From contig NZ_CP107918.1 of the NCBI RefSeq assembly GCF_036014195.1, positions 5,208,001 to 5,272,000 of the forward strand: a stretch of 64,000 bases of DNA. The letters run 5' to 3'. Under the pieces are notes generated by a model that did no database searches, was not told the origin of the DNA, and saw only the letters and a list, made by a program, of their open reading frames with translations. A program made the position numbers and the translations under genes. How positions within the stretch are numbered: the stretch's first letter is position 1; each line of letters opens with the position of its first letter. Shown piece by piece: positions 1 to 64,000 of this stretch. This DNA comes from Streptomyces sp. NBC_00442 (GTDB taxonomy: Bacteria > Actinomycetota > Actinomycetes > Streptomycetales > Streptomycetaceae).

Positions 1-246
1 TGTTGTCTGCGGACCGTGCCCCCTGACCCCGCTTTCGCGTGCGGGCCTGTGCGTGGCTGGTCGTGCAGTTCCCCGCGCCCCTGGGGGCCTGGGCTTCGCC
101 CTGCCCCCCGGGCCCCTTGGACGGCCGGTTTTCGTGTGCGGGCCGTGCCCCGCGTCTCGCGCGGTTCCCCGCGCCCCTGACGGGGCGCGGGAGAGGCAAC
201 CTCGGCCCTTCGGGCGCGAAACGGGGTCTGGGGTGGGGCCGCAGGG
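1..246. repeat. Intergenic region with two copies of a dispersed repeat
   Basis: No gene is supported here. The stretch holds two copies of a repeat with core GTTCCCCGCGCCCCTG (about 51-83 and 146-193), plus a degenerate 'cgcgaaacggggtctgggg' module at about 212-235. The same modules recur at 7918, 8063, 14098, 16450, 16508 and 41142, always between operons. ORFs read through it have the arginine- and proline-rich composition of spurious GC-rich frames. Confidence 0.6.
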
Positions 247-441
247 CTAGGCGGCTCGGCGCCAGCTCACTGGGGGCTGGTAAGGGTGGCGGCGCCAGGC
301 CGCCAGGGGGATCACGGGGGCCAGAGGCAGGGCGGGTTCTCCGGTCAGGGAGAGGAGGACCACGGCCAGAGCCGCCAGCTCGGCCTCGGTCGGGGTGCCT
401 TTCAGCACGCGGAACAGGGGCTCAGTCGAATCGTTCGGCAC
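247..441 (-). CDS. Acyl-CoA carboxylase epsilon subunit
   Basis: This 64-residue protein matches the small epsilon subunits of actinomycete acyl-CoA carboxylases. Near its N-terminus it has the hallmark FRVLKGTPTEAELAALAVVL, and the tail is Trp/Arg-rich. Such subunits bind the carboxyltransferase beta subunit and stimulate the biotin-dependent complex. The GTG start at 441 has a GAGGAG ribosome site six bases upstream and lies nine bases after the stop of the beta-subunit gene, so the two are co-translated. No biotinylated alpha subunit is in the window; it is probably shared with primary metabolism. Inferred role: raising precursor supply for the polyketide synthase. Confidence 0.85.
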   Translation of the reverse strand: MPNDSTEPLFRVLKGTPTEAELAALAVVLLSLTGEPALPLAPVIPLAAWRRHPYQPPVSWRRAA

Positions 442-450
442 GCTCGCTCC

Positions 451-2031
451 TCACTGCGGTGGGTTGCCGTGCTTGCGGGACGGCAGGTCTGCGTGCTTCG
501 TGCGAAGCATCGCCAGGGCGGAGGACAGCACGGCCCGTGTCTCGGCCGGGTCGATCACGTCGTCGACCAGGCCCCGCTCGGCTGCGTAGTACGGGTGCAT
601 CAGTTCTGATTTGTACGCCGCGATCTTCGACGCGCGCACCGCCTCCGGATCGTCCGAACTCGCTATCTCCCGGCGGAAGATGACGTTCGCCGCACCTTCC
701 GCGCCCATCACCGCGATCTCGTTGGTGGGCCACGCGTAGGTGAGGTCCGCGCCGATGGACTGGGAGTCCATGACGATGTACGCGCCGCCGTAGGCCTTGC
801 GCAGGATGAGGGAGATGCGGGGGACGGTCGCGTTGCAGTAGGCGTACAGGAGCTTCGCGCCGTGGCGGATGATCCCACCGTGCTCCTGCGCGACACCCGG
901 CAGGAAGCCCGGCACGTCGACCAGGGTGAGGAGCGGGATGTTGAAGGCGTCGCAGAGCTGCACGAAGCGGGCCGCCTTCTCACTTGCCTCGATGTCGAGG
1001 ACGCCCGCGAGGAACTGCGGCTGGTTCGCCAGGATCCCCACCACGCGGCCGTCGATCCGGGCGAGGGCGCAGATGATGTTGCGTGCCCAGTGCTCATGGA
1101 CTTCGAGCAGGTCGCCGTGGTCGACGATCTCCTCCACGACCTTGCGCATGTCGTACGGGCGGTTGCCGTCGGCCGGCACCAGGTCGAGGAGCACGTCGTT
1201 GCGGCGGTCGGCGGGGTCGTCACCGGGCGGCAGCGGCGGGGGCATCTCCCGGTTGTTCGACGGGAGCATCGAGATGAGGTAGCGCACCTCCGCGAGGCAC
1301 GTCTCCTCGTCGTCGTGGACGAAGTGGGCCACGCCCGACACCCCGGCGTGCACGTCCGCGCCGCCGAGCCCGTTCTGGGTGATCTCCTCGCCCGTCACCG
1401 CCCGCACCACGTCGGGCCCTGTGATGAACATCTGCGATGTATCGCGGACCATGAAGACGAAGTCGGTCAGGGCGGGGGAGTACGCCGCGCCACCGGCGCA
1501 CGGGCCGAGCATCACGCTGATCTGCGGGATCACACCCGAGGCCCGCGTGTTGCGCTGGAAGATGCCGCCGTAGCCGGCGAGCGCGCTGACGCCCTCCTGG
1601 ATACGGGCGCCCGCGCCGTCGTTCAGCGACACCAGCGGGACACCGGCCGCGATGGCCATGTCCATGATCTTGTGGATCTTCGTGGCATGCGCCTCACCCA
1701 GCGCGCCGCCGAAGATACGGAAATCGTGGGCGTACACGAAGACCGTACGGCCCTCCACCGTGCCCCAGCCGGTGACCACACCATCGGTGTACGGCTTCTT
1801 CGCCTCCAGCCCGAACCCCACCGCACGGTGCCGGCGCAGCTGCTCGATCTCCTGGAAGGAGCCCGGGTCCAGGAGCAGGTCGATGCGCTCGCGGGCGGTC
1901 AGCTTGCCCTTGGCGCGCTGGGCCTCGGTCGCCTTCTCGCTCGGCCCGAGCCTCGCCTGCTCGCGCAGTACGTGCAGTTCGGCGACGCGCACGGCCGCGG
2001 TCTGCGGCGCCGGCTGATCAGTCACGGTCAT
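451..2031 (-). CDS. Acyl-CoA carboxylase beta (carboxyltransferase) subunit, acetyl-CoA type
   Basis: This 526-residue carboxyltransferase belongs to the AccB/PccB family and has two crotonase-like halves. It transfers CO2 from biotin to an acyl-CoA. The substrate-pocket segment reads GGAYIVMDS, with Ile at residue 419. In Streptomyces coelicolor this position is Ile in AccB, which accepts acetyl-CoA, and Asp in PccB, which prefers propionyl-CoA. The protein is therefore more likely a malonyl-CoA supplier than a methylmalonyl-CoA maker. The ATG at 2031 is preferred because AGAGGGGA precedes it. The longer open frame up to 2124 only translates a 14-bp tandem repeat. It is the penultimate gene of the sugar operon. 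Confidence 0.9.
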   Translation of the reverse strand: MTVTDQPAPQTAAVRVAELHVLREQARLGPSEKATEAQRAKGKLTARERIDLLLDPGSFQEIEQLRRHRAVGFGLEAKKPYTDGVVTGWGTVEGRTVFVYAHDFRIFGGALGEAHATKIHKIMDMAIAAGVPLVSLNDGAGARIQEGVSALAGYGGIFQRNTRASGVIPQISVMLGPCAGGAAYSPALTDFVFMVRDTSQMFITGPDVVRAVTGEEITQNGLGGADVHAGVSGVAHFVHDDEETCLAEVRYLISMLPSNNREMPPPLPPGDDPADRRNDVLLDLVPADGNRPYDMRKVVEEIVDHGDLLEVHEHWARNIICALARIDGRVVGILANQPQFLAGVLDIEASEKAARFVQLCDAFNIPLLTLVDVPGFLPGVAQEHGGIIRHGAKLLYAYCNATVPRISLILRKAYGGAYIVMDSQSIGADLTYAWPTNEIAVMGAEGAANVIFRREIASSDDPEAVRASKIAAYKSELMHPYYAAERGLVDDVIDPAETRAVLSSALAMLRTKHADLPSRKHGNPPQ

Positions 2032-2047
2032 GTTCGGTCCCCTCTTG

Positions 2048-2229
2048 TCGCGCGTTCCTGCGACGCATCTGCTGTGACACATCCCTTGCGACGCATTCGC
2101 TGTGACGCATTCGCTGTGACGCATTCGCTGTGACGCATCCGCTGTGACGCATTCGCTGTGACGCGCCCCTTGCGACGCGCTGCCTGTTACGCGCTTCTCG
2201 TTGCGCGCTTCTTGTTACGCGTTGTCATG
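2048..2229. repeat. 14-bp tandem repeat array (about 13 units)
   Basis: Units of consensus GACGCATTCGCTGT follow one another without spacers. Copies at 2090, 2104, 2118 and 2146 are identical and that at 2132 differs by one base. Units degrade outward, to 2048 on one side and about 2229 on the other (for example GACGCGCTGCCTGT at 2174 and TACGCGCTTCTCGT at 2188). The array fills the gap between the 3-ketoreductase stop and the carboxylase start and runs into the last codons of the former. The unit length is not a multiple of three, so it is not a coding repeat. Expansion by slippage is inferred; function is unknown. Confidence 0.85.
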
Positions 2230-3201
2230 GTGAGTCGCCCGCGCCCGGACCGCGTCCAGCAGGCTCGCCTGCTCCAGGCACTCCCCGGCGTCCGGCGACT
2301 CGACGGCACCCGAACGCACCGCGCGCACGAACGCCCTTACCGTGGCCGCGACTTGGTCGTGCGGAGCCAGCGTCAGCTCGCGCGGCCCGTGCGCGTCCGT
2401 GATCCACACCGCCGGCTTGTGGTCGGCGGGCGGAGTGAACGCCGGCTCGACGCGGATCCGGCCCTCGCTGCCCCACAGTTCGTACGCCGAGCGATAGGCG
2501 TGCTCCATGCCGAACGCCAGCTGCCCGAGCACCCCCGAAGGCGAGCGGACGAGCACCGCGCCCGACGTCTCCACCGCAGAGCCGCCCGAGCTCTCCAGGG
2601 CGGCGCCGACGATCTCCAGGCCCGCGCCCAGGAAGTACAGGGCCGCCCGCACCGGGTAGTAGCCGACGTCCAGGAGGGCGCCGCCGCCCAGCTCCGGGCG
2701 GTGTCTGATGTTCCCGGCCGGCAGCGCCGGGATCGCGAACGCCGCGCTGAAAGCCCGGAGTTGACCGATCGCACCGCTCGTCACCAGCTCCCGTACGACC
2801 GAGTGCTGGGGGTGATGGACGAACATGACGTTCTCCATCAGGACCAGGCCCGAGGCGCGCGCCAGGCCGAGCAGCGCCTCGGTGGTCGGCCGGTCGGCGG
2901 TCAACGGCTTCTCCGCCAGGACGTGCTTGCCCGCCCGCAGCGCCCGGCCCGCCCACTCGGCGTGCAGGGAGATGGGCAGCGGAACGTACACCGCGTCCAC
3001 GTCGTCCCGGGTCAGGGCCGCGTCGTAGGACTCGACCGCGGCGCAGCCGAACTGCGCCGCGACCTCCCGAGCGCGGCCGCCGTCCCGGCTCGCCACCGCG
3101 GTCAGCTCGATGTCCGGGTCGGCCGCCATGGCGGGCAGCACCCGGCGGCGGGCGATGTCGGCGGTGCCGAGGACGGCGATGCGCAGGGGGCGTTCAGTCA
3201 T
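2215..3201 (-). CDS. NDP-hexose 3-ketoreductase (Gfo/Idh/MocA family)
   Basis: The 328-residue protein has an N-terminal Rossmann segment (RIAVLGTADIARRR, residues 7-20) and the family's EKP motif (HVLAEKPLT), followed by the mixed alpha/beta substrate domain (GGGALLDVGYYP). Enzymes of this kind, such as UrdT and LanT, reduce the 3-keto group left after 2,3-dehydration in 2,6-dideoxysugar pathways. Its start overlaps the stop of the adjacent 2,3-dehydratase gene by eight bases, which fits coupled translation and consecutive steps. Its final codons lie within the degenerate edge of the 14-bp repeat array. Confidence 0.88.
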   Translation of the reverse strand: MTERPLRIAVLGTADIARRRVLPAMAADPDIELTAVASRDGGRAREVAAQFGCAAVESYDAALTRDDVDAVYVPLPISLHAEWAGRALRAGKHVLAEKPLTADRPTTEALLGLARASGLVLMENVMFVHHPQHSVVRELVTSGAIGQLRAFSAAFAIPALPAGNIRHRPELGGGALLDVGYYPVRAALYFLGAGLEIVGAALESSGGSAVETSGAVLVRSPSGVLGQLAFGMEHAYRSAYELWGSEGRIRVEPAFTPPADHKPAVWITDAHGPRELTLAPHDQVAATVRAFVRAVRSGAVESPDAGECLEQASLLDAVRARATHHDNA

Positions 3202-4651
3202 GCGTCAGATGTCCCATGGCGTTGAGGCAGGCGAGGAGCGTCCTGGCCTGCACATTGACATAGTGGCCGTGCTTGATCAGATCCGTGAGCTGGCTGACCG
3301 TCACCCACTGGTACCCCGTGGGCGGTTCGATCGGTGCCTCCTGCTCGTCCGACTCGATGACCAGGTAGCGGTTCTCGGCGTACAGGAACCGGCCGCCCTC
3401 CTCGGAGTGGATGGCGTCGTAGCGGATGCGCTCCGCGGGCGCCGACATGACGAGGTCGAGGAACGGCGGGCGGACCTGGAGGCCCTCGAAGTTGTCCGGG
3501 GAGCACTGCACGGTGGGGGCCAGCTCGACGGTGTCGAGGAAACCGCCCTCGACCTTCGCGTTGGCGAGCACGTGCAGCACACCGTCGAACGAGCGGGTCA
3601 GGAAGGCGGCTATGCCCCGGCTGCACGGCTCGATCAGCGGCTGGGTCCAGCTGGTCACCTCGCGGTTGCCGGCCTGCACCTCGACCGCGACCACGTTGAA
3701 CCAGCGGCCGTCGTCCTTGCCGATGCGCGCCTCGTCGCGGGTCCAGCCCGGCACGTCGTCCAGCGGGATCCGCTCCGCCTGCACGTCGTAGCGCGAACGC
3801 TCCGAGGTGAACCAGGACAGCAGGTCGACGTCGGTGAGCAGCGCGCCGGCCCATGGATCGCGCGAGCGGGCCAGGGCCTGGCTGAACTCGTCACTCGCCA
3901 CGGCGCCCGCGCGGTAGGCCGGCAGACAGGCCAGCACGGTGCGCGAGTCCATGTTCACCAGGTTGTCCTGGTGCAGGAGTTCGGAGATCTGACCCAGCGT
4001 CAGCCAGCAGAAGTCCTCGTCGAGCGGGACGTCACCGTCCACTTCGACGATCATGTTGCGGTTGCTCTTGTGGTAGAACCACGAGCCGTGCTCGGACTGG
4101 AGCACATCGGCGAGGATGCGCCCGCGCCCGCTGCCCGTGAAGTACTCGATGTACTTCACGTCCGTGCCCTGGTGGACCTTGGTGTAATTGCTGCGGGTGG
4201 CCTGCACTGTGGGGGAGAGCTGGAGCAGATTGCGGTTGCCCGGCTCCATCTTGGCCTGCATCAAGAAGTGCAGTACGCCGTCGAACTCCTTCACCAGGAT
4301 CCCGAGGATGCCGACCTCGGGCTGCTTGATGATGGGCTGGTACCACTCCTTGTGCGGGCCGTCGTCCGTGGTGACGTGCAGCCCCTCCACGCTGAAGAAG
4401 CGGCCGCTGGAGTGCACCAGGTTCCCGGTGTCCGGCTCGAAGGACCAGCCGCGCAGCTTGGAGAACGGGATGCGCTCGATGTGGAAGCGGCCCGCCTTCC
4501 TGCGCTCGGCGAACCAGTGGTGGAACTCCCCGGTGGTCAGGAGTCCGCCGGTGGTGGCCGCGGACGCCGCGATCCGGTCGGGGACCGACACCGGCTCACG
4601 GGGCTGGACCACCGGCTGAAGCTCAGTCAGCTCCGCAAGTGTCGACGACAT
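3194..4651 (-). CDS. NDP-4-keto-6-deoxyhexose 2,3-dehydratase
   Basis: This 485-residue protein has the duplicated architecture of the UrdS/LanS/OleV 2,3-dehydratases. Two homologous halves (about 40-240 and 265-480) each carry a FHIERIPF-like or DVQAERIPL-like segment and an LAPTVQ-like stretch. The enzyme removes the C2 hydroxyl and gives a 3,4-diketo intermediate for the 3-ketoreductase encoded next. The ATG has a GGAGAGAG ribosome site. Length is normal for the family, and family identity is very secure. Confidence 0.93.
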   Translation of the reverse strand: MSSTLAELTELQPVVQPREPVSVPDRIAASAATTGGLLTTGEFHHWFAERRKAGRFHIERIPFSKLRGWSFEPDTGNLVHSSGRFFSVEGLHVTTDDGPHKEWYQPIIKQPEVGILGILVKEFDGVLHFLMQAKMEPGNRNLLQLSPTVQATRSNYTKVHQGTDVKYIEYFTGSGRGRILADVLQSEHGSWFYHKSNRNMIVEVDGDVPLDEDFCWLTLGQISELLHQDNLVNMDSRTVLACLPAYRAGAVASDEFSQALARSRDPWAGALLTDVDLLSWFTSERSRYDVQAERIPLDDVPGWTRDEARIGKDDGRWFNVVAVEVQAGNREVTSWTQPLIEPCSRGIAAFLTRSFDGVLHVLANAKVEGGFLDTVELAPTVQCSPDNFEGLQVRPPFLDLVMSAPAERIRYDAIHSEEGGRFLYAENRYLVIESDEQEAPIEPPTGYQWVTVSQLTDLIKHGHYVNVQARTLLACLNAMGHLTHD

Positions 4652-4702
4652 GTACGCTCTCTCCTCGTCAGGGGTGCTGGGGTTGAGGGGTGTCGGGGGG
4701 CG

Positions 4703-6004
4703 TCACCAGCCGGCGACGAAGTCCCGGATCGAAGCCGTCATGAAGTCGGTGTGCTCGTCGGTGAGGCCGGGGTACACGCCGATCCAGAAGGTCTGCTCGG
4801 TGATGATGTCGGAGTTGGTGAGGTCGCCCACGATCCGGTGCGGTGCGTCCACGTAGGCGGGCTGGCGCGTCAGGTTGCCGGCGAACAGGTTGCGCGTGCC
4901 GATCTTCCGCTCCTCCAGGAAGTTCACCAACTCCTTGCGCTTGAACGGCGCGTCGGGGTCGACGGTGATGACGAAGCCGAACCAGCTGGGCTCGCTGCCC
5001 AGGGTGGCCTCCGGCAGGATCAGGTGCGGCACGCCCTCAAGACCCTCGCGCAGGCGCTGCCAGTTGCGGCGGCGGGCGGCGGTGAAGTCGTCGACCTTGT
5101 CGAGCTGGGTCAGACCGAGCGCGGCCTGGAGGTCGGTGGCCTTCAGGTTGTAGCCGATGTGCGAGTAGATGTACTTGTGGTCGTAGCCGGCCGGCAGCGT
5201 GCCCAGCTGGTACTGGAAGCGCTTGAAGCAGCGGTCGCTCTCGCCCGGCTCGCACCAGCAGTCGCGGCCCCAGTCGCGCAGCGACTCCACGATGCGGGCC
5301 AGCGCCAGGTTCGAGGTCAGCACGCAGCCGCCCTCGCCCATCGTCAGGTGGTGCGCCGGATAGAAGCTGACCGTGGTCAAGTCGCCGAAGGTGCCGGTGA
5401 GTTGCCCGTTGTAGAGCGAGCCGACCGCGTCGCAGTTGTCCTCGACGAGGAAGAGGTCGTTCTCCTCGGCGATCTGCGCGACCTCGGCGACCTCGAAGGG
5501 GTTGCCGAGCGCGTGCGCGACCATGATGGCGCGGGTCTTGGGGCCGACGGCCGCCTTGATGCGCTCGGCGGTCGTGTTGTACGTCTTCAGCTCGACGTCC
5601 ACGAAGACGGGGATGAGACCGTTCTGCAGGATCGGGTTGACGGTGGTCGGGAAGCCCGCGGCCACCGTGATGACCTCGTCGCCCGGCTTGAGGGCGCGGT
5701 CCTCCAGGTGCGGCGAGAGGAGCGCCGACATCGCCAGCAGGTTGGCCGAGGAACCGGAGTTCACCAGGTGCGCCTTGCGCCGCTTCATGTAGCGGGCGAA
5801 GCGGGACTCGAACTTGCGGGAGCTGGTGCCCGCGGCTATCCGCATGTCGAGCGCCGCCTCCACCAGGGCCACCCGGTCCGCGGGCTCCAGGACCGCGCCG
5901 GAGGGCCAGATCTCGCTGACGCCCGGCACGAACTCGCCGGACTGCTCCTTCTCCAGGTGGTACTCCCGCACCTGTTCGAGAATCCGTGCCTTGGTGTCAC
6001 TCAT
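4703..6004 (-). CDS. NDP-hexose 3-dehydrase, PMP/[2Fe-2S] type (RfbH/UrdQ/SpnQ-like)
   Basis: The 433-residue protein has the aspartate-aminotransferase (DegT/DnrJ/EryC1) fold but is not an aminotransferase. The lysine that normally binds PLP is replaced in [14 protein letters not shown] by the double His of E1 dehydrases. A cysteine cluster in [16 protein letters not shown] supplies likely [2Fe-2S] ligands. Such enzymes remove the C3 hydroxyl, giving 3,6-dideoxy or, together with the 2,3-dehydratase, 2,3,6-trideoxy sugars. The start at 6004 is chosen for its GGAGG eight bases upstream; an in-frame ATG at 6019 is less likely. No dedicated ferredoxin reductase is nearby, so a host reductase must serve. 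Confidence 0.93.
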
Positions 6005-6043
6005 TTTGGCTGCCTCCATGGTCGTCAGTTCGGCACGAAGCCC

Positions 6044-7111
6044 TCAGCGGTGATCCGACACGGCCATCGTCGGGGGCGCGACTTGAAGGGCACTGGACAA
6101 CGGCTCGCGATGGGCGGCGGACTCGGGACGCGGGGCGCCGGGCGACGGCACGCGCTCGACGGCGGCGCGGGCGTGGGCCAGCAGATCGCGCAGTGAATCG
6201 TCCAGGCTGCGCCGCGGCGACCAGCCCAGGAGCCGTTTCGCACGCCCGATGTCCATGCGCTGCCACTCCGCCTCCGGCGGCCGCCCGCCGGCGCTCGGCG
6301 ACTCCACGATCTCGGCGGCCGCACCCGCCAGCTCGGTCAGCCGCAGCACCAGGCTGCGCACCGAAGTCGCCTGCCCGCCGCCGATGTTGAGGACCTGACC
6401 GCTCGCGCCGGAGCGGGCCGCGGCGAGCGCCGCGTCCGCCACGTCCCGTACGTCCACGAAGTCGCGGTGGGCGAGCAGCGGGGCGAGCCGCAGCGGCTCG
6501 GGGGCGGAGGTGGCCAGGTGATGGGCGACCATGCCGAGCAGGCTCGCCCGGTGCGTGCCGGGTCCCGACACGTTGGACACGCGCAGGACAAGGCCCTCCG
6601 CCCGCCCCGACGCCGCCGCGTCGAGCAGCGCGCGGGCCCCGGCCAGCTTCGAGCGGCCGTACGGGGTGACCGGCGAGGTCGGGGTGTCCTCGCTGATGCC
6701 GGTGCGCGGCACGGGTCCGTATTCGTGCACGGAGCCGAGCTGGATGAGCCGGGGCCGAGCGGTCAGCGGGGCGGTCGCCGCGACCAGGCGCTCCACCAGA
6801 TCGGTGTTGGCGCGCGTCATGTCGTCCTCGGTGGCCTGCCACACGGCGCCCGCCGCGTTCACCACCGCGTGCGCGCCGCGCTCCGCGAGCAGCGCCGCGA
6901 TGCGGTCCGGAGCGGAGCTCACCACATCAAGCGCCGTCGTTTCATAGGGAGTTGGCGGTCCGCTCACGCTGCGGGCGACCCCGGTCACCCGCCAGCCCGC
7001 CGCGTCGAACACCTCGCAGACGTGCCGGCCCACGAACCCCGTGGCGCCGAGCACCACCACCGATCCGGCCGCGCCGCCTCTGCCGCCTGCTCTTCGGTCG
7101 TTCACCGACAC
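6044..7111 (-). CDS. NDP-hexose 4-ketoreductase (SDR family)
   Basis: The 355-residue extended short-chain dehydrogenase has the GATGFVGRH nucleotide-binding motif near its N-terminus and the catalytic pair in TPYGRSKLAG. It resembles the UrdR/LanR 4-ketoreductases that set the C4 hydroxyl in the last step of the deoxysugar pathway. The GTG at 7111 lies seven bases after AGGAGGT, whereas the longer frame to 7147 has no ribosome site. It is the first gene of the minus-strand sugar operon that runs to the carboxylase genes, and it is divergent from the 3,5-epimerase. Confidence 0.88.
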   Translation of the reverse strand: MSVNDRRAGGRGGAAGSVVVLGATGFVGRHVCEVFDAAGWRVTGVARSVSGPPTPYETTALDVVSSAPDRIAALLAERGAHAVVNAAGAVWQATEDDMTRANTDLVERLVAATAPLTARPRLIQLGSVHEYGPVPRTGISEDTPTSPVTPYGRSKLAGARALLDAAASGRAEGLVLRVSNVSGPGTHRASLLGMVAHHLATSAPEPLRLAPLLAHRDFVDVRDVADAALAAARSGASGQVLNIGGGQATSVRSLVLRLTELAGAAAEIVESPSAGGRPPEAEWQRMDIGRAKRLLGWSPRRSLDDSLRDLLAHARAAVERVPSPGAPRPESAAHREPLSSALQVAPPTMAVSDHR

Positions 7112-7233
7112 CGTTGCTACCTCCTGTATGCGCGGTTTGAGCGGCACTGTGGCGCGTGGCGCTCGGGGACCGCTGGACAGGTGGTCATGCGGCGCTACCG
7201 GAACTTGAGTACGGGCGCCTACCGTCCGCCACC

Positions 7234-7857
7234 ATGAGGATCGAAGAGACCGCCGTACCGGACGCGTACCGCATCATGCCGAAGCTGCTGACGGACCCCC
7301 GCGGCAGTTTCCACGAGTCGTACCGCTACGACCTGCTCGCCGCCGAGACCGGACACGCCTTCGTGCCGCGCCAGGTCAACTACTCGGCGTCCTCGCGCAA
7401 TACGGTGCGCGGGCTGCACGGCGTGGCCATCCCGCCGGGCCAGGCCAAGCTGGTCAGCTGCGTGCGCGGGGCGCTGCTCGACGTGGTCGTCGACGTACGC
7501 GTGGGTTCGCCCACGTTCGGCGAGCACGTGACGACGGTGCTCGACGCGCGGGACGGGCGGGCGATGTTCGTGGCGGAGGGGCTCGCGCACGGGTTCGTGG
7601 CGCTGACCGACGACACGTGCATCAGCTATCTGTGCTCCACCGAGTACGTGCCGGGTACGCAGCTCGACCTGCGGGCGTTCGACCCGGAGCTCGGGCTGCC
7701 GTGGTCGCGGTGGCTCACGGGGGATCCGGTGCTTTCCGAGAAGGACGCGGCGGCACCTACGGTGGGCGAGGCCGCGGAGCTCGGGTTGCTGCCCACGTAC
7801 GCGCAGTGCCTCTCCCTCTACGCGAGGGGCCAGGAACGCCCCCGCCACGCCGCGTAG
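7234..7857 (+). CDS. dTDP-4-keto-6-deoxyhexose 3,5-epimerase (RmlC-like)
   Basis: The 207-residue cupin carries the RmlC hallmarks: RGLHG with the catalytic histidine, AEGLAHGFVAL, and a Tyr-containing segment YLCSTEYVPG. It would convert the D-configured 4-keto sugar to the L-series, consistent with L-rhodinose-type products. The ATG at 7234 begins the conserved N-terminus, although no good Shine-Dalgarno is visible. It stands alone on the plus strand, divergent from the sugar operon. The tail after about residue 185 is slightly longer than in minimal RmlC proteins. Confidence 0.88.
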   Translation: MRIEETAVPDAYRIMPKLLTDPRGSFHESYRYDLLAAETGHAFVPRQVNYSASSRNTVRGLHGVAIPPGQAKLVSCVRGALLDVVVDVRVGSPTFGEHVTTVLDARDGRAMFVAEGLAHGFVALTDDTCISYLCSTEYVPGTQLDLRAFDPELGLPWSRWLTGDPVLSEKDAAAPTVGEAAELGLLPTYAQCLSLYARGQERPRHAA

Positions 7858-8152
7858 CCGCATCCGCGCCCCCTCGGCACTCCGGCCGCGCCCCGCACCG
7901 GCCCGAGAACGCCCCCATCCCGCGCAGTTCCCCGTGCCCCTTGGCTGCTCGGTGCCGGGCGGTGCGCACATCGTCGGCCCGTCCGGCGTTTGAGGACGAG
8001 GCCGTTCAGGCCGAACGGAGTCCGGGGCTGAGCCCCGGCAGCCCCGCTTTCGGGTGCGGACCGTGCGCGCGTCCCGCGCAGTTCCCCGCGCCCCCAGTAG
8101 GGCACCCGGCATGCCAAGTCGCCCGCGTCCGCCGTGGCGGAGGGGCACAGCG
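7858..8152. repeat. Convergent intergenic region with dispersed repeats
   Basis: No gene is supported. Two copies of the GTTCCCCGCGCCCC-type repeat occur at about 7918-7944 and 8063-8097. Between them, at about 7978-8020, lies the module containing CGTCCGGCGTTTGAGGACGA. The same pair of modules is found at 41142-41275. The region separates the convergent epimerase and hydroxylase genes. Confidence 0.6.
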
Positions 8153-8192
8153 CTTGGGCCCGCTCCCGGAGGATTCCGGGGGCGGGCCCAAG
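8153..8192 (-). terminator. Hairpin terminator of the hydroxylase operon
   Basis: A 17-bp stem with a single G-U-type mismatch (CTTGGGCCCGCTCCCGG pairing with CCGGGGGCGGGCCCAAG) and a six-base loop sits just downstream of the minus-strand stop at 8201. Confidence 0.75.
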
Positions 8193-8200
8193 GCGTTGTG

Positions 8201-9805
8201 TCAGCGCGTCAGTTGGGGTGTTTCCGCCGGGGTGAAGCCCAGCTCGGCCAGTGCGGTCGACGGGGACTCCTTTGCTGTGCCCCTCGCGGCCAGGTAGCCG
8301 TCGGGGCGGATCAGGAGCCAGGTGCCCGCGGGGGCGCCCAGGGCGGTGGACAGGTGGCCGGCCGGGTCGGACAGGGCGTCCGGGCCCGGGGTGTTGACCG
8401 TCCGGACGCGTACCGAGGGGCCGAAGCGGTGCTCGAAGGCCGGTCCGAAGGTGAGCAACAGCCATTCGGGACGCTGGAGTTCGGCGACGGTCTCCTGCCA
8501 GCCGGGGCTGGTCGCGAGGACCGGCGCGGTCACGCGGGCCACGCGTTCGCCGGGGCGTACGCCGGCGGAGGGAGCCGAGGCGTGGGCCAGGGGGCCGGCC
8601 GCGTAGCCGAGGCCGAGTGCCGACATGCCGCCCATGATCTTGCGCTGGATGCGGCCCTTGACCGGGGGCAGCGAGCGCAGGACCGTGAATGCGGCGCGCA
8701 ACGCGGCCGCCGCCCTGCGGCTCTTCAGCTGGACCAGCATCGTCGCCATCTTGGTGGTGCGCAGCAACTCCGCGCCCACCGGCACCCGTTCGTCGCTGTA
8801 GCTGTCCAGGAGCGAGTCCGGGGCCTCGCCGCGCAGGACCGCGGCCAGCTTCCAGGACAGGTTGACCGCGTCCTGGACACCGGTGTTCATGCCCTGCCCG
8901 GAGGCCGGGCTGTGCACGTGGGCCGCGTCGCCGGCGAGCAGGACCCGGCCGGTGCGCATCGAGGCGATCATGCGCTGCTGGATGGTGAACACCGAGACCC
9001 AGGACGGCGATTCGACCACCGCGAGCTTGCCGGTGCCGGTGGTGATCTTCGCCGCGAAGCGCCGGGCCACCATCGCGTCGTCGCCGCCGTAGGACGTCTC
9101 CGCGGTGTCGAGCAGGCGCCACTTGCCGGGCTCGGGGAACGGGACCATCATCACGGTGCCGGTCGGGGTGCGCATCCAGTGGATGCTGTCCTTCGGCAGG
9201 TCGCAGTGCACGGTCGCGTCCGCGATCAGCCAGGTCTCGCTCGATTCGCCCTCCAGCTTCAGACCGAGCTGCTTGCGGATGGTGCTGTGGCCGCCGTCCG
9301 TGCCGACCAGCCAGTCCGCCGTCACGGTCTCGGCGGTGCCGTCGGCGTGGACGAGGCGGGCCCGTACACCCTCGGAGCCCAGGTCCTCGAACTCCGTGAG
9401 GCGCACGCCCCATTCGACCTCCACACCCCGGCGGGCCGTCGCGGTGCGCAGCACCTCCTCGGTGATGACCTGGTCGACCATCAGCGTGAACGGGAAGCGG
9501 GTGGGCAGCCGGCTGTAGTCGGTGTCGAAGCGGATCAGGCGGTTGCCGTTCTGGTGGAGCGTGAAGTGCTCCACCCGCTGGCCGCGCGGCAGCAGCTCGT
9601 CCAGGATGCCCATCTGGTCGTACGTCTCAAGGGTGCGGGCATGCGTGGCGAGCGCCCGGCTGGTGGTGGCGGGGCCGGCCGCCGCGTCCACGAGCCGGAC
9701 CCGCACACCGTGCCGGGCCAGCTCGTGGGCGGCGCTGAGCCCGACCGGTCCTGCGCCCACGACCAGCACCTGGGGTGCGGACGCCGTCGCGTCGAGCAGT
9801 GTCAC
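8201..9805 (-). CDS. FAD-dependent aromatic polyketide monooxygenase (PHBH family)
   Basis: The 534-residue flavoprotein has the dinucleotide motif VVGAGPVGLSAAHELA near its N-terminus, the middle motif ADWLVGTDGGHSTIR and the FAD ribose motif GDAAHVHSPASGQGMNTG. A C-terminal thioredoxin-like extension of about 150 residues is typical of long polyketide hydroxylases such as OxyS, MtmOIV and PgaE. It probably hydroxylates or oxidatively rearranges the aromatic core. The GTG start at 9805 overlaps the stop of the 4,6-dehydratase gene (GTGA), so it is translated together with sugar genes and is the last gene of that operon. Confidence 0.88.
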   Translation of the reverse strand: MTLLDATASAPQVLVVGAGPVGLSAAHELARHGVRVRLVDAAAGPATTSRALATHARTLETYDQMGILDELLPRGQRVEHFTLHQNGNRLIRFDTDYSRLPTRFPFTLMVDQVITEEVLRTATARRGVEVEWGVRLTEFEDLGSEGVRARLVHADGTAETVTADWLVGTDGGHSTIRKQLGLKLEGESSETWLIADATVHCDLPKDSIHWMRTPTGTVMMVPFPEPGKWRLLDTAETSYGGDDAMVARRFAAKITTGTGKLAVVESPSWVSVFTIQQRMIASMRTGRVLLAGDAAHVHSPASGQGMNTGVQDAVNLSWKLAAVLRGEAPDSLLDSYSDERVPVGAELLRTTKMATMLVQLKSRRAAAALRAAFTVLRSLPPVKGRIQRKIMGGMSALGLGYAAGPLAHASAPSAGVRPGERVARVTAPVLATSPGWQETVAELQRPEWLLLTFGPAFEHRFGPSVRVRTVNTPGPDALSDPAGHLSTALGAPAGTWLLIRPDGYLAARGTAKESPSTALAELGFTPAETPQLTR

Positions 9806-10866
9806 TTCTGGTCCCCCTGCGGCGCGTGCTTGACCGCCTTCCACCAGCCGGGATTGTCGCGGTACCAGGCGGCGGTCTCGGCGAGACCGTCCTCGAAGGA
9901 GATCCGCGGCGCGTAGCCCAGCTCTTCGGCGATCTTCGCCTCGCTCAGCGAATAGCGCAGGTCGTGGCCCTTGCGGTCGGCGACCCGGACCACCTTCGAC
10001 CAGTCGTTTCCGGTCAGCTCCAGGAGGCGCTCGGTGATCTGGCGGTTGGTCTGCTCGTTGCCGCCGCCCACGTTGTAGATCTCGCCCGCGCGGCCCTCGG
10101 TGAGGACGAGCTGGATGGCCCGGCAGTGGTCGTCGACGTGCAGCCACTCACGGATGTTGGCGCCCTCGCCGTACAGCGGGACCGTCTCGCCTTCGAGCAG
10201 ATTGGTCACGAAGCGCGGGATGAGCTTCTCGGGGTGCTGGTAGGGCCCGTAGTTGTTGGAGCAGCGGGTGATCGACACGTTCAGGCCGTGGGTGCGCCAG
10301 TAGGCGCGGGTGATGAGGTCCGAGCCCGCCTTGGAGGCGGCGTACGGGGAGTTGGGAAGGAGCGGCCACTCCTCGGTCCAGGAGCCCTCGTCGATGGAGC
10401 CGTACACCTCGTCGGTGGAGACGTGCACCACGCGCCGGACACCGGCGCGCAGCGCGGCCTCCATCACGTTCTGCGTGCCGCCGACGTTGGTGGCGATGAA
10501 CTCGGCGGCCGACTCCAGGGAGCGGTCCACGTGGGACTCGGCGGCGAAGTGCACGACCGCGTCGTGGCCGGGAAACAGCTGAAGGAGCAGCGGCAGGTCG
10601 CAGATGTCGCCCTCGACGAAGGTGAGCCGGGGGTGGTCGGCGGGCAGATTCTCGCGGTTGCCCGCGTAGGTGAGCTTGTCGAGGACGGTGACCTCGGCGT
10701 TCTCGTACCCCTCGTAGCCGCCCGCGAGGAGTGTGCGGACGTAGTGCGAGCCGATGAAGCCCGCGCCGCCGGTGACCAGGATCTTGTTCAAGGCTCTCTT
10801 CTCCGTGCCGCTCTTGCCCGTGCCGCTCTTGCCCGTGCCGCTCTTGTCCGTGTCGGTGTTCGTCAT
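9802..10866 (-). CDS. rmlB: dTDP-glucose 4,6-dehydratase
   Basis: The 354-residue SDR protein has KILVTGGAGFIGSHYVR, VHVSTDEVYGSI and the catalytic Tyr-Lys in PYAASKAGSD. It makes dTDP-4-keto-6-deoxyglucose, the common precursor of all 6-deoxysugars. Its ATG overlaps the stop of the thymidylyltransferase gene (ATGA). The first 26 residues are an unusual hydrophilic leader (KSGTGKSGTGKSGTEKR) encoded by a 15-bp tandem repeat. The usual family N-terminus begins at 'NKILVTGG', right after an in-frame TTG, so the leader may be recent or not translated. Confidence 0.95.
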   Translation of the reverse strand: MTNTDTDKSGTGKSGTGKSGTEKRALNKILVTGGAGFIGSHYVRTLLAGGYEGYENAEVTVLDKLTYAGNRENLPADHPRLTFVEGDICDLPLLLQLFPGHDAVVHFAAESHVDRSLESAAEFIATNVGGTQNVMEAALRAGVRRVVHVSTDEVYGSIDEGSWTEEWPLLPNSPYAASKAGSDLITRAYWRTHGLNVSITRCSNNYGPYQHPEKLIPRFVTNLLEGETVPLYGEGANIREWLHVDDHCRAIQLVLTEGRAGEIYNVGGGNEQTNRQITERLLELTGNDWSKVVRVADRKGHDLRYSLSEAKIAEELGYAPRISFEDGLAETAAWYRDNPGWWKAVKHAPQGDQK

Positions 10867-11930
10867 GCCGCGACCTCCACGCGGGTGTGGTCGCCGACCA
10901 CCAGACGGTGGTGGCGGCTGGCCAGGTCGATGCCCGTGACCGCGGCGCCCCGGCCGAGCAGGGAGCCGTGCAGGCCCCGCACCGCGGAGATCGTCGCACC
11001 GTCGAGGGCGATCGAGTAGTCGAGATGGGTGCCGGACAGGACGCAGTCACGGCCGATGGACGTGTGCGGCCCGACGTGGCTGTCCTCCAGGACGGTGCCC
11101 GCGCCGATCACGACGGGGCCCTCCACGAACGACCGGGTGATCTTCGCGCCGGCCTCGACGACGACCGCGCCGATCAGCACGCTCTGGTCGTCGACGTCGC
11201 CGTCCACGCGGCGCGCGATGCCGTCGAGGAGCATCTGGTTGCACTCCAGGACGTCCTCGACGCGTCCGGTGTCCTTCCAGTACCCCGAGTACTCCTGGGC
11301 CCGGACGGTCGCACCGCTGGTCACCAGCCACTGGATCGCGTCGGTGATCTCCAGCTCGCCGCGCGCGCTCGGCACGATCGAGTCGACGGCCTCGTGGATG
11401 GCCGGGGTGAAGAAGTAGACGCCGATGAGCGCCAGGTTGGAGCGCGGCACCGGGGGCTTCTCGACGAGCCGCTCCACCACACCCGTCGCGTCGACCTCGG
11501 CGACGCCGAAGGCCCGCGGGTCCTCGACCTGCGCGACCAGCACCTGCGCGGCCGGGCGCAGCGCGTGGAACTCCGCGGCCGCCTCGGCGATGCCGTCGGG
11601 GAGCATGTTGTCGCCGAGGTACATCACGAAGTCGTCGTCGCCGAGGAAGTCCTGCGCGAGCTGCACGCACTGGGCGAGACCCTTCGGGCTCTCCTGCGGG
11701 ATGTACGTGATCTCGACGCCGAGCCGGGAGCCGTCGCCGATCGCCTCGGCTATCTCCTCGACGTGGTTGCCGACGATGATGCCGATCTCGGTGACGCCGA
11801 GGTCACGGATGTTGTCGAGCACCCGCTCCAGGACGGGCTTGTTGGCGATCGGGATGAGCTGCTTGGGCATGGAGTAGCTGAACGGGCGCAGTCGGCTTCC
11901 CGTACCGCCGCTCAGAACCAGAGCCTTCAT
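10863..11930 (-). CDS. rmlA: Glucose-1-phosphate thymidylyltransferase
   Basis: The 355-residue nucleotidyltransferase starts with MKALVLSGGTGSRLRPFSYS and PKQLIPIANKPVLE, the pyrophosphorylase signature. It has the long form found in antibiotic clusters (StrD type), with a C-terminal left-handed beta-helix of about 100 residues. It makes dTDP-glucose for the adjacent 4,6-dehydratase. An AGAGGA ribosome site precedes the ATG. It is the first of three tightly overlapping genes; an AT-richer 96-bp gap separates it from the FMN reductase gene. Confidence 0.95.
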   Translation of the reverse strand: MKALVLSGGTGSRLRPFSYSMPKQLIPIANKPVLERVLDNIRDLGVTEIGIIVGNHVEEIAEAIGDGSRLGVEITYIPQESPKGLAQCVQLAQDFLGDDDFVMYLGDNMLPDGIAEAAAEFHALRPAAQVLVAQVEDPRAFGVAEVDATGVVERLVEKPPVPRSNLALIGVYFFTPAIHEAVDSIVPSARGELEITDAIQWLVTSGATVRAQEYSGYWKDTGRVEDVLECNQMLLDGIARRVDGDVDDQSVLIGAVVVEAGAKITRSFVEGPVVIGAGTVLEDSHVGPHTSIGRDCVLSGTHLDYSIALDGATISAVRGLHGSLLGRGAAVTGIDLASRHHRLVVGDHTRVEVAA

Positions 11931-12026
11931 GGGGTCCTCTTCTGTCGTGGTTACGTCGTGATCGACACATCAACAGGCACATGAATAGGGGATGTTGAGG
12001 AGCGCGGGTGGTCCTGTGGCCGCGGG

Positions 12027-12650
12027 TCAGGCGGCGGGCACCAGCCGGACGGTGGGGGTGGCGGCCTCCGTGGCGCGCGCGGAGGCGCCCTGGGCGAGGC
12101 CGTCGGCGCCGCCCTCGGTGAGACTCTCCACCAGGTCGGCGAAGGCGTCGGTGGCCTCGTGCAGCAGGGCCTCCGTCTCGGGTTCCAGGCCGGCGAAACC
12201 GCACGGGCCCTTGCGGATGCCGCCCGCGTGCACGAAGAAGCTCTCCGAGACGGCCCGCGGCTTCATCGACATCAGCACCGGGCGAAGCCCGTAGTCGAGC
12301 GCCAGCACATGGGCGAGCGAGCCGCCGGTGGCCAGCGGCAGCACGACCTTGCCCGCGAGGCCGAACTGCGGAAGGACGTCGAGGAAGGACTTGAGCAGCC
12401 CCGAGCAGCCCGCCTTGTAGACCGGAGTGGCCAGGACCACGGCGTCGGCCGCCGCGAACAGGGCCGCAGCATCGGCGAGTTGGGGGTTGCTGAGGTCGGC
12501 GCGCAGGAGCTCGGCCGCGGGCAGGGTGCGCACGGCGAGCGACTCCACGCGGTGCCCGCGGGCGGCGAGCCGCTCCGCGGCGAGAGTGAGCACCTGGTGG
12601 GTGCTGGAGACCGGCGACGGACTGCCGGAGACGGCGAGGATCGTCGGCAT
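12027..12650 (-). CDS. NADPH-dependent FMN reductase (SsuE-like)
   Basis: The 207-residue flavodoxin-fold protein has the GSPSPVSSTHQVL phosphate-binding start and ATPVYKAGCSGLLKSFLDVL typical of SsuE/MsuE reductases. It would supply reduced FMN to the luciferase-like monooxygenase encoded just upstream in the same operon. The ATG at 12650 is preferred because AGGAGGT lies six bases upstream; the frame extends to 12701 without support. Confidence 0.88.
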   Translation of the reverse strand: MPTILAVSGSPSPVSSTHQVLTLAAERLAARGHRVESLAVRTLPAAELLRADLSNPQLADAAALFAAADAVVLATPVYKAGCSGLLKSFLDVLPQFGLAGKVVLPLATGGSLAHVLALDYGLRPVLMSMKPRAVSESFFVHAGGIRKGPCGFAGLEPETEALLHEATDAFADLVESLTEGGADGLAQGASARATEAATPTVRLVPAA

Positions 12651-12754
12651 GGACAACCTCCTGGGATAAGAAGGGAGTTGCTCGTGGTCAAGTCCGGGCA
12701 ACGGGCGGCGGTGCGAGCCGGATCGGGATCGGCGGCGGCGCAGCCCGGCCGGGG

Positions 12755-13897
12755 TCAGGCGGCGAGGGCCGGCTCGGCGGCCGTGGCCGCCTCGCGGCGC
12801 ACCGCGGCGACCCGCTCAAGGGAAGCCAGTACCAGCTCCGGGTCGGCGACGAAGTCCACCAGGCAGGCGATCTCGTCGACACCGGCCGCCCGCACCCGGC
12901 GCGCGGTCTCGGTGCACTCCTCGACCGACCCGATCAGCGAGTTGCCCGACAGGTAACGGTTGAGGCCGAGCTCGGCCAGCTTGCGCTGCGCCTTCACCGC
13001 GGACAGCACCTCGCGGCCCTGCTTGTTGCCGCTCATCCGGCCGCCCGCCTCGACCGCGAGGGCCTCCAGATCGATGGCGGAGAGCAGATAGTCGCGCAGG
13101 CTGCCGCCGCCCACCCGGCGGGCCTCGTCGGCGTCGTCGGCGACGTAGGTGTGCATCATCACGGTGATCGTGCCGGGACCCTCCCAGCCGGCCTCGGCGC
13201 GCGCCGCCCGGTACAGGGCGATCTTGTCGCCGAGCGATTCGACGTCCTGGTTCTCCAGATGGGTCAGGATGTTGCAGCCGAGCCGGCCCGCCTCGCGGAA
13301 GGTGCCCTCGCTGCGCGAGGCGGTCACCCACACCGACAGGTCGTCCTGCACCGGACGCGGGAAGACGGGCAGCGTGGTCTCGACACCCAGCGGATTGGGC
13401 CCGGTCCAGTGCCCGGTGCGCCAGGCCGTCCTGATGTCACCGACATCCTTGATCATCTGCTCGCGCCGGTTCTCGTACTTGTCCGGCGCGATCACGAAGT
13501 CGTTGACGTTCCAGCCCGAGCCCACCGAGATCGCGACCCGGCCGCCCGATATGCCGTCCACCATCGCGAAGTCCTCGACGATGCGGGCGGCCGGGTGCAG
13601 GGGCGTCACGACGCTGCCGGCCCGGATCTGGATGCGGCCGGTCACCGCGGCGATCGCCGCCGACGTCACCGCCGGGTTGGGGAAGGCACCGCCGAAGCGG
13701 TGGAAGTGGCGCTCGGGCGTCGATACGAAGCCGAAGCCGAGCTCGTCGGCGCGGCGGGCCGCGTCGAGCATCAGACGGTAGGTCTCCTGAGCCCGGTCGC
13801 CGACCGCGGCGAAGAAGAAGACACCGAAGTCCAGCGGCCGCTCACCTGCCGAGCCGTCCGCACCCTGGCTGCCGGTCTGCCGGGAATCCGCGTTCAT
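12755..13897 (-). CDS. Luciferase-like FMN-dependent monooxygenase of the NRPS/PKS-associated type
   Basis: The 380-residue TIM-barrel monooxygenase has LDFGVFFFAA, FVSTPERHFHRFGG and GRVAISVGSGWNVNDF. This places it near the MupA/Atu3671-like branch of luciferase-like enzymes, which are typically found in NRPS and PKS clusters and are thought to oxidise carrier-protein-bound substrates. The FMN reductase next door is the natural partner. A stand-alone adenylating enzyme and ACP across the divergent promoter may present its substrate (inference). AAGGAGG nine bases before the ATG supports the start. Confidence 0.85.
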   Translation of the reverse strand: MNADSRQTGSQGADGSAGERPLDFGVFFFAAVGDRAQETYRLMLDAARRADELGFGFVSTPERHFHRFGGAFPNPAVTSAAIAAVTGRIQIRAGSVVTPLHPAARIVEDFAMVDGISGGRVAISVGSGWNVNDFVIAPDKYENRREQMIKDVGDIRTAWRTGHWTGPNPLGVETTLPVFPRPVQDDLSVWVTASRSEGTFREAGRLGCNILTHLENQDVESLGDKIALYRAARAEAGWEGPGTITVMMHTYVADDADEARRVGGGSLRDYLLSAIDLEALAVEAGGRMSGNKQGREVLSAVKAQRKLAELGLNRYLSGNSLIGSVEECTETARRVRAAGVDEIACLVDFVADPELVLASLERVAAVRREAATAAEPALAA

Positions 13898-14278
13898 TTA
13901 GCGCTGCCTCCTTCCCCGTCGGACGTCGTCGCGGCGGGGTCGTCACCATGGGGGCTTGCTGCCCGGCGACACCATGGGGCGGCCTCCTCGCACCGGACTT
14001 GAGTCCCGGGCAGGCCGAGCGCTCCAGTACGGCTCAAGTCCTGCGCGAGTTCGACCCGTTGTCATGGATCGAGCGACAGACGAGGACGGCTCGAAGCCCG
14101 GGGTGCGGGGAACTGCGCGACCAGCCACGGACGGCCCGCAGCCGAACCCCGTACAACTCGCAGGGTGCGGGGTTCCGGCCCCGCAGGGCCGGCGTCCACC
14201 GACGCTCGATCCGGGGTCGAGGCAACCCCCTCACGCTCGGGTGACCCCCATCCGTTCCGATGACCACGAGGTTGCTGG
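13898..14278. promoter_or_regulatory. Divergent intergenic region with SARP-like boxes and a dispersed repeat
   Basis: No gene is supported. Facing the monooxygenase operon are CTCGC at 13987 and CTTGA at 13998, eleven bases apart. Facing the adenylation gene are TCAAG at 14034 and GCGAG at 14045, also eleven apart. This matches the heptamer/4-bp-spacer layout of SARP targets. A dispersed repeat copy (GGGGAACTGCGCGACCAGCC type) lies at about 14098-14132, inside the long leader of the plus-strand gene. Confidence 0.45.
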
Positions 14279-15820
14279 ATGACGACTCAGACGCTGGTTG
14301 CCGCGGACACCGGCACCGACACCGACCCCACCGTCCCCACCGTCTATGGGTTGCTCGCCGCGGCCGTGGCCACGCGCCCCGACGCCCCCGCGGTGCGCGA
14401 CGCATCGGGCGTGTGGACCTACGCGGAACTGGACGCCTGGTCACGGGCGTACGCCGACTGGCTCACCGCCCAAGGCGTGGGGCACGCGGACCGGATCCTC
14501 GTCCGCGTCGGCAACACCCGCGCCTTCACCGCCCTGATGTTCGCCGCCCTGCGCCGCGGCATCGTCTTCGTGCCGGTCAACCCGGCGATGAAACGCTTCC
14601 ACCTGAACACCGTCGTACCGGACTGCGACCCGGTCCTCGTGATCGGTCAGGACGCCGAAGACACCGCGATCCTGCGGGAGTTGACGAGCAGCCCGGTCTT
14701 CGGGCTCGACGAGGTGCGCCGCGGCGCCGAGGCGCTGTACGACGAGGCGCCCGCCACGCTCGACGAGGCGCCCGTCGCCCCCGACGACCTCGGACTGCTC
14801 ATCTACACCTCGGGCTCCACCTCGGCGCCCAAGGCCGTGGTCAGCACCCACGCCCCGATCGTGTTCGCGGCCCGCGCCATCCAGGCCCGGCTGAACTACC
14901 GCGAGGACGACGTCGTCCTAGTGGCGGTGCCGGTCTCCTTCGACTACGGGCTCTACCAGATCCTGCTGTCCGTGATCGCCGGCGCCCAGGTGCTGCTGAC
15001 CTCGCCCGACCGTCACGTACGGCTTCTCGGCACCCTGCACGAGCACAAGGTCACCGTCGTTCCGCTGGTGCCCTCGCTCGGCGAGATGCTGCTCACGCTG
15101 GCCAGGCGGGACCGCCGCGAGGCACCCCCGGTACGCCTCTTCACCAACACCGGCGCGGCCCTGACCGGGCCCGTCATCGCCCAGCTGCGCGCGGCCTTCC
15201 CGCACGCCCGGGTCTCCCCGATGTTCGGCACCACCGAGTGCAAGCGCATCACCGTGCTCGAACCGGACGGCGACATCGAGCGCCCCGGCTCGGTCGGCCG
15301 CGCACTGGACGGCACCGAGGTGCTGATCCTGGACGACGACGGCCGGCTGCTGCCGCCCGGCACCGTCGGCGAGATCTGCGTCCGGGGACCGCACATCATG
15401 ACCGGCTACTGGCAGGCCCCGGAGCAGACCGCGCTGCGGTTCCGCCCCGACCCGGTCACCGGCGAGGTCACCCTGCACACCGGCGACTACGGGCACCTCG
15501 ACACCGACGGCCACCTCTACTTCGAGGGGCGCCGCGACGACCTGTTCAAGCGCAAGGGCGTCCGCATGGGCACCCTGGAGATCGAGACGGCCGCGCTCGA
15601 CATCGAGGGCGTCACGGCCGCCGCCGCCCTGGCCCCGGCCGAGGGCCACGACCTCACGCTGTACGCCGTCACCTCCCTGACGCCCGACGAGGTGCTCGCC
15701 CAGCTGACGGAGCGCCTGGAGGCCGCCAAGGTCCCCGCCGCCTGCCACCTGCTCGACGCGCTTCCGCTCACCCCGAACGGCAAGACCGACAAGCAGCGCC
15801 TGCGCCGCGAACAGAAGTGA
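14279..15820 (+). CDS. Stand-alone adenylation enzyme (carrier-protein or CoA ligase)
   Basis: The 513-residue ANL-superfamily enzyme has the core A3 motif IYTSGSTSAPKAVV, FGTTE, the TGD and GRRDDLFKRKG hinge motifs and the terminal lysine motif PLTPNGKTDKQ. The A4 region reads SFDYGLYQILL, a pattern shared with prolyl- and aryl-type ligases that load free carrier proteins. The ACP gene begins 29 bases downstream, so transfer to that ACP is more likely than to CoA (inference). The substrate cannot be deduced. Together with the luciferase-like oxygenase it forms an apparent side-chain module. Confidence 0.82.
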   Translation: MTTQTLVAADTGTDTDPTVPTVYGLLAAAVATRPDAPAVRDASGVWTYAELDAWSRAYADWLTAQGVGHADRILVRVGNTRAFTALMFAALRRGIVFVPVNPAMKRFHLNTVVPDCDPVLVIGQDAEDTAILRELTSSPVFGLDEVRRGAEALYDEAPATLDEAPVAPDDLGLLIYTSGSTSAPKAVVSTHAPIVFAARAIQARLNYREDDVVLVAVPVSFDYGLYQILLSVIAGAQVLLTSPDRHVRLLGTLHEHKVTVVPLVPSLGEMLLTLARRDRREAPPVRLFTNTGAALTGPVIAQLRAAFPHARVSPMFGTTECKRITVLEPDGDIERPGSVGRALDGTEVLILDDDGRLLPPGTVGEICVRGPHIMTGYWQAPEQTALRFRPDPVTGEVTLHTGDYGHLDTDGHLYFEGRRDDLFKRKGVRMGTLEIETAALDIEGVTAAAALAPAEGHDLTLYAVTSLTPDEVLAQLTERLEAAKVPAACHLLDALPLTPNGKTDKQRLRREQK

Positions 15821-15849
15821 CCGAAGTTATCCCGTAAGGAGATTGAGCC

Positions 15850-16113
15850 ATGACCACCACTGACGTCTCGTGGGACGCCGGCTTCGAACAGCTGCTGACC
15901 TCGGTCCTGCCACGGGTCACCGCCCCGCTGGACCCCGCGCTCGACCTCAAGGCCGTCGGCCTGGACTCGATGGCCACCATCGAGCTCCTGGTCCGCCTTG
16001 AGGACCAGTACGACGTGGAGATCCCCGAGGACAAGCTCACGGGCGCGACCTTCGCGACGCCGGGTGCGCTGTGGGCGGTACTCGCGGCCCAGCGCACCGC
16101 CGCACACGCCTGA
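15850..16113 (+). CDS. Acyl/peptidyl carrier protein
   Basis: The 87-residue acidic protein has the phosphopantetheine site in KAVGLDSMATIELL, with Ser40 as the attachment residue. It follows the adenylation enzyme with its own AAGGAGA ribosome site. It differs from the type II PKS ACP encoded at 41324-41581, so the cluster has two separate carriers. This one probably carries the acyl group activated by its neighbour. Confidence 0.92.
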   Translation: MTTTDVSWDAGFEQLLTSVLPRVTAPLDPALDLKAVGLDSMATIELLVRLEDQYDVEIPEDKLTGATFATPGALWAVLAAQRTAAHA

Positions 16114-16178
16114 CCCGCACGCCACGTTTCCGCCGCACCATCCAACCCCCCACCCATATACGTCCTTTGGAGGACACC

Positions 16179-16271
16179 ATGAGCCACCTCATCATCGGTC
16201 TCGCCGTCACCGTCGTCGTCTGCCTCGTCGTGAAGTTCGGCGGGGACGCGCTGAAGAAGCGCCGCGGCTAG
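16179..16271 (+). CDS. 30-residue single-pass membrane peptide
   Basis: A short ORF with a good ribosome site (TTTGGAGGACACC before ATG) encodes a peptide with one hydrophobic helix (LIIGLAVTVVVCLVV, residues 4-18) and a basic tail (LKKRRG). It ends just before a hairpin terminator and is co-directional with the ACP gene. No family is recognised. It could be a membrane anchor or regulator for the exporter or glycosylation enzymes, or simply a small toxin-like peptide; none of these is shown. Confidence 0.6.
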   Translation: MSHLIIGLAVTVVVCLVVKFGGDALKKRRG

Positions 16272-16291
16272 TCCGTACCGGCCGTCCCCCG

Positions 16292-16330
16292 AAGGGGCCC
16301 CCGACCACTCCGGTCGGCGGGCCCCTTCCG
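16292..16330 (+). terminator. Hairpin terminator after the ACP/small-peptide operon
   Basis: GAAGGGGCCC-CCGACC pairs with GGTCGG-C-GGGCCCCTTC around a five-base loop, 20 bases after the stop of the 30-residue peptide gene. Confidence 0.7.
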
Positions 16331-16557
16331 CATGCGCGGGCCTCAGCCCCTGGCTCCGCCCTAGACCCCGACGCGTTTTCCCAAGGCCTTAAGGGCCAGG
16401 GGGACCCCCATGACGGGCTGAGGATGTCCATGCCGCCCGGCACCGAGCAGTTAAGGGGCGCGGGGAACTGCGCGAGAAGCGGGCACGGTCCGCACACGAA
16501 GGCGGGGTTAGGGGCGCGGGGAGCTGCGCGAACGGCCTCGGGCGTGGGAGCAAGGGG
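16331..16557. repeat. Convergent intergenic region with two dispersed repeat copies
   Basis: No gene is supported between the two terminators. Two copies of the GGGGCGCGGGGAACTGCGCG-type repeat lie at about 16450-16490 and 16508-16535, in inverted orientation to the copies at 51 and 8063. Confidence 0.6.
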
Positions 16558-16589
16558 CAGGGCCCCTGCCGGGAGTGGCAAGGGCCCTG
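16558..16589 (-). terminator. Hairpin terminator of the glycosyltransferase/NRPS operon
   Basis: CAGGGCCCCTGCC pairs with GGCAAGGGCCCTG (one mismatch) around a six-base loop, 20 bases beyond the stop of the last minus-strand gene. Confidence 0.65.
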
Positions 16590-16609
16590 CTGTGAGGCGG
16601 AGTTGGGGA

Positions 16610-17776
16610 TCAGCTCACGACCAGCCGCTCCAGATCCTCCACCACCCGCGCCGGACTCGGCATCTCCGCCATGTCCGCCCGCAACTCCTGCGCACACTTG
16701 AGGTAGCGCGGGTCGTCCAGCACGTCCCGGATCGCCTCGCGCACCTGGCCGGGGTCGTTCTGCGGGGCGGCCTCGCCGAGGACTCGGGCGGCGCCGGCCG
16801 CGGCCAGCAGTTCCGCCGAGGCGAACTGGTCGACGATCTGCGGGAGGACCACCTGGGGGAGGCCGAACGAGCACGAGGTGAGCGTCGTGTTGGCGCCCCC
16901 ATGGTGGATGACCGCGTCGCAGTCGCGCAGGAACAGGTTGAGCGGGACAGGCTCGACGACACGGACGTTGTCCGGCACCGTGCCGAAGCCCTCGTGGAAG
17001 GACGCGTCCGCCGTCACCACCGCCTCGACGTTCTCCAGCCCGTCGAACGCCGCGATGATCGAGCGGTACAGCCCGGTCCCGTTGAGGACGAGAGTCTGGC
17101 GGCCCAGGCACACCACGACACGGCGCACCCCGTCCGCGGCCGGCCGGTGCAGCCGGTCGGGCACGGTGCCCGTGCCGTTGAAGGGGACGTAACCGATGGG
17201 TGCGCCCGGCGCCGCGCTCGGGTGGCGAAGGGCCGGCGGGCACGGGTCGAGCAGCAGGGTCGGGTCGGGCAGGCCGTCGAGGCCGAGGCGCTCGGCGGTC
17301 CCGTGCAGGAAGTTGCGGGCCGAGGCGCGCGAGGGCCCGCTCAGCGGGTCGACGCCCCAGCGGTGCTGCACGGAGGGGATGCCGAGGGCGCCGGCCACGA
17401 GCTGGCCGGCCAGCTCCATCTGCTCGGAGACGATGAGGTCGGGCCGCCACTCGCGGGCGAACTCCAGGTAGGAGCTGACCAGATAACGGGCGTGGGTCTC
17501 CCACAGCTTGGTGGCGCCCGCCATCTTCGCCGGCGGCGTCGGCCCCATCAGCTCCAACGGGCGTACGCCGGAGGGGAGATGACGCTGGAGGACGTCCAGG
17601 CCGTGGAAGCGGTCGCCGATGTCGACGGCCGAGATCCCGGCGGCGCGGGCCGCGTCGGTGACGTCAGGCTGCGCGGCGACCATCACCTCGTGGCCCGCTC
17701 CCCGCAGCGCCCAGGCCAGCGGCACCATGGGGGTGAAGTGCGTGGGGAAGGGGGTGCTCAGCATCAGTACGCGCAT
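16610..17776 (-). CDS. Glycosyltransferase (EryCIII-like, GT1 family), GT-1
   Basis: The 388-residue GT-B enzyme has the N-terminal start MRVLMLSTPFPTHFTPMVPL, the inter-domain HRWGVDPLSG segment and the nucleotide-sugar site VIHHGGANTTL. It belongs to the EryCIII/DesVII-like family that transfers deoxysugars to polyketides. The ATG at 17776 has a GGAGGA ribosome site and matches the start of the sister enzymes. Its first 113 bases overlap the 3' end of the exporter gene in another frame. It is the last of four glycosyltransferases in this operon. Confidence 0.9.
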   Translation of the reverse strand: MRVLMLSTPFPTHFTPMVPLAWALRGAGHEVMVAAQPDVTDAARAAGISAVDIGDRFHGLDVLQRHLPSGVRPLELMGPTPPAKMAGATKLWETHARYLVSSYLEFAREWRPDLIVSEQMELAGQLVAGALGIPSVQHRWGVDPLSGPSRASARNFLHGTAERLGLDGLPDPTLLLDPCPPALRHPSAAPGAPIGYVPFNGTGTVPDRLHRPAADGVRRVVVCLGRQTLVLNGTGLYRSIIAAFDGLENVEAVVTADASFHEGFGTVPDNVRVVEPVPLNLFLRDCDAVIHHGGANTTLTSCSFGLPQVVLPQIVDQFASAELLAAAGAARVLGEAAPQNDPGQVREAIRDVLDDPRYLKCAQELRADMAEMPSPARVVEDLERLVVS

Positions 17777-19496
17777 CGTCGTCGTCCTCCTCGGACTGTG
17801 GGGCGGCCTTCTCGGCGGGTGCGGGGGTGGAGGCGGGGGTGGGGGAGTCGGCGGACGCCTCAGCGCCAAAGGCGTCGGCGGGCTCCGCGTCCGACGGGCC
17901 GGCGGCCCCGTCGGCCAGCGCGTTCACGTCGACGTCCTTCATGAGCAGGGCGGTGACCAGCGCGACCAGCAGGAGCCCCGCGGCCGTCAGGAGCAGCGTG
18001 GACGTGGCGTGCGCGAAGGCGTCGGTCACCAGGTGGCGGCGGACCGCGTCGAGCCCGGCGAGCTGGGCGGCCGCGGCGTCCGGGTCCTTGACGCCGGAGG
18101 CTCCGGCCGCGGACGCGAAGCGGGCGCTGAGCACCGCGCCGAGCACCGTGCCGCCGATGGTGGTGCCCAGCATCGTGGCGAACCGGGACGTGGTGGTGAC
18201 CACGCCCAACTGGTCCGCGGAAGCGGCCGATTGGGTCATGAACAGCGCGATCTGGGTCACGCCGCCCAGCCCCACCCCGAGCAGCAGGAGCAGCAGGTCG
18301 AGCTGCCAGACGCTGGCGTCGGCCACGGTGAGGCCGAGCCCGGCGACCGCGGTGGTCGCCGTCGCCGTGGTGGCCACCAGGACCGGCTTGCACCTGCCGG
18401 TACGAGTGATGATCTTGCCCCAGCCGAGGAAGACCAGCACGACGCCGACGGCGAGCGGGATCAAGTGCAGGCCGACCGCGTCGAGCGAGACGCCCCGCAC
18501 GATGTTCAGGTAGTTGATGAGGAACACCGGCAGCGAAAGCAGCGCGAAGCCGCCCACGAACTGGAGGATCGCGGCGGGCCTGAACACCTTGTCCTTGAAC
18601 AGGGTGAGCGGCATCAGCGGATCGGCCGCCTTCAGCTGCCGGGCCACGAACGCGCCGGCCATCAGGAAGCCGCCGTAGAAGTAGGGCAGGACCGGACCCG
18701 AGAACGAGTTGTGCTCGCCGTACGCCTTCACGCCCAGCAGCAGCGCGCACGTGGCGGCCGCGATGAGCACCGAGCCGAGGATGTCGACCTTCTGCCGGGT
18801 GCCCTTGACCGGGAGCCGCAGCGCCCAGGCCACGCCGGCCAGGGCGAGGCCCGCGAGCGGCACGTTGAGCAGGAAGATCCAGCGCCAGGACAGGTTCTCG
18901 CTGAGCGGCCCGCCGATCATGGGCCCGGCGATGATGCCGGCCGCTATGAGCGCGCCGCCCGCGTTGGAGCGTCCGGCCCGCGACTTGGGCGGGTACAGGG
19001 TGGCGATCACGATGAGCGTCATGCTCATCAGACCGCCGCCGCCGAGCCCCTGGACGGCACGGAAGACGATCAGCTGGGTGAGCGAGTGCGCGGTCGCGCA
19101 CAGCGCGGAGCCCGCGAGGAACGTGCCGAGCGCCGCGAGGTAGATGCGGCGCGGCCCGTAACTGTCGCTGAGCCTGCCGTACAGCGGCTGCGCGGCCGTC
19201 GCGGCCAGCAGGTACGCGGTGATCAGCCAGGGGAAGCGGTCGATGCCGTGGGCCGGGTCGAGGTCGCGCACGATCGGCAGGACGGCCGAGGAGATGATCG
19301 AGCCGTCGAGCAGGGCCAGTGTCATGGTGGCCATCGCGCAGACGATGAACACCAGGACCTGGATGTCGCTCATGCCGTTCGGATTGGGCTTCTTCTCCTT
19401 GGCCGCCACGTCGGCCGTCTCCTGGGCTCCCGTCTTGGCCGCCTTCTGGGGGGCCGAGTCGTTTCCGGTGGCTTCGGCGGTCACGTCGGTGCTCAC
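17664..19496 (-). CDS. MFS drug exporter, 14-TM DHA2 family
   Basis: The 610-residue membrane protein has a soluble N-terminus of about 42 residues, then about 14 hydrophobic helices with the motif A region YGRLSDSYGPRR and the motif C region AGIIAGPMIGGPLS of QacA/EmrB-type proton antiporters. It probably exports the glycosylated product and confers self-resistance. The GTG start overlaps the stop of glycosyltransferase GT-2 (GTGA). The last 65 residues are a low-complexity acidic tail that overlaps the next gene by 113 bases; a nearby frameshift cannot be excluded. Confidence 0.9.
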   Translation of the reverse strand: MSTDVTAEATGNDSAPQKAAKTGAQETADVAAKEKKPNPNGMSDIQVLVFIVCAMATMTLALLDGSIISSAVLPIVRDLDPAHGIDRFPWLITAYLLAATAAQPLYGRLSDSYGPRRIYLAALGTFLAGSALCATAHSLTQLIVFRAVQGLGGGGLMSMTLIVIATLYPPKSRAGRSNAGGALIAAGIIAGPMIGGPLSENLSWRWIFLLNVPLAGLALAGVAWALRLPVKGTRQKVDILGSVLIAAATCALLLGVKAYGEHNSFSGPVLPYFYGGFLMAGAFVARQLKAADPLMPLTLFKDKVFRPAAILQFVGGFALLSLPVFLINYLNIVRGVSLDAVGLHLIPLAVGVVLVFLGWGKIITRTGRCKPVLVATTATATTAVAGLGLTVADASVWQLDLLLLLLGVGLGGVTQIALFMTQSAASADQLGVVTTTSRFATMLGTTIGGTVLGAVLSARFASAAGASGVKDPDAAAAQLAGLDAVRRHLVTDAFAHATSTLLLTAAGLLLVALVTALLMKDVDVNALADGAAGPSDAEPADAFGAEASADSPTPASTPAPAEKAAPQSEEDDDDARTDAEHPLPHALHPHGAAGLGAAGSGPRGDGRRAA

Positions 19497-20662
19497 GCCA
19501 GTACCTCCTGACGTGTCGTCAACTGTTCGAGCAGGGGGACCGTGTCGGCCGCGCTGGGCATGGCGCGCACCTCGTCGCGCAAGCGCTCGGCGGCGGCGCG
19601 GAAGGCGGGCTCCGTGAGCAACCGGCCGATCGCGGCGGCGAGTTCGGGCTCGCTGTTCTGGCGTTCGGCGCTGTCCAGGGTGATCGCGGCGCCCGCCGCC
19701 GCGACCTTGTCGCCCGCGAGGAACGTCTCGTCGAGCTGCGGGAGCACCAGCTGGGGGATGCCGAGCGCGGCGGCGGCGAGCGTGGAGCCGGGCCCGCCGT
19801 GGTGGACCACGAGGTCGGCCCCGGGGAAGAGCAGGCCGGGCGCGCTCTCCCCGGTGTACGTCATGCCCTCGGGCAGGGCGCCGATCGCCGCCCGGTGCTC
19901 GGGGGCCGCGTGGACGACCGCCTCCACACCTCCCGCGGCGGACAGCGCGTCCAGGACCCGGCGAAGGAGCGGGGCTCCGTCCAGGTCGAGGGTGTAGCCG
20001 CCCAGCGCCACCGCGACCCGGCGCCCGGGTGCGGCCGTGTACGTCCAGGGCGTGCCGCCGCCGGTGTGCGGCTCGGGGCGGATCGGCCGGGCGGGGGGTG
20101 CGTCGGCGCTCCCGAGGGAGGTCGGCGCGGGGTCGAGGATCAGGTCCGGCTCCGGTACGGAGCCCAGACCCAGGCGCTCACACAGCGGGCCGAGCCACAT
20201 CCGGGTCAGGCCCAGCATGAACGCGCTGGTGGGGGCCACGCCCCAGCGGTGCCAGACGCTCGGTACGCCCAGCACCTCGGCGACGATCGGGCCGGCGAAC
20301 TCCATGTGGTCCGAGATCACCAGGTCGGCCCGCCACTCACGGGCCAGGTCGAGGTAGTCGTACAGGAAGTACGGGGCGTGGTTGCGCCACATCTGGGCGG
20401 CGCCGTCGATCTGCTGGGCCGGCGGGCGGCCCACCACCTCGATGGGGCGCAGGCCCTCGGGCCGACGGCCCCGGCGCAGATCCATGTAGTGGAAGGCCTC
20501 GCCGAACGTGGCGGTCGCGAGGCCCGCGGCCGCGGCGGGCCCGGTCACGTCGGGCTGCCCGGCGACGAGCACCTCGTGGCCCGCGCCGGTGAGCGCGCGG
20601 ACCAGCGGCAGCAGGGGCAGGAAGTGCGTGTCGACGGGGGTGGCGATGATCAGTGCGCGCAT
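19493..20662 (-). CDS. Glycosyltransferase (EryCIII-like, GT1 family), GT-2
   Basis: The 389-residue GT-B enzyme starts MRALIIATPVDTHFLPLLPL, has HRWGVAPTSAF in the acceptor domain and the donor-site LVVHHGGPGSTLAAAALGIP. It overlaps GT-3 by 13 bases at its start and the exporter by four at its end, so it is translationally coupled on both sides. A deoxysugar donor from the cluster is expected; acceptor and position in the saccharide chain are unknown. Confidence 0.9.
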   Translation of the reverse strand: MRALIIATPVDTHFLPLLPLVRALTGAGHEVLVAGQPDVTGPAAAAGLATATFGEAFHYMDLRRGRRPEGLRPIEVVGRPPAQQIDGAAQMWRNHAPYFLYDYLDLAREWRADLVISDHMEFAGPIVAEVLGVPSVWHRWGVAPTSAFMLGLTRMWLGPLCERLGLGSVPEPDLILDPAPTSLGSADAPPARPIRPEPHTGGGTPWTYTAAPGRRVAVALGGYTLDLDGAPLLRRVLDALSAAGGVEAVVHAAPEHRAAIGALPEGMTYTGESAPGLLFPGADLVVHHGGPGSTLAAAALGIPQLVLPQLDETFLAGDKVAAAGAAITLDSAERQNSEPELAAAIGRLLTEPAFRAAAERLRDEVRAMPSAADTVPLLEQLTTRQEVLA

Positions 20663-21816
20663 CGGAGGTTCTCCAGGTCACGGACGACGGCGGCGGGGCT
20701 CGGCATGGCGGCCATGGTCTCGGCGAGGACGCCGGCGCCCTTGGCGAAGCGCTCCTCGGCGAGCAGGGTGCGTACGGCCTCGGCCACCTGGGCCGGGTCG
20801 TTCTGCGCCTCGGCGGTGCGCAGCGTCAGGCCGGCGTCGGCGGCGGCCAGCAGATCGCCGCCCTCGAACTGGTCGACCAGCTGCGGCATGATCAGCTGCG
20901 GTACGCCGAAACTCGCCACGGCGAGCAGGGTGTTGGCGCCGCCGTGGGTGACCACCGCGTCCGTCGTGTCGAGGAAGCCATTGAGCGGGGTCGGCGCGAT
21001 GATGGTCACGTTGGACGGGATGGTGCCGAGCTCGTCGACGAACTCCTCCTGCACCGTCATCACCGCGTCGGTCTCCGGCAGGTCGCCGAAGGCCTCGACG
21101 ATGCCGCGGAACATGGGGAGGCCGCCGAGCGAGATGGTCTGGCGGCCCATGGTCACGCAGACCCGGGGCTTGTCACCGCGGTGGCGCAGCCAACTCGGCA
21201 CGGATCCCGTGCCGTTGAAGGGGATGTGCCGGATCGGCGCGCCGGCCGGCGCGCCCTTCACCAGGAGCTGCGGGGGCGCCGGGTCGAGCAGCAGATCGGG
21301 CTTGGGCAGGCCGCCCTCGATGCCGAGCCGCTCACAGGTGCCCTGGAGCAGGTCCTCGGCGGTGGCCCGCATCAGGTGGCTCATCGGGTCGACGCCCCAG
21401 CGGTGCGACACCACCGGGATCTTGTGCACGCCGCCGACGAGGCACGCGACCCAGTCGAAGATCTCGGAGATCACCAGATCGGGCTTGAACGCCGCGGCGA
21501 CTTCGAGGTACTTGGGTGCCATGTAGCGGGTGTGCAGCACCCACACCCGGGAGCCGATCATGGTCATCTTCGGGGTGAGCGGCCCGACGATCTCGATGGG
21601 CCGCTTGTCGGGCGGCAGCGGCGGGCTGAGCAGGTCCTTGCCGAAGAACTGCCGTCCCACGGACACCGTGTTGAGGCCCGCCGAACGAGCCATCGGGATG
21701 ATGTCGGGCTGCCCGGCGACCAGGACCTCGTGCCCGGCGCCGCGCAGCGCCCAGGCCAGCGGCACCATGCAGGTGAAGTGGGTGGACTCGGGGCTGCTCA
21801 GGATCAGTACACGCAT
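20650..21816 (-). CDS. Glycosyltransferase (EryCIII-like, GT1 family), GT-3
   Basis: The 388-residue GT-B enzyme begins MRVLILSSPESTHFTCMVPL, has HRWGVDPMSHLM and the donor-site VVTHGGANTLLAVASFGVP, with Thr-His in place of the usual His-His. It is the closest sister of GT-1 in this window (shared PFNGTG and CLGRQT/TMGRQT segments), suggesting in-cluster duplication. The ATG has an AAGGA site and lies 13 bases inside the NRPS gene end. The longer frame upstream of 21816 is an out-of-frame reading of the NRPS gene. Confidence 0.9.
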   Translation of the reverse strand: MRVLILSSPESTHFTCMVPLAWALRGAGHEVLVAGQPDIIPMARSAGLNTVSVGRQFFGKDLLSPPLPPDKRPIEIVGPLTPKMTMIGSRVWVLHTRYMAPKYLEVAAAFKPDLVISEIFDWVACLVGGVHKIPVVSHRWGVDPMSHLMRATAEDLLQGTCERLGIEGGLPKPDLLLDPAPPQLLVKGAPAGAPIRHIPFNGTGSVPSWLRHRGDKPRVCVTMGRQTISLGGLPMFRGIVEAFGDLPETDAVMTVQEEFVDELGTIPSNVTIIAPTPLNGFLDTTDAVVTHGGANTLLAVASFGVPQLIMPQLVDQFEGGDLLAAADAGLTLRTAEAQNDPAQVAEAVRTLLAEERFAKGAGVLAETMAAMPSPAAVVRDLENLRCAH

Positions 21817-24800
21817 GAGGTGTCCTTGGAGGGGGTGAGGGGAGCGGCGAGGGGCGCGGCCGGTGCGGCGGGGCCGCGGCGCAGACGCTCGGTGTACGAG
21901 GTCACCACCCGGTCCGCGATCTCGGCCGGGATCCGGTCGGTGCGTACCGAGGCGGTGATCAGGGCGCCGTCCGGCGTGATGCGGACGTCGAGCTCCAGCT
22001 CGGTGAACATGGTGGGCGCGCCGATGCGCGACAACTGGGCGGTGCAGTCGGCGAGTTCGAGGCGCGGGTCGGGGTCGTCCTGCATGAGGAAGCTCGGCAT
22101 CGGGCGCAGCGACTCGCCGCCGCCGGTCAGCACCACGGTGCGGGCCAGCTGGGCGCCGCCGGTCTCCTGGGCGGCCAGCGCCTCGTCGACATGGGTGACC
22201 GCCCGCTCCAGGAGCCCGGCGCCGTCGTCCTTGTGCGGCGGCCAGAAGCGCAGGAAGAGCAGGTCGACCCGGCAGCTGATGGCGGAGGCGAGCACCTCGC
22301 TGCCGCGCCGGGCCACCGGGACCTTGACGGCGATGTCCTCCTGTCCCGTCAACTCCCTGAGTACCAGGCCGAATTGTGCGGCGAGGAGAGCGAAGCGGGT
22401 GGTGCCGAGTTCGCGGGCCCGCTCGTCCCAGCGGGCGAGCTCGGTGTTGGTGACGGTGAGCGAGGGGGAGTGGCCGGGCCCGGCGTTGATGTCGTTGTCG
22501 GCGCGGCCCGGCAGCTCCAGGGGTTCCTGAAGCTCCAGGTGGTCCTCCCAGTACTCGGCCTGCTCCGCCAGGTCCACCCGGGACATCACCCTGCGGTGGT
22601 CGGCGGACACCTCGGCGAGGGTCGCGGCCGGAGCCGGGAAGGCGGGGGCGCGGCCCGCGAGCCGGGCGGCGTAGGCGAGTGAGAGGTCGCCGGCGAGCAC
22701 CGTCTCGGACGCCCCGTCGAACGCCACGTGGTGGGCGACCAGGCCGAACAGGGTGCGTCCGGTGTCCTCGGCGCGCACCGCGGCGCACCGCCACACCTCG
22801 GCGTCGCGCACCCGCAGCGGGGTGAGCGCGGCGGCCAGCCAGTCCCGGGCGGCCCGCCGCTCGTCGGCCGCGTCGTCGAGCAACAGCACCTCGGCGGCGG
22901 CCGGTGTCTCCGGCACCACCGCGTAACCGATCTCGTTGTTGCGGATCAAGTACCGCGCGTGCAGGGCCTGGTGGCGCAGATGGACGTCGCCGACCGCGCG
23001 CGTGAGGGCGTCGACGTCGACCGGCCCCTCGATCCACCAGGTCATCCGGCACAGGCCGCCGAGACCGTCCTTGTCGTGGGCGGCGGCGAACAGGAAGCCG
23101 GACTGCTCGGGCGGCAGCAGGATCTCGCCGGGTTCCAGGCCCGGGACCGGGGCGTCGGCGGCCTCGGCCGAGCGGGCCGTGGCGTCGAGCCACGCGGCGA
23201 GCCGGCGCACGGTCGGAGTGCGGAAGATCTGCGAGGGCTGTACGGCCGCGCCGAGCACCGCGTCCAGGTGCTGGCACAGCCGGGCCGCTTCGAGGGAGCT
23301 TCCGCCGAGCTCGAAGAACGAGACGTCGCCGGGCACGCGGTCGGTGTCGAGCACCGCCCGGAACCCGTCGGCGACCAGGGCCGCCGTGCCCTCGAACGAC
23401 TCGGCGGGCCCGGCCGGATGCTCCCGCTCGGGACGCACCCGGGCGGCGAGATCGCGCCGGTCGACCTTGCCGTTGGCGAGCTGCGGGAACCGGTCGACGA
23501 GCTGGACCCGGCGGGGCACCAGATACTCCGGAAGCAGCTCGGCCAGGCGCCGGCGCAGCTCGGCGGGGCCGATCCCGGCGGCGCCGCGCGTGTAGAACAG
23601 CGCGAGCCCGTGATAGGAGCCGTCGGGCTTGGGCACCGGCACCACCGCGGCGCCGGTCACCGTGGCCACCCGCTCCACGGTGCGCTCCACCTCGGCGGGC
23701 TCGATCCGGTGGCCCCGGATCTTGATCTGTCGGTCGCCGCGGCCCGTGTAGTGGAACACGCCCTCGGCGGACCGGTTGCCCAAGTCACCCGTGCGGTAGA
23801 GGCGTTGGGGGTGTCCGTCGATCTCCACCTCGACGAAGACCTCCCGGGTCAACGCCGGATTCCCGAGGTAGCCCAGGGCGAGGCCGGGACCGCCCAGGCA
23901 CAGCTCGCCGGTCTCGCCCGGCGCGCACACCCGGGTGCCGTCCAGGACGTACACATCGGTGTGCGCGAGCGCGCGGCCCAGCGGGATGCCGGCCGGATCG
24001 TCGCAGTCCTCGTCGCGCACCACGTGTGCGGTGACGACCGCGCCGCACTCGACGGGCCCGTACACGTTGAGCAGCGGGATGCCGGGGTGCTCGGCGAGGA
24101 AGGCGCGCACCCGGGGCGGGGCGGCCCGCTCGCCGCCGATGGACAGCCACTTCATCCCGGCGAAGGCGCCGACATCGGTGGTGACCAGCATGTTGAACAG
24201 CTGGGTCGTCATGAACGCGGCGTTGACGCCCTCCTCGGCGATCAGCGCCCGCAGGGTGCGCGGCACGAGGACCGTCTCGTCGAGCAGCACGGTGCGCCCG
24301 CCGGTCAGGAGCATGCTCCAGCAGTCGAGCGCGAAGCCGTCCCAGGTCGGGGGAGCGGTCTGCGGCATCACGGTGCCGGGGCCGAGCTCGGCGTAGAACG
24401 CCCCGTCGAACAGGCGCACCACGTTCTCGTGGCTCGACACCACACCCTTGGGAGCACCGGTGGAGCCCGAGGTGAAGAACACCGAGCAGGCGTCGGAGCC
24501 GCTCACCGCGACCGGCGCGGGGGTCAGGCCGCGCGCGGCGGTCAGCGACAGCTCCTCGGCGGGCGGCGCCCAGACGGGCACGGACCAGTCCCCGTCCACG
24601 GTGGTCACCAGGAGCGGCGCGCCCAGCCGGCCGGTCACTGCCTCGAGCCGGTCGACGGGCCAGCGGGCGTCCAGGACCGAATACGCGGCCCCGCACTTGA
24701 ACAGCGCGAGCAGCACCGCGATCTGCGGGATGCCGCGCTCCATGAGCACCGGCACCAGATGGCCCCGCCGCACGCCGCGCGCCTGAAGGAGCGCCGCGTA

Positions 24801-24965
24801 CGCGTCGGACACGGCGTCGAGCTCGCGGTAGGAGACGCCGACCCCCCTGTGGCGCACGGCGACCGCCTCCGGGAAACGGCGGGCCGCGTCCTGGAACAGG
24901 CCGTGCATCGTCTCGCCCCGCACGAAGCGGTTCGTGCCCGTCGTGGGCTCAAGGAGTACGGTCAT
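21804..24965 (-). CDS. Nonribosomal peptide synthetase module, A-PCP-C
   Basis: The 1053-residue protein has an adenylation domain (about 1-510; A3 VFFTSGSTGAPKGVV at 162-176, invariant Asp209 in TWDGFALDCW, A10 lysine 500 in QLANGKVDRR), a carrier domain with Ser557 in FELGGSSLE, and a C-terminal condensation domain (about 615-1053) with the catalytic HHVAFDG at 745-751. The order A-PCP-C, with no upstream condensation and no release domain, fits loading one amino acid and passing it to a non-peptidyl acceptor such as a sugar or aglycone hydroxyl (inference). A residue-by-residue specificity reading gives a mostly hydrophobic pocket that I cannot assign. ATGA overlap joins it to GT-4. Confidence 0.92.
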   Translation of the reverse strand: MTVLLEPTTGTNRFVRGETMHGLFQDAARRFPEAVAVRHRGVGVSYRELDAVSDAYAALLQARGVRRGHLVPVLMERGIPQIAVLLALFKCGAAYSVLDARWPVDRLEAVTGRLGAPLLVTTVDGDWSVPVWAPPAEELSLTAARGLTPAPVAVSGSDACSVFFTSGSTGAPKGVVSSHENVVRLFDGAFYAELGPGTVMPQTAPPTWDGFALDCWSMLLTGGRTVLLDETVLVPRTLRALIAEEGVNAAFMTTQLFNMLVTTDVGAFAGMKWLSIGGERAAPPRVRAFLAEHPGIPLLNVYGPVECGAVVTAHVVRDEDCDDPAGIPLGRALAHTDVYVLDGTRVCAPGETGELCLGGPGLALGYLGNPALTREVFVEVEIDGHPQRLYRTGDLGNRSAEGVFHYTGRGDRQIKIRGHRIEPAEVERTVERVATVTGAAVVPVPKPDGSYHGLALFYTRGAAGIGPAELRRRLAELLPEYLVPRRVQLVDRFPQLANGKVDRRDLAARVRPEREHPAGPAESFEGTAALVADGFRAVLDTDRVPGDVSFFELGGSSLEAARLCQHLDAVLGAAVQPSQIFRTPTVRRLAAWLDATARSAEAADAPVPGLEPGEILLPPEQSGFLFAAAHDKDGLGGLCRMTWWIEGPVDVDALTRAVGDVHLRHQALHARYLIRNNEIGYAVVPETPAAAEVLLLDDAADERRAARDWLAAALTPLRVRDAEVWRCAAVRAEDTGRTLFGLVAHHVAFDGASETVLAGDLSLAYAARLAGRAPAFPAPAATLAEVSADHRRVMSRVDLAEQAEYWEDHLELQEPLELPGRADNDINAGPGHSPSLTVTNTELARWDERARELGTTRFALLAAQFGLVLRELTGQEDIAVKVPVARRGSEVLASAISCRVDLLFLRFWPPHKDDGAGLLERAVTHVDEALAAQETGGAQLARTVVLTGGGESLRPMPSFLMQDDPDPRLELADCTAQLSRIGAPTMFTELELDVRITPDGALITASVRTDRIPAEIADRVVTSYTERLRRGPAAPAAPLAAPLTPSKDTSCVY

Positions 24966-26164
24966 CGTCTTCCTGTCTCCTCAGGTGTGGGAACGTCCGT
25001 GCGACCGGCTCTCACGCACTGCTCCAGGAAGCCCACCAGCCGGTCGGGGGTGGGCATCCGGTCGTTCTCGGCCCGCAGCGCCTCGGACCGCTCCCGGTAG
25101 GAGGGCCGCCGCAGCAGGTCCTGTACGGCGGCTCCCACCGCGCCCTCCTCGGCGTCCGCGGGCAGCGCGGTCCCCGCGCCCGATGCGCGCACCAGATGCG
25201 ACCAGTGCTCCTGGAAGGCGTTGCGCGGCAGGAGCAGCTGCGGAAGCCCGTGGGTGACGGCGATCAGCCCGCTGCCGACGCCGCCGTGGTGGACCAGCGC
25301 GTCGCAGTGCGCGAGCAGCACGTCCAGCGGGAACGACTCCACCATCCGTACGCCGTAGGGGAGTTGACCGGTGTTCGCGGCCTGCTCGGGGGTGACCGCG
25401 AGAACGACGTCGGTGTCCAGGTCGAGCAGCGAGCGCACCACGTGGTCGCGCACCTCGTCCAGGGCGGACGTCGTGACGCCGCCGGTGACACACACCAGGG
25501 GGCGGCCCGAGCCGCGCTCCGAGCGCAGCCAGTCCGGAAGGGCGGCGGGGCCGGCGAACGGGATGTAGCGCATGTCGGCGCGGCGCACCCCGTGCGGCGG
25601 GCGAAGGCCCGGCGGGCACGGGTCGATCCACACCGAGGGGCCGACCACCGGGTCGGCGTCGAAACGCTCGAAGAGCCTGGCGTAGGAGGGGCGCAGTTCG
25701 GCCTCGCTCTCGCAGTGCACGCCGAGCGACACGCCCCAGGTGTGGCCGACCGCCGGGACCTTGACCGCGGCGGCGGCCACCAGGCCGGCCGCGGCCGCCG
25801 TGTCGTGCACCACGATGTCCGGGCGCCAGAAGCGGGCGAAGTCGACGAGGTCGTCGGTGAGGGTGTCGGCGACGGCGATCATCTTCTCGATGAGCGCCTC
25901 GCTCAGGTCGGCGTCCAGGACCGCGACCGACTCGGCCGCCGCCTTCAACCTGCCCGGACCGAGGCCGAGTCGGCGGGCCGCGACCTCGGCGGTCGCGGCC
26001 TCGTCACCGACGGGCACGGCCACCAGACCGGCCCGGGTGACCGGGGCCACGCACTGGGGCCGCACCGCCACCCGCACCTCGTGGCCCGCAAGGCGGCAGG
26101 CCCAGGCGAGGGGGATGATCCAGGGGACATGGGCCGGGCCGTGCCCCACGAACAACACGCGCAT
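24962..26164 (-). CDS. Glycosyltransferase (EryCIII-like, GT1 family), GT-4
   Basis: The 400-residue GT-B enzyme starts MRVLFVGHGPAHVPWIIPLA and has GHTWGVSLG and the donor-site ALVHHGGVGSGLIAVTHGLP. It is divergent from GT-1 to GT-3, notably in the acceptor half. It is the first gene of a six-gene minus-strand operon (GT-4, NRPS, GT-3, GT-2, exporter, GT-1). A pair of SARP-like boxes lies about 60 bases upstream. Confidence 0.9.
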   Translation of the reverse strand: MRVLFVGHGPAHVPWIIPLAWACRLAGHEVRVAVRPQCVAPVTRAGLVAVPVGDEAATAEVAARRLGLGPGRLKAAAESVAVLDADLSEALIEKMIAVADTLTDDLVDFARFWRPDIVVHDTAAAAGLVAAAAVKVPAVGHTWGVSLGVHCESEAELRPSYARLFERFDADPVVGPSVWIDPCPPGLRPPHGVRRADMRYIPFAGPAALPDWLRSERGSGRPLVCVTGGVTTSALDEVRDHVVRSLLDLDTDVVLAVTPEQAANTGQLPYGVRMVESFPLDVLLAHCDALVHHGGVGSGLIAVTHGLPQLLLPRNAFQEHWSHLVRASGAGTALPADAEEGAVGAAVQDLLRRPSYRERSEALRAENDRMPTPDRLVGFLEQCVRAGRTDVPTPEETGRR

Positions 26165-26221
26165 TCAGTTGCCTCACTCCATCGCGTACGGTCAGTGGCA
26201 GGGCAAGGGTGGGGGCATCCG

Positions 26222-26237
26222 CTCGAATGCGACTCGC
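26222..26237 (-). promoter_or_regulatory. SARP-like direct repeat upstream of the GT/NRPS operon
   Basis: CTCGA at 26222 and CTCGC at 26233 are eleven bases apart, reading as GCGAG...TCGAG in the direction of the operon that starts at 26164. This is the spacing expected for SARP binding next to a -35 region. Confidence 0.45.
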
Positions 26238-26256
26238 GTCCGGTACGAACACGAAA

Positions 26257-26285
26257 GTGCCCGCAGGGGGAGTCCCTGCGGGCAC
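26257..26285 (-). terminator. Hairpin terminator of the ABC-transporter operon
   Basis: A perfect 12-bp stem (GTGCCCGCAGGG with CCCTGCGGGCAC) around a five-base loop lies 19 bases beyond the permease stop at 26304, between that operon and the next promoter. Confidence 0.8.
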
Positions 26286-26303
26286 GGTCGGACGAGCTGC
26301 GGA

Positions 26304-27017
26304 TCAGGCGCGGCGGCCGCCCCTGCGGTAGGCGAAGGCCGCGAAGGCCGCGAGCAGCGCCGTCCACAGGGCGAGCACCCCGAGGCCGGTGCCGCTCGGC
26401 GCGGAGTTGGCGGCCGCGTCCCAGGAGAGCTGGGCATAGCGGTAGACCGGGGTCTCCTTCGACAGCGGCTGGAGCCAGCTGGGCAGCGTGTCGGTCGGCA
26501 TCATCAGGCCGCCGAGCAGCGTGAGGGTCAGGTACGAGACGGTGCCGGCGATCTGGGCGAGCTGCGCCTTGAAGAGGTAGCCGATGCCGATGCCGAGCAT
26601 CGCGAGCGGGGCGATGCCGACCCAAAGCAGCAGGAAGATCTCCAGCCAGGTGCCGGGCGACAGGTCGACGCCCCGGTAGAACTTGCCGATCAGGCCGATG
26701 ACCACGATCGGCAGGATGCCGAGGCACGTGGCGACGGCGCCGCGGGCGATGACGACCTGCACCGGCGAGAGCGGGGTGAGGCGCAGCTGGCGCAGCCAGC
26801 CGAGCGCCCGGTCCTCGGCGATGCCGGTGCCGTTGGTGATGACCACGCCGAGCGCGCCGAACGCGGCCGCGCCCACCATCGCCCGCACCAGGGACTCCTG
26901 GTCGGGGCCGCCGCCCGCGAGGGTGACGTAGAGGCCGACCGGCATGATGAGGCTCATCATGAGGTAGCCGCCGTTGCGGACGAGCCGCAGGATTTCGAGG
27001 CGGATGTAACCGAGCAT
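26304..27017 (-). CDS. ABC-2 type exporter permease
   Basis: The 237-residue protein has six predicted hydrophobic helices and the ABC-2 arrangement (MLGYIRLEILRLVRNGGYLM at the start, GLMMPTDTLPSWLQPLS in the conserved loop). Its ATG overlaps the stop of the ATPase gene (TGATG), so the two are made together. It probably forms a DrrAB-like exporter for the polyketide glycoside. Confidence 0.9.
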   Translation of the reverse strand: MLGYIRLEILRLVRNGGYLMMSLIMPVGLYVTLAGGGPDQESLVRAMVGAAAFGALGVVITNGTGIAEDRALGWLRQLRLTPLSPVQVVIARGAVATCLGILPIVVIGLIGKFYRGVDLSPGTWLEIFLLLWVGIAPLAMLGIGIGYLFKAQLAQIAGTVSYLTLTLLGGLMMPTDTLPSWLQPLSKETPVYRYAQLSWDAAANSAPSGTGLGVLALWTALLAAFAAFAYRRGGRRA

Positions 27018-27988
27018 CAGGTGGTCCGTCCTTCCGGAGCGGCGGCCGCGTGGCGGGACTGGTGGGTGAGCGCGATGAAGGCCTCTTCCAGGCCCACGCC
27101 CGACACCTCCAGGTCGGTGAAGGCGTCGGCGCGGGAGAGCGCGTGCACCGTGGAGTCGGAGTCGCTGGTGCGCAGGTGGACGCGCCCGCCGCGGTGCTCC
27201 ACGGAGGAGACGCCGGGCAGCAGGTCGAAGCCCTCCTGGCGGCCGCGCGGCACGAAGCTGACCGTGCGGCCCTCGATCATCGACTTGATCTGCGAGGTGG
27301 TGCCGTCGGCGACGACCCGGCCCGAGGCGATGACGACGACGCGGTCGGCGCTGTCGTCGGCCTCTTCGAGGTAGTGCGTCGAGAACAGGACGGTGTTGCC
27401 GCGCTCCGCGTACCGCTGCATCGCGGCCCACAGCTCACGCCGCGACTCGACGTCCAGGGCGGCGGTCGGCTCGTCCAGGACCACCAGGTCCGGGTCGCCG
27501 GCCAGTGCGAGGGCGAAGCGCACCCGCTGGGCCTGGCCGCCGGAGAGCCGGTCCACGTTCCGGTTCGCGATCTTGGAGAGCTCGGCCAGGTCCAGGATCT
27601 CCTGGAGCGGCAGCGGCTTGCGGTAGGTCTGACGCACGAAGTCGACCAGCTCGCGCACCGACACCCGGGGAATCATCTTCCCCTCCTGGAGCATGGCGCC
27701 CAAGTGGCCCGCCCGCATGGCGAGTTCGGGCTTCTTGCCGAAGACCTCGATGGTTCCCTGGTCCGGCGGGAAGAGCCCGAGGAGCATGTTGATGGTGGTG
27801 GACTTGCCGGCGCCGTTGGGGCCGAGGAGGGCGACCGTCTCACCGCGGCCGATCGTCAGATCGATCCCGTCGACGGCGCGGACGCTGCCGTACTCCTTGA
27901 CGACACCCTTGAAAACGACCGCGGGCGGGCCGTGCTGTTCTGCCATGGGGGGTGGCACCTGTTCCCTTTCCTGTGTGAGTGAGCGCAT
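27017..27988 (-). CDS. ABC exporter ATPase (DrrA-like)
   Basis: The 323-residue ATPase has Walker A GPNGAGKST, signature LSGGQAQRVRFALALAG, Walker B LVVLDEPTAALD and the switch histidine in STHYLEEAD. A C-terminal domain of about 90 residues is typical of drug-exporter ATPases. The ATG at 27988 follows the stop of GT-5 by one base. An internal ATG at 27946 matches the family start better but lacks a ribosome site. With the permease it provides a second export route alongside the MFS pump. Confidence 0.92.
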   Translation of the reverse strand: MRSLTQEREQVPPPMAEQHGPPAVVFKGVVKEYGSVRAVDGIDLTIGRGETVALLGPNGAGKSTTINMLLGLFPPDQGTIEVFGKKPELAMRAGHLGAMLQEGKMIPRVSVRELVDFVRQTYRKPLPLQEILDLAELSKIANRNVDRLSGGQAQRVRFALALAGDPDLVVLDEPTAALDVESRRELWAAMQRYAERGNTVLFSTHYLEEADDSADRVVVIASGRVVADGTTSQIKSMIEGRTVSFVPRGRQEGFDLLPGVSSVEHRGGRVHLRTSDSDSTVHALSRADAFTDLEVSGVGLEEAFIALTHQSRHAAAAPEGRTT

Positions 27989-27989
27989 G

Positions 27990-29156
27990 TCAGATCAGCC
28001 CTTCCAAGGTGTGGACCAGTTCCGTGGGGCCTGGCAGGCATTCGATCTCCGCGCGAACGTCCTGCGCGGCCTTGCGGTGGCGCTCGTTGTCCAGCAGACC
28101 GGCGAGGGCCTCCCGGACGAGCGAGGGGTCGTGCTGCTCGGCCTCGGTGGCGAGGCTGATCCCGGAACCGGACTCCTGGACGAGCCGGCCGGTGGTCTGG
28201 AGGAACGGCTTGTCGCCGGGCAGCACCAGCTGCGGGACGGCCGAGGCGAACGACGTCATGCTGGTGCCGCTGCCGCCGTGGTGGACGGCGAGCGCGGTGT
28301 GGCGCATCACCGGGCCGATCGGGAAGCGGTCGACGACCTTGACGGAGGACGGAATCCCGGCCAGCGCCGCGTGGTACTGGGCATCGATCGGGAACAGCAC
28401 GTCGAGGCCCCGCTCGGTGCAGGCGTCCAGGACGTGCCGGAAGCCCAGCGGCAGCTCGCCCGTCTCGGCCAGCACCCGCCCGTGCCACATGCCCAGGCAC
28501 AGCAGTGCCCGGGGCCGCTCGGGCCGCAGGACCGCCCAGTCGGGCAGTTCGGCGGTGCCGCAGTACGGCACGTACCGCGAGAGCAGGCCCGGGGTGTTGT
28601 CGCCCCCGGGGAGCAGCGAGGCCGGGCTCGGGTCGATGATCAGGGCCGGGTCGGGGAAGCCGTCCGCCCCGAACTCGGCGCACAGGTCGTGGAGTTGAAT
28701 CCTGGCCTGGCGAAGGAGCGGGCTGGTGAAGTCGTCCGGGCCCCAGCGGTGGACGACACCGGGCACGCCGAGCGCCCCGGCGACCACGAGACCGCCGAAC
28801 TCCACCGGGTCCGTCATCACCAGATCGGCCTCCCAGTGACGGCCGAGGTCCACCAGCTCGTCGATGTACCCGCCGAGCCGGGTGCGCCAGCGCTCGCCGG
28901 CCGCGTCCCACTCGGAGTCCGCGCGGCGGTCCATGCCGGCCCGGTCGGGCATCGCCACGGCGCCGGGCCGGGTCATCCGCTGGCGGGTCTCGCCGCCGCC
29001 GACGAGGCGCGTGTCGAGGCCGGCGGCGGAGGCGAACGTCACCAGCTCGGCGTCGCCCGCCACCAGCACCTGGTGCCCGGCCGCGCGCAACGCCCAGGTC
29101 AGCGCCACCATCGGCACGATGTGGCTGGGGACCAGAGCGGTCACTAGGACGCGCAT
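27990..29156 (-). CDS. Glycosyltransferase (EryCIII-like, GT1 family), GT-5
   Basis: The 388-residue GT-B enzyme begins MRVLVTALVPSHIVPMVALT, with VHRWGPDDFTSPLL and the donor-site LAVHHGGSGTSMTSFASAVP. A GGAGA ribosome site precedes the ATG, which lies 13 bases inside the end of GT-6. It sits between GT-6 and the ABC exporter genes. Confidence 0.9.
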   Translation of the reverse strand: MRVLVTALVPSHIVPMVALTWALRAAGHQVLVAGDAELVTFASAAGLDTRLVGGGETRQRMTRPGAVAMPDRAGMDRRADSEWDAAGERWRTRLGGYIDELVDLGRHWEADLVMTDPVEFGGLVVAGALGVPGVVHRWGPDDFTSPLLRQARIQLHDLCAEFGADGFPDPALIIDPSPASLLPGGDNTPGLLSRYVPYCGTAELPDWAVLRPERPRALLCLGMWHGRVLAETGELPLGFRHVLDACTERGLDVLFPIDAQYHAALAGIPSSVKVVDRFPIGPVMRHTALAVHHGGSGTSMTSFASAVPQLVLPGDKPFLQTTGRLVQESGSGISLATEAEQHDPSLVREALAGLLDNERHRKAAQDVRAEIECLPGPTELVHTLEGLI

Positions 29157-30352
29157 GTCTTCTCCTGGGCGGTCGCGGCCACAAGGGCTTCGAGGTCGGT
29201 GACGAGCTGCTCCACCGGCGGGCAGGCGAGGACGGAGCGCCGCACGGCCGCCGCGCGCAGCCGGAAGGCCGGCTCGGTGAGGAGCCGCCCCAGCGCCTCG
29301 GTGACGGTCTCGCCGGTGACCCAGTAGGCGGGCAGGTTGATGCCGCTGCCGACGTCGGCCACGTGCTCGGCGGAGTTGGGCTGGTCGTCGTACATCGGTG
29401 TGACGAGCATCGGCGTACCGCTGCGCAGCCCCTCGCGGATGCTGCTGTGGCCGCCGTGCGTGACGAACACGTCCGCGGCTTCCAGCAGCACGTCCTGCGG
29501 CACCCACTCGGTGAGCAGCCGCACGTGCTCCGGCACCTCGCCGAACTCCTCGGGGTCGCGGCCCACGCCGATCGACACGAGCGCCGTGCACTCCAGACCG
29601 GAGACGGCCTCGATCACGGCGTGCAGCACCTCGTCGGACTTCCACGGCATGGACGGCGCCATCGTGCCGATCGAGGCGTACACCACCGGCTTGTCGTCGG
29701 GCAGGTGGGCGAGCCAGGGCAGGGCCTTGTCGTCGCTGCGGTAGGGCGCGGTCTGGCGGTAGTGGCGCAGGGTGCGCGGATCCAGGTCGTCGCCGGTGCA
29801 CTCGGCCGGGAGCCAGCTGATCAGGCCGTGCCGGTAGACGGAGTTGTCGTCCTCCTCCGCGCGGGACGCGGGCAGGCCGAGCTCGGCGCGCAGCCGGTTC
29901 AGCGGCTCGTGCGTCACGGCGGGCGGCAGCAGGTGCGTCGAGCCGCCGGCCACCGCGATGTGCGGGATGCCGAGCGCTTCGGCGGCGAGCAGCCCGCCCA
30001 TCTCCTCGCCCTCGCGGACGATGACGTCGGGCTTCCAGCCTGCGGCGATCTCCAGGATGTCGCGGGCCGCGGCCAGGGCCGGCGGCCCGAGCACACACTC
30101 CACGAGCCCGTCCTCGTACGCCTCCTGGTCGCCCCGGAACAGCGGGAGCGCGATCGCCTCGATGCAGAAGGGGTCCTTGGCCCAGTCGAAGCCCGCGGGG
30201 AAGAAGGTGAGCCCGTAGCTCACGCTCTCCTCGCGCATGGACTCGTCGTCGGCCACGGCGACGGTGTGCCCGGCCCGGACGGCGGCCTGGGCCAGGGGGA
30301 TCAGCAGACGCAGATGCGACTTGCCCGCATGGGCGGTGAACAGGATGCGCAC
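29144..30352 (-). CDS. Glycosyltransferase (UDP-GT/MGT-like branch), GT-6
   Basis: The 402-residue GT-B enzyme differs from the other five. It starts VRILFTAHAGKSHLRLLIPL and its donor site reads FVTHGGHSSIREGLRSGTP, nearer macrolide-type and UDP-glucuronosyl-type transferases. It may attach a different sugar or act at a different stage. The GTG at 30352 has a GGAG site and fits the family start. The frame extends to 30517 but runs through the divergent promoter region. It is the first gene of a four-gene operon with GT-5 and the ABC exporter. Confidence 0.88.
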   Translation of the reverse strand: MRILFTAHAGKSHLRLLIPLAQAAVRAGHTVAVADDESMREESVSYGLTFFPAGFDWAKDPFCIEAIALPLFRGDQEAYEDGLVECVLGPPALAAARDILEIAAGWKPDVIVREGEEMGGLLAAEALGIPHIAVAGGSTHLLPPAVTHEPLNRLRAELGLPASRAEEDDNSVYRHGLISWLPAECTGDDLDPRTLRHYRQTAPYRSDDKALPWLAHLPDDKPVVYASIGTMAPSMPWKSDEVLHAVIEAVSGLECTALVSIGVGRDPEEFGEVPEHVRLLTEWVPQDVLLEAADVFVTHGGHSSIREGLRSGTPMLVTPMYDDQPNSAEHVADVGSGINLPAYWVTGETVTEALGRLLTEPAFRLRAAAVRRSVLACPPVEQLVTDLEALVAATAQEKTCAS

Positions 30353-30429
30353 GGCGGGTCTCCGATGGGGGGTGGGAGCGGTCCGTGAGGACCGCCCGTC
30401 GGTCATGCCCAAGAGCGTGACCGGCCCCG

Positions 30430-30456
30430 CTCGAATGTCACTTGAGCCGCCCTTGT
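30430..30456 (-). promoter_or_regulatory. Triple SARP-like box upstream of the GT-6 operon
   Basis: CTCGA (30430), CTTGA (30441) and CTTGT (30452) repeat at an exact 11-base period, reading ACAAG-TCAAG-TCGAG towards GT-6, whose start lies about 80 bases away. Confidence 0.5.
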
Positions 30457-30477
30457 CCTGACCTTCCCCGGCCGCAC

Positions 30478-30493
30478 TCAAGTCCGATTCGAG
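30478..30493 (+). promoter_or_regulatory. SARP-like direct repeat upstream of the KAS III-like operon
   Basis: TCAAG (30478) and TCGAG (30489) are eleven bases apart and point to the acyltransferase gene that starts at 30568. The opposing triple box at 30430-30456 makes this a divergent, probably co-activated promoter pair. Confidence 0.5.
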
Positions 30494-30567
30494 AGGCGGT
30501 GGCGACCTTGGGCGCATGCCGTATGCCCGAAGGATCCGACCGAACCGCCGAACAGGGGAGTAGCTGG

Positions 30568-31632
30568 ATGCGTTGGAACGAGATCTATGTCGCCTCGCTC
30601 GGCACCTGGCTGCCCGAGCCCGTCCCGGTGGCCGAGGCCGTCGCGGCCGGGGAGTGCGGCCAGGAGTGGATCGACGACTTCGGGTACGAGTCGGTGCGGA
30701 TCGCCCGCGAGAGCGAGGCGGAGGGCTGGACCGCGCCGCCGGACATGGCCGTCGCCGCGGGCCGCACCGCGCACCAGCGCTCCGGCCTGAACAAGTCCGC
30801 GTACTCCCTGCTCCTGCACGGCAGCACCTGGTTCCAGGGCCTCGACATCTGGCCGGCCGCGTCCTACATCGCCAAGCGCACCGTGGGCGCCACCGTGCCC
30901 GGCCTCGACGTGCAGCAGCGCTGCAACATCGGCATCAGCGGACTCGATCTGGCCGCCGCCCACCTCGCGGCCGGCTACGGCCGGGGCAGCGCGGTCATGC
31001 TCACCACCGCCGACCGCTTCGGCGGGCCCGGCGCCAACCGCTGGCAGCTGCGGCACGGCAACGCCTACGCCGACGGCGCGACCGCCACCGTCCTGTCCAC
31101 CGAAGGCGGCTTCGCGCGCCTCGTGGCCACCGCGACCGTCGCCGACAACTCCCTGGAGCCGATGGCCCGCGGCGACGAGGAGTTCGCCCCCGTCTCGCGC
31201 GCCGCCGAACGGCAGATCGACCTCACCGCACGCGGCGACGCCCACAAGGCCGTCAGCGACGAGACGATGACCAACATCCGCTTCGGCAAGGTGATGCAGG
31301 AGGCCAAGCAGTCCGTCCTGGACGACGCGGGCCTGGAGATCGACGACATCGCGTTCGTCATCATCCCTTCCACCGGACGGATCAAGGGCCCCTTCCAGAT
31401 CCACCACCTGCTCGGCGTCGACGAATCCGAGACCACCTGGGAGTTCGCCCGCCGCAGCGGCCACATCGGCGCCGGAGACTGGGCCGCAGGGCTCGAAAAC
31501 CTGCTGCTCACGGGCCAGTTGAAGACCGGCGACCACGTGATGCTCTACGGCGGCGGAGCCGGCTACACCATCACCACCGCCGTGCTGGAAATCCTGGAGA
31601 TCCCCGCCTGGGCCGCACCCGCCGCGGCCTGA
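30568..31632 (+). CDS. KAS III-like acyltransferase (CerJ-like)
   Basis: The 354-residue thiolase-fold protein has Cys119 in VQQRCNIGISG at the position of the KAS III nucleophile and His299 in SGHIGAGD. The usual HQAN histidine motif of FabH is absent; the segment reads IPSTGRIKG. This departure from FabH is seen in relatives that transfer acyl groups rather than condense them, such as CerJ, which malonylates a sugar in cervimycin biosynthesis. Such a role here is an inference; an alternative is priming the type II PKS. The ATG at 30568 has GGGGAG upstream. It is the first gene of a three-gene plus operon. Confidence 0.8.
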   Translation: MRWNEIYVASLGTWLPEPVPVAEAVAAGECGQEWIDDFGYESVRIARESEAEGWTAPPDMAVAAGRTAHQRSGLNKSAYSLLLHGSTWFQGLDIWPAASYIAKRTVGATVPGLDVQQRCNIGISGLDLAAAHLAAGYGRGSAVMLTTADRFGGPGANRWQLRHGNAYADGATATVLSTEGGFARLVATATVADNSLEPMARGDEEFAPVSRAAERQIDLTARGDAHKAVSDETMTNIRFGKVMQEAKQSVLDDAGLEIDDIAFVIIPSTGRIKGPFQIHHLLGVDESETTWEFARRSGHIGAGDWAAGLENLLLTGQLKTGDHVMLYGGGAGYTITTAVLEILEIPAWAAPAAA

Positions 31633-31666
31633 ACAAGCCGCCCGTCACAAGGAGTTGGCACACCCC

Positions 31667-32428
31667 ATGGAGATAGTCGGCAGGGGCTTCCTGGCCGGAC
31701 ACCTGGCAGGCATCGCCGGCCACCACCCCGACGTGGTGGCGCTGGCCGCCGGGGTCTCGGCCGCCGGCGACATTCCGCCGGAGCAGTACACCCGCGAGTC
31801 CAAGCGTTTGTACGAGGTGCTGCGGCACTGCGAGAAAACGGGCAAGCGCCTGGTGTTCTTCTCCACCGCGTCCGCCGGGATGTACTCGGTGCCCGACGCC
31901 TCGCCCGGCCGTGAGGACGGCCCCGTCTACCCGGCGACCCCGTACGGCCGCCACAAACTGTCCCTCGAAGCGGTCGTCAAGTCCTCGGACGTCGAGTACC
32001 TGATCCTGCGCCTGTCGCACGTCGTCGGCTTCAACCAGCCGGCGCACCAGCTCCTGCCCGCACTGGTACGGCAGTTGGTCGGCGGCAGCATCCAGGTGTA
32101 CCGCGGCGCGCAGCGCGACCTGATCGACGTCGAGGACGTCATCAAGATCGTGCACACGCTGCTCGTCGACGGCCGCACCCGTGACGTCGTCAACGTCGCC
32201 TCGGGCCACGCCCCGCGCATCGAGGACGTCGTCACCCACATGGAGGGCCTGCTCGGCGTCCGCGCCGAGAAGTCCTACGTGGAGGCATCCGGCGCCCAGC
32301 CCGTCTCCATCGACAAGCTCTGCCGCCTCGTGCCGCCGGTGTACGGGCTCGGCTTCGGACCGGAGTACTACCGCACGGTTCTCGACAAGTACGTCCACGC
32401 CTATGCGCAACTGCCGGTCACCGCGTAA
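31667..32428 (+). CDS. NAD-dependent epimerase/dehydratase-like (SDR) protein
   Basis: The 253-residue protein is a shortened extended-SDR enzyme. It has a reduced N-terminal nucleotide-binding turn (EIVGRGFLAGHLAGIAG), a serine-containing VFFSTASAGMYS and the catalytic pair in TPYGRHKLSLEA. It resembles sugar 4-ketoreductases or epimerases of deoxysugar clusters and may give a second, differently configured sugar beside that made by the 6044-7111 enzyme. GGAG lies 12 bases before the ATG. Exact reaction unknown. Confidence 0.75.
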   Translation: MEIVGRGFLAGHLAGIAGHHPDVVALAAGVSAAGDIPPEQYTRESKRLYEVLRHCEKTGKRLVFFSTASAGMYSVPDASPGREDGPVYPATPYGRHKLSLEAVVKSSDVEYLILRLSHVVGFNQPAHQLLPALVRQLVGGSIQVYRGAQRDLIDVEDVIKIVHTLLVDGRTRDVVNVASGHAPRIEDVVTHMEGLLGVRAEKSYVEASGAQPVSIDKLCRLVPPVYGLGFGPEYYRTVLDKYVHAYAQLPVTA

Positions 32429-32461
32429 CCCATCCACCCGAAGAATCGGAAGGTCCACCCC

Positions 32462-33133
32462 ATGAGCGAGAACAGCCCCGTCGTCGCGGTCGCCCACTTC
32501 GTCCTCAAGGACAAGCACAAGGCGAAGGGCGCCGAGTTCGAGAAGGCCTACCTCAAGTACAAGGAGGCCGTCGCCGCCAAGGACGGTCTGCTGCGCACCG
32601 CGCTGCTGCGCGGCATCAAGGAGCCCGACAACTTCGTCATCCTCACCTGGTGGCGGGACGCGGACGCGCACCGCACCGTCGTCGGCGACTGGCAGTTCTT
32701 CACCGCGGTGAGCAGCCGCTTCGTCTACCTCGCCGCCATCACCAGCGTGCACGGCCCGGTCCTGGCCGGCCAGAACGCGGCCGACGGGCTCGGCGAGCTC
32801 GCGGTGCCGTCCGCGGACGCGGCGGTCGCGCTCACCACGTTCACCCTGCGCGAGGGCGCCGACCAGCAGGCCTTCGAGGGCTCCTTCCTCGGCCACCTCT
32901 CCTTCGTCAAGGGCCACGAGGGCTTCCTCGGCCACCAGCTGGTGCACTCCAACCGGGAGACCGGCGCCTACGTCAACATCGGCTGGTGGAGCGGCCCCCA
33001 GGCCTACCTGCCGGTTCTGCGGAGCCCGGAGATGGCCGCCGACGCCCAGATCATGGCCGTGCACGCCGAGGTCAAGGGCGGCCTCTACACGGCGGTCGTC
33101 GACTCGGCCCGCACCGAGGTCGCGAACGTCTGA
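32462..33133 (+). CDS. Didomain ABM-family protein (polyketide oxygenase or cyclase)
   Basis: The 223-residue protein contains two ferredoxin-like antibiotic-biosynthesis-monooxygenase domains in tandem (about 8-105 and 118-215), each with a WW dipeptide segment (LTWWRDADAHR, NIGWWSGPQAY). Such proteins act as cofactor-free anthrone oxygenases or as cyclases on aromatic polyketides. A paralogue is encoded at 36395-37012. It closes the plus-strand operon before a very strong terminator. Confidence 0.82.
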   Translation: MSENSPVVAVAHFVLKDKHKAKGAEFEKAYLKYKEAVAAKDGLLRTALLRGIKEPDNFVILTWWRDADAHRTVVGDWQFFTAVSSRFVYLAAITSVHGPVLAGQNAADGLGELAVPSADAAVALTTFTLREGADQQAFEGSFLGHLSFVKGHEGFLGHQLVHSNRETGAYVNIGWWSGPQAYLPVLRSPEMAADAQIMAVHAEVKGGLYTAVVDSARTEVANV

Positions 33134-33141
33134 ACCACCGC

Positions 33142-33189
33142 ACACGAAAGGCGGGCCGGGTCTTCGAGACCCGGCCCGCCTTTCGTGTC
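33142..33189. terminator. Strong bidirectional hairpin terminator
   Basis: A stem of about 22 bp (ACACGAAAGGCGGGCCGGGT and its complement) capped by a TTCG-type loop separates the convergent ABM and hydroxylase genes. It is nearly perfectly symmetric and can stop transcription from both sides. Confidence 0.88.
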
Positions 33190-33203
33190 CGACGCCTTCA
33201 CCC

Positions 33204-34466
33204 TCACCGAGCGGTGAAGAGCCCCTCGGCCACCTCGATCGACGGGTTGCCGAACGCGATGGTGCGCAGCACCTTGCGGTACACCGGGGTGTGCTTGACG
33301 ACGGCCGCCAGCTTCGGGCGCACCCGCGTCGCGAACGTGCCGGTCGACAGCATCGCCTTGGACTGCATGCCCTGGAGCCGCATCATCGTCGCGATGTCGG
33401 GCGCCCTGCGCTCCTCGAACCGCGACAGGAACGCGGCGCTCGCGTCGCCGCGGCCGACCGACTCGACGAGCAGCGGATGCAGCACGACCGCGTCCTGCAC
33501 CGACAGGTTGATGCCCTGCGCGCCGATCGGGCTGTGCGTGTGCGCGGCGTCACCCATCAGCACGAGACCGTCCGCGGCCCACCGCTCGGCGCGCCCGGAG
33601 AACACGTCCAGGAGGCTCAGGTCGCGCAGCGAGGTGATCTGCCCGTCGATCAGGTCCGCATACGCCGGCACCGCCTTCGCCAGCTGCTCCTTGACGTGGC
33701 CGAGCCCCTGCGCGACGACATTCTTGTAGCCGCCGTGCGGCAGCGTCCAGCCGACCTGGATCCGGTCGGGCCAGGACCCGTACGCGAGGACCGGGCTGGT
33801 GCCCGCCCCCCTGAACACCCTTACGTCGTGGCTGCCTTGAGGCTCGCCGCTGGTCAGCTTGAACCACAGCACGTCCTGGTCGAACGCCTCGCTGCGGCCC
33901 GCCTCGATCCCGGCGAGCCTGCGCACCTTGGAGAACCGCCCGTCGGCGCCGACCACGACCGCGCTGTGGAAGACGTGCCCGTCGGCGGCGGCCCCCGTGA
34001 TCCGGCCCCGCTCGTCGCGCAGCAGCGCGTTGACACGGCAGCCGTCCACGTACTCGAAGTCCGCGAACTCGGCGCAGTGCAGCAGGAGTTCGGTCAGCAG
34101 GTGCGACTGCGGGATGGACAGCAGATGGTCGTACGGGGCCGGGAGCGCGCGGTAGTCGATGTCGAGCAGCACCCGGTCCTGCTCCACGAGCCGGAAACGG
34201 TCGTGCTCGTGGCAGCCGCGGGCACGGGCGCCGTCCAGCACCCCGAGCCGGTCCAGGACCCTCATCGCGCCCGGCTGAAGGATCTCGCCGCGGAACTCCC
34301 GCTGGTGCGAGCGCGACCGCTCCACCACGCTCACCCGCACCCCGGACCTCAGGAGCAGCAGCGCGAGGGTCAGACCGGCGGGGCCCGCCCCGACGATGCA
34401 CACGTCGCTGCGGTGCTCCTCGTCGACGCGGGCCCCGGCACGGACCTCCTCGGCGGCCGCGGTCAT
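33204..34466 (-). CDS. FAD-dependent monooxygenase (short form)
   Basis: The 420-residue flavoprotein has VCIVGAGPAGLTLALLLL at residues 22-39, VVGADGRFSKVR in the middle and LMGDAAHTHSPIGAQGINLS for FAD binding. It lacks the C-terminal thioredoxin-like domain present in the 8201-9805 enzyme, so the cluster has two structurally different hydroxylases. Its ATG overlaps the stop of the upstream cyclase (ATGA). It is the last gene of the KR operon and probably hydroxylates the aromatic core. Confidence 0.88.
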   Translation of the reverse strand: MTAAAEEVRAGARVDEEHRSDVCIVGAGPAGLTLALLLLRSGVRVSVVERSRSHQREFRGEILQPGAMRVLDRLGVLDGARARGCHEHDRFRLVEQDRVLLDIDYRALPAPYDHLLSIPQSHLLTELLLHCAEFADFEYVDGCRVNALLRDERGRITGAAADGHVFHSAVVVGADGRFSKVRRLAGIEAGRSEAFDQDVLWFKLTSGEPQGSHDVRVFRGAGTSPVLAYGSWPDRIQVGWTLPHGGYKNVVAQGLGHVKEQLAKAVPAYADLIDGQITSLRDLSLLDVFSGRAERWAADGLVLMGDAAHTHSPIGAQGINLSVQDAVVLHPLLVESVGRGDASAAFLSRFEERRAPDIATMMRLQGMQSKAMLSTGTFATRVRPKLAAVVKHTPVYRKVLRTIAFGNPSIEVAEGLFTAR

Positions 34467-35293
34467 CGCTGCCCGGCCAGGACGAGCGCGGACCGCACGT
34501 CGGTGGTGGCCAGTTCGAGGACCCGGTCACGGCCGGCGGACGCCACGGCGAGCACGTCGGCCTGCACCACGACACCGCCGGGCCCCTGCGTCAGACGCCA
34601 GCGGCGCCGGTACAGCTCGGCCGGTCCCGGCGGCGTCAACGGCTTCTGCACGAGGGTGTGTCCGCCGTGCTCGATCTGTACGCTCCGCACACCGTCCCGG
34701 GTGCCGAACCAGGCGCTGTCGTCGCCCTCGCGCGGCGGCAGGGCCGCCAGGAGCCGGGCGTGCACCTCGGCCACCGAGCCGGACACCACCGCCCGGTCCT
34801 CCACCCGGATCACGTCCGAGGTCAGCGCGCCGGGCTGCTCCGTCTTGGACTTCAGGGTGCGCATCTGGAGCCCGCCGTGCCGGTCGAGCTCGCCCGCGGT
34901 GTCCTGCGGATCGGCGTCGGTGGTGAACCAGTGCCCGGACACCACCTGGCAGCCGCCGCCGGGGCGCGGCAGGAAGTCCCAGGTGCCGCCCAGCTCCTTG
35001 ATCGGGCCCACCGAGCCCTGCTGCGCGAAGTCCATGCGCAGCGCCACCGGGTCGAGGGTCCGCCGGGAGGTCCAGATGCGCAGCCCGCCCTCGGGACCCG
35101 GGCGCACCGCCCAGAACTTCACCTCGTCGTCCTGCCCGTCCTGGGCGACGATCTCGGTGTGTGCGATCCAGGGGTAGAGCAGCGGCCAGTCGGCCACGTG
35201 CGTCAGCGCCCGGTAGACGGTGTCGGCGGACGCGTCGATCTCGATCCCGGCGCGCGTCCGGTGGATCTCCCTGTCGGTCGTGGAAGTGGTCAC
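34463..35293 (-). CDS. Didomain polyketide aromatase/cyclase (SRPBCC family), second copy
   Basis: The 276-residue protein has an N-terminal START/SRPBCC domain (AGIEIDASADTVYRALTHV, with VADWPLLYPWIAHTEIV) and a more divergent C-terminal half. It is related to the aromatase/cyclase at 38563-39513 but is shorter. Two such proteins suggest that first-ring aromatisation and a later ring closure are split between them. The GTG at 35293 has a GAGAGGT site. Confidence 0.85.
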   Translation of the reverse strand: MTTSTTDREIHRTRAGIEIDASADTVYRALTHVADWPLLYPWIAHTEIVAQDGQDDEVKFWAVRPGPEGGLRIWTSRRTLDPVALRMDFAQQGSVGPIKELGGTWDFLPRPGGGCQVVSGHWFTTDADPQDTAGELDRHGGLQMRTLKSKTEQPGALTSDVIRVEDRAVVSGSVAEVHARLLAALPPREGDDSAWFGTRDGVRSVQIEHGGHTLVQKPLTPPGPAELYRRRWRLTQGPGGVVVQADVLAVASAGRDRVLELATTDVRSALVLAGQR

Positions 35294-35304
35294 AGCGGTA
35301 CCTC

Positions 35305-36336
35305 TCAAAGGATGGCGGGGGAGGGGGTGGCGGCGGCCTTGGCGCGGAGCATGCGGCTCAGGGTCAGACCGGGGTCGGTGACCACGACGGGCCCGAGCGC
35401 GGCATCGATGCGGGCGAGGAGCTCCGGGCCGAGCACGGCGTCGGCGGCCGCGAGGTTGCGGCCGATCTGCTCGGGCGCGGAGGCCCCGATGACGGCCGTG
35501 GCGACGGCCGCGTTTTGCAACACCCAGGCCAGCGCGAGCTGGGGCATCGTCAGGCCGGTCTCCTCGGCGAGCGCGGCGACCCGGCCGACCGCGGAGAGAA
35601 CCTCGTCCGACAGGAAGCGGTAGCGCTGGATGGACACCTCGCCGCCCTGGGCGGCCACCGCCCGCGACCCGGCGGGCGCCTCACGGCCCGGCCGGTACTT
35701 TCCGGTCAGTACGCCGCCGGCCAGCGGTGACCAGACCATCTGGCCGATGCCGAGCGGTGCGCAGGCCGGCACGACCTCGGCCTCGACGACCCGCCACAGC
35801 ATCGAGTACTGCGGCTGGTTGGAGACGAGCTCGATGCCCAGCTCACGGGCGAGCTCCGCGGCCCGCTCGATCTCGTCCGCGGCCCACTCCGAGACGCCGA
35901 CGTGGCGGACCTTGCCCGCGGCGACGGCGTCCGCGAACGCGCCCATGGTCTCTTCGAGCGGCGTCGAGTCGTCGTACAGATGCGCCTGGTACAGGTCGAT
36001 GTGGCCGGTGCCGAGGCGGCGCAGCGAGGCGTCGAGCGACTCGGCGATCCGGGTGCGCGACAGCGCCCCCGGGCCGGGCCCGCCGCCCCTGCCCACCTTG
36101 GTGCAGACCACGACGGCGTCCCGGTCGACGCCCGCGAGGGCCCGGCCGAGGTGCTCCTCGGCCCGGCCCTCGGCGTACGCGTCGGCGGTGTCGAACGTGG
36201 TGATGCCCGCATCCAGCGCGGCCCGCACGCAGGCGGACGCGGCCCGGTCGTCCAACTGGTTGCCGGCGGTCAGCGAGTTCCCGAACGCGACCCGGCTGAC
36301 CACCGGTCCCGAGGCGCCGAGACGGCGGTACTCCAT
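35305..36336 (-). CDS. Aldo-keto reductase
   Basis: The 343-residue TIM-barrel reductase has the catalytic tetrad visible as Asp and Tyr in FDTADAYAEG, Lys in VVCTKVG and His in YQAHLYDD. Candidate roles are reduction of a polyketide ketone, as by MtmW in the aureolic acid pathway, or of a 3-keto sugar, as by EryBII-type enzymes. Location among aromatic tailoring genes favours the former, but this is inference. AAGGGA precedes the ATG. Confidence 0.85.
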   Translation of the reverse strand: MEYRRLGASGPVVSRVAFGNSLTAGNQLDDRAASACVRAALDAGITTFDTADAYAEGRAEEHLGRALAGVDRDAVVVCTKVGRGGGPGPGALSRTRIAESLDASLRRLGTGHIDLYQAHLYDDSTPLEETMGAFADAVAAGKVRHVGVSEWAADEIERAAELARELGIELVSNQPQYSMLWRVVEAEVVPACAPLGIGQMVWSPLAGGVLTGKYRPGREAPAGSRAVAAQGGEVSIQRYRFLSDEVLSAVGRVAALAEETGLTMPQLALAWVLQNAAVATAVIGASAPEQIGRNLAAADAVLGPELLARIDAALGPVVVTDPGLTLSRMLRAKAAATPSPAIL

Positions 36337-36394
36337 GGTGAATCCCTTCTCTGTGCGAACTCTCTGTCCCGGCCGTGGCCCGCCCCGCGAGCCG

Positions 36395-37012
36395 TCAGGC
36401 GCCGGCCGGGGCGAACGCGGCGCGGTTGCCCGCGACCGGGGCGGCGGGCGTGGTGCGCACCTCGGCGAGCGCGGCCAGCGCCCCGTACTGGGGCAGGGCG
36501 GTCGCCGCGAGCGCGGCCTCCGCGGTGCGCCAGCGGGTCAGGGCGGTGAACCCGCCGGGCCGCGCGAACAGCGACTTGGCGAGGTCGGCGGCGACGAAGC
36601 CGTCGAGGGCCGCGGCGGCCTCGGCGTGGGCGCGGAAGGCGCCGATGAAGGCTCCCGGGTCGCCCTCGACGGTGAAGGAGTCCACGAGGAGCACATCGCC
36701 GGGCTCGCCCGGGGCCCCGTCGAAGCGGGCGATCCCCATCGAGGGGTCGGCCTCCACGGAGACGATGGCGTGGAACTCCTCGGCGTGCTCCTGGAACGTG
36801 GCGCTCGCGAGGACCTCCTTGAAGTCCTCGGGACGCTCCCACCAGCCGAGGTTGATGTACACCTCGGGCCGGTCGGTGGAGCGCACCGCCTGGTGGGCGA
36901 CGAAGCCGGGACGGGTGCGCATCCACTCCACGTGGGACAGGAAGCGCGCCTCGAACTCCTCGGCGCCCGCCGCGTCGAGCAGCGTGAACGTGTTGATGAC
37001 GGTGAAGGACAT
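36395..37012 (-). CDS. Didomain ABM-family protein, second copy
   Basis: The 205-residue protein again has two ABM domains (about 1-95 and 105-190), the first with YINLGWWERPEDF. It is a paralogue of the 32462-33133 protein. Having two tandem-domain ABM proteins in one type II PKS cluster suggests two separate quinone-forming or cyclising steps. GAGAGGT lies upstream of the ATG. Confidence 0.82.
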   Translation of the reverse strand: MSFTVINTFTLLDAAGAEEFEARFLSHVEWMRTRPGFVAHQAVRSTDRPEVYINLGWWERPEDFKEVLASATFQEHAEEFHAIVSVEADPSMGIARFDGAPGEPGDVLLVDSFTVEGDPGAFIGAFRAHAEAAAALDGFVAADLAKSLFARPGGFTALTRWRTAEAALAATALPQYGALAALAEVRTTPAAPVAGNRAAFAPAGA

Positions 37013-37028
37013 GCGGGACCTCTCCGGT

Positions 37029-38570
37029 TCAGCCCGCGACGGGCTGACGAGCCGTCAACTGCTCGGCGAGCAGACGGCGTTGGATCTTTCCGTTGCCCGA
37101 GCGCGGGATCGCGTCGAGCGTCATGGCGTCGCGCACGTGCTGGTAGTACGGCAGGGCGTCATTGGCCCGCGCGATCACCTCCGCGAGCACGGCGTCGGCG
37201 CTCTCGTGGACGGGGCGGGCGCCCGCGAGCACCACGAGGGCGCCGGCGACCGCGCCGTGCCCGGCGTCGGCGAGCTCGACGACGACGACGTCGGCGACCC
37301 GCGGGTCACGGCGCAGGACGCGCTCCACGTCCGAGGGCGCGACCAGGAAGTTGTCGCACTTGAAGACGTCCTTGAGACGGTCCACCAGGAACAGCCGGCC
37401 GTCCTCGTCGATGCGGCCGACGTCGCCGGTGTTCAGCCAGCCGTCCGGTTCGAGACCCGTGCCGTCGGGCCCGCCCACATACCCCTGCATCACCTGCGGT
37501 CCGCGCAACTGCACCTCGCCGACGCCCTCGGCCGCGAGCACCGCACGCGACTCGATGTCGACGACACGGCACTCGGTCCCGGCGACGGGCGTGCCGACGG
37601 AGCCGTGCACCGGGTGGTCCGGGTCGTCGCTGTGGGTCAGCGGGGAGGTCTCGGCGAGCCCGTACCCCTGGAAGACCGGCACCCCGAACCGCTTGGACAG
37701 GCGGCGCGCGGCCGGCACCGGGAGGCCCGAGCCGCCCGACGCGATCCGCTGGATCGTCGGCAGGGAGAGGGAGTCCAGATCGGGGTCGGCCGCCAGCCGG
37801 GCCAGGCGTACCGGAAGGCTGTACAGGATCGTCGCCCCGTGCCGGTTGGCGGTCAGCAGCGCGTTGTACGGCTCAGGCGAGGCGCACAGCACCTGCGTGG
37901 CGCCCGCGGCGATCGCCGAGTTGAGGTGCATCGGGTGGTAGGTCGGCAGGTGGTTGAGGCTCACCGTCGAGCCGTCGAGCCGGTGCGCCCGTGCGATCTG
38001 CGCCGCGTTCACGGTCACGTTGCGGTGGCTGAGCCGGACCGCCTTGGGGCGACCGGTGGTGCCGCTGGTGAACTGGAGGGCCGCGGTGTCCCCGGGGCCC
38101 AGGCCATGCGGGGCGAGCGGCGCGTCGCTCGCGAGGACGTCCACGCCGTCACTGCCCGCGCCGATGAGCACGACGTCGTACAGCGCGGGCAGCCGGTCGC
38201 GGACCTTGTCCAGGCGCGCGTTCAGGGCCGGATCGATCAGGGCCACGCGGGCCCCGGCCAGACCGAGCACATGCGCCAGGTCGTCCTCGCGCAGCAGGGG
38301 GTTGACCACCGCGACGGTGTGGCCGGCCCGCACGGCCGCGTAGTACGCGACCGCGACATCCGGGTGCAGCACCGTACCGACCGCGACGACCGACGGCTCC
38401 GGCGCGAGCGCCCGGAGCCCGGCGGCCACCTTCGTCACCCGGGCGTCGAAGGTGGCGTAGTCCATCGTGAAGTCGTCGGTGACGACGGCGGCCCGCGCCG
38501 GGTGCGCGGCGGCCGCACGCGACAGCAGCTGGTCGAGCCGTTCCGGCACCTCGGGAAGCGTGTCAGCCAC
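37029..38570 (-). CDS. Acyl-CoA ligase (MtmL/OxyH-like)
   Basis: The 513-residue ANL enzyme has QFTSGTTGRPKAVRLSH, GYGLAETS, TGDVGRIDEDG, FLVDRLKDVFK and the C-terminal PRSGNGKIQRR. Similar ligases of unsettled role occur among the cyclase genes of aureolic acid and tetracycline clusters. Its GTG start lies eight bases inside the upstream cyclase gene. It differs clearly from the stand-alone adenylation enzyme at 14279-15820. Confidence 0.87.
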   Translation of the reverse strand: MADTLPEVPERLDQLLSRAAAAHPARAAVVTDDFTMDYATFDARVTKVAAGLRALAPEPSVVAVGTVLHPDVAVAYYAAVRAGHTVAVVNPLLREDDLAHVLGLAGARVALIDPALNARLDKVRDRLPALYDVVLIGAGSDGVDVLASDAPLAPHGLGPGDTAALQFTSGTTGRPKAVRLSHRNVTVNAAQIARAHRLDGSTVSLNHLPTYHPMHLNSAIAAGATQVLCASPEPYNALLTANRHGATILYSLPVRLARLAADPDLDSLSLPTIQRIASGGSGLPVPAARRLSKRFGVPVFQGYGLAETSPLTHSDDPDHPVHGSVGTPVAGTECRVVDIESRAVLAAEGVGEVQLRGPQVMQGYVGGPDGTGLEPDGWLNTGDVGRIDEDGRLFLVDRLKDVFKCDNFLVAPSDVERVLRRDPRVADVVVVELADAGHGAVAGALVVLAGARPVHESADAVLAEVIARANDALPYYQHVRDAMTLDAIPRSGNGKIQRRLLAEQLTARQPVAG

Positions 38571-39513
38571 GGAGCGCCTCCGCGTAGGTGCGCGCCAGCT
38601 TCAGGGTGTTGGTGGAGTTGGTGGACAGCGCGCGGTGCACATAGGCACGGGCGTCGGCGACGGTCTTGCCCTCACCGAGGTACTTCTCGATGGTGTCGGT
38701 GCGCAGCGTGACGGTGTGCCGTGAGGTCACATCGACGCCGTCCGGCGTCTCCACGATCGTCCAGCGGCCGGTGTGCGCGGTCATGAGCCCCGGCACGGTG
38801 GTCTGCTTGTAGACGATGCGGTCCGGCGCGAACACGACCCGGATCGACTCGGTGGTGTGCACCGAACCGTCGGCGGTGCTGGTGTCCATCGCCATGACCT
38901 GCACGCCCGGCTCGTCCTCGGTCAGGTCCAGGCGCGCCACGTGCGGCAGCCGCTCGGGCCACAGGTCGGCCCGGTTCAGAAAGTCGAACACGTCACCGGC
39001 GTCGGCCTTCATGTGGACGGTGTCGTCGAAGGTGAAGACGAGCTCGTCCAACTGGGCGTGCTGCTCGGCGAGTTCCTTGATGTTGTTCAGCTCGGCCGCG
39101 CTGTTGCGGTCCACTGCCGCGCGGATCCACTCCACCGAGGCCGGCACGTCGTCGACGGCCTCGAAGTCGTGGTGGAGTTCGAGCAGCGCGGTCTCGGCGT
39201 CCACGGGCGAGACGACCCAGGCGCCGCCCATGCCGGCCACCGGCGGCGCGGAGACCTCCTGGCGGAAGTCGACCCGCAGCCGCTCCGGGTCGAAGGTGCG
39301 GCGCGAGATCCAGTTCTTGACGGCGCCGTTGGCGGTCGCCCAGATGTGGATGCGCTCCGCGCGGTCGTCCTGCTCCAGGTGCTCGACGTGCACGTTGGGG
39401 CCGAAGTACTGCGGCCACTTGGTGACATCGGCGACGATCCCGTACACGACCTCGGCGGGGGCGGCGACGGCGACGCTGTGGAGGGTGTGGTGCTTCGTTC
39501 CGGTCACGGACAC
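38563..39513 (-). CDS. Didomain polyketide aromatase/cyclase (SRPBCC family)
   Basis: The 316-residue protein has two full START-like domains: residues about 8-150 (HSVAVAAPAEVVYGIVADV, TKWPQYFGPNVHVEHLEQ) and about 165-310 (VHMKADAGDVFDFLNRADLW). It resembles the ActVII/OxyK-type aromatase/cyclases that close the first ring (C7-C12 or C9-C14) after ketoreduction. It follows the ketoreductase gene directly, as is usual. AAGGA eight bases before the GTG at 39513 decides the start. Confidence 0.92.
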   Translation of the reverse strand: MSVTGTKHHTLHSVAVAAPAEVVYGIVADVTKWPQYFGPNVHVEHLEQDDRAERIHIWATANGAVKNWISRRTFDPERLRVDFRQEVSAPPVAGMGGAWVVSPVDAETALLELHHDFEAVDDVPASVEWIRAAVDRNSAAELNNIKELAEQHAQLDELVFTFDDTVHMKADAGDVFDFLNRADLWPERLPHVARLDLTEDEPGVQVMAMDTSTADGSVHTTESIRVVFAPDRIVYKQTTVPGLMTAHTGRWTIVETPDGVDVTSRHTVTLRTDTIEKYLGEGKTVADARAYVHRALSTNSTNTLKLARTYAEALRG

Positions 39514-39587
39514 GGGTGGATTCCTTCGCTGCTCGGGGAGTTGAGGGAGCCGTCGGGCTCGTCGGGGCCGGTCGGACCCCGTGGGGG

Positions 39588-40385
39588 TCAGAAGTTGCCG
39601 AGGCCGCCGCAGACGTTGAGGGCCTGCGCGGTGATCGAGGCGGCGGTGTCGGTGGCCAGGTAGCCGACGAGCCCCGCGACCTCCTCCGGGGTGGAGTAGC
39701 GGCCGAGCGGGATCTTGGAGGTGAACTTGGCGAGGATCGCGTCCTCGGAGGTGTCGTACGCCTCCGCGTAGCCCTGCCGCACGCGCTGCGCCATCGGCGT
39801 CTCGACATAGCCGGGGCACACCGCGTTCACGGTGATGCCGGTCGGGGCGAGCTCGTTGCCGAGCGCCTTGGTGAAGCCGACCACGCCGTGCTTGGAGGCG
39901 GAGTAGGGGGCGCCGAGCACCACGCCCTGCTTGCCCGCGGTGGAGGCGATGTTGATGATGCGGCCCCAGCCGCGCTCGCGCATGCCGCCCACGTTGAGCG
40001 CCTCACGCGTCACCCGGAACACGCTGTTCAGGTTGGTGTCGATGACGTCGTCCCACAGCTCGTCCGACACGTCGGCGGTCACGCCGCCGCCGCTGCGGCC
40101 CGCGTTGTTGACGACGACATCGACGCGCCCGTACGCGGCGACGGTGGCGGCCACGACGTCCTTGACCGACTCGGCGCTGCGGACGTCGGCGCTCGCGCCG
40201 GACACCTCCAGGCCCTCCTCGCGGAGCTCCTTCACGGTGAGCTCCACCGACTCGGCGTTGCGCGCGCAGATGAACACCGCGAGACCGGCCTCGCCCAGCG
40301 CCCGCGCCGACGCCAGGCCGATCCCGCTGGTCGCCCCGGTGATGAGCGCGACCCGGCGCTCGCTGGTGACCTTGGGCTGAGTCAT
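39588..40385 (-). CDS. Polyketide ketoreductase (ActIII-like)
   Basis: The 265-residue SDR has ALITGATSGIGLASARALGE, NNAGRSGGG and the catalytic PYSASKHGVVG, and ends in NVCGGLGNF as ActIII-type C9 ketoreductases do. It reduces the nascent chain held on the ACP and so sets the folding pattern. GAGGAGA precedes the ATG. It is the first gene of a seven-gene operon reaching 33204. Confidence 0.95.
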   Translation of the reverse strand: MTQPKVTSERRVALITGATSGIGLASARALGEAGLAVFICARNAESVELTVKELREEGLEVSGASADVRSAESVKDVVAATVAAYGRVDVVVNNAGRSGGGVTADVSDELWDDVIDTNLNSVFRVTREALNVGGMRERGWGRIINIASTAGKQGVVLGAPYSASKHGVVGFTKALGNELAPTGITVNAVCPGYVETPMAQRVRQGYAEAYDTSEDAILAKFTSKIPLGRYSTPEEVAGLVGYLATDTAASITAQALNVCGGLGNF

Positions 40386-40435
40386 ACGAATCTCCTCGGA
40401 TGAGTTGGTGTACGCGGCCAAAGTGCGCCGGGCCA

Positions 40436-40462
40436 CTCGAACCGGTGTCGAGCCGGGCTTGA
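40436..40462 (-). promoter_or_regulatory. Triple SARP-like box upstream of the ketoreductase operon
   Basis: CTCGA (40436), GTCGA (40447) and CTTGA (40458) recur at exactly 11 bases, about 55-75 bases from the ketoreductase start. The palindromic TCGA cores could also serve the divergent SnoaL-like gene. This is the best-formed box in the window. Confidence 0.55.
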
Positions 40463-40573
40463 CCCTCATTGCGGGGCGCGGCGGGCCCGCCGGCCCCCAC
40501 CGGCGCACCAGCGGGGGTCGAGCGGGCGCCCCGATGCTCAGGGGGCAGGAAGATCCAGGAGGAGAGGACCCCC

Positions 40574-41014
40574 ATGAGCGTCACCGAGCTGCCGCAGACC
40601 ACCACGGCCGGGCTGTACACGGAGATCCAGCAGTTCTACGCGCAGCAGATGCATCTGCTCGACGACGGGCGCGTCGAGGAGTGGGCCCACACCTTCACCA
40701 CCGACGGTGTGTTCGCCGCGAACGCGCAGCCGGTGCCGGCGGTCGGCCGCGAGGCCATCACCGCCGCGGCCGCCGCCGCGACGGAGGCGTACGCGAAGGC
40801 CGGCGTCCAGCGCCGCCACTGGCTGGGCATGGTCTCGGTCGAGGGCGTCGACGGCGACGTCGTGACGGCCCGCTGCTACGCCCTGGTCATCGAGACGCCG
40901 CGGGGCGGGCGGCCGGAGATCAAGGCGAGCACGCTGTGTGTGGACCGGGTGGTGCGGGTGGACGGTGCCTGGCAGATCCAGGACCGCCAGATCACCCGCG
41001 ACGACCTGATCTGA
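40574..41014 (+). CDS. SnoaL-like (NTF2-fold) polyketide tailoring protein
   Basis: The 146-residue protein has the NTF2/SnoaL fold signature: YTEIQQFYAQQMHLLDDGR at the start, WAHTFTTDGVF and VDGAWQIQDRQI at the end. Family members act as ring cyclases or cofactor-poor hydroxylases in anthracycline pathways. It is alone on the plus strand, divergent from the ketoreductase. AGGAGGAGAGG lies before the ATG. Confidence 0.85.
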   Translation: MSVTELPQTTTAGLYTEIQQFYAQQMHLLDDGRVEEWAHTFTTDGVFAANAQPVPAVGREAITAAAAAATEAYAKAGVQRRHWLGMVSVEGVDGDVVTARCYALVIETPRGGRPEIKASTLCVDRVVRVDGAWQIQDRQITRDDLI

Positions 41015-41041
41015 CGTCCCGCCCCTCCGGGGCCCCAGAAC

Positions 41042-41080
41042 AAGTGCCCGCACGCGATCCCCCGGCGTGCGGGCACTTTT
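41042..41080 (+). terminator. Hairpin terminator after the SnoaL-like gene
   Basis: A perfect 14-bp stem (AAGTGCCCGCACGC with GCGTGCGGGCACTT), a nine-base loop and a run of four T follow the stop by 28 bases. Confidence 0.9.
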
Positions 41081-41280
41081 GCGCGTGCGCGGCGGGGAGG
41101 GTATGGGTGCGCGGCGGGGGTGGGTGCGCATGTCACCTGCGGGCCGTGCGTGGCTGGTCGCGCAGTTCCCCGCGCCCCCAACAGCACTGGGCGTGAGGCA
41201 TTTTCAGCCCGTCCGGCGTTTGAGGACGAGCGCCCTTGAGGCGCGAACGGGGTCCGGGGCGGAGCCCCGGGAACGCAGAA
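41081..41280. repeat. Intergenic region with dispersed repeat pair
   Basis: No gene is supported. A repeat copy with GGTCGCGCAGTTCCCCGCGC lies at about 41142-41181, followed by the CGTCCGGCGTTTGAGGACGA module (41213-41275), the same order as at 7978-8097 but rearranged. Confidence 0.6.
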
Positions 41281-41314
41281 CGGCTGCCGCGTCCCGTAGG
41301 GGACGCGGCAGCCG
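41281..41314 (-). terminator. Hairpin terminator of the minimal PKS operon
   Basis: A perfect 15-bp stem (CGGCTGCCGCGTCCC with GGGACGCGGCAGCCG) around GTAG lies ten bases beyond the ACP stop. Confidence 0.88.
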
Positions 41315-41323
41315 AGGGAGGGG

Positions 41324-41581
41324 CTACGCCGCAGCCGTCGCGGACGACAGGCACTCGTTGATGAACTCCAGCAGCACCCGCGGCGTCGACGCCTCGGCCA
41401 CCGTGTCGTCGGACAGCTGTATCTGGTAGTCGCGCTCGATGACCCCGGTCACCTGGAGGATCGCCAGGGAGTCGTACCCCAGGTCGTCGAACGGCACGTC
41501 CAGGACGTCGCCGTCCAGGTCGATCCCCTCGCCGACACCCGCGCACTCGCGCAGCAGCGTGGTCAGTTCCTTGAGATTCAT
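41324..41581 (-). CDS. Type II PKS acyl carrier protein
   Basis: The 85-residue protein has the phosphopantetheine site DDLGYDSLAILQ (Ser38), typical of type II PKS carriers. It is the third component of the minimal PKS after KS-alpha and CLF. The ATG at 41581 has GAGAGG eight bases upstream; the frame up to 41608 is unsupported. Confidence 0.95.
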   Translation of the reverse strand: MNLKELTTLLRECAGVGEGIDLDGDVLDVPFDDLGYDSLAILQVTGVIERDYQIQLSDDTVAEASTPRVLLEFINECLSSATAAA

Positions 41582-41630
41582 GAAGCTCGCCTCTCTCAAC
41601 GCCAGCAAATGGCAACTACAAATGGGGAGT

Positions 41631-42878
41631 TCAGTGCGCCGCGGTCACGACGGCCGCCGCGTTGAAGCCGCCGGTCCCGCGGGCCAGGACGAGTGCGGTG
41701 CGGACGGGCCCGCGCCGGGCCTCGGTGACCAGGTCGAGCGCGTCGGCCGCGACCGGCGAGGTGACGTTCACGGTCGGCGGGATCACCGCGTCCCGGATGG
41801 ACAGCAGCGCCGCCGCCAGGTCGAGCGAGGCGCCACCGGCCGACAGGCGGCCCGTCATGGTCTTGGGGGCCGTCACCGGCACCCCGCGGGGGCCGAAGAG
41901 GGCGGTCAGCGCCGCCTCCTCCTGGCGGTCGAGCTCCGGCACCCCGGACGCGTCGGCGAAGACGACGTCCACGTCACCAGCGCTCAACCCGGCTTCGGCC
42001 AGAGCGAGTTCGGCCGCGCGCCGCAGGCCCGGCTCGCCACCGCGGCCCGGCCCCGGGTCGAACGTGGCGGCGTAACCCGAGAGCTGTCCGTAGATCCGCG
42101 CGCCGCGCTCACGCGCCGCCTCGGCGTCCTCCAGGACGAGGATCGCGCCGCCCTCACCGGCCACGTAACCGCTGGCCTCGCTGTCGAACGGCAGGAACGC
42201 GCGCGCCGGGTCGGCGACGGAGCTCATCCGGCCGCCGGCGAGCTGCGCCGTCCAGCCCCAGGGGCAGACCGCGCCGTCCACGCCGCCGGTGACGATGAGC
42301 TTGCTGCCCTTGCGCAGCTGGCGCCGGGCCTGCGCGACCGCGTCGAGCCCGCCCGCCTGCTCGGTGACCAGGACACCGCTGGGTCCGCGCAGCCCGTGCC
42401 GGATGGAGATCTGGCCGGTGTTGACGGCGTAGAACCAGGCGTACGACTGGTACGCCGAGACGTACTGGCCGCCCTTGCTCCACAGCGCCTGGAGCTCGCG
42501 CTGGCCGAATTCGAAGCCGCCCGCGGAGGCCGCGGTGACCGCGCCCGCCGCGTACGGCGGAAGCTCGGCCGGGTCGGCGCCGGAGTCCTCAAGGGCCTCC
42601 TTGGCGGCGGTCAGCGCGAGCCGCGTCATGTGGTCGGTCTGCGGAAGCAGCCGGCTCGGGATGTGGTCGGCGGCCTCGAAGCCGGGCACCTCGCCCGCGA
42701 GCGTCGCCGGGTAGCCGGAGGCGTCGAAGCGGGAGACCGGGCGGATGCCGCTCTCGCCGGCCACCGTCGCCTCCCACCAGGCCCGTGTGCCAAGGCCGTT
42801 GGGGGCGGTGACGCCGATCCCGGTGAACACCGCGGTGGCGGAGCGCACCGCCGTACGTTCGAGCAGCTCGCTCGTCAT
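41631..42878 (-). CDS. Type II PKS chain length factor (KS-beta)
   Basis: The 415-residue ketosynthase homologue has Gln174 in [13 protein letters not shown] where KS-alpha has its active cysteine, the mark of KS-beta subunits. It pairs with KS-alpha and sets chain length; the length itself cannot be called from sequence alone. The ATG overlaps the KS-alpha stop (ATGA), ensuring equal synthesis. Confidence 0.96.
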
Positions 42879-44146
42879 GCCGTCTTCCTCCGCTCGGGCT
42901 TGGTGAGCACGATCGCGCTCTGGAATCCGCCGAAGCCGCTGCCCACACTGAGCACGGTGTTGATCTCGCGCTCGCGGGCGTGGACCGGCGTGTAGTCGAG
43001 GTCGCACTTGGGGTCGGCCTCGTGCAGATTCGCGGTGGGCGGCACCATGCCGTGCTCGATGGCGAGCGCGGACGCGGCGATCTCCAGGGAGCCGATGGCG
43101 CCGAGCGAGTGCCCGATCATCGACTTGATGGAGGAGACGGGCGTCGCGTACGCGTGGTCGCCGAGGCTCTTCTTGAACGCGGCCGTCTCGTGGCGGTCGT
43201 TCTGCAGGGTGCCCGAGCCGTGCGCGTTGATGTAGTCGATGTCGGTGCCGGGGATCCCGGCCTCCTCCAGCGCCGCGCCGATGGCCTCGGCCATCTCCGC
43301 GCCGTCGGCCCGCAGGCCCGTCATGTTGTACGCGTTGGAGCGCGAGGCGAACCCGGCGATCTCGGCGTAGATGTGCGCGCCGCGCGCCACGGCCTGCTCG
43401 TACTCCTCCAGGACGAACACCGCGCTGCCCTCGCCGAGCACGAAGCCGTTGCGGGACTTGTCGAAGGGCCGCGAGGCCGTCTCCGGCTCGTCGTTGCGGT
43501 TCGATGTGGCCTTGATGGCGTCGAAGCAGGCGACCGAGATCGGCGAGATCGGCGCCTCGGTGGCCCCGGCGATCATCACGTCGGCGCTGCCCTCGCGGAT
43601 CAGCTCGACGGCGTGGCCGACCGAGTCCAGGCCCGAGGTGCAGCCGGTGGAGACCACGGCCGTGGGGCCCTGCGCGCCGAACTCCCAGGCGACCTCCGCC
43701 GCGAACGAGCTCGGCACGAAGTAGTCGTAGAGGTGCGGCACGGCCCGCTCGTGGTCGACGAGCCACTCGGCGCCGTTGTTGCTGACCGCCGCGTACTCGT
43801 AGTCGAGCCCGGTGGTCGCGCCGACCGCGCTGCCGATGGTGACACCGGTACGGAACGGGTCGATGCCCGTCATGTCGAGGCCACTGTCCGAGACGGCCTC
43901 ACGGGCGCCGACCAGGGCGAACTGGGCCGCCCTGTCCAGGCGTCCGGCCTGCTCCTCGGTCAGCCCCTGGGCGACGGGGTCGAAGTCGACCTCCGCGGCG
44001 ATCCTCGACCGGAAGGCCGAAGCGTCGAAGAGCGTGACGGCCCTGGTCGCGGTGCGTCCCGCGGTCAGCAGGGACCAGTACTCCTTGGTGCCGACGCCTC
44101 CGGGGGCGACCACACCGATTCCGGTGATGACTACGCGTCGGCTCAC
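42875..44146 (-). CDS. Type II PKS ketosynthase alpha
   Basis: The 423-residue enzyme has Cys169 in [16 protein letters not shown], His in [13 protein letters not shown] and the second histidine in [12 protein letters not shown]. It is the condensing enzyme of the iterative type II polyketide synthase. The GTG start is preceded by GAGGGGGACAG. It lies in an operon with cyclase and thioesterase genes upstream and CLF and ACP downstream. Confidence 0.97.
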
Positions 44147-44206
44147 CTGTCCCCCTCGTTGGGCTGGGCCTGGGGGTGCGCCCCGGGAATGTGCAGCACG
44201 GCTGCG

Positions 44207-45013
44207 TCACCTCTCTGATAGGTCCACTGTCAGATCCGCTGTCGGAAGGAGTCTCGTACCGTCCTCTTGACGCCCGCTCGACCCGCCGCCGTACTTCCCC
44301 TTGAGCGACTCCCGCAGCTCGAGGGCCACCTCGCGCAGCAGCTCGGGAACCACGCGCTCGCGTACGAAGAAGTGGTCGCCGGGCATGGTCTGGAGGCGGA
44401 AGTGGGTCACCGAGTAGTCGGCCCACTCGGCCACCTCCCACAGCGGCGCGATCGGGTCGTCCCGGCCGGCCAGCGCCATCAGCGGGGTGCCCACCGCCTT
44501 GTCGGCGTTGACCTGGCACAGGGCTTCGCCGAGGCGCAGGTCGTCGCGGAGCGCGGGGATCACGTGTCGCTGCCACAGCGAGCGGTCCCGGCCGCCGGCC
44601 TCGGGCGGCGCCGCCTCCAAGTCGACCAGGAGATCGATGAGTTCGTGGTCCGGGAGCCGCGCCCCGCGCAACAGCGTGTTGCGCAGGTGCGGCGGCGGTA
44701 CGGCGCCGATGACCAGACGGGCCGGCGGCAGCAGGCCGTCGTCCTCCAGGGTCCGGGTCAGCGCGTGGGCGACCAGGCCGCCGAGGCTGTGCCCGTACAG
44801 GAGGTAGGGCCGGTCGAGCAGGGGGGTGATCAACTCCCGCAGCTCGTTCATGAGGTCGGTGGCGTCGGTGATCCGGGCTTCCTTGGCGCGCGGGCCGCGG
44901 CCCGGAAGGAGCACCGGCACCACCTCGGCCGTGTCGCCCAGGATCTTCTGCCACTTGGCGAAGGAGGAGATACCGGCGCCCGCGTGGTGGAAGCAGAACA
45001 GCCAGGGCGTCAC
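44207..45013 (-). CDS. Type II thioesterase
   Basis: The 268-residue alpha/beta hydrolase has PWLFCFHHAGAG at the start, the nucleophile serine in LLYGHSLGGLVAH, Asp in AGRDDPIAP and His in PGDHFFVRER. Such enzymes clear misloaded carrier proteins. The GTG at 45013 is preferred for its GGGAGG site six bases upstream; an ATG at 45046 overlapping the cyclase stop is possible. Its operon also makes the minimal PKS, but it could equally serve the NRPS or the second ACP. Confidence 0.88.
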   Translation of the reverse strand: MTPWLFCFHHAGAGISSFAKWQKILGDTAEVVPVLLPGRGPRAKEARITDATDLMNELRELITPLLDRPYLLYGHSLGGLVAHALTRTLEDDGLLPPARLVIGAVPPPHLRNTLLRGARLPDHELIDLLVDLEAAPPEAGGRDRSLWQRHVIPALRDDLRLGEALCQVNADKAVGTPLMALAGRDDPIAPLWEVAEWADYSVTHFRLQTMPGDHFFVRERVVPELLREVALELRESLKGKYGGGSSGRQEDGTRLLPTADLTVDLSER

Positions 45014-45042
45014 GGTGTCCTCCCGTGTGGCGCTCCCGGATC

Positions 45043-45813
45043 TCATTCGTCGATCAGGGCGACGGCCCGGGTCCAGCCCGCCCCCGCTCCGGCGATCTTC
45101 ACGGGGAAGCAGGACACCCGGAAGCCGTGCGTGGGCAGGGTGTCGAGGTGGGCGAGCCGCTCGACCTGGCAGTACTCGCGGCGCCGGCCCGCGAAGTGCG
45201 CGGGCCACAGGACCGACGTGTCGCCCGTCTCCTGGAAGGTGCGGATCATGTGCCCGAAGGGCGCGTCCAGGCTCCAGGCGTCGGTGCCGATGACACGGAC
45301 GCCGAGGTCGAGCAGGAAGTCGGTGGCTGGGCCGTCGAGCCCCGCGAAATCGGTGAAGTATCGTGGTGTGCCCGCGTGTTGGGATGCCCCCGTGTGCAGC
45401 ATCACGATGTCGAGGGGCCGCGGGGTGTAGCCGGTCTCGGCGATCTGCTTCTCGATGCGCTCGACACCGATGGCGCCGATGCCGACATCGCTCACGTCCA
45501 GGACGACGGCCGGGCGCAGGAACCAGTCGAGCGGCATCTCGTCGATGTGCCGGGGCCGCCCGTAGTCACCGACCGACCCGTAGTGCGAGGGCGCGTCCAC
45601 GTGGGTGCCGGTGTGGCTGGTCAGGGTGAGCGTGTCCAGGGAGAGGAGTTCGCCCCCGGGCAGGTCCGCCGGGTCGAAGTCGAGCCCGAAGTGCTCCTTC
45701 ATCTCCGCCGCCATGTGCGCGGCGCCCTCGGCGGGCGTCATGATCTCGTGGACGATCGGGTCCGGTTCCCAGCCGGCCGCGTCCACGGGCGACGACAGAT
45801 CGATGACTCGCAA
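45043..45813 (-). CDS. Cyclase-family protein (PF04199, MtmX-like)
   Basis: The 256-residue protein has the metal-binding signature SHTGTHVDAPSHY of the kynurenine-formamidase/cyclase superfamily and DLSSPVDAAGWEPDPIVHEI at the start. Members in aureolic acid and related clusters are assigned to later ring closure. A TTG at 45813 after GGGGG is the best start, since the frame upstream lies in the promoter and terminator region. It is the first gene of the minimal-PKS operon. Confidence 0.78.
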   Translation of the reverse strand: MRVIDLSSPVDAAGWEPDPIVHEIMTPAEGAAHMAAEMKEHFGLDFDPADLPGGELLSLDTLTLTSHTGTHVDAPSHYGSVGDYGRPRHIDEMPLDWFLRPAVVLDVSDVGIGAIGVERIEKQIAETGYTPRPLDIVMLHTGASQHAGTPRYFTDFAGLDGPATDFLLDLGVRVIGTDAWSLDAPFGHMIRTFQETGDTSVLWPAHFAGRRREYCQVERLAHLDTLPTHGFRVSCFPVKIAGAGAGWTRAVALIDE

Positions 45814-45865
45814 GGTAACCCCCAGTGTCGTTGGCGACGTTCGGGGGGCACTGTGCGTCCGCCTC

Positions 45866-45881
45866 CTAGAGGCGGGATCGA
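45866..45881 (-). promoter_or_regulatory. Weak SARP-like repeat upstream of the minimal-PKS operon
   Basis: CTAGA (45866) and ATCGA (45877) lie eleven bases apart, about 55-70 bases before the cyclase start. Each differs by one base from the CTYGA pattern seen at the other operons. Confidence 0.35.
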
Positions 45882-45895
45882 GCCACGCACGCGTC

Positions 45896-45929
45896 GGACC
45901 CCGCCCTGTGGGGGGAGAGGGCGGGGTCC
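45896..45929 (-). terminator. Hairpin terminator of the SARP gene
   Basis: A perfect 12-bp stem (GGACCCCGCCCT with AGGGCGGGGTCC) and ten-base loop lies downstream of the regulator stop at 45971 and isolates it from the PKS operon. Confidence 0.8.
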
Positions 45930-45970
45930 GGACGCGTTGCTGCCGGGCGGTCGGGCCGCCCGTGCGCCGC

Positions 45971-46789
45971 TCAGGCGGCGAAGAGGTCGAGCACCGGGCG
46001 GCGCCCGGCCAGGTGCGAGTCGAGCGCCGGGTCACCGGCGAGCACCGCGCGGTGCAGCTGCTGGAGCCGCGCCGACGGGTCGAGACCCAGCTCCTCGGCG
46101 AGCCCGCGCCGCAGGTTCTGGAACACGTCCAGCGCCTGCCACTGCCGGCCGGAGCGGTAGAGCGCCACCATGCACTGGGCGTGCAGGCCCTCGTGCAGCG
46201 GGTGACGAGCCGTCAAAGAAGTGAGTTCCGCGAGCAGTTGCATGTGCCGCCCGAGCCGCAGATCGGAGTCGATGCGCTGCTCCAGGACACCGAGCCTGCT
46301 CTCCTCCAGGCGCACCAGCTCGATCTCCAGGAGCGGGCCGAGGCGGACGTCCACCAGGGCGGGTCCGCGCCACATGCCGAGCGCGTCGCGGTAGAGGGCC
46401 GCCGCGCTCTCGTCGTCGCCGCGCTCGGCCGCGCCGCGCCCGGTCGCCACCAGACGGTCGTACTCGTGCACGTCCACGTCGCCCGGGGTCACTTCGAGGA
46501 GGTAGCCGCCGTGCCGGGTGGCCAGCACCTCGCGTGCGGTGTAGGGGCTGTCCGGGCCGAGCGCCCCCGCGATCAGCCGGCGCAGCTGAAGGATGTACGT
46601 CTGGAGGGTGGTCAGCGCGCTGCGGGGCATGTCGGCCCCCCAGATCTCCTCCATCAGCGTCGGCACGGGCATGACCTGGTTGGCGTACACCGAGAGCAGC
46701 GCCAGTATCTGACGGGGCTTGCCGGCGCTCGGGACGACCGACGTGCCGCCCGATTCGGCCGTGAGCGGACCGAGAACCTTGATCTCCAT
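45971..46789 (-). CDS. SARP-family pathway activator
   Basis: The 272-residue protein has an N-terminal OmpR-type winged helix (MEIKVLGPLTAESGG, LQTYILQLRRLIAG) and a C-terminal bacterial transcriptional activation domain (EYDRLVATGRGAAERGD, HEGLHAQCMVALYRSGRQ). This is the ActII-ORF4/DnrI plan. It is expected to bind TCGAG-like direct repeats with 11-base period, and such repeats precede most operons of block 1. The ATG at 46789 has GGAGGA. It marks the right border of the polyketide cluster. Confidence 0.93.
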   Translation of the reverse strand: MEIKVLGPLTAESGGTSVVPSAGKPRQILALLSVYANQVMPVPTLMEEIWGADMPRSALTTLQTYILQLRRLIAGALGPDSPYTAREVLATRHGGYLLEVTPGDVDVHEYDRLVATGRGAAERGDDESAAALYRDALGMWRGPALVDVRLGPLLEIELVRLEESRLGVLEQRIDSDLRLGRHMQLLAELTSLTARHPLHEGLHAQCMVALYRSGRQWQALDVFQNLRRGLAEELGLDPSARLQQLHRAVLAGDPALDSHLAGRRPVLDLFAA

Positions 46790-47088
46790 GGGATTCCTCC
46801 GGGGTCGGATCTGCCGGATGACCCGATGGTGTGCGCCACCCGGCTCCAAGCACCCTCAAAAGCTGTCACCCGGGCCCGAGTTGTGGCAGTGCCGGGCTCC
46901 TGAACCCGGCATGTGAGTGTCCTGGACACAGGTATGAAAGTTTCATGTGCATCCCGTGAGCGCGGCACTGGGGCGGATTCGTCCGACCCGGCAGAGTTCT
47001 GGACGTCGGGCCGACCAGGAGTCGAGTACCGGCGGCTAGGGGGACACGTTCCCCCGGGCCTTCACCAGTTGTCTGCCAGGGGGAAAAC
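46790..47088. promoter_or_regulatory. Divergent SARP/RiPP intergenic region with twin palindromes
   Basis: No gene is supported. Two perfect 13-bp palindromes, GTGTCCTGGACAC (46917-46929) and ATGAAAGTTTCAT (46934-46946), are separated by four bases, with centres 17 bases apart. An imperfect inverted repeat (CCGGGC...ACCCGG) lies at 46892-46909. These are candidate operators for the SARP gene, the RiPP gene, or both. Confidence 0.5.
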
Positions 47089-47244
47089 ATGAACGCGAAT
47101 CTCGGCCTCGGTCTCACCGTCTCCGCCAGTGACGACCTCGTGATCGAGGAGTTCGGACAGTCCTCCTACTCGTTGCAGGCCGCGCTCTACACCCAGTGCA
47201 TCGCGAGTTCGCTGCTGGTCACCGAGTCCGCCCAGCACGCCTGA
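47089..47244 (+). CDS. Putative RiPP precursor peptide
   Basis: A 51-residue ORF with CCAGGGGGAAAAC before its ATG ends in TGATG, sharing bases with the start of the cyclodehydratase gene. The N-terminal part (MNANLGLGLTVSASDDLVIE) is leader-like, with acidic residues at 15-16 and 20-21. The C-terminal part contains several heterocyclisable residues: Ser25, Ser26, Ser28, Thr35, Cys37, Ser40, Ser41, Thr45, Ser47, in the tail ALYTQCIASSLLVTESAQ. It does not match thiopeptide, bottromycin or goadsporin cores that I recognise. The cleavage site is unknown. Confidence 0.72.
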   Translation: MNANLGLGLTVSASDDLVIEEFGQSSYSLQAALYTQCIASSLLVTESAQHA

Positions 47245-49538
47245 TGGCATCTGTGCGGACCGCGGAGCCCCGCCTGGGGTTCAAGCCGCACCTGCGGGTC
47301 GAGCAGGTGCCGGGTGAAGCGGTGTACCTGATCTCCGACCAGCGGGTGACCGCTCTGCACGGCGAGCAGATCGCCTGCCTCGCCCCGCTCCTCGACGGCA
47401 CCAGGCCTCTCGACCGGATAACGGCAGACGCCGGGGACACTCTCCAGGCGGGCCAGGCGGCCCGACTGGTCCAGCGCCTGAACGGCGCCGGGCTTCTCTC
47501 GGACCGCGGCCCGGCAGAGGTGGCACCCCAGATCGCGGCTGAGCAGGCGTACTGGGAGGCGGCGGGCCTGGACGGTACCGCCACGGTGGCTGATCGCCCG
47601 CACACGCTGGTACGGGCCCTCTCGGTGGGCAGCGCAGATGTACGGGCTCTGGTCGATTGCCTGACCACCGCGGGCCTGACCGCCCTCGCCCCCGAGAACG
47701 ACTGCCCGGACGCGCTGACCGTCGTCCTCTGTGACGACTACCTCGACCCCGCCCTCGCCGTGGTGGACGCCGCTCACCGTGCGGCAGGCCGCCGCTGGCT
47801 TCCGGTGAAGACCGAGGGAACCGAGCAGTGGATCGGCCCGTTCTTCGGGGACCCCGACGGGCCCTGCTGGTCCTGCCTGGCCGAACGCCTGTGGCGGTCC
47901 CGCCCCGTGGAGGCCCACGTCCAGCGGATGCTGGGACGATCAGGCCCGGTGCTCCGACCCTCGTGCGCTCTGCCGGCCGCACGAGTGGCCGCCATGCAGA
48001 CCGCCGCGTTCGAAGCGGCCAAGTGGCTCTCGGGATACCGGCACTCCAGCCAGCTGTCCCTGCGAACGATCGATGGGCTCACTCTCGCCGACGAGCTCCA
48101 CCCGGTGGTGAGGCGTCCGCAGTGCGCGGAGTGCGGCGAGCCGGGTATGACAGCCGCGCACGTGCAGACACCTGTGGTGCTGCGATCGCGCTTGAAGGTT
48201 GATACGGGCGGCGGCGGACACCGCACGATGAGCCTGGATCAATTCATGCACCGCTACGGTCACTTGATCGACCCGGTGACTGGTCTCGTCCGCGAAATCC
48301 GGCGTGACCCCCGCGGCCCCGAGTTCTTCAACTCGTTCTGCGCCGGGACCAATCCCGCCGCCGGCAAGGGCGGGATCGGCGGGATACGGGCCGGACTGCG
48401 CTCCACCTGCGGTGGCAAGGGAGCCACCGAACTGCAGGCCAGGGTAGGTGCGCTGGCGGAGGCCCTTGAGCGTCACTCCGGCCAGTTCGAGGGTACGGAA
48501 ACCGTCGTGCGCGGCAGCTTCGCCACTCTCACCGACGAGGCCGTCCACCCCGACACCGTGCAGCTCTACGACCCCCGGCAGTTCGGCGGACGTGCGGAGT
48601 GGAACGCGGCGCACGGCCCCTTCCAGCACATCTGTGATCCGTTCGACGAGGAGGCGGAGACCGACTGGACACCCATATGGTCGGTCACCGAAGAGCGCCG
48701 GAAACTGCTGCCCACCGCACTGCTCTATTACGGAGTGACGCAGTCGCCGGGCCACGTCTCCTTCTTGAGCACCTCCAACGGCACCGCCGCCGGCGCCAGT
48801 CTGGAAGACGCGGTGCTCCAGGGGTTCCTCGAACTCGTCGAGCGTGATGCCCTCGCCCTGTGGTGGTACAATCGGACTCGTCAGCCCGGCGTCGACCTCG
48901 ACGCTTTCGACGATCCCTGGATCGCCGAACTCCAGCGTGTACATGCGTCGTTGGACCGGGAAGTGTGGGTACTCGACCTGACCGCCGACCTCGGAATCCC
49001 CGTGATGGCCGCCCTTTCGAGGCGTACGGACCGCGCGTCGGGGCAGGCGGAAGACATCATGCTCGGCTTCGGCGCCCACTTCGACCCCGCGATCGCGCTG
49101 CGCCGCGCCCTGACCGAGCTCAACCAGATGATGCCGCACGTGGTGACAGCGGACGGCGGCATGTCCCGCACGCTGACCGAGGACCCGGACATACAGGAGT
49201 GGCTGCGCACTGCGGCAGTCCTGGCCTACCCCTATCTGGCCCCTTCGGACGCGGCGCCCACCGGTCCGGACACGCACCTCTACACGCCGCACGACGACCT
49301 GCGTGACGACATCGTGGCAGCAGTGGAGATCCTCAAGGCCAAGGGGCTGGAACTCCTGGTCCTCGACCAGACAAGACCCGATGTCGGACTGCCGGTGGTC
49401 AAGGTGGTGGTGCCCGGACTCAGACCCCACTGGGCCCGCTACGCTCCCGGACGCCTCTTCGACGTCCCCGTGGAGCTCGGCAGACTGGCCGCGCCGACCC
49501 CGTACGAGGACCTCAACCCGGTCCCCCTCTTCCTCTGA
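47244..49538 (+). CDS. Fused ThiF-like/YcaO azoline cyclodehydratase
   Basis: The 764-residue protein has an N-terminal peptide-recognition (RRE-like) region (about 1-90), a ThiF-like domain with a zinc tetrathiolate formed by Cys208/Cys211 (GPCWSC) and Cys294/Cys297 (PQCAEC), and a YcaO domain (about 370-764) with GGKGATELQARVGALAEALE and the ATP-site segment NGTAAGASLEDAVLQGFLEL. It ends in NPVPLFL, close to the proline-rich terminus of azoline-forming YcaO proteins. It should convert Cys, Ser or Thr of the adjacent precursor into azolines, using ATP. The TGATG overlap couples it to the precursor. Confidence 0.9.
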   Translation: MASVRTAEPRLGFKPHLRVEQVPGEAVYLISDQRVTALHGEQIACLAPLLDGTRPLDRITADAGDTLQAGQAARLVQRLNGAGLLSDRGPAEVAPQIAAEQAYWEAAGLDGTATVADRPHTLVRALSVGSADVRALVDCLTTAGLTALAPENDCPDALTVVLCDDYLDPALAVVDAAHRAAGRRWLPVKTEGTEQWIGPFFGDPDGPCWSCLAERLWRSRPVEAHVQRMLGRSGPVLRPSCALPAARVAAMQTAAFEAAKWLSGYRHSSQLSLRTIDGLTLADELHPVVRRPQCAECGEPGMTAAHVQTPVVLRSRLKVDTGGGGHRTMSLDQFMHRYGHLIDPVTGLVREIRRDPRGPEFFNSFCAGTNPAAGKGGIGGIRAGLRSTCGGKGATELQARVGALAEALERHSGQFEGTETVVRGSFATLTDEAVHPDTVQLYDPRQFGGRAEWNAAHGPFQHICDPFDEEAETDWTPIWSVTEERRKLLPTALLYYGVTQSPGHVSFLSTSNGTAAGASLEDAVLQGFLELVERDALALWWYNRTRQPGVDLDAFDDPWIAELQRVHASLDREVWVLDLTADLGIPVMAALSRRTDRASGQAEDIMLGFGAHFDPAIALRRALTELNQMMPHVVTADGGMSRTLTEDPDIQEWLRTAAVLAYPYLAPSDAAPTGPDTHLYTPHDDLRDDIVAAVEILKAKGLELLVLDQTRPDVGLPVVKVVVPGLRPHWARYAPGRLFDVPVELGRLAAPTPYEDLNPVPLFL

Positions 49539-49600
49539 ACCCGCTGGACCCGCACGTCGCACGCGCACACCACACCCTGCCCGGTGGAAGGACCCCCCTC

Positions 49601-50245
49601 ATGCGTATCGACCGCCTCGCGGCCCGTGAACTCGGCGAGTTCTGGTCGCTGCGTGAGGACGTCATGGTCCTGTTCGGCCAGAACACCGTGCTGCGCACGC
49701 CCTGGGGGGAGCTGCGTCTGGAACGGCCGGGCCCGCTGCTGCGCGAGGCGCTGCACCGGATGCAGCTCGGCCCCGTGTCGCTGGGCAACGTGGTGCCGGG
49801 CTTCCCCGGCTATGACGTGCCCGAGGGCGAGTGGAACGGGGCGTCCAGGCAGCTGCTCCGCGCCCTGTCACCGCTCCAGCACGTCATCGTGCGTCACCTC
49901 GCGATCGGTGCCTCACCGCTCCTGAGTGTGGTTCCGATCTCACCCCGCGCCAGATTCCGCCCGCCCTCGGTGGCCCCAGGAGGCGAACTCCGTGTGCCGA
50001 AGGAAGCAGTGCTGCGCGGGCCGGGGCGCGACCCTGTGATCGCGTACGAGGGTGGTGATCATCGCGTCGAGCTGCACGGCCCGGACGCTCCGCGACTGCT
50101 CGTCCACCTACAGGGCGGGAAGGGCGATTTCCAGTCACCGCTCGATGTTCCGCTGCCGCAGGCGGTGGTGCGTGCCGCCCGCGCCTACGCGGTCGCCGCG
50201 GGCGTGCTCTCGGCGGTTGATCTCAACGGTGCGGCCCGGCTGTGA
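49601..50245 (+). CDS. Short SagB-like/dehydrogenase-associated protein
   Basis: The 214-residue protein follows the cyclodehydratase with a GGAAGGA ribosome site. Its start (LREDVMVLFGQNTVLRTPWG, PGPLLREALHRMQLGPVSLG) looks like the peptide-binding front half of SagB/McbC-type azoline dehydrogenases. The FMN-binding nitroreductase half is missing: the frame ends cleanly where it would begin. It may be a stand-alone substrate-binding subunit, a remnant, or an unrelated RiPP protein. The absence of a dehydrogenase domain suggests azolines rather than azoles unless an enzyme encoded elsewhere acts. Confidence 0.5.
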   Translation: MRIDRLAARELGEFWSLREDVMVLFGQNTVLRTPWGELRLERPGPLLREALHRMQLGPVSLGNVVPGFPGYDVPEGEWNGASRQLLRALSPLQHVIVRHLAIGASPLLSVVPISPRARFRPPSVAPGGELRVPKEAVLRGPGRDPVIAYEGGDHRVELHGPDAPRLLVHLQGGKGDFQSPLDVPLPQAVVRAARAYAVAAGVLSAVDLNGAARL

Positions 50246-50284
50246 AAACCGGTCGAGCACTACAGGTTCGGCCGCCGGATTGCC

Positions 50285-50290
50285 TATGAT
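50285..50290 (+). promoter_or_regulatory. Candidate -10 element before the kinase array
   Basis: TATGAT lies 51 bases before the first kinase start; no convincing -35 is seen 17 bases upstream. The equivalent position of the second copy reads CTGGAT, so only the first gene seems to keep it. Confidence 0.35.
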
Positions 50291-50343
50291 CCGGTCCGGA
50301 GACGTGCTTCTGACCGGGCACCGAAAGCCATGGGGGACAGTTG
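50288..50343 (+). repeat. Conserved kinase-gene leader, copy 1 (copy 2 at about 52807-52862)
   Basis: GATCCGGTCCG, GCTTCTGACCG and ATGGGGGACAGTTG are shared in the same order by the leaders of kinase genes 1 and 2. The ATG here opens a four-codon frame (Met-Gly-Asp-Ser-stop) that overlaps the TTG start. The GGGGGA in it doubles as the ribosome site. Confidence 0.7.
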
Positions 50344-52719
50344 AAAGCGGAAATAGTCGACGAGGCGGAGGTCTTCTTCGCTGATGTCGGCCATCAGGTG
50401 TTGCCACCTCGAAAAGCGATTGCCATCACGGCCGTGGTGCTCCTCGGCTTCTTCGTCATCGACGGCTCGTACGTCTGGTTCGAGCAGCCACCGCTGTGGG
50501 AGCTCGTCGGGGCCCTCCTTGGCTTTGCCGCCATCCTGGGGTTGCAACTCGGTCATTCTTTTCCCAGTCTTGCGCCGTGGTTCTCCCGCTACAGGTACGT
50601 GACGTGGGGGCTCCAGGGTCTGCTCGCCTATCTTCCGATCCTCCGGTTCGGGGTGGCTTGGGGCGGTATGGCGGTGTTCTTCACCGCTTCTGCGGTGCTG
50701 GTGTTCCCGGCGGTCACCGGCTGGTCGCTCTTCTGCCTCGGAGCCTTCGCGCAGAGCCTCGTCTTCTACCATTTCCGTACAGGCTGGAACTCCGCCGCCT
50801 ACGCGGCGGTCGAGTCGGTCCTGATCCCGTTGATCGTGATCGGGCTCTCGCGGATGTCCGACATGATCGTGAAACTCCACCGCTCACGCGAGGAACTCTC
50901 GCGTCTGGCCGTGGCAGGCGAACGGCTTCGGTTCGCGCGCGATCTGCATGACGTTCTGGGCTTCAGCCTCTCAGCGATTTCCCTCAAGTGCGAGCTTGCC
51001 TACCGGTTGCTGGCGGATGCGCCTGCCAAGGCGCACGAGGAGCTCGGCGACGTGCTGAGCACCTCGCGCAAGGCGCTCGCCGACGTCCGCTCGGTCAGCC
51101 GGGGTTACCGCGAGATGTCTCTCTTCGGCGAGGCGAACGCCGCTGTCTCGATGCTGTCGGCCGCGGGCATCCGGACCCAACTGAAGATCGAAAGCACCGG
51201 GCTGCCCGCGGCGGCGGATACCGTCCTCGCTGCTGTGCTGCGTGAGGGCCTGACCAATATGCTGCGCCACAGCAAGGCGGAACAGTGCGAAATCAGGGCC
51301 GAACTCCGGGGGCGCACCGCGGTGTTGATCCTCGCCAACGACGGTGCCGGGCGCGCGAAGCATCCCAAGGGCGCCGCGGACGGCGGCCTGGCCGCGCTCG
51401 GCTCCCGGGTCGAGGAGATCGGAGGCACTCTCGCCCATGGCTGCGACGGGCAGGGCTGGTTCCGCCTCGAAGCCGTCGTCCCCCTCCCCGACCGTGCCGC
51501 GCACGCACTGAAGGCGGGGCCGCCGTCCGCACGCCAGTTCAGCGATGCCGAAAGGCCCGTGCGCGAGTCCCGTGGTCTCGGCCACGCCGACATGGTGCCG
51601 CGCGCCGCGTCAGCGATCGCCCTCTCGGTACTGGTCGGCTACTTCTTGGCCTACTCGATGGTCGCCCTGTCCTTCCAGCCCACCTTCGGCGAGGGAGTGG
51701 GGCTTGAGCTCTGCCTGTTCGCGGCGCTCGTGCTCCAATGCGTGGTCTCCTTCCAGTGGCGGTTCGCCAGGTCGGTCCGCAGACCGAGGCTGCTGCGCTA
51801 CGGCGCGCTGGGGGCCCTCGTACTGCTTCACTGCGTGCCCCAGCTGTTCCTCGGCCGGATCTACCTGGGTCTGCCGGGCTTTGTCGCGGGCTCGGCACTT
51901 CTGGTGCTGCCCGCCGCTGCCGGGTGGCCGGCCCTCGCCGCGGTGACGGCCGGGGGAGGCGTCTCGCTCTACCTGGCCGAGGGGTCGCTCGAAGACATTA
52001 CCTACGCGTCGGCGTACACCGTCATTTGCGCCCTCGTCGTCTTCGGCCTGTCCCGCATGGCCCAGCTGGCCTCCGAACTCCACTGGTCCCGCGCGGAGAT
52101 CGCCCGGTTGGCGGTGACGACGGAGCGGCTCCGGTTCGCTCGGGACCTGCACGATCTGCTGGGGTTCAGCTTGTCCGCGATCACATTGAAGTGTGAGTTG
52201 GTTCGGCGTCTCGCGGAGAGCCGGCCGGTGCAGGCGCAGGAGGAGCTGACGGAGGTGTTGCAGATCGCGCGCCAGGCGCTCGCGGATGTGCGGACAGTGG
52301 CTGACGGGCGGCAGCGGATGAGCCTGTCGGCGGAGGCGGAGAGCGCCATGGCGATGCTGGCTGGTGTGGGCATCCGGGCTACCGTGGACACGGACTGCGG
52401 TGAACTGCCCGGTGACGTGGACACGGTGCTCGCCACCATGCTGCGCGAGGGTCTGACCAACATGCTGCGGCACAGCAAGGCCGCCCACTGCGAGATCACG
52501 GCGGAGCGGACCACCGCCGGAGTGCGGTTGACCCTGGTCAACGACGGCGTCGACGGGGACGCGGCGCCGGGGCTCGACTCCACAGTCGACGGCGGCAGCG
52601 GGATCGGCAACCTGACGACCCGGGTCAACGCGGTGAACGGCCGGCTGGAGGCGGGGGCTCGGGCGGACGGCTGGTTCGAGTTGAAGGCCGAGGTTGCCCT
52701 CCTGGCGGCTGCCGCCTGA
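50341..52719 (+). CDS. Double sensor histidine kinase 1
   Basis: The 792-residue membrane protein contains two full sensor-kinase modules in one chain. Module a (about 1-385) has about five membrane helices, a HisKA_3 dimerisation domain with His203 in RLRFARDLHDVLGFSL, an N-box LREGLTNMLRHSKAE and a G-box with LANDG. Module b (about 415-792) repeats this with His604 in RDLHDLLGFSL and ends in a GSGIGNL G-box. Both belong to the DesK/NarX-like class that phosphorylates LuxR-type regulators. The TTG start is supported by GGGGGA and by the same start in the three paralogues. It is the first of four tandem copies. Confidence 0.88.
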   Translation: MKAEIVDEAEVFFADVGHQVLPPRKAIAITAVVLLGFFVIDGSYVWFEQPPLWELVGALLGFAAILGLQLGHSFPSLAPWFSRYRYVTWGLQGLLAYLPILRFGVAWGGMAVFFTASAVLVFPAVTGWSLFCLGAFAQSLVFYHFRTGWNSAAYAAVESVLIPLIVIGLSRMSDMIVKLHRSREELSRLAVAGERLRFARDLHDVLGFSLSAISLKCELAYRLLADAPAKAHEELGDVLSTSRKALADVRSVSRGYREMSLFGEANAAVSMLSAAGIRTQLKIESTGLPAAADTVLAAVLREGLTNMLRHSKAEQCEIRAELRGRTAVLILANDGAGRAKHPKGAADGGLAALGSRVEEIGGTLAHGCDGQGWFRLEAVVPLPDRAAHALKAGPPSARQFSDAERPVRESRGLGHADMVPRAASAIALSVLVGYFLAYSMVALSFQPTFGEGVGLELCLFAALVLQCVVSFQWRFARSVRRPRLLRYGALGALVLLHCVPQLFLGRIYLGLPGFVAGSALLVLPAAAGWPALAAVTAGGGVSLYLAEGSLEDITYASAYTVICALVVFGLSRMAQLASELHWSRAEIARLAVTTERLRFARDLHDLLGFSLSAITLKCELVRRLAESRPVQAQEELTEVLQIARQALADVRTVADGRQRMSLSAEAESAMAMLAGVGIRATVDTDCGELPGDVDTVLATMLREGLTNMLRHSKAAHCEITAERTTAGVRLTLVNDGVDGDAAPGLDSTVDGGSGIGNLTTRVNAVNGRLEAGARADGWFELKAEVALLAAAA

Positions 52720-52859
52720 CGCCCAGGCAGGGACGGGCCACGACGTCGTACGTCCACGCAGCGTCGTGGCGGGGCCGACGCGGCACGCGGCATTTCCGCA
52801 CAGCTGGATCCGGTCCGAAGAGGGGCTTCTGACCGAGGGCCACGAGGCATGGGGGACAG

Positions 52860-55226
52860 TTGGAAGCAGAAGTCGTCGGCCGTTCGGAACGAATATCCGC
52901 AGACGTGGGCAGCGTGTTCCTTCCGCCGCGTAAGGCAATAGCCGTGACCGCGGCCGCATTGCTCGGATTCTTCGTGATCGACGCCGTCTACATCTGGGCC
53001 GAGAGTCCGCCATGGTGGGAACTCGGCGCGGCCCTGATCGGATTCCTGGTCATCATGGGCCTGCAACTCGCGCACTCTTTTCCGCAGTTCGTGCCTGAAC
53101 TTCATCGATACCGGTATGCGACCTGGAGCCTCCAGGCGGTCCTGGCCTACGCGCCGCTGGCCGTGTTCGGCTTCGCGTGGGGCGGGATGACGGAGTTCCT
53201 GACCGCCTCGTCGGTCCTCGTCCTCCCCGCGGTGATCGGCCTGCCGCTTTTCGGCGCCGGAGTGTTCACCTGCTGGAGCCTGTACAGCGAGCGCGACACC
53301 AGCACCCTTGTCTACAACGTCCTCGAAGGCGCCCTGATCCCCCTGATCATCATCGGACTCTCCCGGATGTCCGACTTGATCATCAAGCTGCACCGGTCCC
53401 GAGAGGAGCTCTCCCGGCTCGCGGTGGCGGGCGAGCGGCTCCGGTTCGCCCGCGACCTCCACGACGTCCTGGGCTTCAGCCTGTCCGCGATCTCCCTCAA
53501 GTGCGAGCTGGCGTACCGACTGTTGGCGGACGCGCCCGCCAAGGCACAGGAAGAGCTCGCCGACGTGCTGCGCACCTCGCGCAAGGCGCTGGCCGACGTC
53601 CGCTCGGTGAGCCGCGGCTACCGCGAGATGTCCCTGTCCGGCGAGGCCAAGGCGGCGGTCTCCATGCTGAGCGCCGCGGGCATCCGCACCACGCTCAAGT
53701 TCGAGGCCGGACAACTGCCCGCCCTGGTGGATACCGTCCTCGCGACCGCGCTGCGCGAGGGCCTCACCAACATGCTGCGCCACAGCAAGGCCGAGAGCTG
53801 TGAGATCCGGGCCGAACGCGTGGGCGCGAGCGCCGTTCTGACCCTCACCAACGACGGCATCGGCCGCGTCCGGCCCGCCAGGACCGCCACGGACGGCGGT
53901 CTCGCCGCGCTGGAGTGCCGCATCGCCGCGCTCGGCGGCACCCTCGGCCACGGCTGCGACGGCCAGGGCCTGTTCCGCCTCGAAGCCGTCGTACCCCTGC
54001 CCGACCGCGCGGAGGAGGACCGCGACGGGCATCCCGCGGCCGTCCCCGGCACGGACGACACCGAAGGGCCGGCGGCGCAGCCGCACGGCCACCGCGACCT
54101 CGTGCCCCGGGCCGCCTCCGCGATGACGCTCACCGTCCTGGTCGGCTACTTCCTCGCGTACTCGGTGGTCGCCGCCTCCTACCACCTGCCGCTCGGCCAG
54201 GCCGTCGCCACCGAACTCTGCATGTTCGCCACGCTCCTGCTGCAACTCACGATCTCCTTCCAGTGGCGCTTCGCCCGGCTGGCCCGGCACGGCCGCCCGC
54301 TGCGCTACGGCGCCCTGGCCGCGCTGCTGCTGCTGCAGTGCGTGCCCTGGTTCTTCCTCGGCCCGATCTACCTCGGCATGCCCGGCTTCGTCGCCGGCTC
54401 GGCGCTCCTGGTGCTGCCGGCGTACGGGGCCTGGTCGCTGAGCGCCGCCGTCTGCGTGGCCAGCGAGATCGTCTTCTACCAGGTGGACCGGGTCACGACG
54501 GAGCTCTTCTACGAGGCGGGCTACACCGTCATCTGTTCCCTGGTCGTGTTCGGCCTGTCCCGCATGGCCCAGCTCGCCTCCGACCTCCACTGGTCCCGCA
54601 CGGAGATCGCGCGGCTCGCGGTGACGACGGAACGCCTGCGCTTCGCCCGCGACTTGCACGACCTGCTCGGATTCAGCCTGTCCGCGATCACGCTGAAGTG
54701 CGAGCTGGTCCGCCGCCTCGCGCAGACCAGACCCGTACAGGCGCAGGCGGAGCTGACGGAAGTCCTCCAGATCGCCCGCCAGGCCCTCGCCGACGTACGG
54801 ACGGTGGCGGACGGCCGGCAGCGGATGAGCCTGTCCGCGGAGGCGGAGAGCGCGACCGCGATGCTGGCCGGCGTCGGGATCCGCGCGACGGTGGACACCG
54901 ACTGCGGCGACCTGCCCGGCGACGTGGACACGGTGCTCGCGACGATGCTGCGCGAAGGCCTGACCAACATGCTGCGGCACAGCAAGGCCGCCCACTGCGA
55001 GATCAAGGCCGAACGCACCGACGCCGGCGTGCGGCTGACCCTCGTCAACGACGGCGTCGACGGCTGCGCGGCGGCGGGCCTCGGCTCCACGGCCGACGGC
55101 GGCAGCGGGATCGGCAACCTGACGACCCGGGTCAAGGCCGTGAACGGCCGTCTCGTGGCGGGGGCCCGGCCGGACGGCCGCTTCGAACTCAAGGCAGAGG
55201 TCGAACTCCTCGCCACCGCGGCGTGA
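52860..55226 (+). CDS. Double sensor histidine kinase 2
   Basis: The 788-residue paralogue has the same plan as the preceding gene: module a with His201 in FARDLHDVLGFSL and module b with His600 in RDLHDLLGFSL, each after about five hydrophobic helices. Both N-boxes (LREGLTNMLRHSKA) and G-boxes are intact. Module a segments are closest to module a of kinase 1, and b to b, so the internal duplication predates the gene duplication. The TTG start follows TGGGGGACAG. Confidence 0.88.
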   Translation: MEAEVVGRSERISADVGSVFLPPRKAIAVTAAALLGFFVIDAVYIWAESPPWWELGAALIGFLVIMGLQLAHSFPQFVPELHRYRYATWSLQAVLAYAPLAVFGFAWGGMTEFLTASSVLVLPAVIGLPLFGAGVFTCWSLYSERDTSTLVYNVLEGALIPLIIIGLSRMSDLIIKLHRSREELSRLAVAGERLRFARDLHDVLGFSLSAISLKCELAYRLLADAPAKAQEELADVLRTSRKALADVRSVSRGYREMSLSGEAKAAVSMLSAAGIRTTLKFEAGQLPALVDTVLATALREGLTNMLRHSKAESCEIRAERVGASAVLTLTNDGIGRVRPARTATDGGLAALECRIAALGGTLGHGCDGQGLFRLEAVVPLPDRAEEDRDGHPAAVPGTDDTEGPAAQPHGHRDLVPRAASAMTLTVLVGYFLAYSVVAASYHLPLGQAVATELCMFATLLLQLTISFQWRFARLARHGRPLRYGALAALLLLQCVPWFFLGPIYLGMPGFVAGSALLVLPAYGAWSLSAAVCVASEIVFYQVDRVTTELFYEAGYTVICSLVVFGLSRMAQLASDLHWSRTEIARLAVTTERLRFARDLHDLLGFSLSAITLKCELVRRLAQTRPVQAQAELTEVLQIARQALADVRTVADGRQRMSLSAEAESATAMLAGVGIRATVDTDCGDLPGDVDTVLATMLREGLTNMLRHSKAAHCEIKAERTDAGVRLTLVNDGVDGCAAAGLGSTADGGSGIGNLTTRVKAVNGRLVAGARPDGRFELKAEVELLATAA

Positions 55227-55302
55227 GGGACCGCGGGACGCCCGCATGAAGGACGGCGCGCCGTCCGCGTGCCGATCCGCTGGGCGAGGCATCGCCCGCG
55301 AC

Positions 55303-55333
55303 CGAAGAAGTGCAAGCTCATGGGGGAGAGTTG
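55303..55333 (+). repeat. Conserved kinase-gene leader, copy 3 (copy 4 at about 57869-57903)
   Basis: CGAAGA...GCAAGCTCATGGGGGAG followed by TTG is shared by kinase genes 3 and 4. The ATG again opens a four-codon frame (Met-Gly-Glu-Ser/Thr-stop) overlapping the TTG start. Confidence 0.7.
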
Positions 55334-57820
55334 AGGACGGATGCGGCCGGCCGCACCGAGCGGGAACCGGTCGGAGGTCAGGGCCGCACGGCACAGGGCC
55401 GGTCGCTCCCTGGGGGGTGGGCGGTGCCTCAGGGGCAGGCGCTGCCGCAGCGCGCCGCGATCGCCATCACCGCCGTCGTGCTGGTCGGCTTCTTCGTCAT
55501 CGATGGTGCGTGGGTGTGGTTCGCCCACCCGCCGCTGTGGGAAATGCCGGTCGCCGTACTCGGCTTCGCCGCCATCCTGGCGCTCCAGCTCGCACACTCC
55601 TTCCCGGGCCTCGCGCCGTGGTCCTCATCCCCGCGCCGCCGATGTGCGACCTGGGGGCTCCAAGGGCTGCTCACCTATCTGCCGATCCTGATGTTCGGGG
55701 TCGGCTGGGGAGGGATGGCGGCCTTCCTGACGGCGTCCGCGGTGCTCGTCTTCCCCGCGGTGGTCGGCTGGCCCCTCTTCTGCCTCGGGGCGCTGGGGGA
55801 CAGCCTCGTGTTCCTCCACTTCGGGACCGGCTGGGAGACCGCGGTGTACGCGGCGATCGAGGCGGTCCTGATTCCGTTGATCGTGGTCGGTCTTTCGCGG
55901 ATGTCGGACATGATCGTGAAACTGCACCGTTCGCGTGAGGAGCTGACACGGCTGGCGGTGGCGGGGGAGCGGCTGCGGTTCGCGCGTGATGTGAACGAGG
56001 TGCTCGGCTTCGGCCTGTCGGCGATGTCGCTCACATGTGAGTTGGCGTACCGGCTGTTGGCGAAGGAGCCGGCCAGGGCGTACGAGGAGATCGGCGCGGT
56101 GCTCGTCACCTCGCGCAGGGCGCTGGCGGATGTGCGCTCGGTGAGCCGGGGCTACCGCGAGATGTCGTTGTCCGACGAGGCGCACGGGGCCGTGCCGATG
56201 CTGTCGGCGGCGGGCATCCGCGTCTCGCTCGCCGTCGACGTGGGGGAGCTGCCCCGCACGGTGGACACGGTGCTCGCGGCGGTGCTGCGCGAGGGCCTGA
56301 CGAACGTGCTGCGGCACAGCAAGGCCGAGGCGTGTGACATCCGGGCCGAAGTGAGGGACGCCTCCGCCGTGTTGACCCTCGCCAACGACGGCGTCGGGCG
56401 GGCCCGGGTGCCCAGGGCCGGCGGCACGGACGAAGGCCTGGCCGCGCTCGGCGCCCAGGTGCGGGAGCTCGGCGGCACTCTGTCCCACGGCCCGGACGAG
56501 CAGGGCCGGTTCCGCCTCGAAGCGGCCGTCCCGCTACGCGATTTCACCGGGCCGAGAGCCGCCGGGGCCCAGGAATCCGCCGGGGCCCAGGAACCCGGCG
56601 TGCGAGGGGAGTCCGGCGCGCACGCGGCCGACGAGCCCGACCCGGTGGCCCCTGCGCTTCGTGGACTGGGGCACCCCGATCTGCTTCCGCGTGCGGCCGC
56701 CGCGATCACGTTCGCGGTCCTGGTGGGCTACTTCCTGGCGTACTCGGAGATAGCCATGGCCTACCACCCCGCGCTCGGCCACGGCGCCGTGACGGAGCTC
56801 TGCATGGTCGCCACGCTCGTGCTGCAGCTCGCCATCTCGTTCCCGTGGCGATTCGACCGGCCCGTCCGCCGCCCGCGGGCGCTGCGGGCGGCTGCGCTGG
56901 CCGCGCTGGTGCTCCTCCAGTTCGCTCCGTTGCTGTTCCTCGGCCCGACCTGGATCGGACTCCCGGGCTTCGTCGGGGGCGCGGCGCTCCTGACGCTGCC
57001 GGCCGCGGCCGCCTGGCCCCTGCTCGCCGTCTTCACCGCCGTGAGCGCGGCGGAGCTGCACCTGACGGGCAACGGAGCCTGGGACATCACGTACCAGAGC
57101 GCCTACACCGTCATCTGCTCGTTGGTCGTGTTCGGTCTGTCGCGGATGGCGCAGTTGGCGTCGGAGCTGCATCGTTCGCGTGCGGAGATCGCGCGGCTCG
57201 CGGTGACGACGGAGCGGCTGCGGTTCGCTCGTGATCTGCACGACCTGCTGGGGTTCGGTCTGTCGGCGATCACGCTGAAGTGCGAGTTGGTGCGACGGCT
57301 CGTGGAGCGTCAACCCGCCCGTGCGCGGGCTGAGTTGACGGAGGTGCTGGGGATCGTGCGGCAGGCGCTCGCGGATGTGCGGGTGGTCGCGGAGGGCCGG
57401 CAGCGGATGAGTCTGGTCGCGGAGGTGGAGAGCGCGACCGCGATGCTGGCCGGGGTGGGGATCCGTGCGCGCGTGGACACGGCGGGCTGCGGTGAGCTGC
57501 CCGGCGACGTGGACACGGTGCTGGCGACCATGCTGCGCGAGGGCCTGACGAACGTACTGCGGCACAGCAGGGCCGCACGCTGCGAGATCCGGGCGGAACG
57601 AACCCGAGCCGGGGTACGGCTGACCCTGGCCAACGACGGGTTGCACGCACGCGCCGTCCCGGAGCCCGGCTCCACGGCCGGAGCGGCCGACGGCGGCAGC
57701 GGGCTCGGTAATCTGACGACGCGGGTCGAGGCGGTGAACGGCCGTCTCGTGGCGGGGGCGCGGCCCGACGGCTGGTTCGAGTTGAAGGCGGAGGTCGACC
57801 TGCCCGCCGTGGCCGGTTGA
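55331..57820 (+). CDS. Double sensor histidine kinase 3, with a degenerate first H-box
   Basis: The 829-residue paralogue keeps the two-module layout, but the first H-box reads RFARDVNEVLGFGL: the phospho-accepting histidine is Asn222 (codon AAC at 55994-55996) and the following acid is Glu. Module a retains its N-box (LREGLTNVLRHSKAE) and NDG motif, so it may still bind ATP and phosphorylate a partner, or act only as a sensor. Module b is intact (RDLHDLLGFGL). The TTG at 55331 is chosen by analogy with the paralogues; an in-frame GTG at 55310 lacks a ribosome site. A longer soluble N-terminus of about 40 residues precedes the first helix. Confidence 0.87.
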   Translation: MRTDAAGRTEREPVGGQGRTAQGRSLPGGWAVPQGQALPQRAAIAITAVVLVGFFVIDGAWVWFAHPPLWEMPVAVLGFAAILALQLAHSFPGLAPWSSSPRRRCATWGLQGLLTYLPILMFGVGWGGMAAFLTASAVLVFPAVVGWPLFCLGALGDSLVFLHFGTGWETAVYAAIEAVLIPLIVVGLSRMSDMIVKLHRSREELTRLAVAGERLRFARDVNEVLGFGLSAMSLTCELAYRLLAKEPARAYEEIGAVLVTSRRALADVRSVSRGYREMSLSDEAHGAVPMLSAAGIRVSLAVDVGELPRTVDTVLAAVLREGLTNVLRHSKAEACDIRAEVRDASAVLTLANDGVGRARVPRAGGTDEGLAALGAQVRELGGTLSHGPDEQGRFRLEAAVPLRDFTGPRAAGAQESAGAQEPGVRGESGAHAADEPDPVAPALRGLGHPDLLPRAAAAITFAVLVGYFLAYSEIAMAYHPALGHGAVTELCMVATLVLQLAISFPWRFDRPVRRPRALRAAALAALVLLQFAPLLFLGPTWIGLPGFVGGAALLTLPAAAAWPLLAVFTAVSAAELHLTGNGAWDITYQSAYTVICSLVVFGLSRMAQLASELHRSRAEIARLAVTTERLRFARDLHDLLGFGLSAITLKCELVRRLVERQPARARAELTEVLGIVRQALADVRVVAEGRQRMSLVAEVESATAMLAGVGIRARVDTAGCGELPGDVDTVLATMLREGLTNVLRHSRAARCEIRAERTRAGVRLTLANDGLHARAVPEPGSTAGAADGGSGLGNLTTRVEAVNGRLVAGARPDGWFELKAEVDLPAVAG

Positions 57821-57900
57821 CGGACAGTCACGTCCCCACGCGCCACGCGGAACCGCACCACTCGCCATCGAAGAGGCAGAAGCAAGCTCATGGGGGAGAC

Positions 57901-60483
57901 TTGAGGATCGACGCAGTCGGCCGCGCGGAGGGGGGACCGGTGGGGGCGCCGGTGCGCGGGGATGGGCGCGAGGAGCGGCGCGGAGAGCGCAACGGGGAGT
58001 GGCGCGGGGAGTGGCGCGAGGCGGGGTGGGCGCTTCCTCGGCGTGCCGCGATCGGCGTCACCGCCGTGGTGCTCGTCGGGTTCTTCGTCATCGACGGCGC
58101 CTTCCTCTGGAAGGAGCACCCGCCGGTCTGGGAGGGCGTCGGCGCGGTCCTCGGCTTCCTCGCGATCTTCGTTCTCCAACTGGCCCACTCCTACCCGGCG
58201 TTCTTTCCCCGCCTCGCCCGCCACCGCACGGCGACCTGGACGACGCAGGCGCTGCTCTCCTACCTCCCGATGCTGCTGGTCGGCGATGCGTGGGGCGGCA
58301 TGCAGGCGTTCCTCGGCGCGTCCGCCGTCCTGGTGTTCCCCGCGGCGGTCGGATGGCCGCTCCTCGGCGCGATCACCTGCGTCACCTGCACGGTCCTCGT
58401 GGAGATCGGAAGCGACAACGCGACCATTCTGTACAGCACCTTCGACGCCGTCCTGATCGGCCTCATCGTGATCGGCCTCTCACGGACGTCGGACCTGATC
58501 GTGAACCTGCACCGTTCGCGTGCCGAGCTGTCGCGGCTCGCCGTGGCGGAGGAGCGGCTGCGCTTCACCCGCGATCTGCACGACGTCCTCGGCTTCAGCC
58601 TCTCCGCCGTCGCCCTCAAGTGCGAGCTGGCGCACCGGCTGTTGGCGGAGGCGCCGGCCAAGGCGTACGAGGAACTCGGCGAGGTGCTCGCCACCTCGCG
58701 CAAGGCGCTGGCCGATGTGCGCTCGGTGAGCCGGGGCTACCGCGAGATGTCGCTGTCCGACGAGGCCGACGCGGCCGTGTCGATGCTGTCCGCGGCCGGC
58801 ATCCGTACGACGCTGGCGTTCGAGGTCGGCCGCCCGCCCGCGGTGGTGGACACCGCGCTGGCGGCCGTACTGCGGGAGGGCCTGACGAACCTGCTGCGCC
58901 ACAGCAAGGCCGAGGCCTGCGAGATCCGGGCCGAACTCCGCGCGGGCGCGGCGGTGTTGACCCTGGCCAACGACGGCAGCGCGCGGGTGCCGGGTGCCGG
59001 GGCGGGCGCGGGTGACGGCGCCGGGGGCCTCGCCGCGCTCGACTCCCGGGTACGGGAGCTGGGCGGCGCCCTGGCCCACGGCCCGGACGGGCGAGGCTGG
59101 TTCCGGCTCGAAGCGACCGTTCCGCTGCCCGACGGGCCGGAGCGTGCCGCGCGTCCGGAGCGTGCCGCGGGGCCGGAGTTCGGCGCGGGCCCGGAGTTCG
59201 GCGCGGGCCCGGAGGCCGGTGCGAGGCGGGGGCCCGGGGTGGATGGGCCCCTCGCGGATGACGCCGGCGTGTTCACGGGCGCCGGGCACGGTCGTCTGAC
59301 GGGCGCCGGGCACGGTCGTCGGGCCGCGCGCCCGGGGCGCGGCCCCGGGCGGCCCGAGCTGCTTCCGCGTGCGGCGTCGGCGATCGCGTTCGCGGTCCTG
59401 GTCGGCTACTTCCTGGCGTACTCCGTGATCGCCATGTCCTACCTGCCGCCGCTCGGCGAGGCCGTGGCGATCGAGCTCTGCATGGCCGCCACGCTCGCCG
59501 TGCAGTGCGCGGTCTCCTTCCAGTGGCGGTTCGACCGCCTCGCCCGACACGGCCGTCGGCTGCGCCACGGCGCCCTTGCCGTGCTGGTGCTGCTCCAGGG
59601 CCTGCCGTGGCTGTTCTTCGGCCCGATCCGGCTGGGGCTTCCCGGCTTCGTCGGGGGCGCGGCGCTCCTGTCGCTGCCGGCCGCGGGCGCCTGGCCGTTG
59701 ATCGTCGGCGTGACGGTGGCCGGCGACATCGCGGTGCACGAGGCGGGCGGCCCGCCCTGGGACTGCATGGACGAGGGCGCGTACACGGTGATGTGCGCTC
59801 TGGTCGTGTTCGGCCTGTCCCGCATGGCGCAGCTGGCGTCCGAACTGCACCGTTCCCGTACGGAGATCGCCCGCCTCGCGGTGACGACGGAGCGCCTGCG
59901 CTTCGCCCGCGATGTGCACGACCTGCTCGGGTTCAGCCTGTCCGCGATCACGCTGAAGTGCGAGCTGGTGCGCCGCATCGCGGAACGCCACCCCGTGCGG
60001 GCGGGGGTGGAGCTGACGGAGGTGCTGGGGATCGCGCGGCAGGCGCTGGCCGACGTACGGACGGTGGCGGACGGGCGGCAGCGGATGAGCCTGTGCGCGG
60101 AGGCGGAGAGCGCGACGGCGATGCTGGCGGGGGTGGGGATCCGGGCGACGGTCGACACGGCGGGCTGCGGGAAGCTGCCGGGCGACGTGGACACGGTGCT
60201 CGCGACGATGCTGCGCGAAGGCCTGACCAACATGCTGCGGCACAGCAGGGCCGCGCACTGCGAGATCCGCGCGGAGCGAACGCCCGGCGGGGTGCGGCTG
60301 ACCCTGGCCAACGACGGATTGCACGCGTGCGCGGTACCGGGGCTCGGCTCCCCCGTGGAGGGCGGCAGCGGCCTCGGCAACCTGACGACCCGGGTCGAGG
60401 CGGTCAACGGCCGCTTGACGGCGGGCGCCCGGCCGGACGGCTGGTTCGAGCTGACGGCCGAGGTCGAGCTGACGGCGGTATGA
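57901..60483 (+). CDS. Double sensor histidine kinase 4
   Basis: The 860-residue paralogue has both H-boxes intact (RFTRDLHDVLGFSL and RFARDVHDLLGFSL). It is longer than its sisters because of a basic, Arg/Glu-rich N-terminus and an inter-module linker expanded by short repeats (GPEFGA twice, GAGHGR twice). The TTG start at 57901 matches the conserved leader; the frame continues upstream to 57817 only by overlapping kinase 3. It ends 196 bases from the convergent response regulator. Confidence 0.87.
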   Translation: MRIDAVGRAEGGPVGAPVRGDGREERRGERNGEWRGEWREAGWALPRRAAIGVTAVVLVGFFVIDGAFLWKEHPPVWEGVGAVLGFLAIFVLQLAHSYPAFFPRLARHRTATWTTQALLSYLPMLLVGDAWGGMQAFLGASAVLVFPAAVGWPLLGAITCVTCTVLVEIGSDNATILYSTFDAVLIGLIVIGLSRTSDLIVNLHRSRAELSRLAVAEERLRFTRDLHDVLGFSLSAVALKCELAHRLLAEAPAKAYEELGEVLATSRKALADVRSVSRGYREMSLSDEADAAVSMLSAAGIRTTLAFEVGRPPAVVDTALAAVLREGLTNLLRHSKAEACEIRAELRAGAAVLTLANDGSARVPGAGAGAGDGAGGLAALDSRVRELGGALAHGPDGRGWFRLEATVPLPDGPERAARPERAAGPEFGAGPEFGAGPEAGARRGPGVDGPLADDAGVFTGAGHGRLTGAGHGRRAARPGRGPGRPELLPRAASAIAFAVLVGYFLAYSVIAMSYLPPLGEAVAIELCMAATLAVQCAVSFQWRFDRLARHGRRLRHGALAVLVLLQGLPWLFFGPIRLGLPGFVGGAALLSLPAAGAWPLIVGVTVAGDIAVHEAGGPPWDCMDEGAYTVMCALVVFGLSRMAQLASELHRSRTEIARLAVTTERLRFARDVHDLLGFSLSAITLKCELVRRIAERHPVRAGVELTEVLGIARQALADVRTVADGRQRMSLCAEAESATAMLAGVGIRATVDTAGCGKLPGDVDTVLATMLREGLTNMLRHSRAAHCEIRAERTPGGVRLTLANDGLHACAVPGLGSPVEGGSGLGNLTTRVEAVNGRLTAGARPDGWFELTAEVELTAV

Positions 60484-60679
60484 GCCCGAAAGCCCCCGGG
60501 CCAAGCCCACCGGGGCGGCCCTGGCCCGGTGGCCGGTCCGGCCCCGGTGAAGGGCGACCGCGCCGGTGCGGCCCCGGCTCCGTGCAGTCGCGCCCCCGGC
60601 TCCGTGCAGCCGCGCCCACGCCCCGGGAGGAACGTTTCCCTCGGGGCTGCCGCGGGTGTCGCCGGGAGACGGGCCGGAG
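60484..60679. repeat. Convergent gap with a 22-bp tandem duplication and hairpin
   Basis: No gene is supported. A 22-bp unit beginning CCCGGCTCCGTGCAG occurs twice in tandem with one mismatch (60573-60594 and 60595-60616). CCACCGGG pairs with CCCGGTGG at about 60509-60534, a possible terminator for the kinase array. Confidence 0.5.
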
Positions 60680-61294
60680 TCAGACCGAGTGCAGCCAGCC
60701 CGCTTCCCGGGCGATACGGATGGCATCGACCCGGTTACGCGCGTTGAGTTTGCTGACGGCCGAAGTCAGATAGTTGCGTACGGTGCCGGACGACAGGTGC
60801 AGCCGGGACGCGATCTGGCCGGCCTCCATGCCCTCGGACGCCAGTTGCAGCACCTCCCGCTCGCGGTCGGTGAGCGGGGACGGGCCCGAGTCGAGCGTGG
60901 CGAGCGCCAGCTGCGGGTCGATGACGCGCTCGCCCGCCGCCACCTGGCGGATCGCGGCGCACAGGCTGTCGGGGTCGGAGTCCTTCGGGAGGAACCCGGA
61001 GACGTGGGCGGCCAGCGCCCGTCTGAGGTTCCCCGGTCTGCCCAGACTGGTCAGGATGAGGGTGCGGCACTCCGGTACCGAGGTGTGCAGTCCCGCGGCG
61101 GCGGTGATCCCGTCGGTCCCGGGAAGGTCGATGTCGAGGACGGCGACATCCGGCCGCATGGCCATCGCGGTCGGCACGATGTCCGTACCCGACGACAGCT
61201 CGGCGACCACTTCCAGGTCGGACTCCAGTTCAATGAGCGACACCAATGCCTTGCGCAGCATATGCATGTCTTCGGCAATCAGAACGCGCACCAT
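60680..61294 (-). CDS. NarL/DesR-type response regulator
   Basis: The 204-residue protein has a receiver domain (MVRVLIAEDMHMLRKALVSL, phosphorylation Asp in VAVLDIDLPGTDG, Lys in GFLPKDSD) and a C-terminal LuxR helix-turn-helix (LTDREREVLQLASEGM, LSSGTVRNYLTSAVSKL). It is the only response regulator in the window and converges on the kinase array, so it is the probable shared target of the eight kinase modules (inference from class match and position). CGGGGGG precedes the ATG. Confidence 0.92.
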   Translation of the reverse strand: MVRVLIAEDMHMLRKALVSLIELESDLEVVAELSSGTDIVPTAMAMRPDVAVLDIDLPGTDGITAAAGLHTSVPECRTLILTSLGRPGNLRRALAAHVSGFLPKDSDPDSLCAAIRQVAAGERVIDPQLALATLDSGPSPLTDREREVLQLASEGMEAGQIASRLHLSSGTVRNYLTSAVSKLNARNRVDAIRIAREAGWLHSV

Positions 61295-61520
61295 GGTGCC
61301 CCCCGTTGTGCTGGATCATGGGTCGGTCCCAGCGATTATGCAGTAGGCCACGAGGCGTGACCCGGGGCTGAGACTAATCCGGAACATGCCGTTTCAGGTC
61401 CGGTACGGGCGGATCGGCACCCGCACCTTTCAGCCAGAACCCGACCGAGGCTCAAGCGGCCGGTCCCATCCTCCCTCCACCCAGGCGCCGTCCGGCGGCC
61501 GGGGGGAAGGGAGAGGTGAC

Positions 61521-61562
61521 GTGAACATGAACGGACACCCCAGCTCGGAAGGTGTTCTCTGA
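61521..61562 (+). CDS. Possible 13-residue leader ORF
   Basis: GTG-AAC-ATG... encodes a 13-residue peptide ending in PSSEGVL, preceded by GGGAGAGGTGAC. Its TGA ends one base before the ATG of the next gene. It may serve translational coupling or attenuation, or be incidental. Confidence 0.3.
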   Translation: MNMNGHPSSEGVL

Positions 61563-61563
61563 C

Positions 61564-61890
61564 ATGGCCGGCCGGGAAAATCAGGATGTTCCGGGCGGCT
61601 CGGGCCGCCGTCCCAAGGGCTCGTGGCGCCGCCTCATCGGCCGTTGCCTGCGTCCCGTGGGCGAAGCCCTCATGGTGCACGGCGGTGTCGACCTGTATCT
61701 GGCCGCCGCGGACGGGAACAGGGCCCGGCTGCACTCGCTCGACAGCGGGTTCCGTCTGACGCTGCGCACCGACGCCGACGGCCCGCCGCCCGGCCATCCC
61801 GAACGGCTGCGCCCCGATGTGCCGCTCACCCGTCAGGAACTCCTGCTCCTGCAGGACCTGCTGAACGAGGTGCCCGGACACAGAAGGTGA
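61564..61890 (+). CDS. Small basic hypothetical protein
   Basis: The 108-residue protein is not recognised. It has an Arg-rich N-terminal third (RRPKGSWRRLIGRCLRP), a central stretch MVHGGVDLYLAAADGNRARL and an acidic-leucine end (TRQELLLLQDLLNEVPG). GGAAGG lies 11 bases before the ATG; a GTG at 61552 is an alternative. It is 102 bases upstream of and co-directional with the fatty-acyl-AMP ligase gene. Codon bias supports a real gene. Confidence 0.55.
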   Translation: MAGRENQDVPGGSGRRPKGSWRRLIGRCLRPVGEALMVHGGVDLYLAAADGNRARLHSLDSGFRLTLRTDADGPPPGHPERLRPDVPLTRQELLLLQDLLNEVPGHRR

Positions 61891-61992
61891 GCGGCCTGAC
61901 CGCCGGGCACAGTTGATCTTCAAGTATCCGTCCAGTGGCGACGCGCAGAGTAGGGGGAGCCAACCATCCGTCCGAGCGTCAGGGAGCAGAGG

Positions 61993-63708
61993 ATGACCCC
62001 AGCGAAGAGCTTCACGCAGGCACTGGCGGCGCGGTTCGCCGACCGGGCCGCACGGACCGCTCTGCTCTGCCTGGACGGTGAGGATGACGCCGAGGCGCGT
62101 ACCTATCGCGAACTCGACGCACGGGCCAGGACCGTCGCGGCCGCGCTGGTGCGCCGCCGCGCGGCCGGCCGGCCCGTCCTCATCTCCATGGACGGCGGCC
62201 CGCACACCGTCGCCGCCCTCGTCGGCTGCCTGTACGCGGGCGCCGTCGCCGTGCCCGTGCCCCCGCCGGACACCTCGCGGGCCGCCGCCGAGCGCACCGC
62301 CGCGATCGCCGCCGAGACCGACGCGGCCGTCATGCTCACCGGGTCCGCGCACGCCCCCGAACTCTCCCGCCGCCTCGCGCGGGCCGGGCGGTCCTCGGTG
62401 GTGTGCCTGGCCGTCGACTGCCTGCCCGACGACGACGGCGACTGGCGGCCGCCCGCCCTCGACGGCGCCGACACCGCGCTGCTCCAGTACACCTCCGGGT
62501 CCACCGCCGCCCCGCGCGGCGTCCAGGTCACCCACGCCAACCTCCTCGCCACCATGGAGAGCCTGCGCACCGCGCTCGGCACCGACGAGGACTCCCGCAT
62601 CGGCGGCTGGCTCCCGCTCCACCACGACCTCGGCCTGATCGGCCAGCTCCTGCACCCGCTCTGGCTCGGGGCCACCGCCGTCCTGATGTCCCAACACCGT
62701 TACGCGGCAGACCCGTTGAGCTGGCTGCGTGAGGTGTCCCGGCACCGGGTCACCGTCACCGCGGCCCCCGACTCCGCGTACGCCCGATGCCTGGCCGCCG
62801 TCACCGACGAGGACCTCGCCGCGCTCGACCTCGGCGCCCTCAGAACCGCGGTCAACGCCTCGGAACCGGTCTCCGCCGTCACCCTCACCGCCTTCGCCCA
62901 CCGTTTCGCCGCCGCCGGCCTGCGGCCGGGCACCCTCGCCGCCGGATACGGCCTCGCCGAGGCCACGCTCCTGGTCAGCCTCGCCGACCGGCTGCCGCCC
63001 GCGCCGGCGATCGTGTCCGCCGAAGCCCTGGAGCGCGGCGAACTGTCGCCGCCCCTGCCCGGCCACCCGGTACGCGCCCTGGCAGGCTGCGGATCCGCGC
63101 GCGGGGTCACCGTACGCATCGTCGACCCGGCCAGCTCCGCCGTCCTGCCCGACGGGTCGGTCGGCGAGATCTGGGTGCGCGGCGAAGCCGTCGCCGACGG
63201 CTACTGGCGCCGTCCGCTGGAGACCTCCGCCACCTTCGGGCACGTCACCGCATTCGGCGAGCACGGCTTCCTGCGCACCGGCGACCTCGGCGCGCTGCGC
63301 GACGGCGAGCTGTATCTGACCGGCCGCATCAAGGACGCCCTCCTCGTCGACGGCCGCACCCTGCACCCGCAGGAGGCCGAGCGCCAACTCGCCCAGTCCG
63401 GCGCCCCGTTCGGGTCCGCCGTGGTGCTCTCCGCGCCCGCCGAACGGGAACAGATCGTGGCGATCCAGGAGATCCGCGGCGCCGGCTGGAGCCGCGGCCA
63501 GCTCGCCGACCTCGCCGAGCGCGTCCGCGGCTGCCTGCACGAGGAGTTCGGCGCCTCCCTCGGCGGCGTGGTCCTGGTCCGCCCCGGCACCGTGCGCCGC
63601 ACCACCAGCGGCAAGGTCCGCCGCTCGCTGATGCGCGAGCTCTATCTGCGCGGCGAACTGCGCCCGCTGTACGCGTCGGCGCCGCCCTACGCCGCCGAAG
63701 GAGGCTGA
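61993..63708 (+). CDS. Fatty-acyl-AMP ligase
   Basis: The 571-residue ANL enzyme has LLQYTSGSTAAPRGVQVTH, GGWLPLHHDLGLIGQLLHPL and GYGLAEATLLVSL, the pattern of FAAL enzymes that activate fatty acids and load carrier proteins rather than CoA. The C-terminal RRTTSGKVRRSLMR carries the terminal lysine. The following gene starts four bases after its stop, as in many lipopeptide and polyketide starters. It begins a separate biosynthetic locus that leaves the window. Confidence 0.88.
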   Translation: MTPAKSFTQALAARFADRAARTALLCLDGEDDAEARTYRELDARARTVAAALVRRRAAGRPVLISMDGGPHTVAALVGCLYAGAVAVPVPPPDTSRAAAERTAAIAAETDAAVMLTGSAHAPELSRRLARAGRSSVVCLAVDCLPDDDGDWRPPALDGADTALLQYTSGSTAAPRGVQVTHANLLATMESLRTALGTDEDSRIGGWLPLHHDLGLIGQLLHPLWLGATAVLMSQHRYAADPLSWLREVSRHRVTVTAAPDSAYARCLAAVTDEDLAALDLGALRTAVNASEPVSAVTLTAFAHRFAAAGLRPGTLAAGYGLAEATLLVSLADRLPPAPAIVSAEALERGELSPPLPGHPVRALAGCGSARGVTVRIVDPASSAVLPDGSVGEIWVRGEAVADGYWRRPLETSATFGHVTAFGEHGFLRTGDLGALRDGELYLTGRIKDALLVDGRTLHPQEAERQLAQSGAPFGSAVVLSAPAEREQIVAIQEIRGAGWSRGQLADLAERVRGCLHEEFGASLGGVVLVRPGTVRRTTSGKVRRSLMRELYLRGELRPLYASAPPYAAEGG

Positions 63709-63711
63709 GCC

Positions 63712-64000
63712 ATGCCCGACACCGCCGTGCGGACCACGGACCCGGACGCACGTGAGGGAGCCGGCCGCGATGACGTACGCCACCGCGCCGAGCGGCTCGA
63801 ATTCCGGTTCGGCGACCCCTGCGACCCGGCGAACCCGCTGGGCTTCCGCGCCCTGCTCGCCGCCGACGGGAACAGTGAACTGCTGGGTGCGGCCGAGGAG
63901 TTGCTCGACCAGGAGGGCTTCGGCGCCGAGCTGGTCCCGCTCTCGCTCGGCGGCCGGCTGCGCGACGCCGACGAGCTGATGCGGATACTGCGCCCGGTCT
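63712..64000 (+). CDS. Acyl-CoA dehydrogenase-like protein, N-terminal part
   Basis: From the ATG at 63712, preceded by AGGAGG, the frame is open to the window end (96 codons seen). The segment FGDPCDPANPLGFRALLAAD and the following acidic stretch resemble the start of acyl-CoA dehydrogenase-like enzymes that accompany FAAL genes and desaturate the loaded acyl chain. Only the N-terminal extension is visible, so the assignment rests mainly on context. Confidence 0.55.
   Translation, partial: MPDTAVRTTDPDAREGAGRDDVRHRAERLEFRFGDPCDPANPLGFRALLAADGNSELLGAAEELLDQEGFGAELVPLSLGGRLRDADELMRILRPV

Follow-up and report, generated by a model that had tools for sequence, protein, structure and literature searches.

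Why would a Streptomyces strain keep four sensor kinase genes in a row, each with two DesK-type modules, beside the genes for a single RiPP? The locus lies in a stretch of 64,000 nucleotides from Streptomyces sp. NBC_00442 (GCF_036014195.1, NZ_CP107918.1 5,208,001-5,272,000), here called the window, and feature coordinates are those of the window (Table 1). The original prediction of four double-module kinases facing one regulator beside a RiPP was borne out. The four kinase genes are in tandem, the genes for the precursor, a YcaO protein and a truncated SagB protein lie upstream of them, and one NarL-type regulator gene is convergent to the array. With moderate confidence, we suggest from the sequence comparisons below that the locus may serve RiPP-based cell-to-cell signalling and would be an actinobacterial analogue of ComQXPA.

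Content of the locus

Table 1. Features of the kinase-RiPP locus and its flanks
Feature	Position	Strand	Remarks
Ketosynthase, thioesterase and cyclase genes (adjoining polyketide cluster)	42875..46035	-	candidate SARP targets
SARP-family activator	45971..46849	-	divergent from precursor; BTAD PF03704 2.5e-46, Trans_reg_C
Palindrome TGAAAGTTTCA	46935..46945	.	SARP/precursor divergent promoter; proposed regulator site
RiPP precursor, 51 aa	47089..47244	+	leader with DLVIEEFG motif, core variable
TOMM-type YcaO, leader-binding part fused	47244..49538	+	YcaO PF02624 7e-103; TIGR03604 and TIGR03882 over cut-off
SagB-family N-terminal part, 214 aa, without nitroreductase domain	49601..50245	+	
Double-module histidine kinase 1 (membrane-DHp-CA, two times)	50341..52719	+	
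Double-module histidine kinase 2	52860..55226	+	membrane domains of L014/L015 copy-1 type
Double-module histidine kinase 3	55331..57820 (ORF from 55310)	+	membrane domains of L013/L019 copy-1 type
Double-module histidine kinase 4	57901..60483 (ORF from 57817)	+	module a of L018/L020 type, module b mixed
NarL/LuxR-type response regulator	60680..61294	-	convergent; Response_reg 1.5e-19, GerE 1.2e-17
DUF6059 protein	61552-61890	+	flanking gene, candidate output
Fatty acyl-AMP ligase (FAAL)	61993-63708	+	flanking gene, candidate output

The precursor gene is present in a single copy in the whole genome, and its product has no match in Pfam or NCBIfam, the ComX family (PF05952) included. A YcaO protein with a leader-binding part stands beside a short precursor whose leader is common to its relatives, as expected of a TOMM system. 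The 214-residue SagB-derived protein is 42% identical to residues 26-217 of a 511-residue SagB homologue at another locus, L063, that carries TIGR03605/PF00881; the shorter protein has no profile match in Pfam or NCBIfam and the SagB oxidase domain is absent. Because this domain is missing, the likely product is an azoline and not an azole, or else something different made by a YcaO enzyme. For the core encoded in the window there is no close match, and none of the four kinases could be assigned to it. In a plasmid search, YcaO relatives reached at most 52% identity among the matches listed.

The regulator is 98.5-100% identical across seven species. The best NCBIfam matches of the SARP are AfsR/SARP models, under their cut-offs, and this BTAD-domain SARP stands beside biosynthetic genes, of which the flanking polyketide genes are its candidate targets. 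The ketosynthase, thioesterase and cyclase genes are found in the majority of window-clade loci, as are those for DUF6059 and FAAL. The palindrome matches on both strands at a single site of the window, and TGAAANTTTCA occurs only once in the 7.7 Mb genome. It is conserved in the window clade and, among 94 loci, is confined to that clade, L066 and L027. About 0.15 occurrences per genome are expected from base composition, so uniqueness by itself counts for little; the palindrome is proposed as a putative regulator site.

Occurrence of the locus and history of the kinases

YcaO loci were taken from 392 genomes of the genus. At most two candidates were scored per genome, which makes the counts per genome lower bounds, and a YcaO of this family was found in 116. 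The original prediction had counted a kinase array routinely apart from the RiPP genes and with another conserved partner as a point against itself, and here the outcome is divided. The 80 best-scoring loci were fetched, and the kinase family is present in 79, the regulator in 78 and the SARP in 60 (it is absent from the fetched stretch in 20); at lower-scoring YcaO places a kinase lies alongside in 31 of 42, judged by coordinates. However, neither YcaO nor a precursor motif is seen at 31 related kinase places, of which 16 have a SARP, and this RiPP is therefore not indispensable to the kinase-regulator pair. In the L016 strain the precursor and YcaO genes have been lost and the promoter, SagB part, kinase and regulator kept. 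The gene order is retained in Kibdelosporangium, Streptacidiphilus and Lentzea, and the arrangement is not an isolated oddity. Among 296 relatives searched (up to three candidates scored per genome, counts being lower bounds) no further close species was found, and the open-licence literature searched yielded no description of such a system.

Could the RiPP be an antibiotic or bacteriocin that the kinase-regulator pair senses for production or self-protection, communication not being its role? YcaO RiPPs are often antibiotics, and in nisin autoinduction the RiPP is sensed by NisRK, a two-component system encoded with it. The nisin system is that of a lanthipeptide, with exporter and immunity genes and a different kinase class, whereas in the window, Pfam and NCBIfam searches of the interval from SARP to FAAL found no gene for an exporter, a leader peptidase or immunity. 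Among 1037 called genes at the 80 loci, only the kinase, regulator, SARP and YcaO families recur in more than half (75, 74, 55 and 80 loci); the first transporter-like family among those listed, by its look an MFS protein, is in 14. The regulator pair is encoded alongside the biosynthetic genes. Goadsporin is antibiotic and signal alike, as far as the excerpted report goes (PMC4603692). The recurrent partner is nevertheless the SARP, KS- or FAAL-like genes are in 30 of the 80 loci, and the core varies over a nearly invariant regulator and SARP. This explanation is unlikely.

The kinases are of the DesK/NarX type, with HisKA_3 and HATPase_c domains and the DesK fold in the modules, and the H, N and G boxes are not intact in every module. 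In the window clade all 18 b modules keep every catalytic motif checked, including the G2 box GSG[IL]GNL; this form is found in 0 of 18 a modules, all of which have lost part of the ATP-binding box. In module a of kinase 3 the acceptor His is replaced by Asn. The single-module kinase is the usual form among the fetched loci, and four doubles occur in this window only. In trees of the window clade all a modules group together, apart from the b modules, which form a group of their own; this agrees with the earlier proposal that an internal fusion preceded gene duplication. At L061 the a and b modules are sisters, a doubling that may reflect gene conversion and not a separate fusion. In a predicted-structure model of the kinase, VIA rows joining residues of modules a and b (187..787) hint at an intramolecular pair, which is not claimed because the pTM is 0.55.

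AC9-type membrane adenylyl cyclases also combine, in one chain, a pair of membrane parts of six helices each with a pair of catalytic parts, one site being degenerate. Foldseek listed AC9 over 768 columns with a TM-score of 0.29 and an rmsd of 17.9; the catalytic fold is unrelated, the likeness is in layout only and the match is too weak for more.

Covariation of the peptide core and the candidate receptor

Mean identities were compared over seven species (21 pairs). The regulator (99.4%) and SARP (98.4%) hardly vary, YcaO (85.5%) and the leader (81%) vary more, and the core falls to 33.9%. For kinase 1 the catalytic part of module b is 91% identical and the membrane domains of a and b are 67.5% and 60.4% identical, in keeping with the prediction that membrane domains diverge over conserved kinase cores.

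Only six species have both kinase copies 1 and 2, giving 720 permutations. Core identity follows the copy-1 membrane domains of a (r 0.87, reached by 18/720) and b (r 0.72, 25/720). For the copy-2 membrane domains r is 0.17 (a) and 0.11 (b), and for the catalytic part of copy-1 module b it is 0.08. Since the catalytic part of copy-1 module a also correlates with the core (r 0.65, 34/720), the match extends beyond the membrane. In five of the six species the membrane domains of copy 2 are conserved whatever the core; copy 2 of L018 is another type, 50-61% identical to the other species' copy 2.

Such a match could also arise without functional matching, if linked DNA was transferred as a block or underwent gene conversion, or by chance because the sample is small. 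Divergence at silent sites between unmatched species is 0.55-1.17 for the core and copy-1 kinase, exceeding the 0.22 of the SARP and 0.26 of the regulator, which suggests past exchange, and the comparison covers six species only. Same-core pairs are no closer, however, at silent sites of KS, SARP, regulator and FAAL, nor in the YcaO and SagB-derived genes, which separate core from kinase and are not structured by type. Linkage or chance is decidedly improbable as the explanation.

Over 60 loci (122 pairs; left out are L059, L060 and L021, in which a frameshift breaks up the kinase) the partial correlation between core and membrane domains is 0.62, reached in 0 of 2000 within-cluster permutations. 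In the nine loci of the window clade it is 0.56 (14/3000) after YcaO, catalytic part and regulator are accounted for. One other cluster gives 67/3000, and in three clusters the partial association is absent, all parts co-diverging as by descent. Split by cluster, an association beyond common descent holds for the window clade only, with a hint of one in a further cluster, and the pherotype argument is therefore based on that clade.

Do the kinases sense something else, such as membrane state, the polyketide or envelope stress, with the RiPP genes as a co-regulated output? DesK itself senses membrane state, the related kinase places that lack YcaO include one double-module kinase (L145), and copy 2 is indifferent to the core. 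Nevertheless, the copy-1 membrane domains match the core types and the intervening genes do not. Nor do sensor domains simply always diverge faster. In clusters with a mean core identity of at least 47% the membrane domains lie within 2 points of the catalytic parts (in one, 6 lower), and where cores vary most, in two clusters, they lie 28 and 20 points below; one cluster, with a core identity of 37% and membrane domains just 3 points below, is the exception. Copy 2 of the same arrays, which does not track the core, also argues against a general drift. A different signal is quite unlikely. For the signalling reading, the core and the copy-1 receptor of the window clade appear to vary together between species like pherotypes. 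Co-occurrence and covariation make the RiPP the obvious candidate ligand, as had been supposed. The original prediction is partly supported, in the fusion order, the membrane divergence and the RiPP as candidate ligand.

Within the window, the catalytic parts of module b of the four kinases are 80-91% identical. Their membrane domains differ about as much as between species, group with three different foreign types and are similar to the copy-1 receptors that go with several other core types. The idea that each of the four senses a separate peptide of the strain itself was dropped because the genome has one precursor gene; for the same reason, if several related ligands feed one output, the others would come from other strains. 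It is possible, and offered tentatively, that the strain holds an eavesdropping repertoire of four fused asymmetric pseudo-dimers whose membrane domains match the receptor types of other Streptomyces pherotypes and which would all act through one regulator on one promoter. Dosage competes with this repertoire and not with signalling: the four would be copies of a single receptor answering a single signal. The single precursor gene and the similar catalytic parts fit dosage, which the diverse membrane domains of foreign types make doubtful.

Proposed pathway and related systems

It is proposed, from its enzyme family, that the YcaO protein would bind the leader of the precursor and modify the core. 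The mature core would be exported by a transporter encoded outside the segment and sensed by the membrane domains of the DesK-type kinases. Each kinase has the anatomy of a fused asymmetric pair and may work as one. The catalytic and acceptor motifs are retained in module b; module a, which keeps the acceptor His except in gene 3, would be mainly a sensor or acceptor partner because its G2 box is damaged. Given the single conserved regulator, all four kinases would phosphorylate that one protein. It may act at the one conserved TGAAAGTTTCA between the SARP and precursor genes, leading to autoinduction and to a SARP that would activate the flanking polyketide cluster.

DesK is a single-module homodimer, and its DesK-DesR system shares the kinase fold of each module here but has no peptide gene. 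As far as the excerpted reports go, ComQXPA of Bacillus brings together a modifying enzyme, a precursor, a multi-pass HisKA_3 (PF07730) kinase and a ComA-type regulator, the regulator being most and the peptide least conserved; pherotypes arise, the variable regions being the active C-terminal part of the peptide and the kinase's N-terminal membrane part, and a census found none outside Firmicutes (PMC4008528, PMC4408185). When this likeness was tested, precursor, modifying enzyme, HisKA_3 kinase and NarL-type regulator were found to share one locus here, and in the window clade a hypervariable peptide and sensor stand over a conserved regulator; other clusters differ. In contrast to ComQXPA, a YcaO replaces the ComQ prenyltransferase, there is no ComX precursor (PF05952), the regulator is convergent, a SARP is the partner, the double-module kinases are arrayed and the host is actinobacterial. 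AbrC1/C2/C3 of Streptomyces coelicolor also pairs two kinases with one regulator and affects antibiotic production, but the kinases are separate and no RiPP is mentioned in the excerpted source (PMC3098853). For goadsporin, a fused cyclodehydratase, B protein and dehydratase are described in the excerpted report, from whose main text the word kinase is absent (PMC4603692). SCO3638-3641 of S. coelicolor was considered as the same array and dropped, the excerpted sources listing two kinase-regulator pairs. The SARP partner, single-module ancestry, repeated doublings, module a decay and type-matched receptors had not been foreseen.

Accounts of signalling in Streptomyces usually centre on small autoregulators, butyrolactones among them. 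If the signalling reading is true, a module for signalling by ribosomal peptides may be present in much of the genus (116 of 392 genomes have the YcaO family), in many cases next to SARPs and biosynthetic genes. Pherotypes would then have evolved independently a second time in a layout like that of ComQXPA, and the pairing of peptides with receptors could be suggested from genome sequence alone. The kinases would offer a natural series from single kinase to fusion, loss of one ATP-site motif and tandem array, showing how a homodimeric receptor turns asymmetric. Should the repertoire exist, the antibiotic cluster would be switched on by neighbours' peptide signals as well as its own. With an antibiotic-type cluster adjoining the locus, antibiotic producers would thereby have a novel means of communication, and the right peptide could wake silent antibiotic clusters.

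Gene content and distribution of the locus

The window occupies positions 5208001-5272000 of a single-contig genome of 7.7 Mb. A family search with the 214-aa protein of the locus gave no match. In L063, a related locus, a SagB-family protein of 511 aa has a SagB/nitroreductase domain; the window protein aligns with its residues 26-217 (42% identity) and stops before that domain. The oxidase part is therefore gone in the window.

Features of the window locus, from left to right, and of loci from other genomes
Feature	Position	Strand	Remarks
Polyketide cluster	19493-46035		ketosynthase, cyclases, monooxygenases, three EryCIII-like glycosyltransferases, NRPS-type gene
Ketosynthase (KS), thioesterase (TE) and cyclase genes		-	left end of locus
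SARP	45971-46849	-	left end of locus
Divergent promoter			between SARP and precursor
Precursor	47089-47244	+	51 aa
YcaO	47244-49538	+	TOMM-type, leader-binding part fused
214-aa protein			between YcaO and kinases
Kinases 1-4	50341-60483	+	four double-module histidine kinases
Regulator	60680-61294	-	NarL-type, convergent
DUF6059 protein, then fatty acyl-AMP ligase (FAAL)			right of regulator
L016 (Streptomyces sp. CB01201)	8900-9420		precursor and YcaO lost
L021	10001-12400		kinase split by frameshift, FAAL in several pieces in same record
L134	11021-12028		protein family (about 335 aa) of no obvious identity; with relatives, in 22 of 80 YcaO loci
L145	6306-8762		double-module kinase and regulator, YcaO not found

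With the two best candidates scored per genome, the YcaO of this locus family was found in 116 (E <= 1e-60) and the kinase in 136 (E <= 1e-48) of the 392 genomes of a genus sample. The best-scoring 80 of the 122 YcaO places outside the window were fetched, two of which (L059 and L060) come from the same genomes as the named loci L018 and L017. The original prediction, an array of four double kinases with one NarL-type regulator beside an orphan RiPP, described the window correctly, and the locus type is more general than could be seen there. Of the 80 loci, a kinase is present at 79, the regulator at 78, SARP at 60, the SagB catalytic domain at 20 and KS- or FAAL-like genes at 30; at 42 of them the regulator and YcaO are on opposite strands. 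Stricter gene-family clusters from 1037 called genes left only YcaO (80), kinase (75), regulator (74) and SARP (55) in more than half of the loci, followed by FAAL-like (30) and KS (22) genes. A kinase match is listed within 5 kb for 31 of the 42 lower-scoring YcaO places and for none of the other 11. YcaO relatives in plasmid records (17 Streptomyces, 138 Rhizobium) are all below 60% identity.

Is the partnership between RiPP and kinase fixed? At 31 kinase places (L139-L168 and L172, three on contigs shorter than 6 kb) tblastn found no YcaO and no precursor motif was found; SARP is present at 16 of them, SagB at two (L163 and L164) and a double-module kinase at one (L145). These places count against a fixed partnership. 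L163 and L164 hold SARP, SagB, kinase and regulator together, and perhaps another enzyme acts there on an unseen precursor.

Anatomy and descent of the fused kinases

By H-box motif, double-module kinases occur in only 4 of the 80 YcaO loci (L059-L062). Each window kinase has two modules, a being the first in the protein and b the second. A module has four to six membrane helices, as judged from hydropathy, and, in an AlphaFold2 model built on an alignment of 22 double kinases (mean pLDDT 76.7, pTM 0.55), a pair of DHp helices and an ATP-binding domain. The nearest solved structures are of DesK. Over whole modules, the window kinases are 61-70% (a-a), 72-79% (b-b) and 43-49% (a-b) identical. 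In a tree of 126 modules and 238 columns, a group with support 0.99 unites the window-clade a modules and L062, and the b modules make up another (0.93-1.0); because they group separately, the order proposed from the window, internal fusion first and gene duplication later, is borne out. The doublings in Lentzea L027, L061 and L145 look separate from that of the window clade, and for L061 gene conversion could give the same look.

All 82 relatives with a single module retain the phosphoacceptor His, and 74 of them the G2-region Asn. In the window clade GSG[IL]GNL is present in 18/18 b modules and 0/18 a modules, which typically read DGGLAAL. His is replaced by Asn in module a of window gene 3 and, apparently independently, in module a of the L145 kinase.

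Sixteen named loci were added to the comparison. Three from Streptacidiphilus and one from Kibdelosporangium have a single-module kinase, that of Lentzea has a double kinase and, besides it, a second, single kinase with a regulator, and that of Amycolatopsis has fragments only. Within the window clade L016, L017 and L021 have one double kinase, L013, L014, L015, L018, L019 and L020 have two, and only the window has four; the count for L022 is limited by a contig end. The breaks in L021 are probably sequencing errors.

Variation of the core peptide and its putative receptors

Apart from the window's own, a motif search gave candidate precursors, with guessed start codons, for 51 of the 80 YcaO loci and for 14 of the named loci. 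Their leaders have a motif like LVIE[DE][FL], with variants, and some resemble nitrile-hydratase-type leaders. The core motifs CICW (L066-L075, L077, L078, L080, L089), CICT (L125, L129-L132, L135, L137) and CFC are near-fixed in several lineages. Some CICW and CICT loci have a full SagB oxidase, and the products of these lineages are likely azole peptides. Members of the window clade all have the leader motif DLVIEEFG and differ in the core.

Variation in the window clade follows a pherotype-like pattern. Across seven species (the window, L013, L014, L015, L018, L019 and L020; 21 pairs) mean identity is 99.4% for the regulator, 98.4% for SARP, 85.5% for YcaO, 81.2% for the leader and 33.9% for the core; mean dN is 0.75 for the core versus 0.003 for the regulator. 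Kinase 1 is 91% identical in catalytic part b, 79% in catalytic a, 67.5% in membrane a and 60.4% in membrane b. Among the six species besides the window, core types are common to L013/L019 (73%), L014/L015 (64%) and L018/L020 (50%), other pairs reaching at most 43%. For copy 1, the first array kinase, the same pairs are 89, 80 and 82% identical in membrane a (others at most 64%) and 81, 68 and 82% in membrane b (others at most 63%). Silent divergence in KS, TE, SARP, regulator and FAAL is similar in same-core and unmatched pairs, and the same holds for the two genes situated between core and kinase, YcaO and the SagB-derived gene.

The association of the core with the two copy-1 membrane domains was reached in 18/720 and 25/720 permutations. 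The catalytic part of module a also follows the core (r 0.65, 34/720), and that of module b does not (r 0.08). Copy 2 of the same six arrays does not track the core type; its membrane b is alike in five species (82-95%) and of another type in L018 (50-51%). The statistics are modest because the species are few. Over nine loci of the window clade the partial r between core and membrane is 0.56 (14/3000). Of four other clusters, three show no partial association and one a suggestive one (67/3000).

In the window, kinase 2 resembles the L014/L015 type (a 81/76%, b 67/68%). Kinase 3 is of the L013/L019 type (a 81/79%, b 76/76%), which kinase 1 matches more weakly (a 80/79%, b 68/67%). Module a of kinase 4 matches L018/L020 (70/72%) and module b does not (56/54%). 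In none of these kinases is membrane b of the copy-2 type; its identity to copy 2 of L013, L014, L015, L019 and L020 is 50-54%. Since the kinases resemble different foreign types and the genome has one precursor gene, the array looks like receptors of several types and not four copies of one. The boldest reading, that these kinases hear peptides of other strains, is not a result and we consider it rather doubtful.

The promoter palindrome and comparison with ComQXPA

The SARP/precursor promoter is conserved across the window clade. It contains TGAAAGTTTCA, and TGAAANTTTCA is found nowhere else in the genome. A scan of 94 loci (1.62 Mb) for TGAAA-N(0-2)-TTTCA gave 14 sites, 13 of which flank a SARP on its 5' side (in the window, L013-L022, L066 and L027); the remaining one is in L023. 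L027, from Lentzea, has two SARP-kinase-regulator sets, and its site lies at the SARP of the second, ahead of the second kinase. The palindrome is a candidate site for the NarL-type regulator in the window clade; regulators of other lineages must use another. L016 retains the palindrome, the SagB-derived gene, kinase and regulator, as would a receiver-only strain, and may be a natural genotype of this kind.

In the open-licence literature no system was found described in which a YcaO RiPP goes together with both a SARP and a two-component system, nor any tandem double-module kinases. ComQXPA has the same gene layout and pattern of variation, and its census found none in the phylum of the window strain (PMC4008528, PMC4408185). 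The window locus uses other enzymes and adds SARP and fused kinases, and it is not a member because ComQ and ComX are absent. The locus appears to work like ComQXPA and is best read, with somewhat more confidence than doubt, as a peptide signalling locus. What the sequences show directly is which genes are present, how far they are conserved, which motifs are lost and which parts vary together. The precursor would be modified, exported and sensed by the kinases, with phosphotransfer to a regulator that would bind the promoter, and the polyketide genes may be under the control of the locus.
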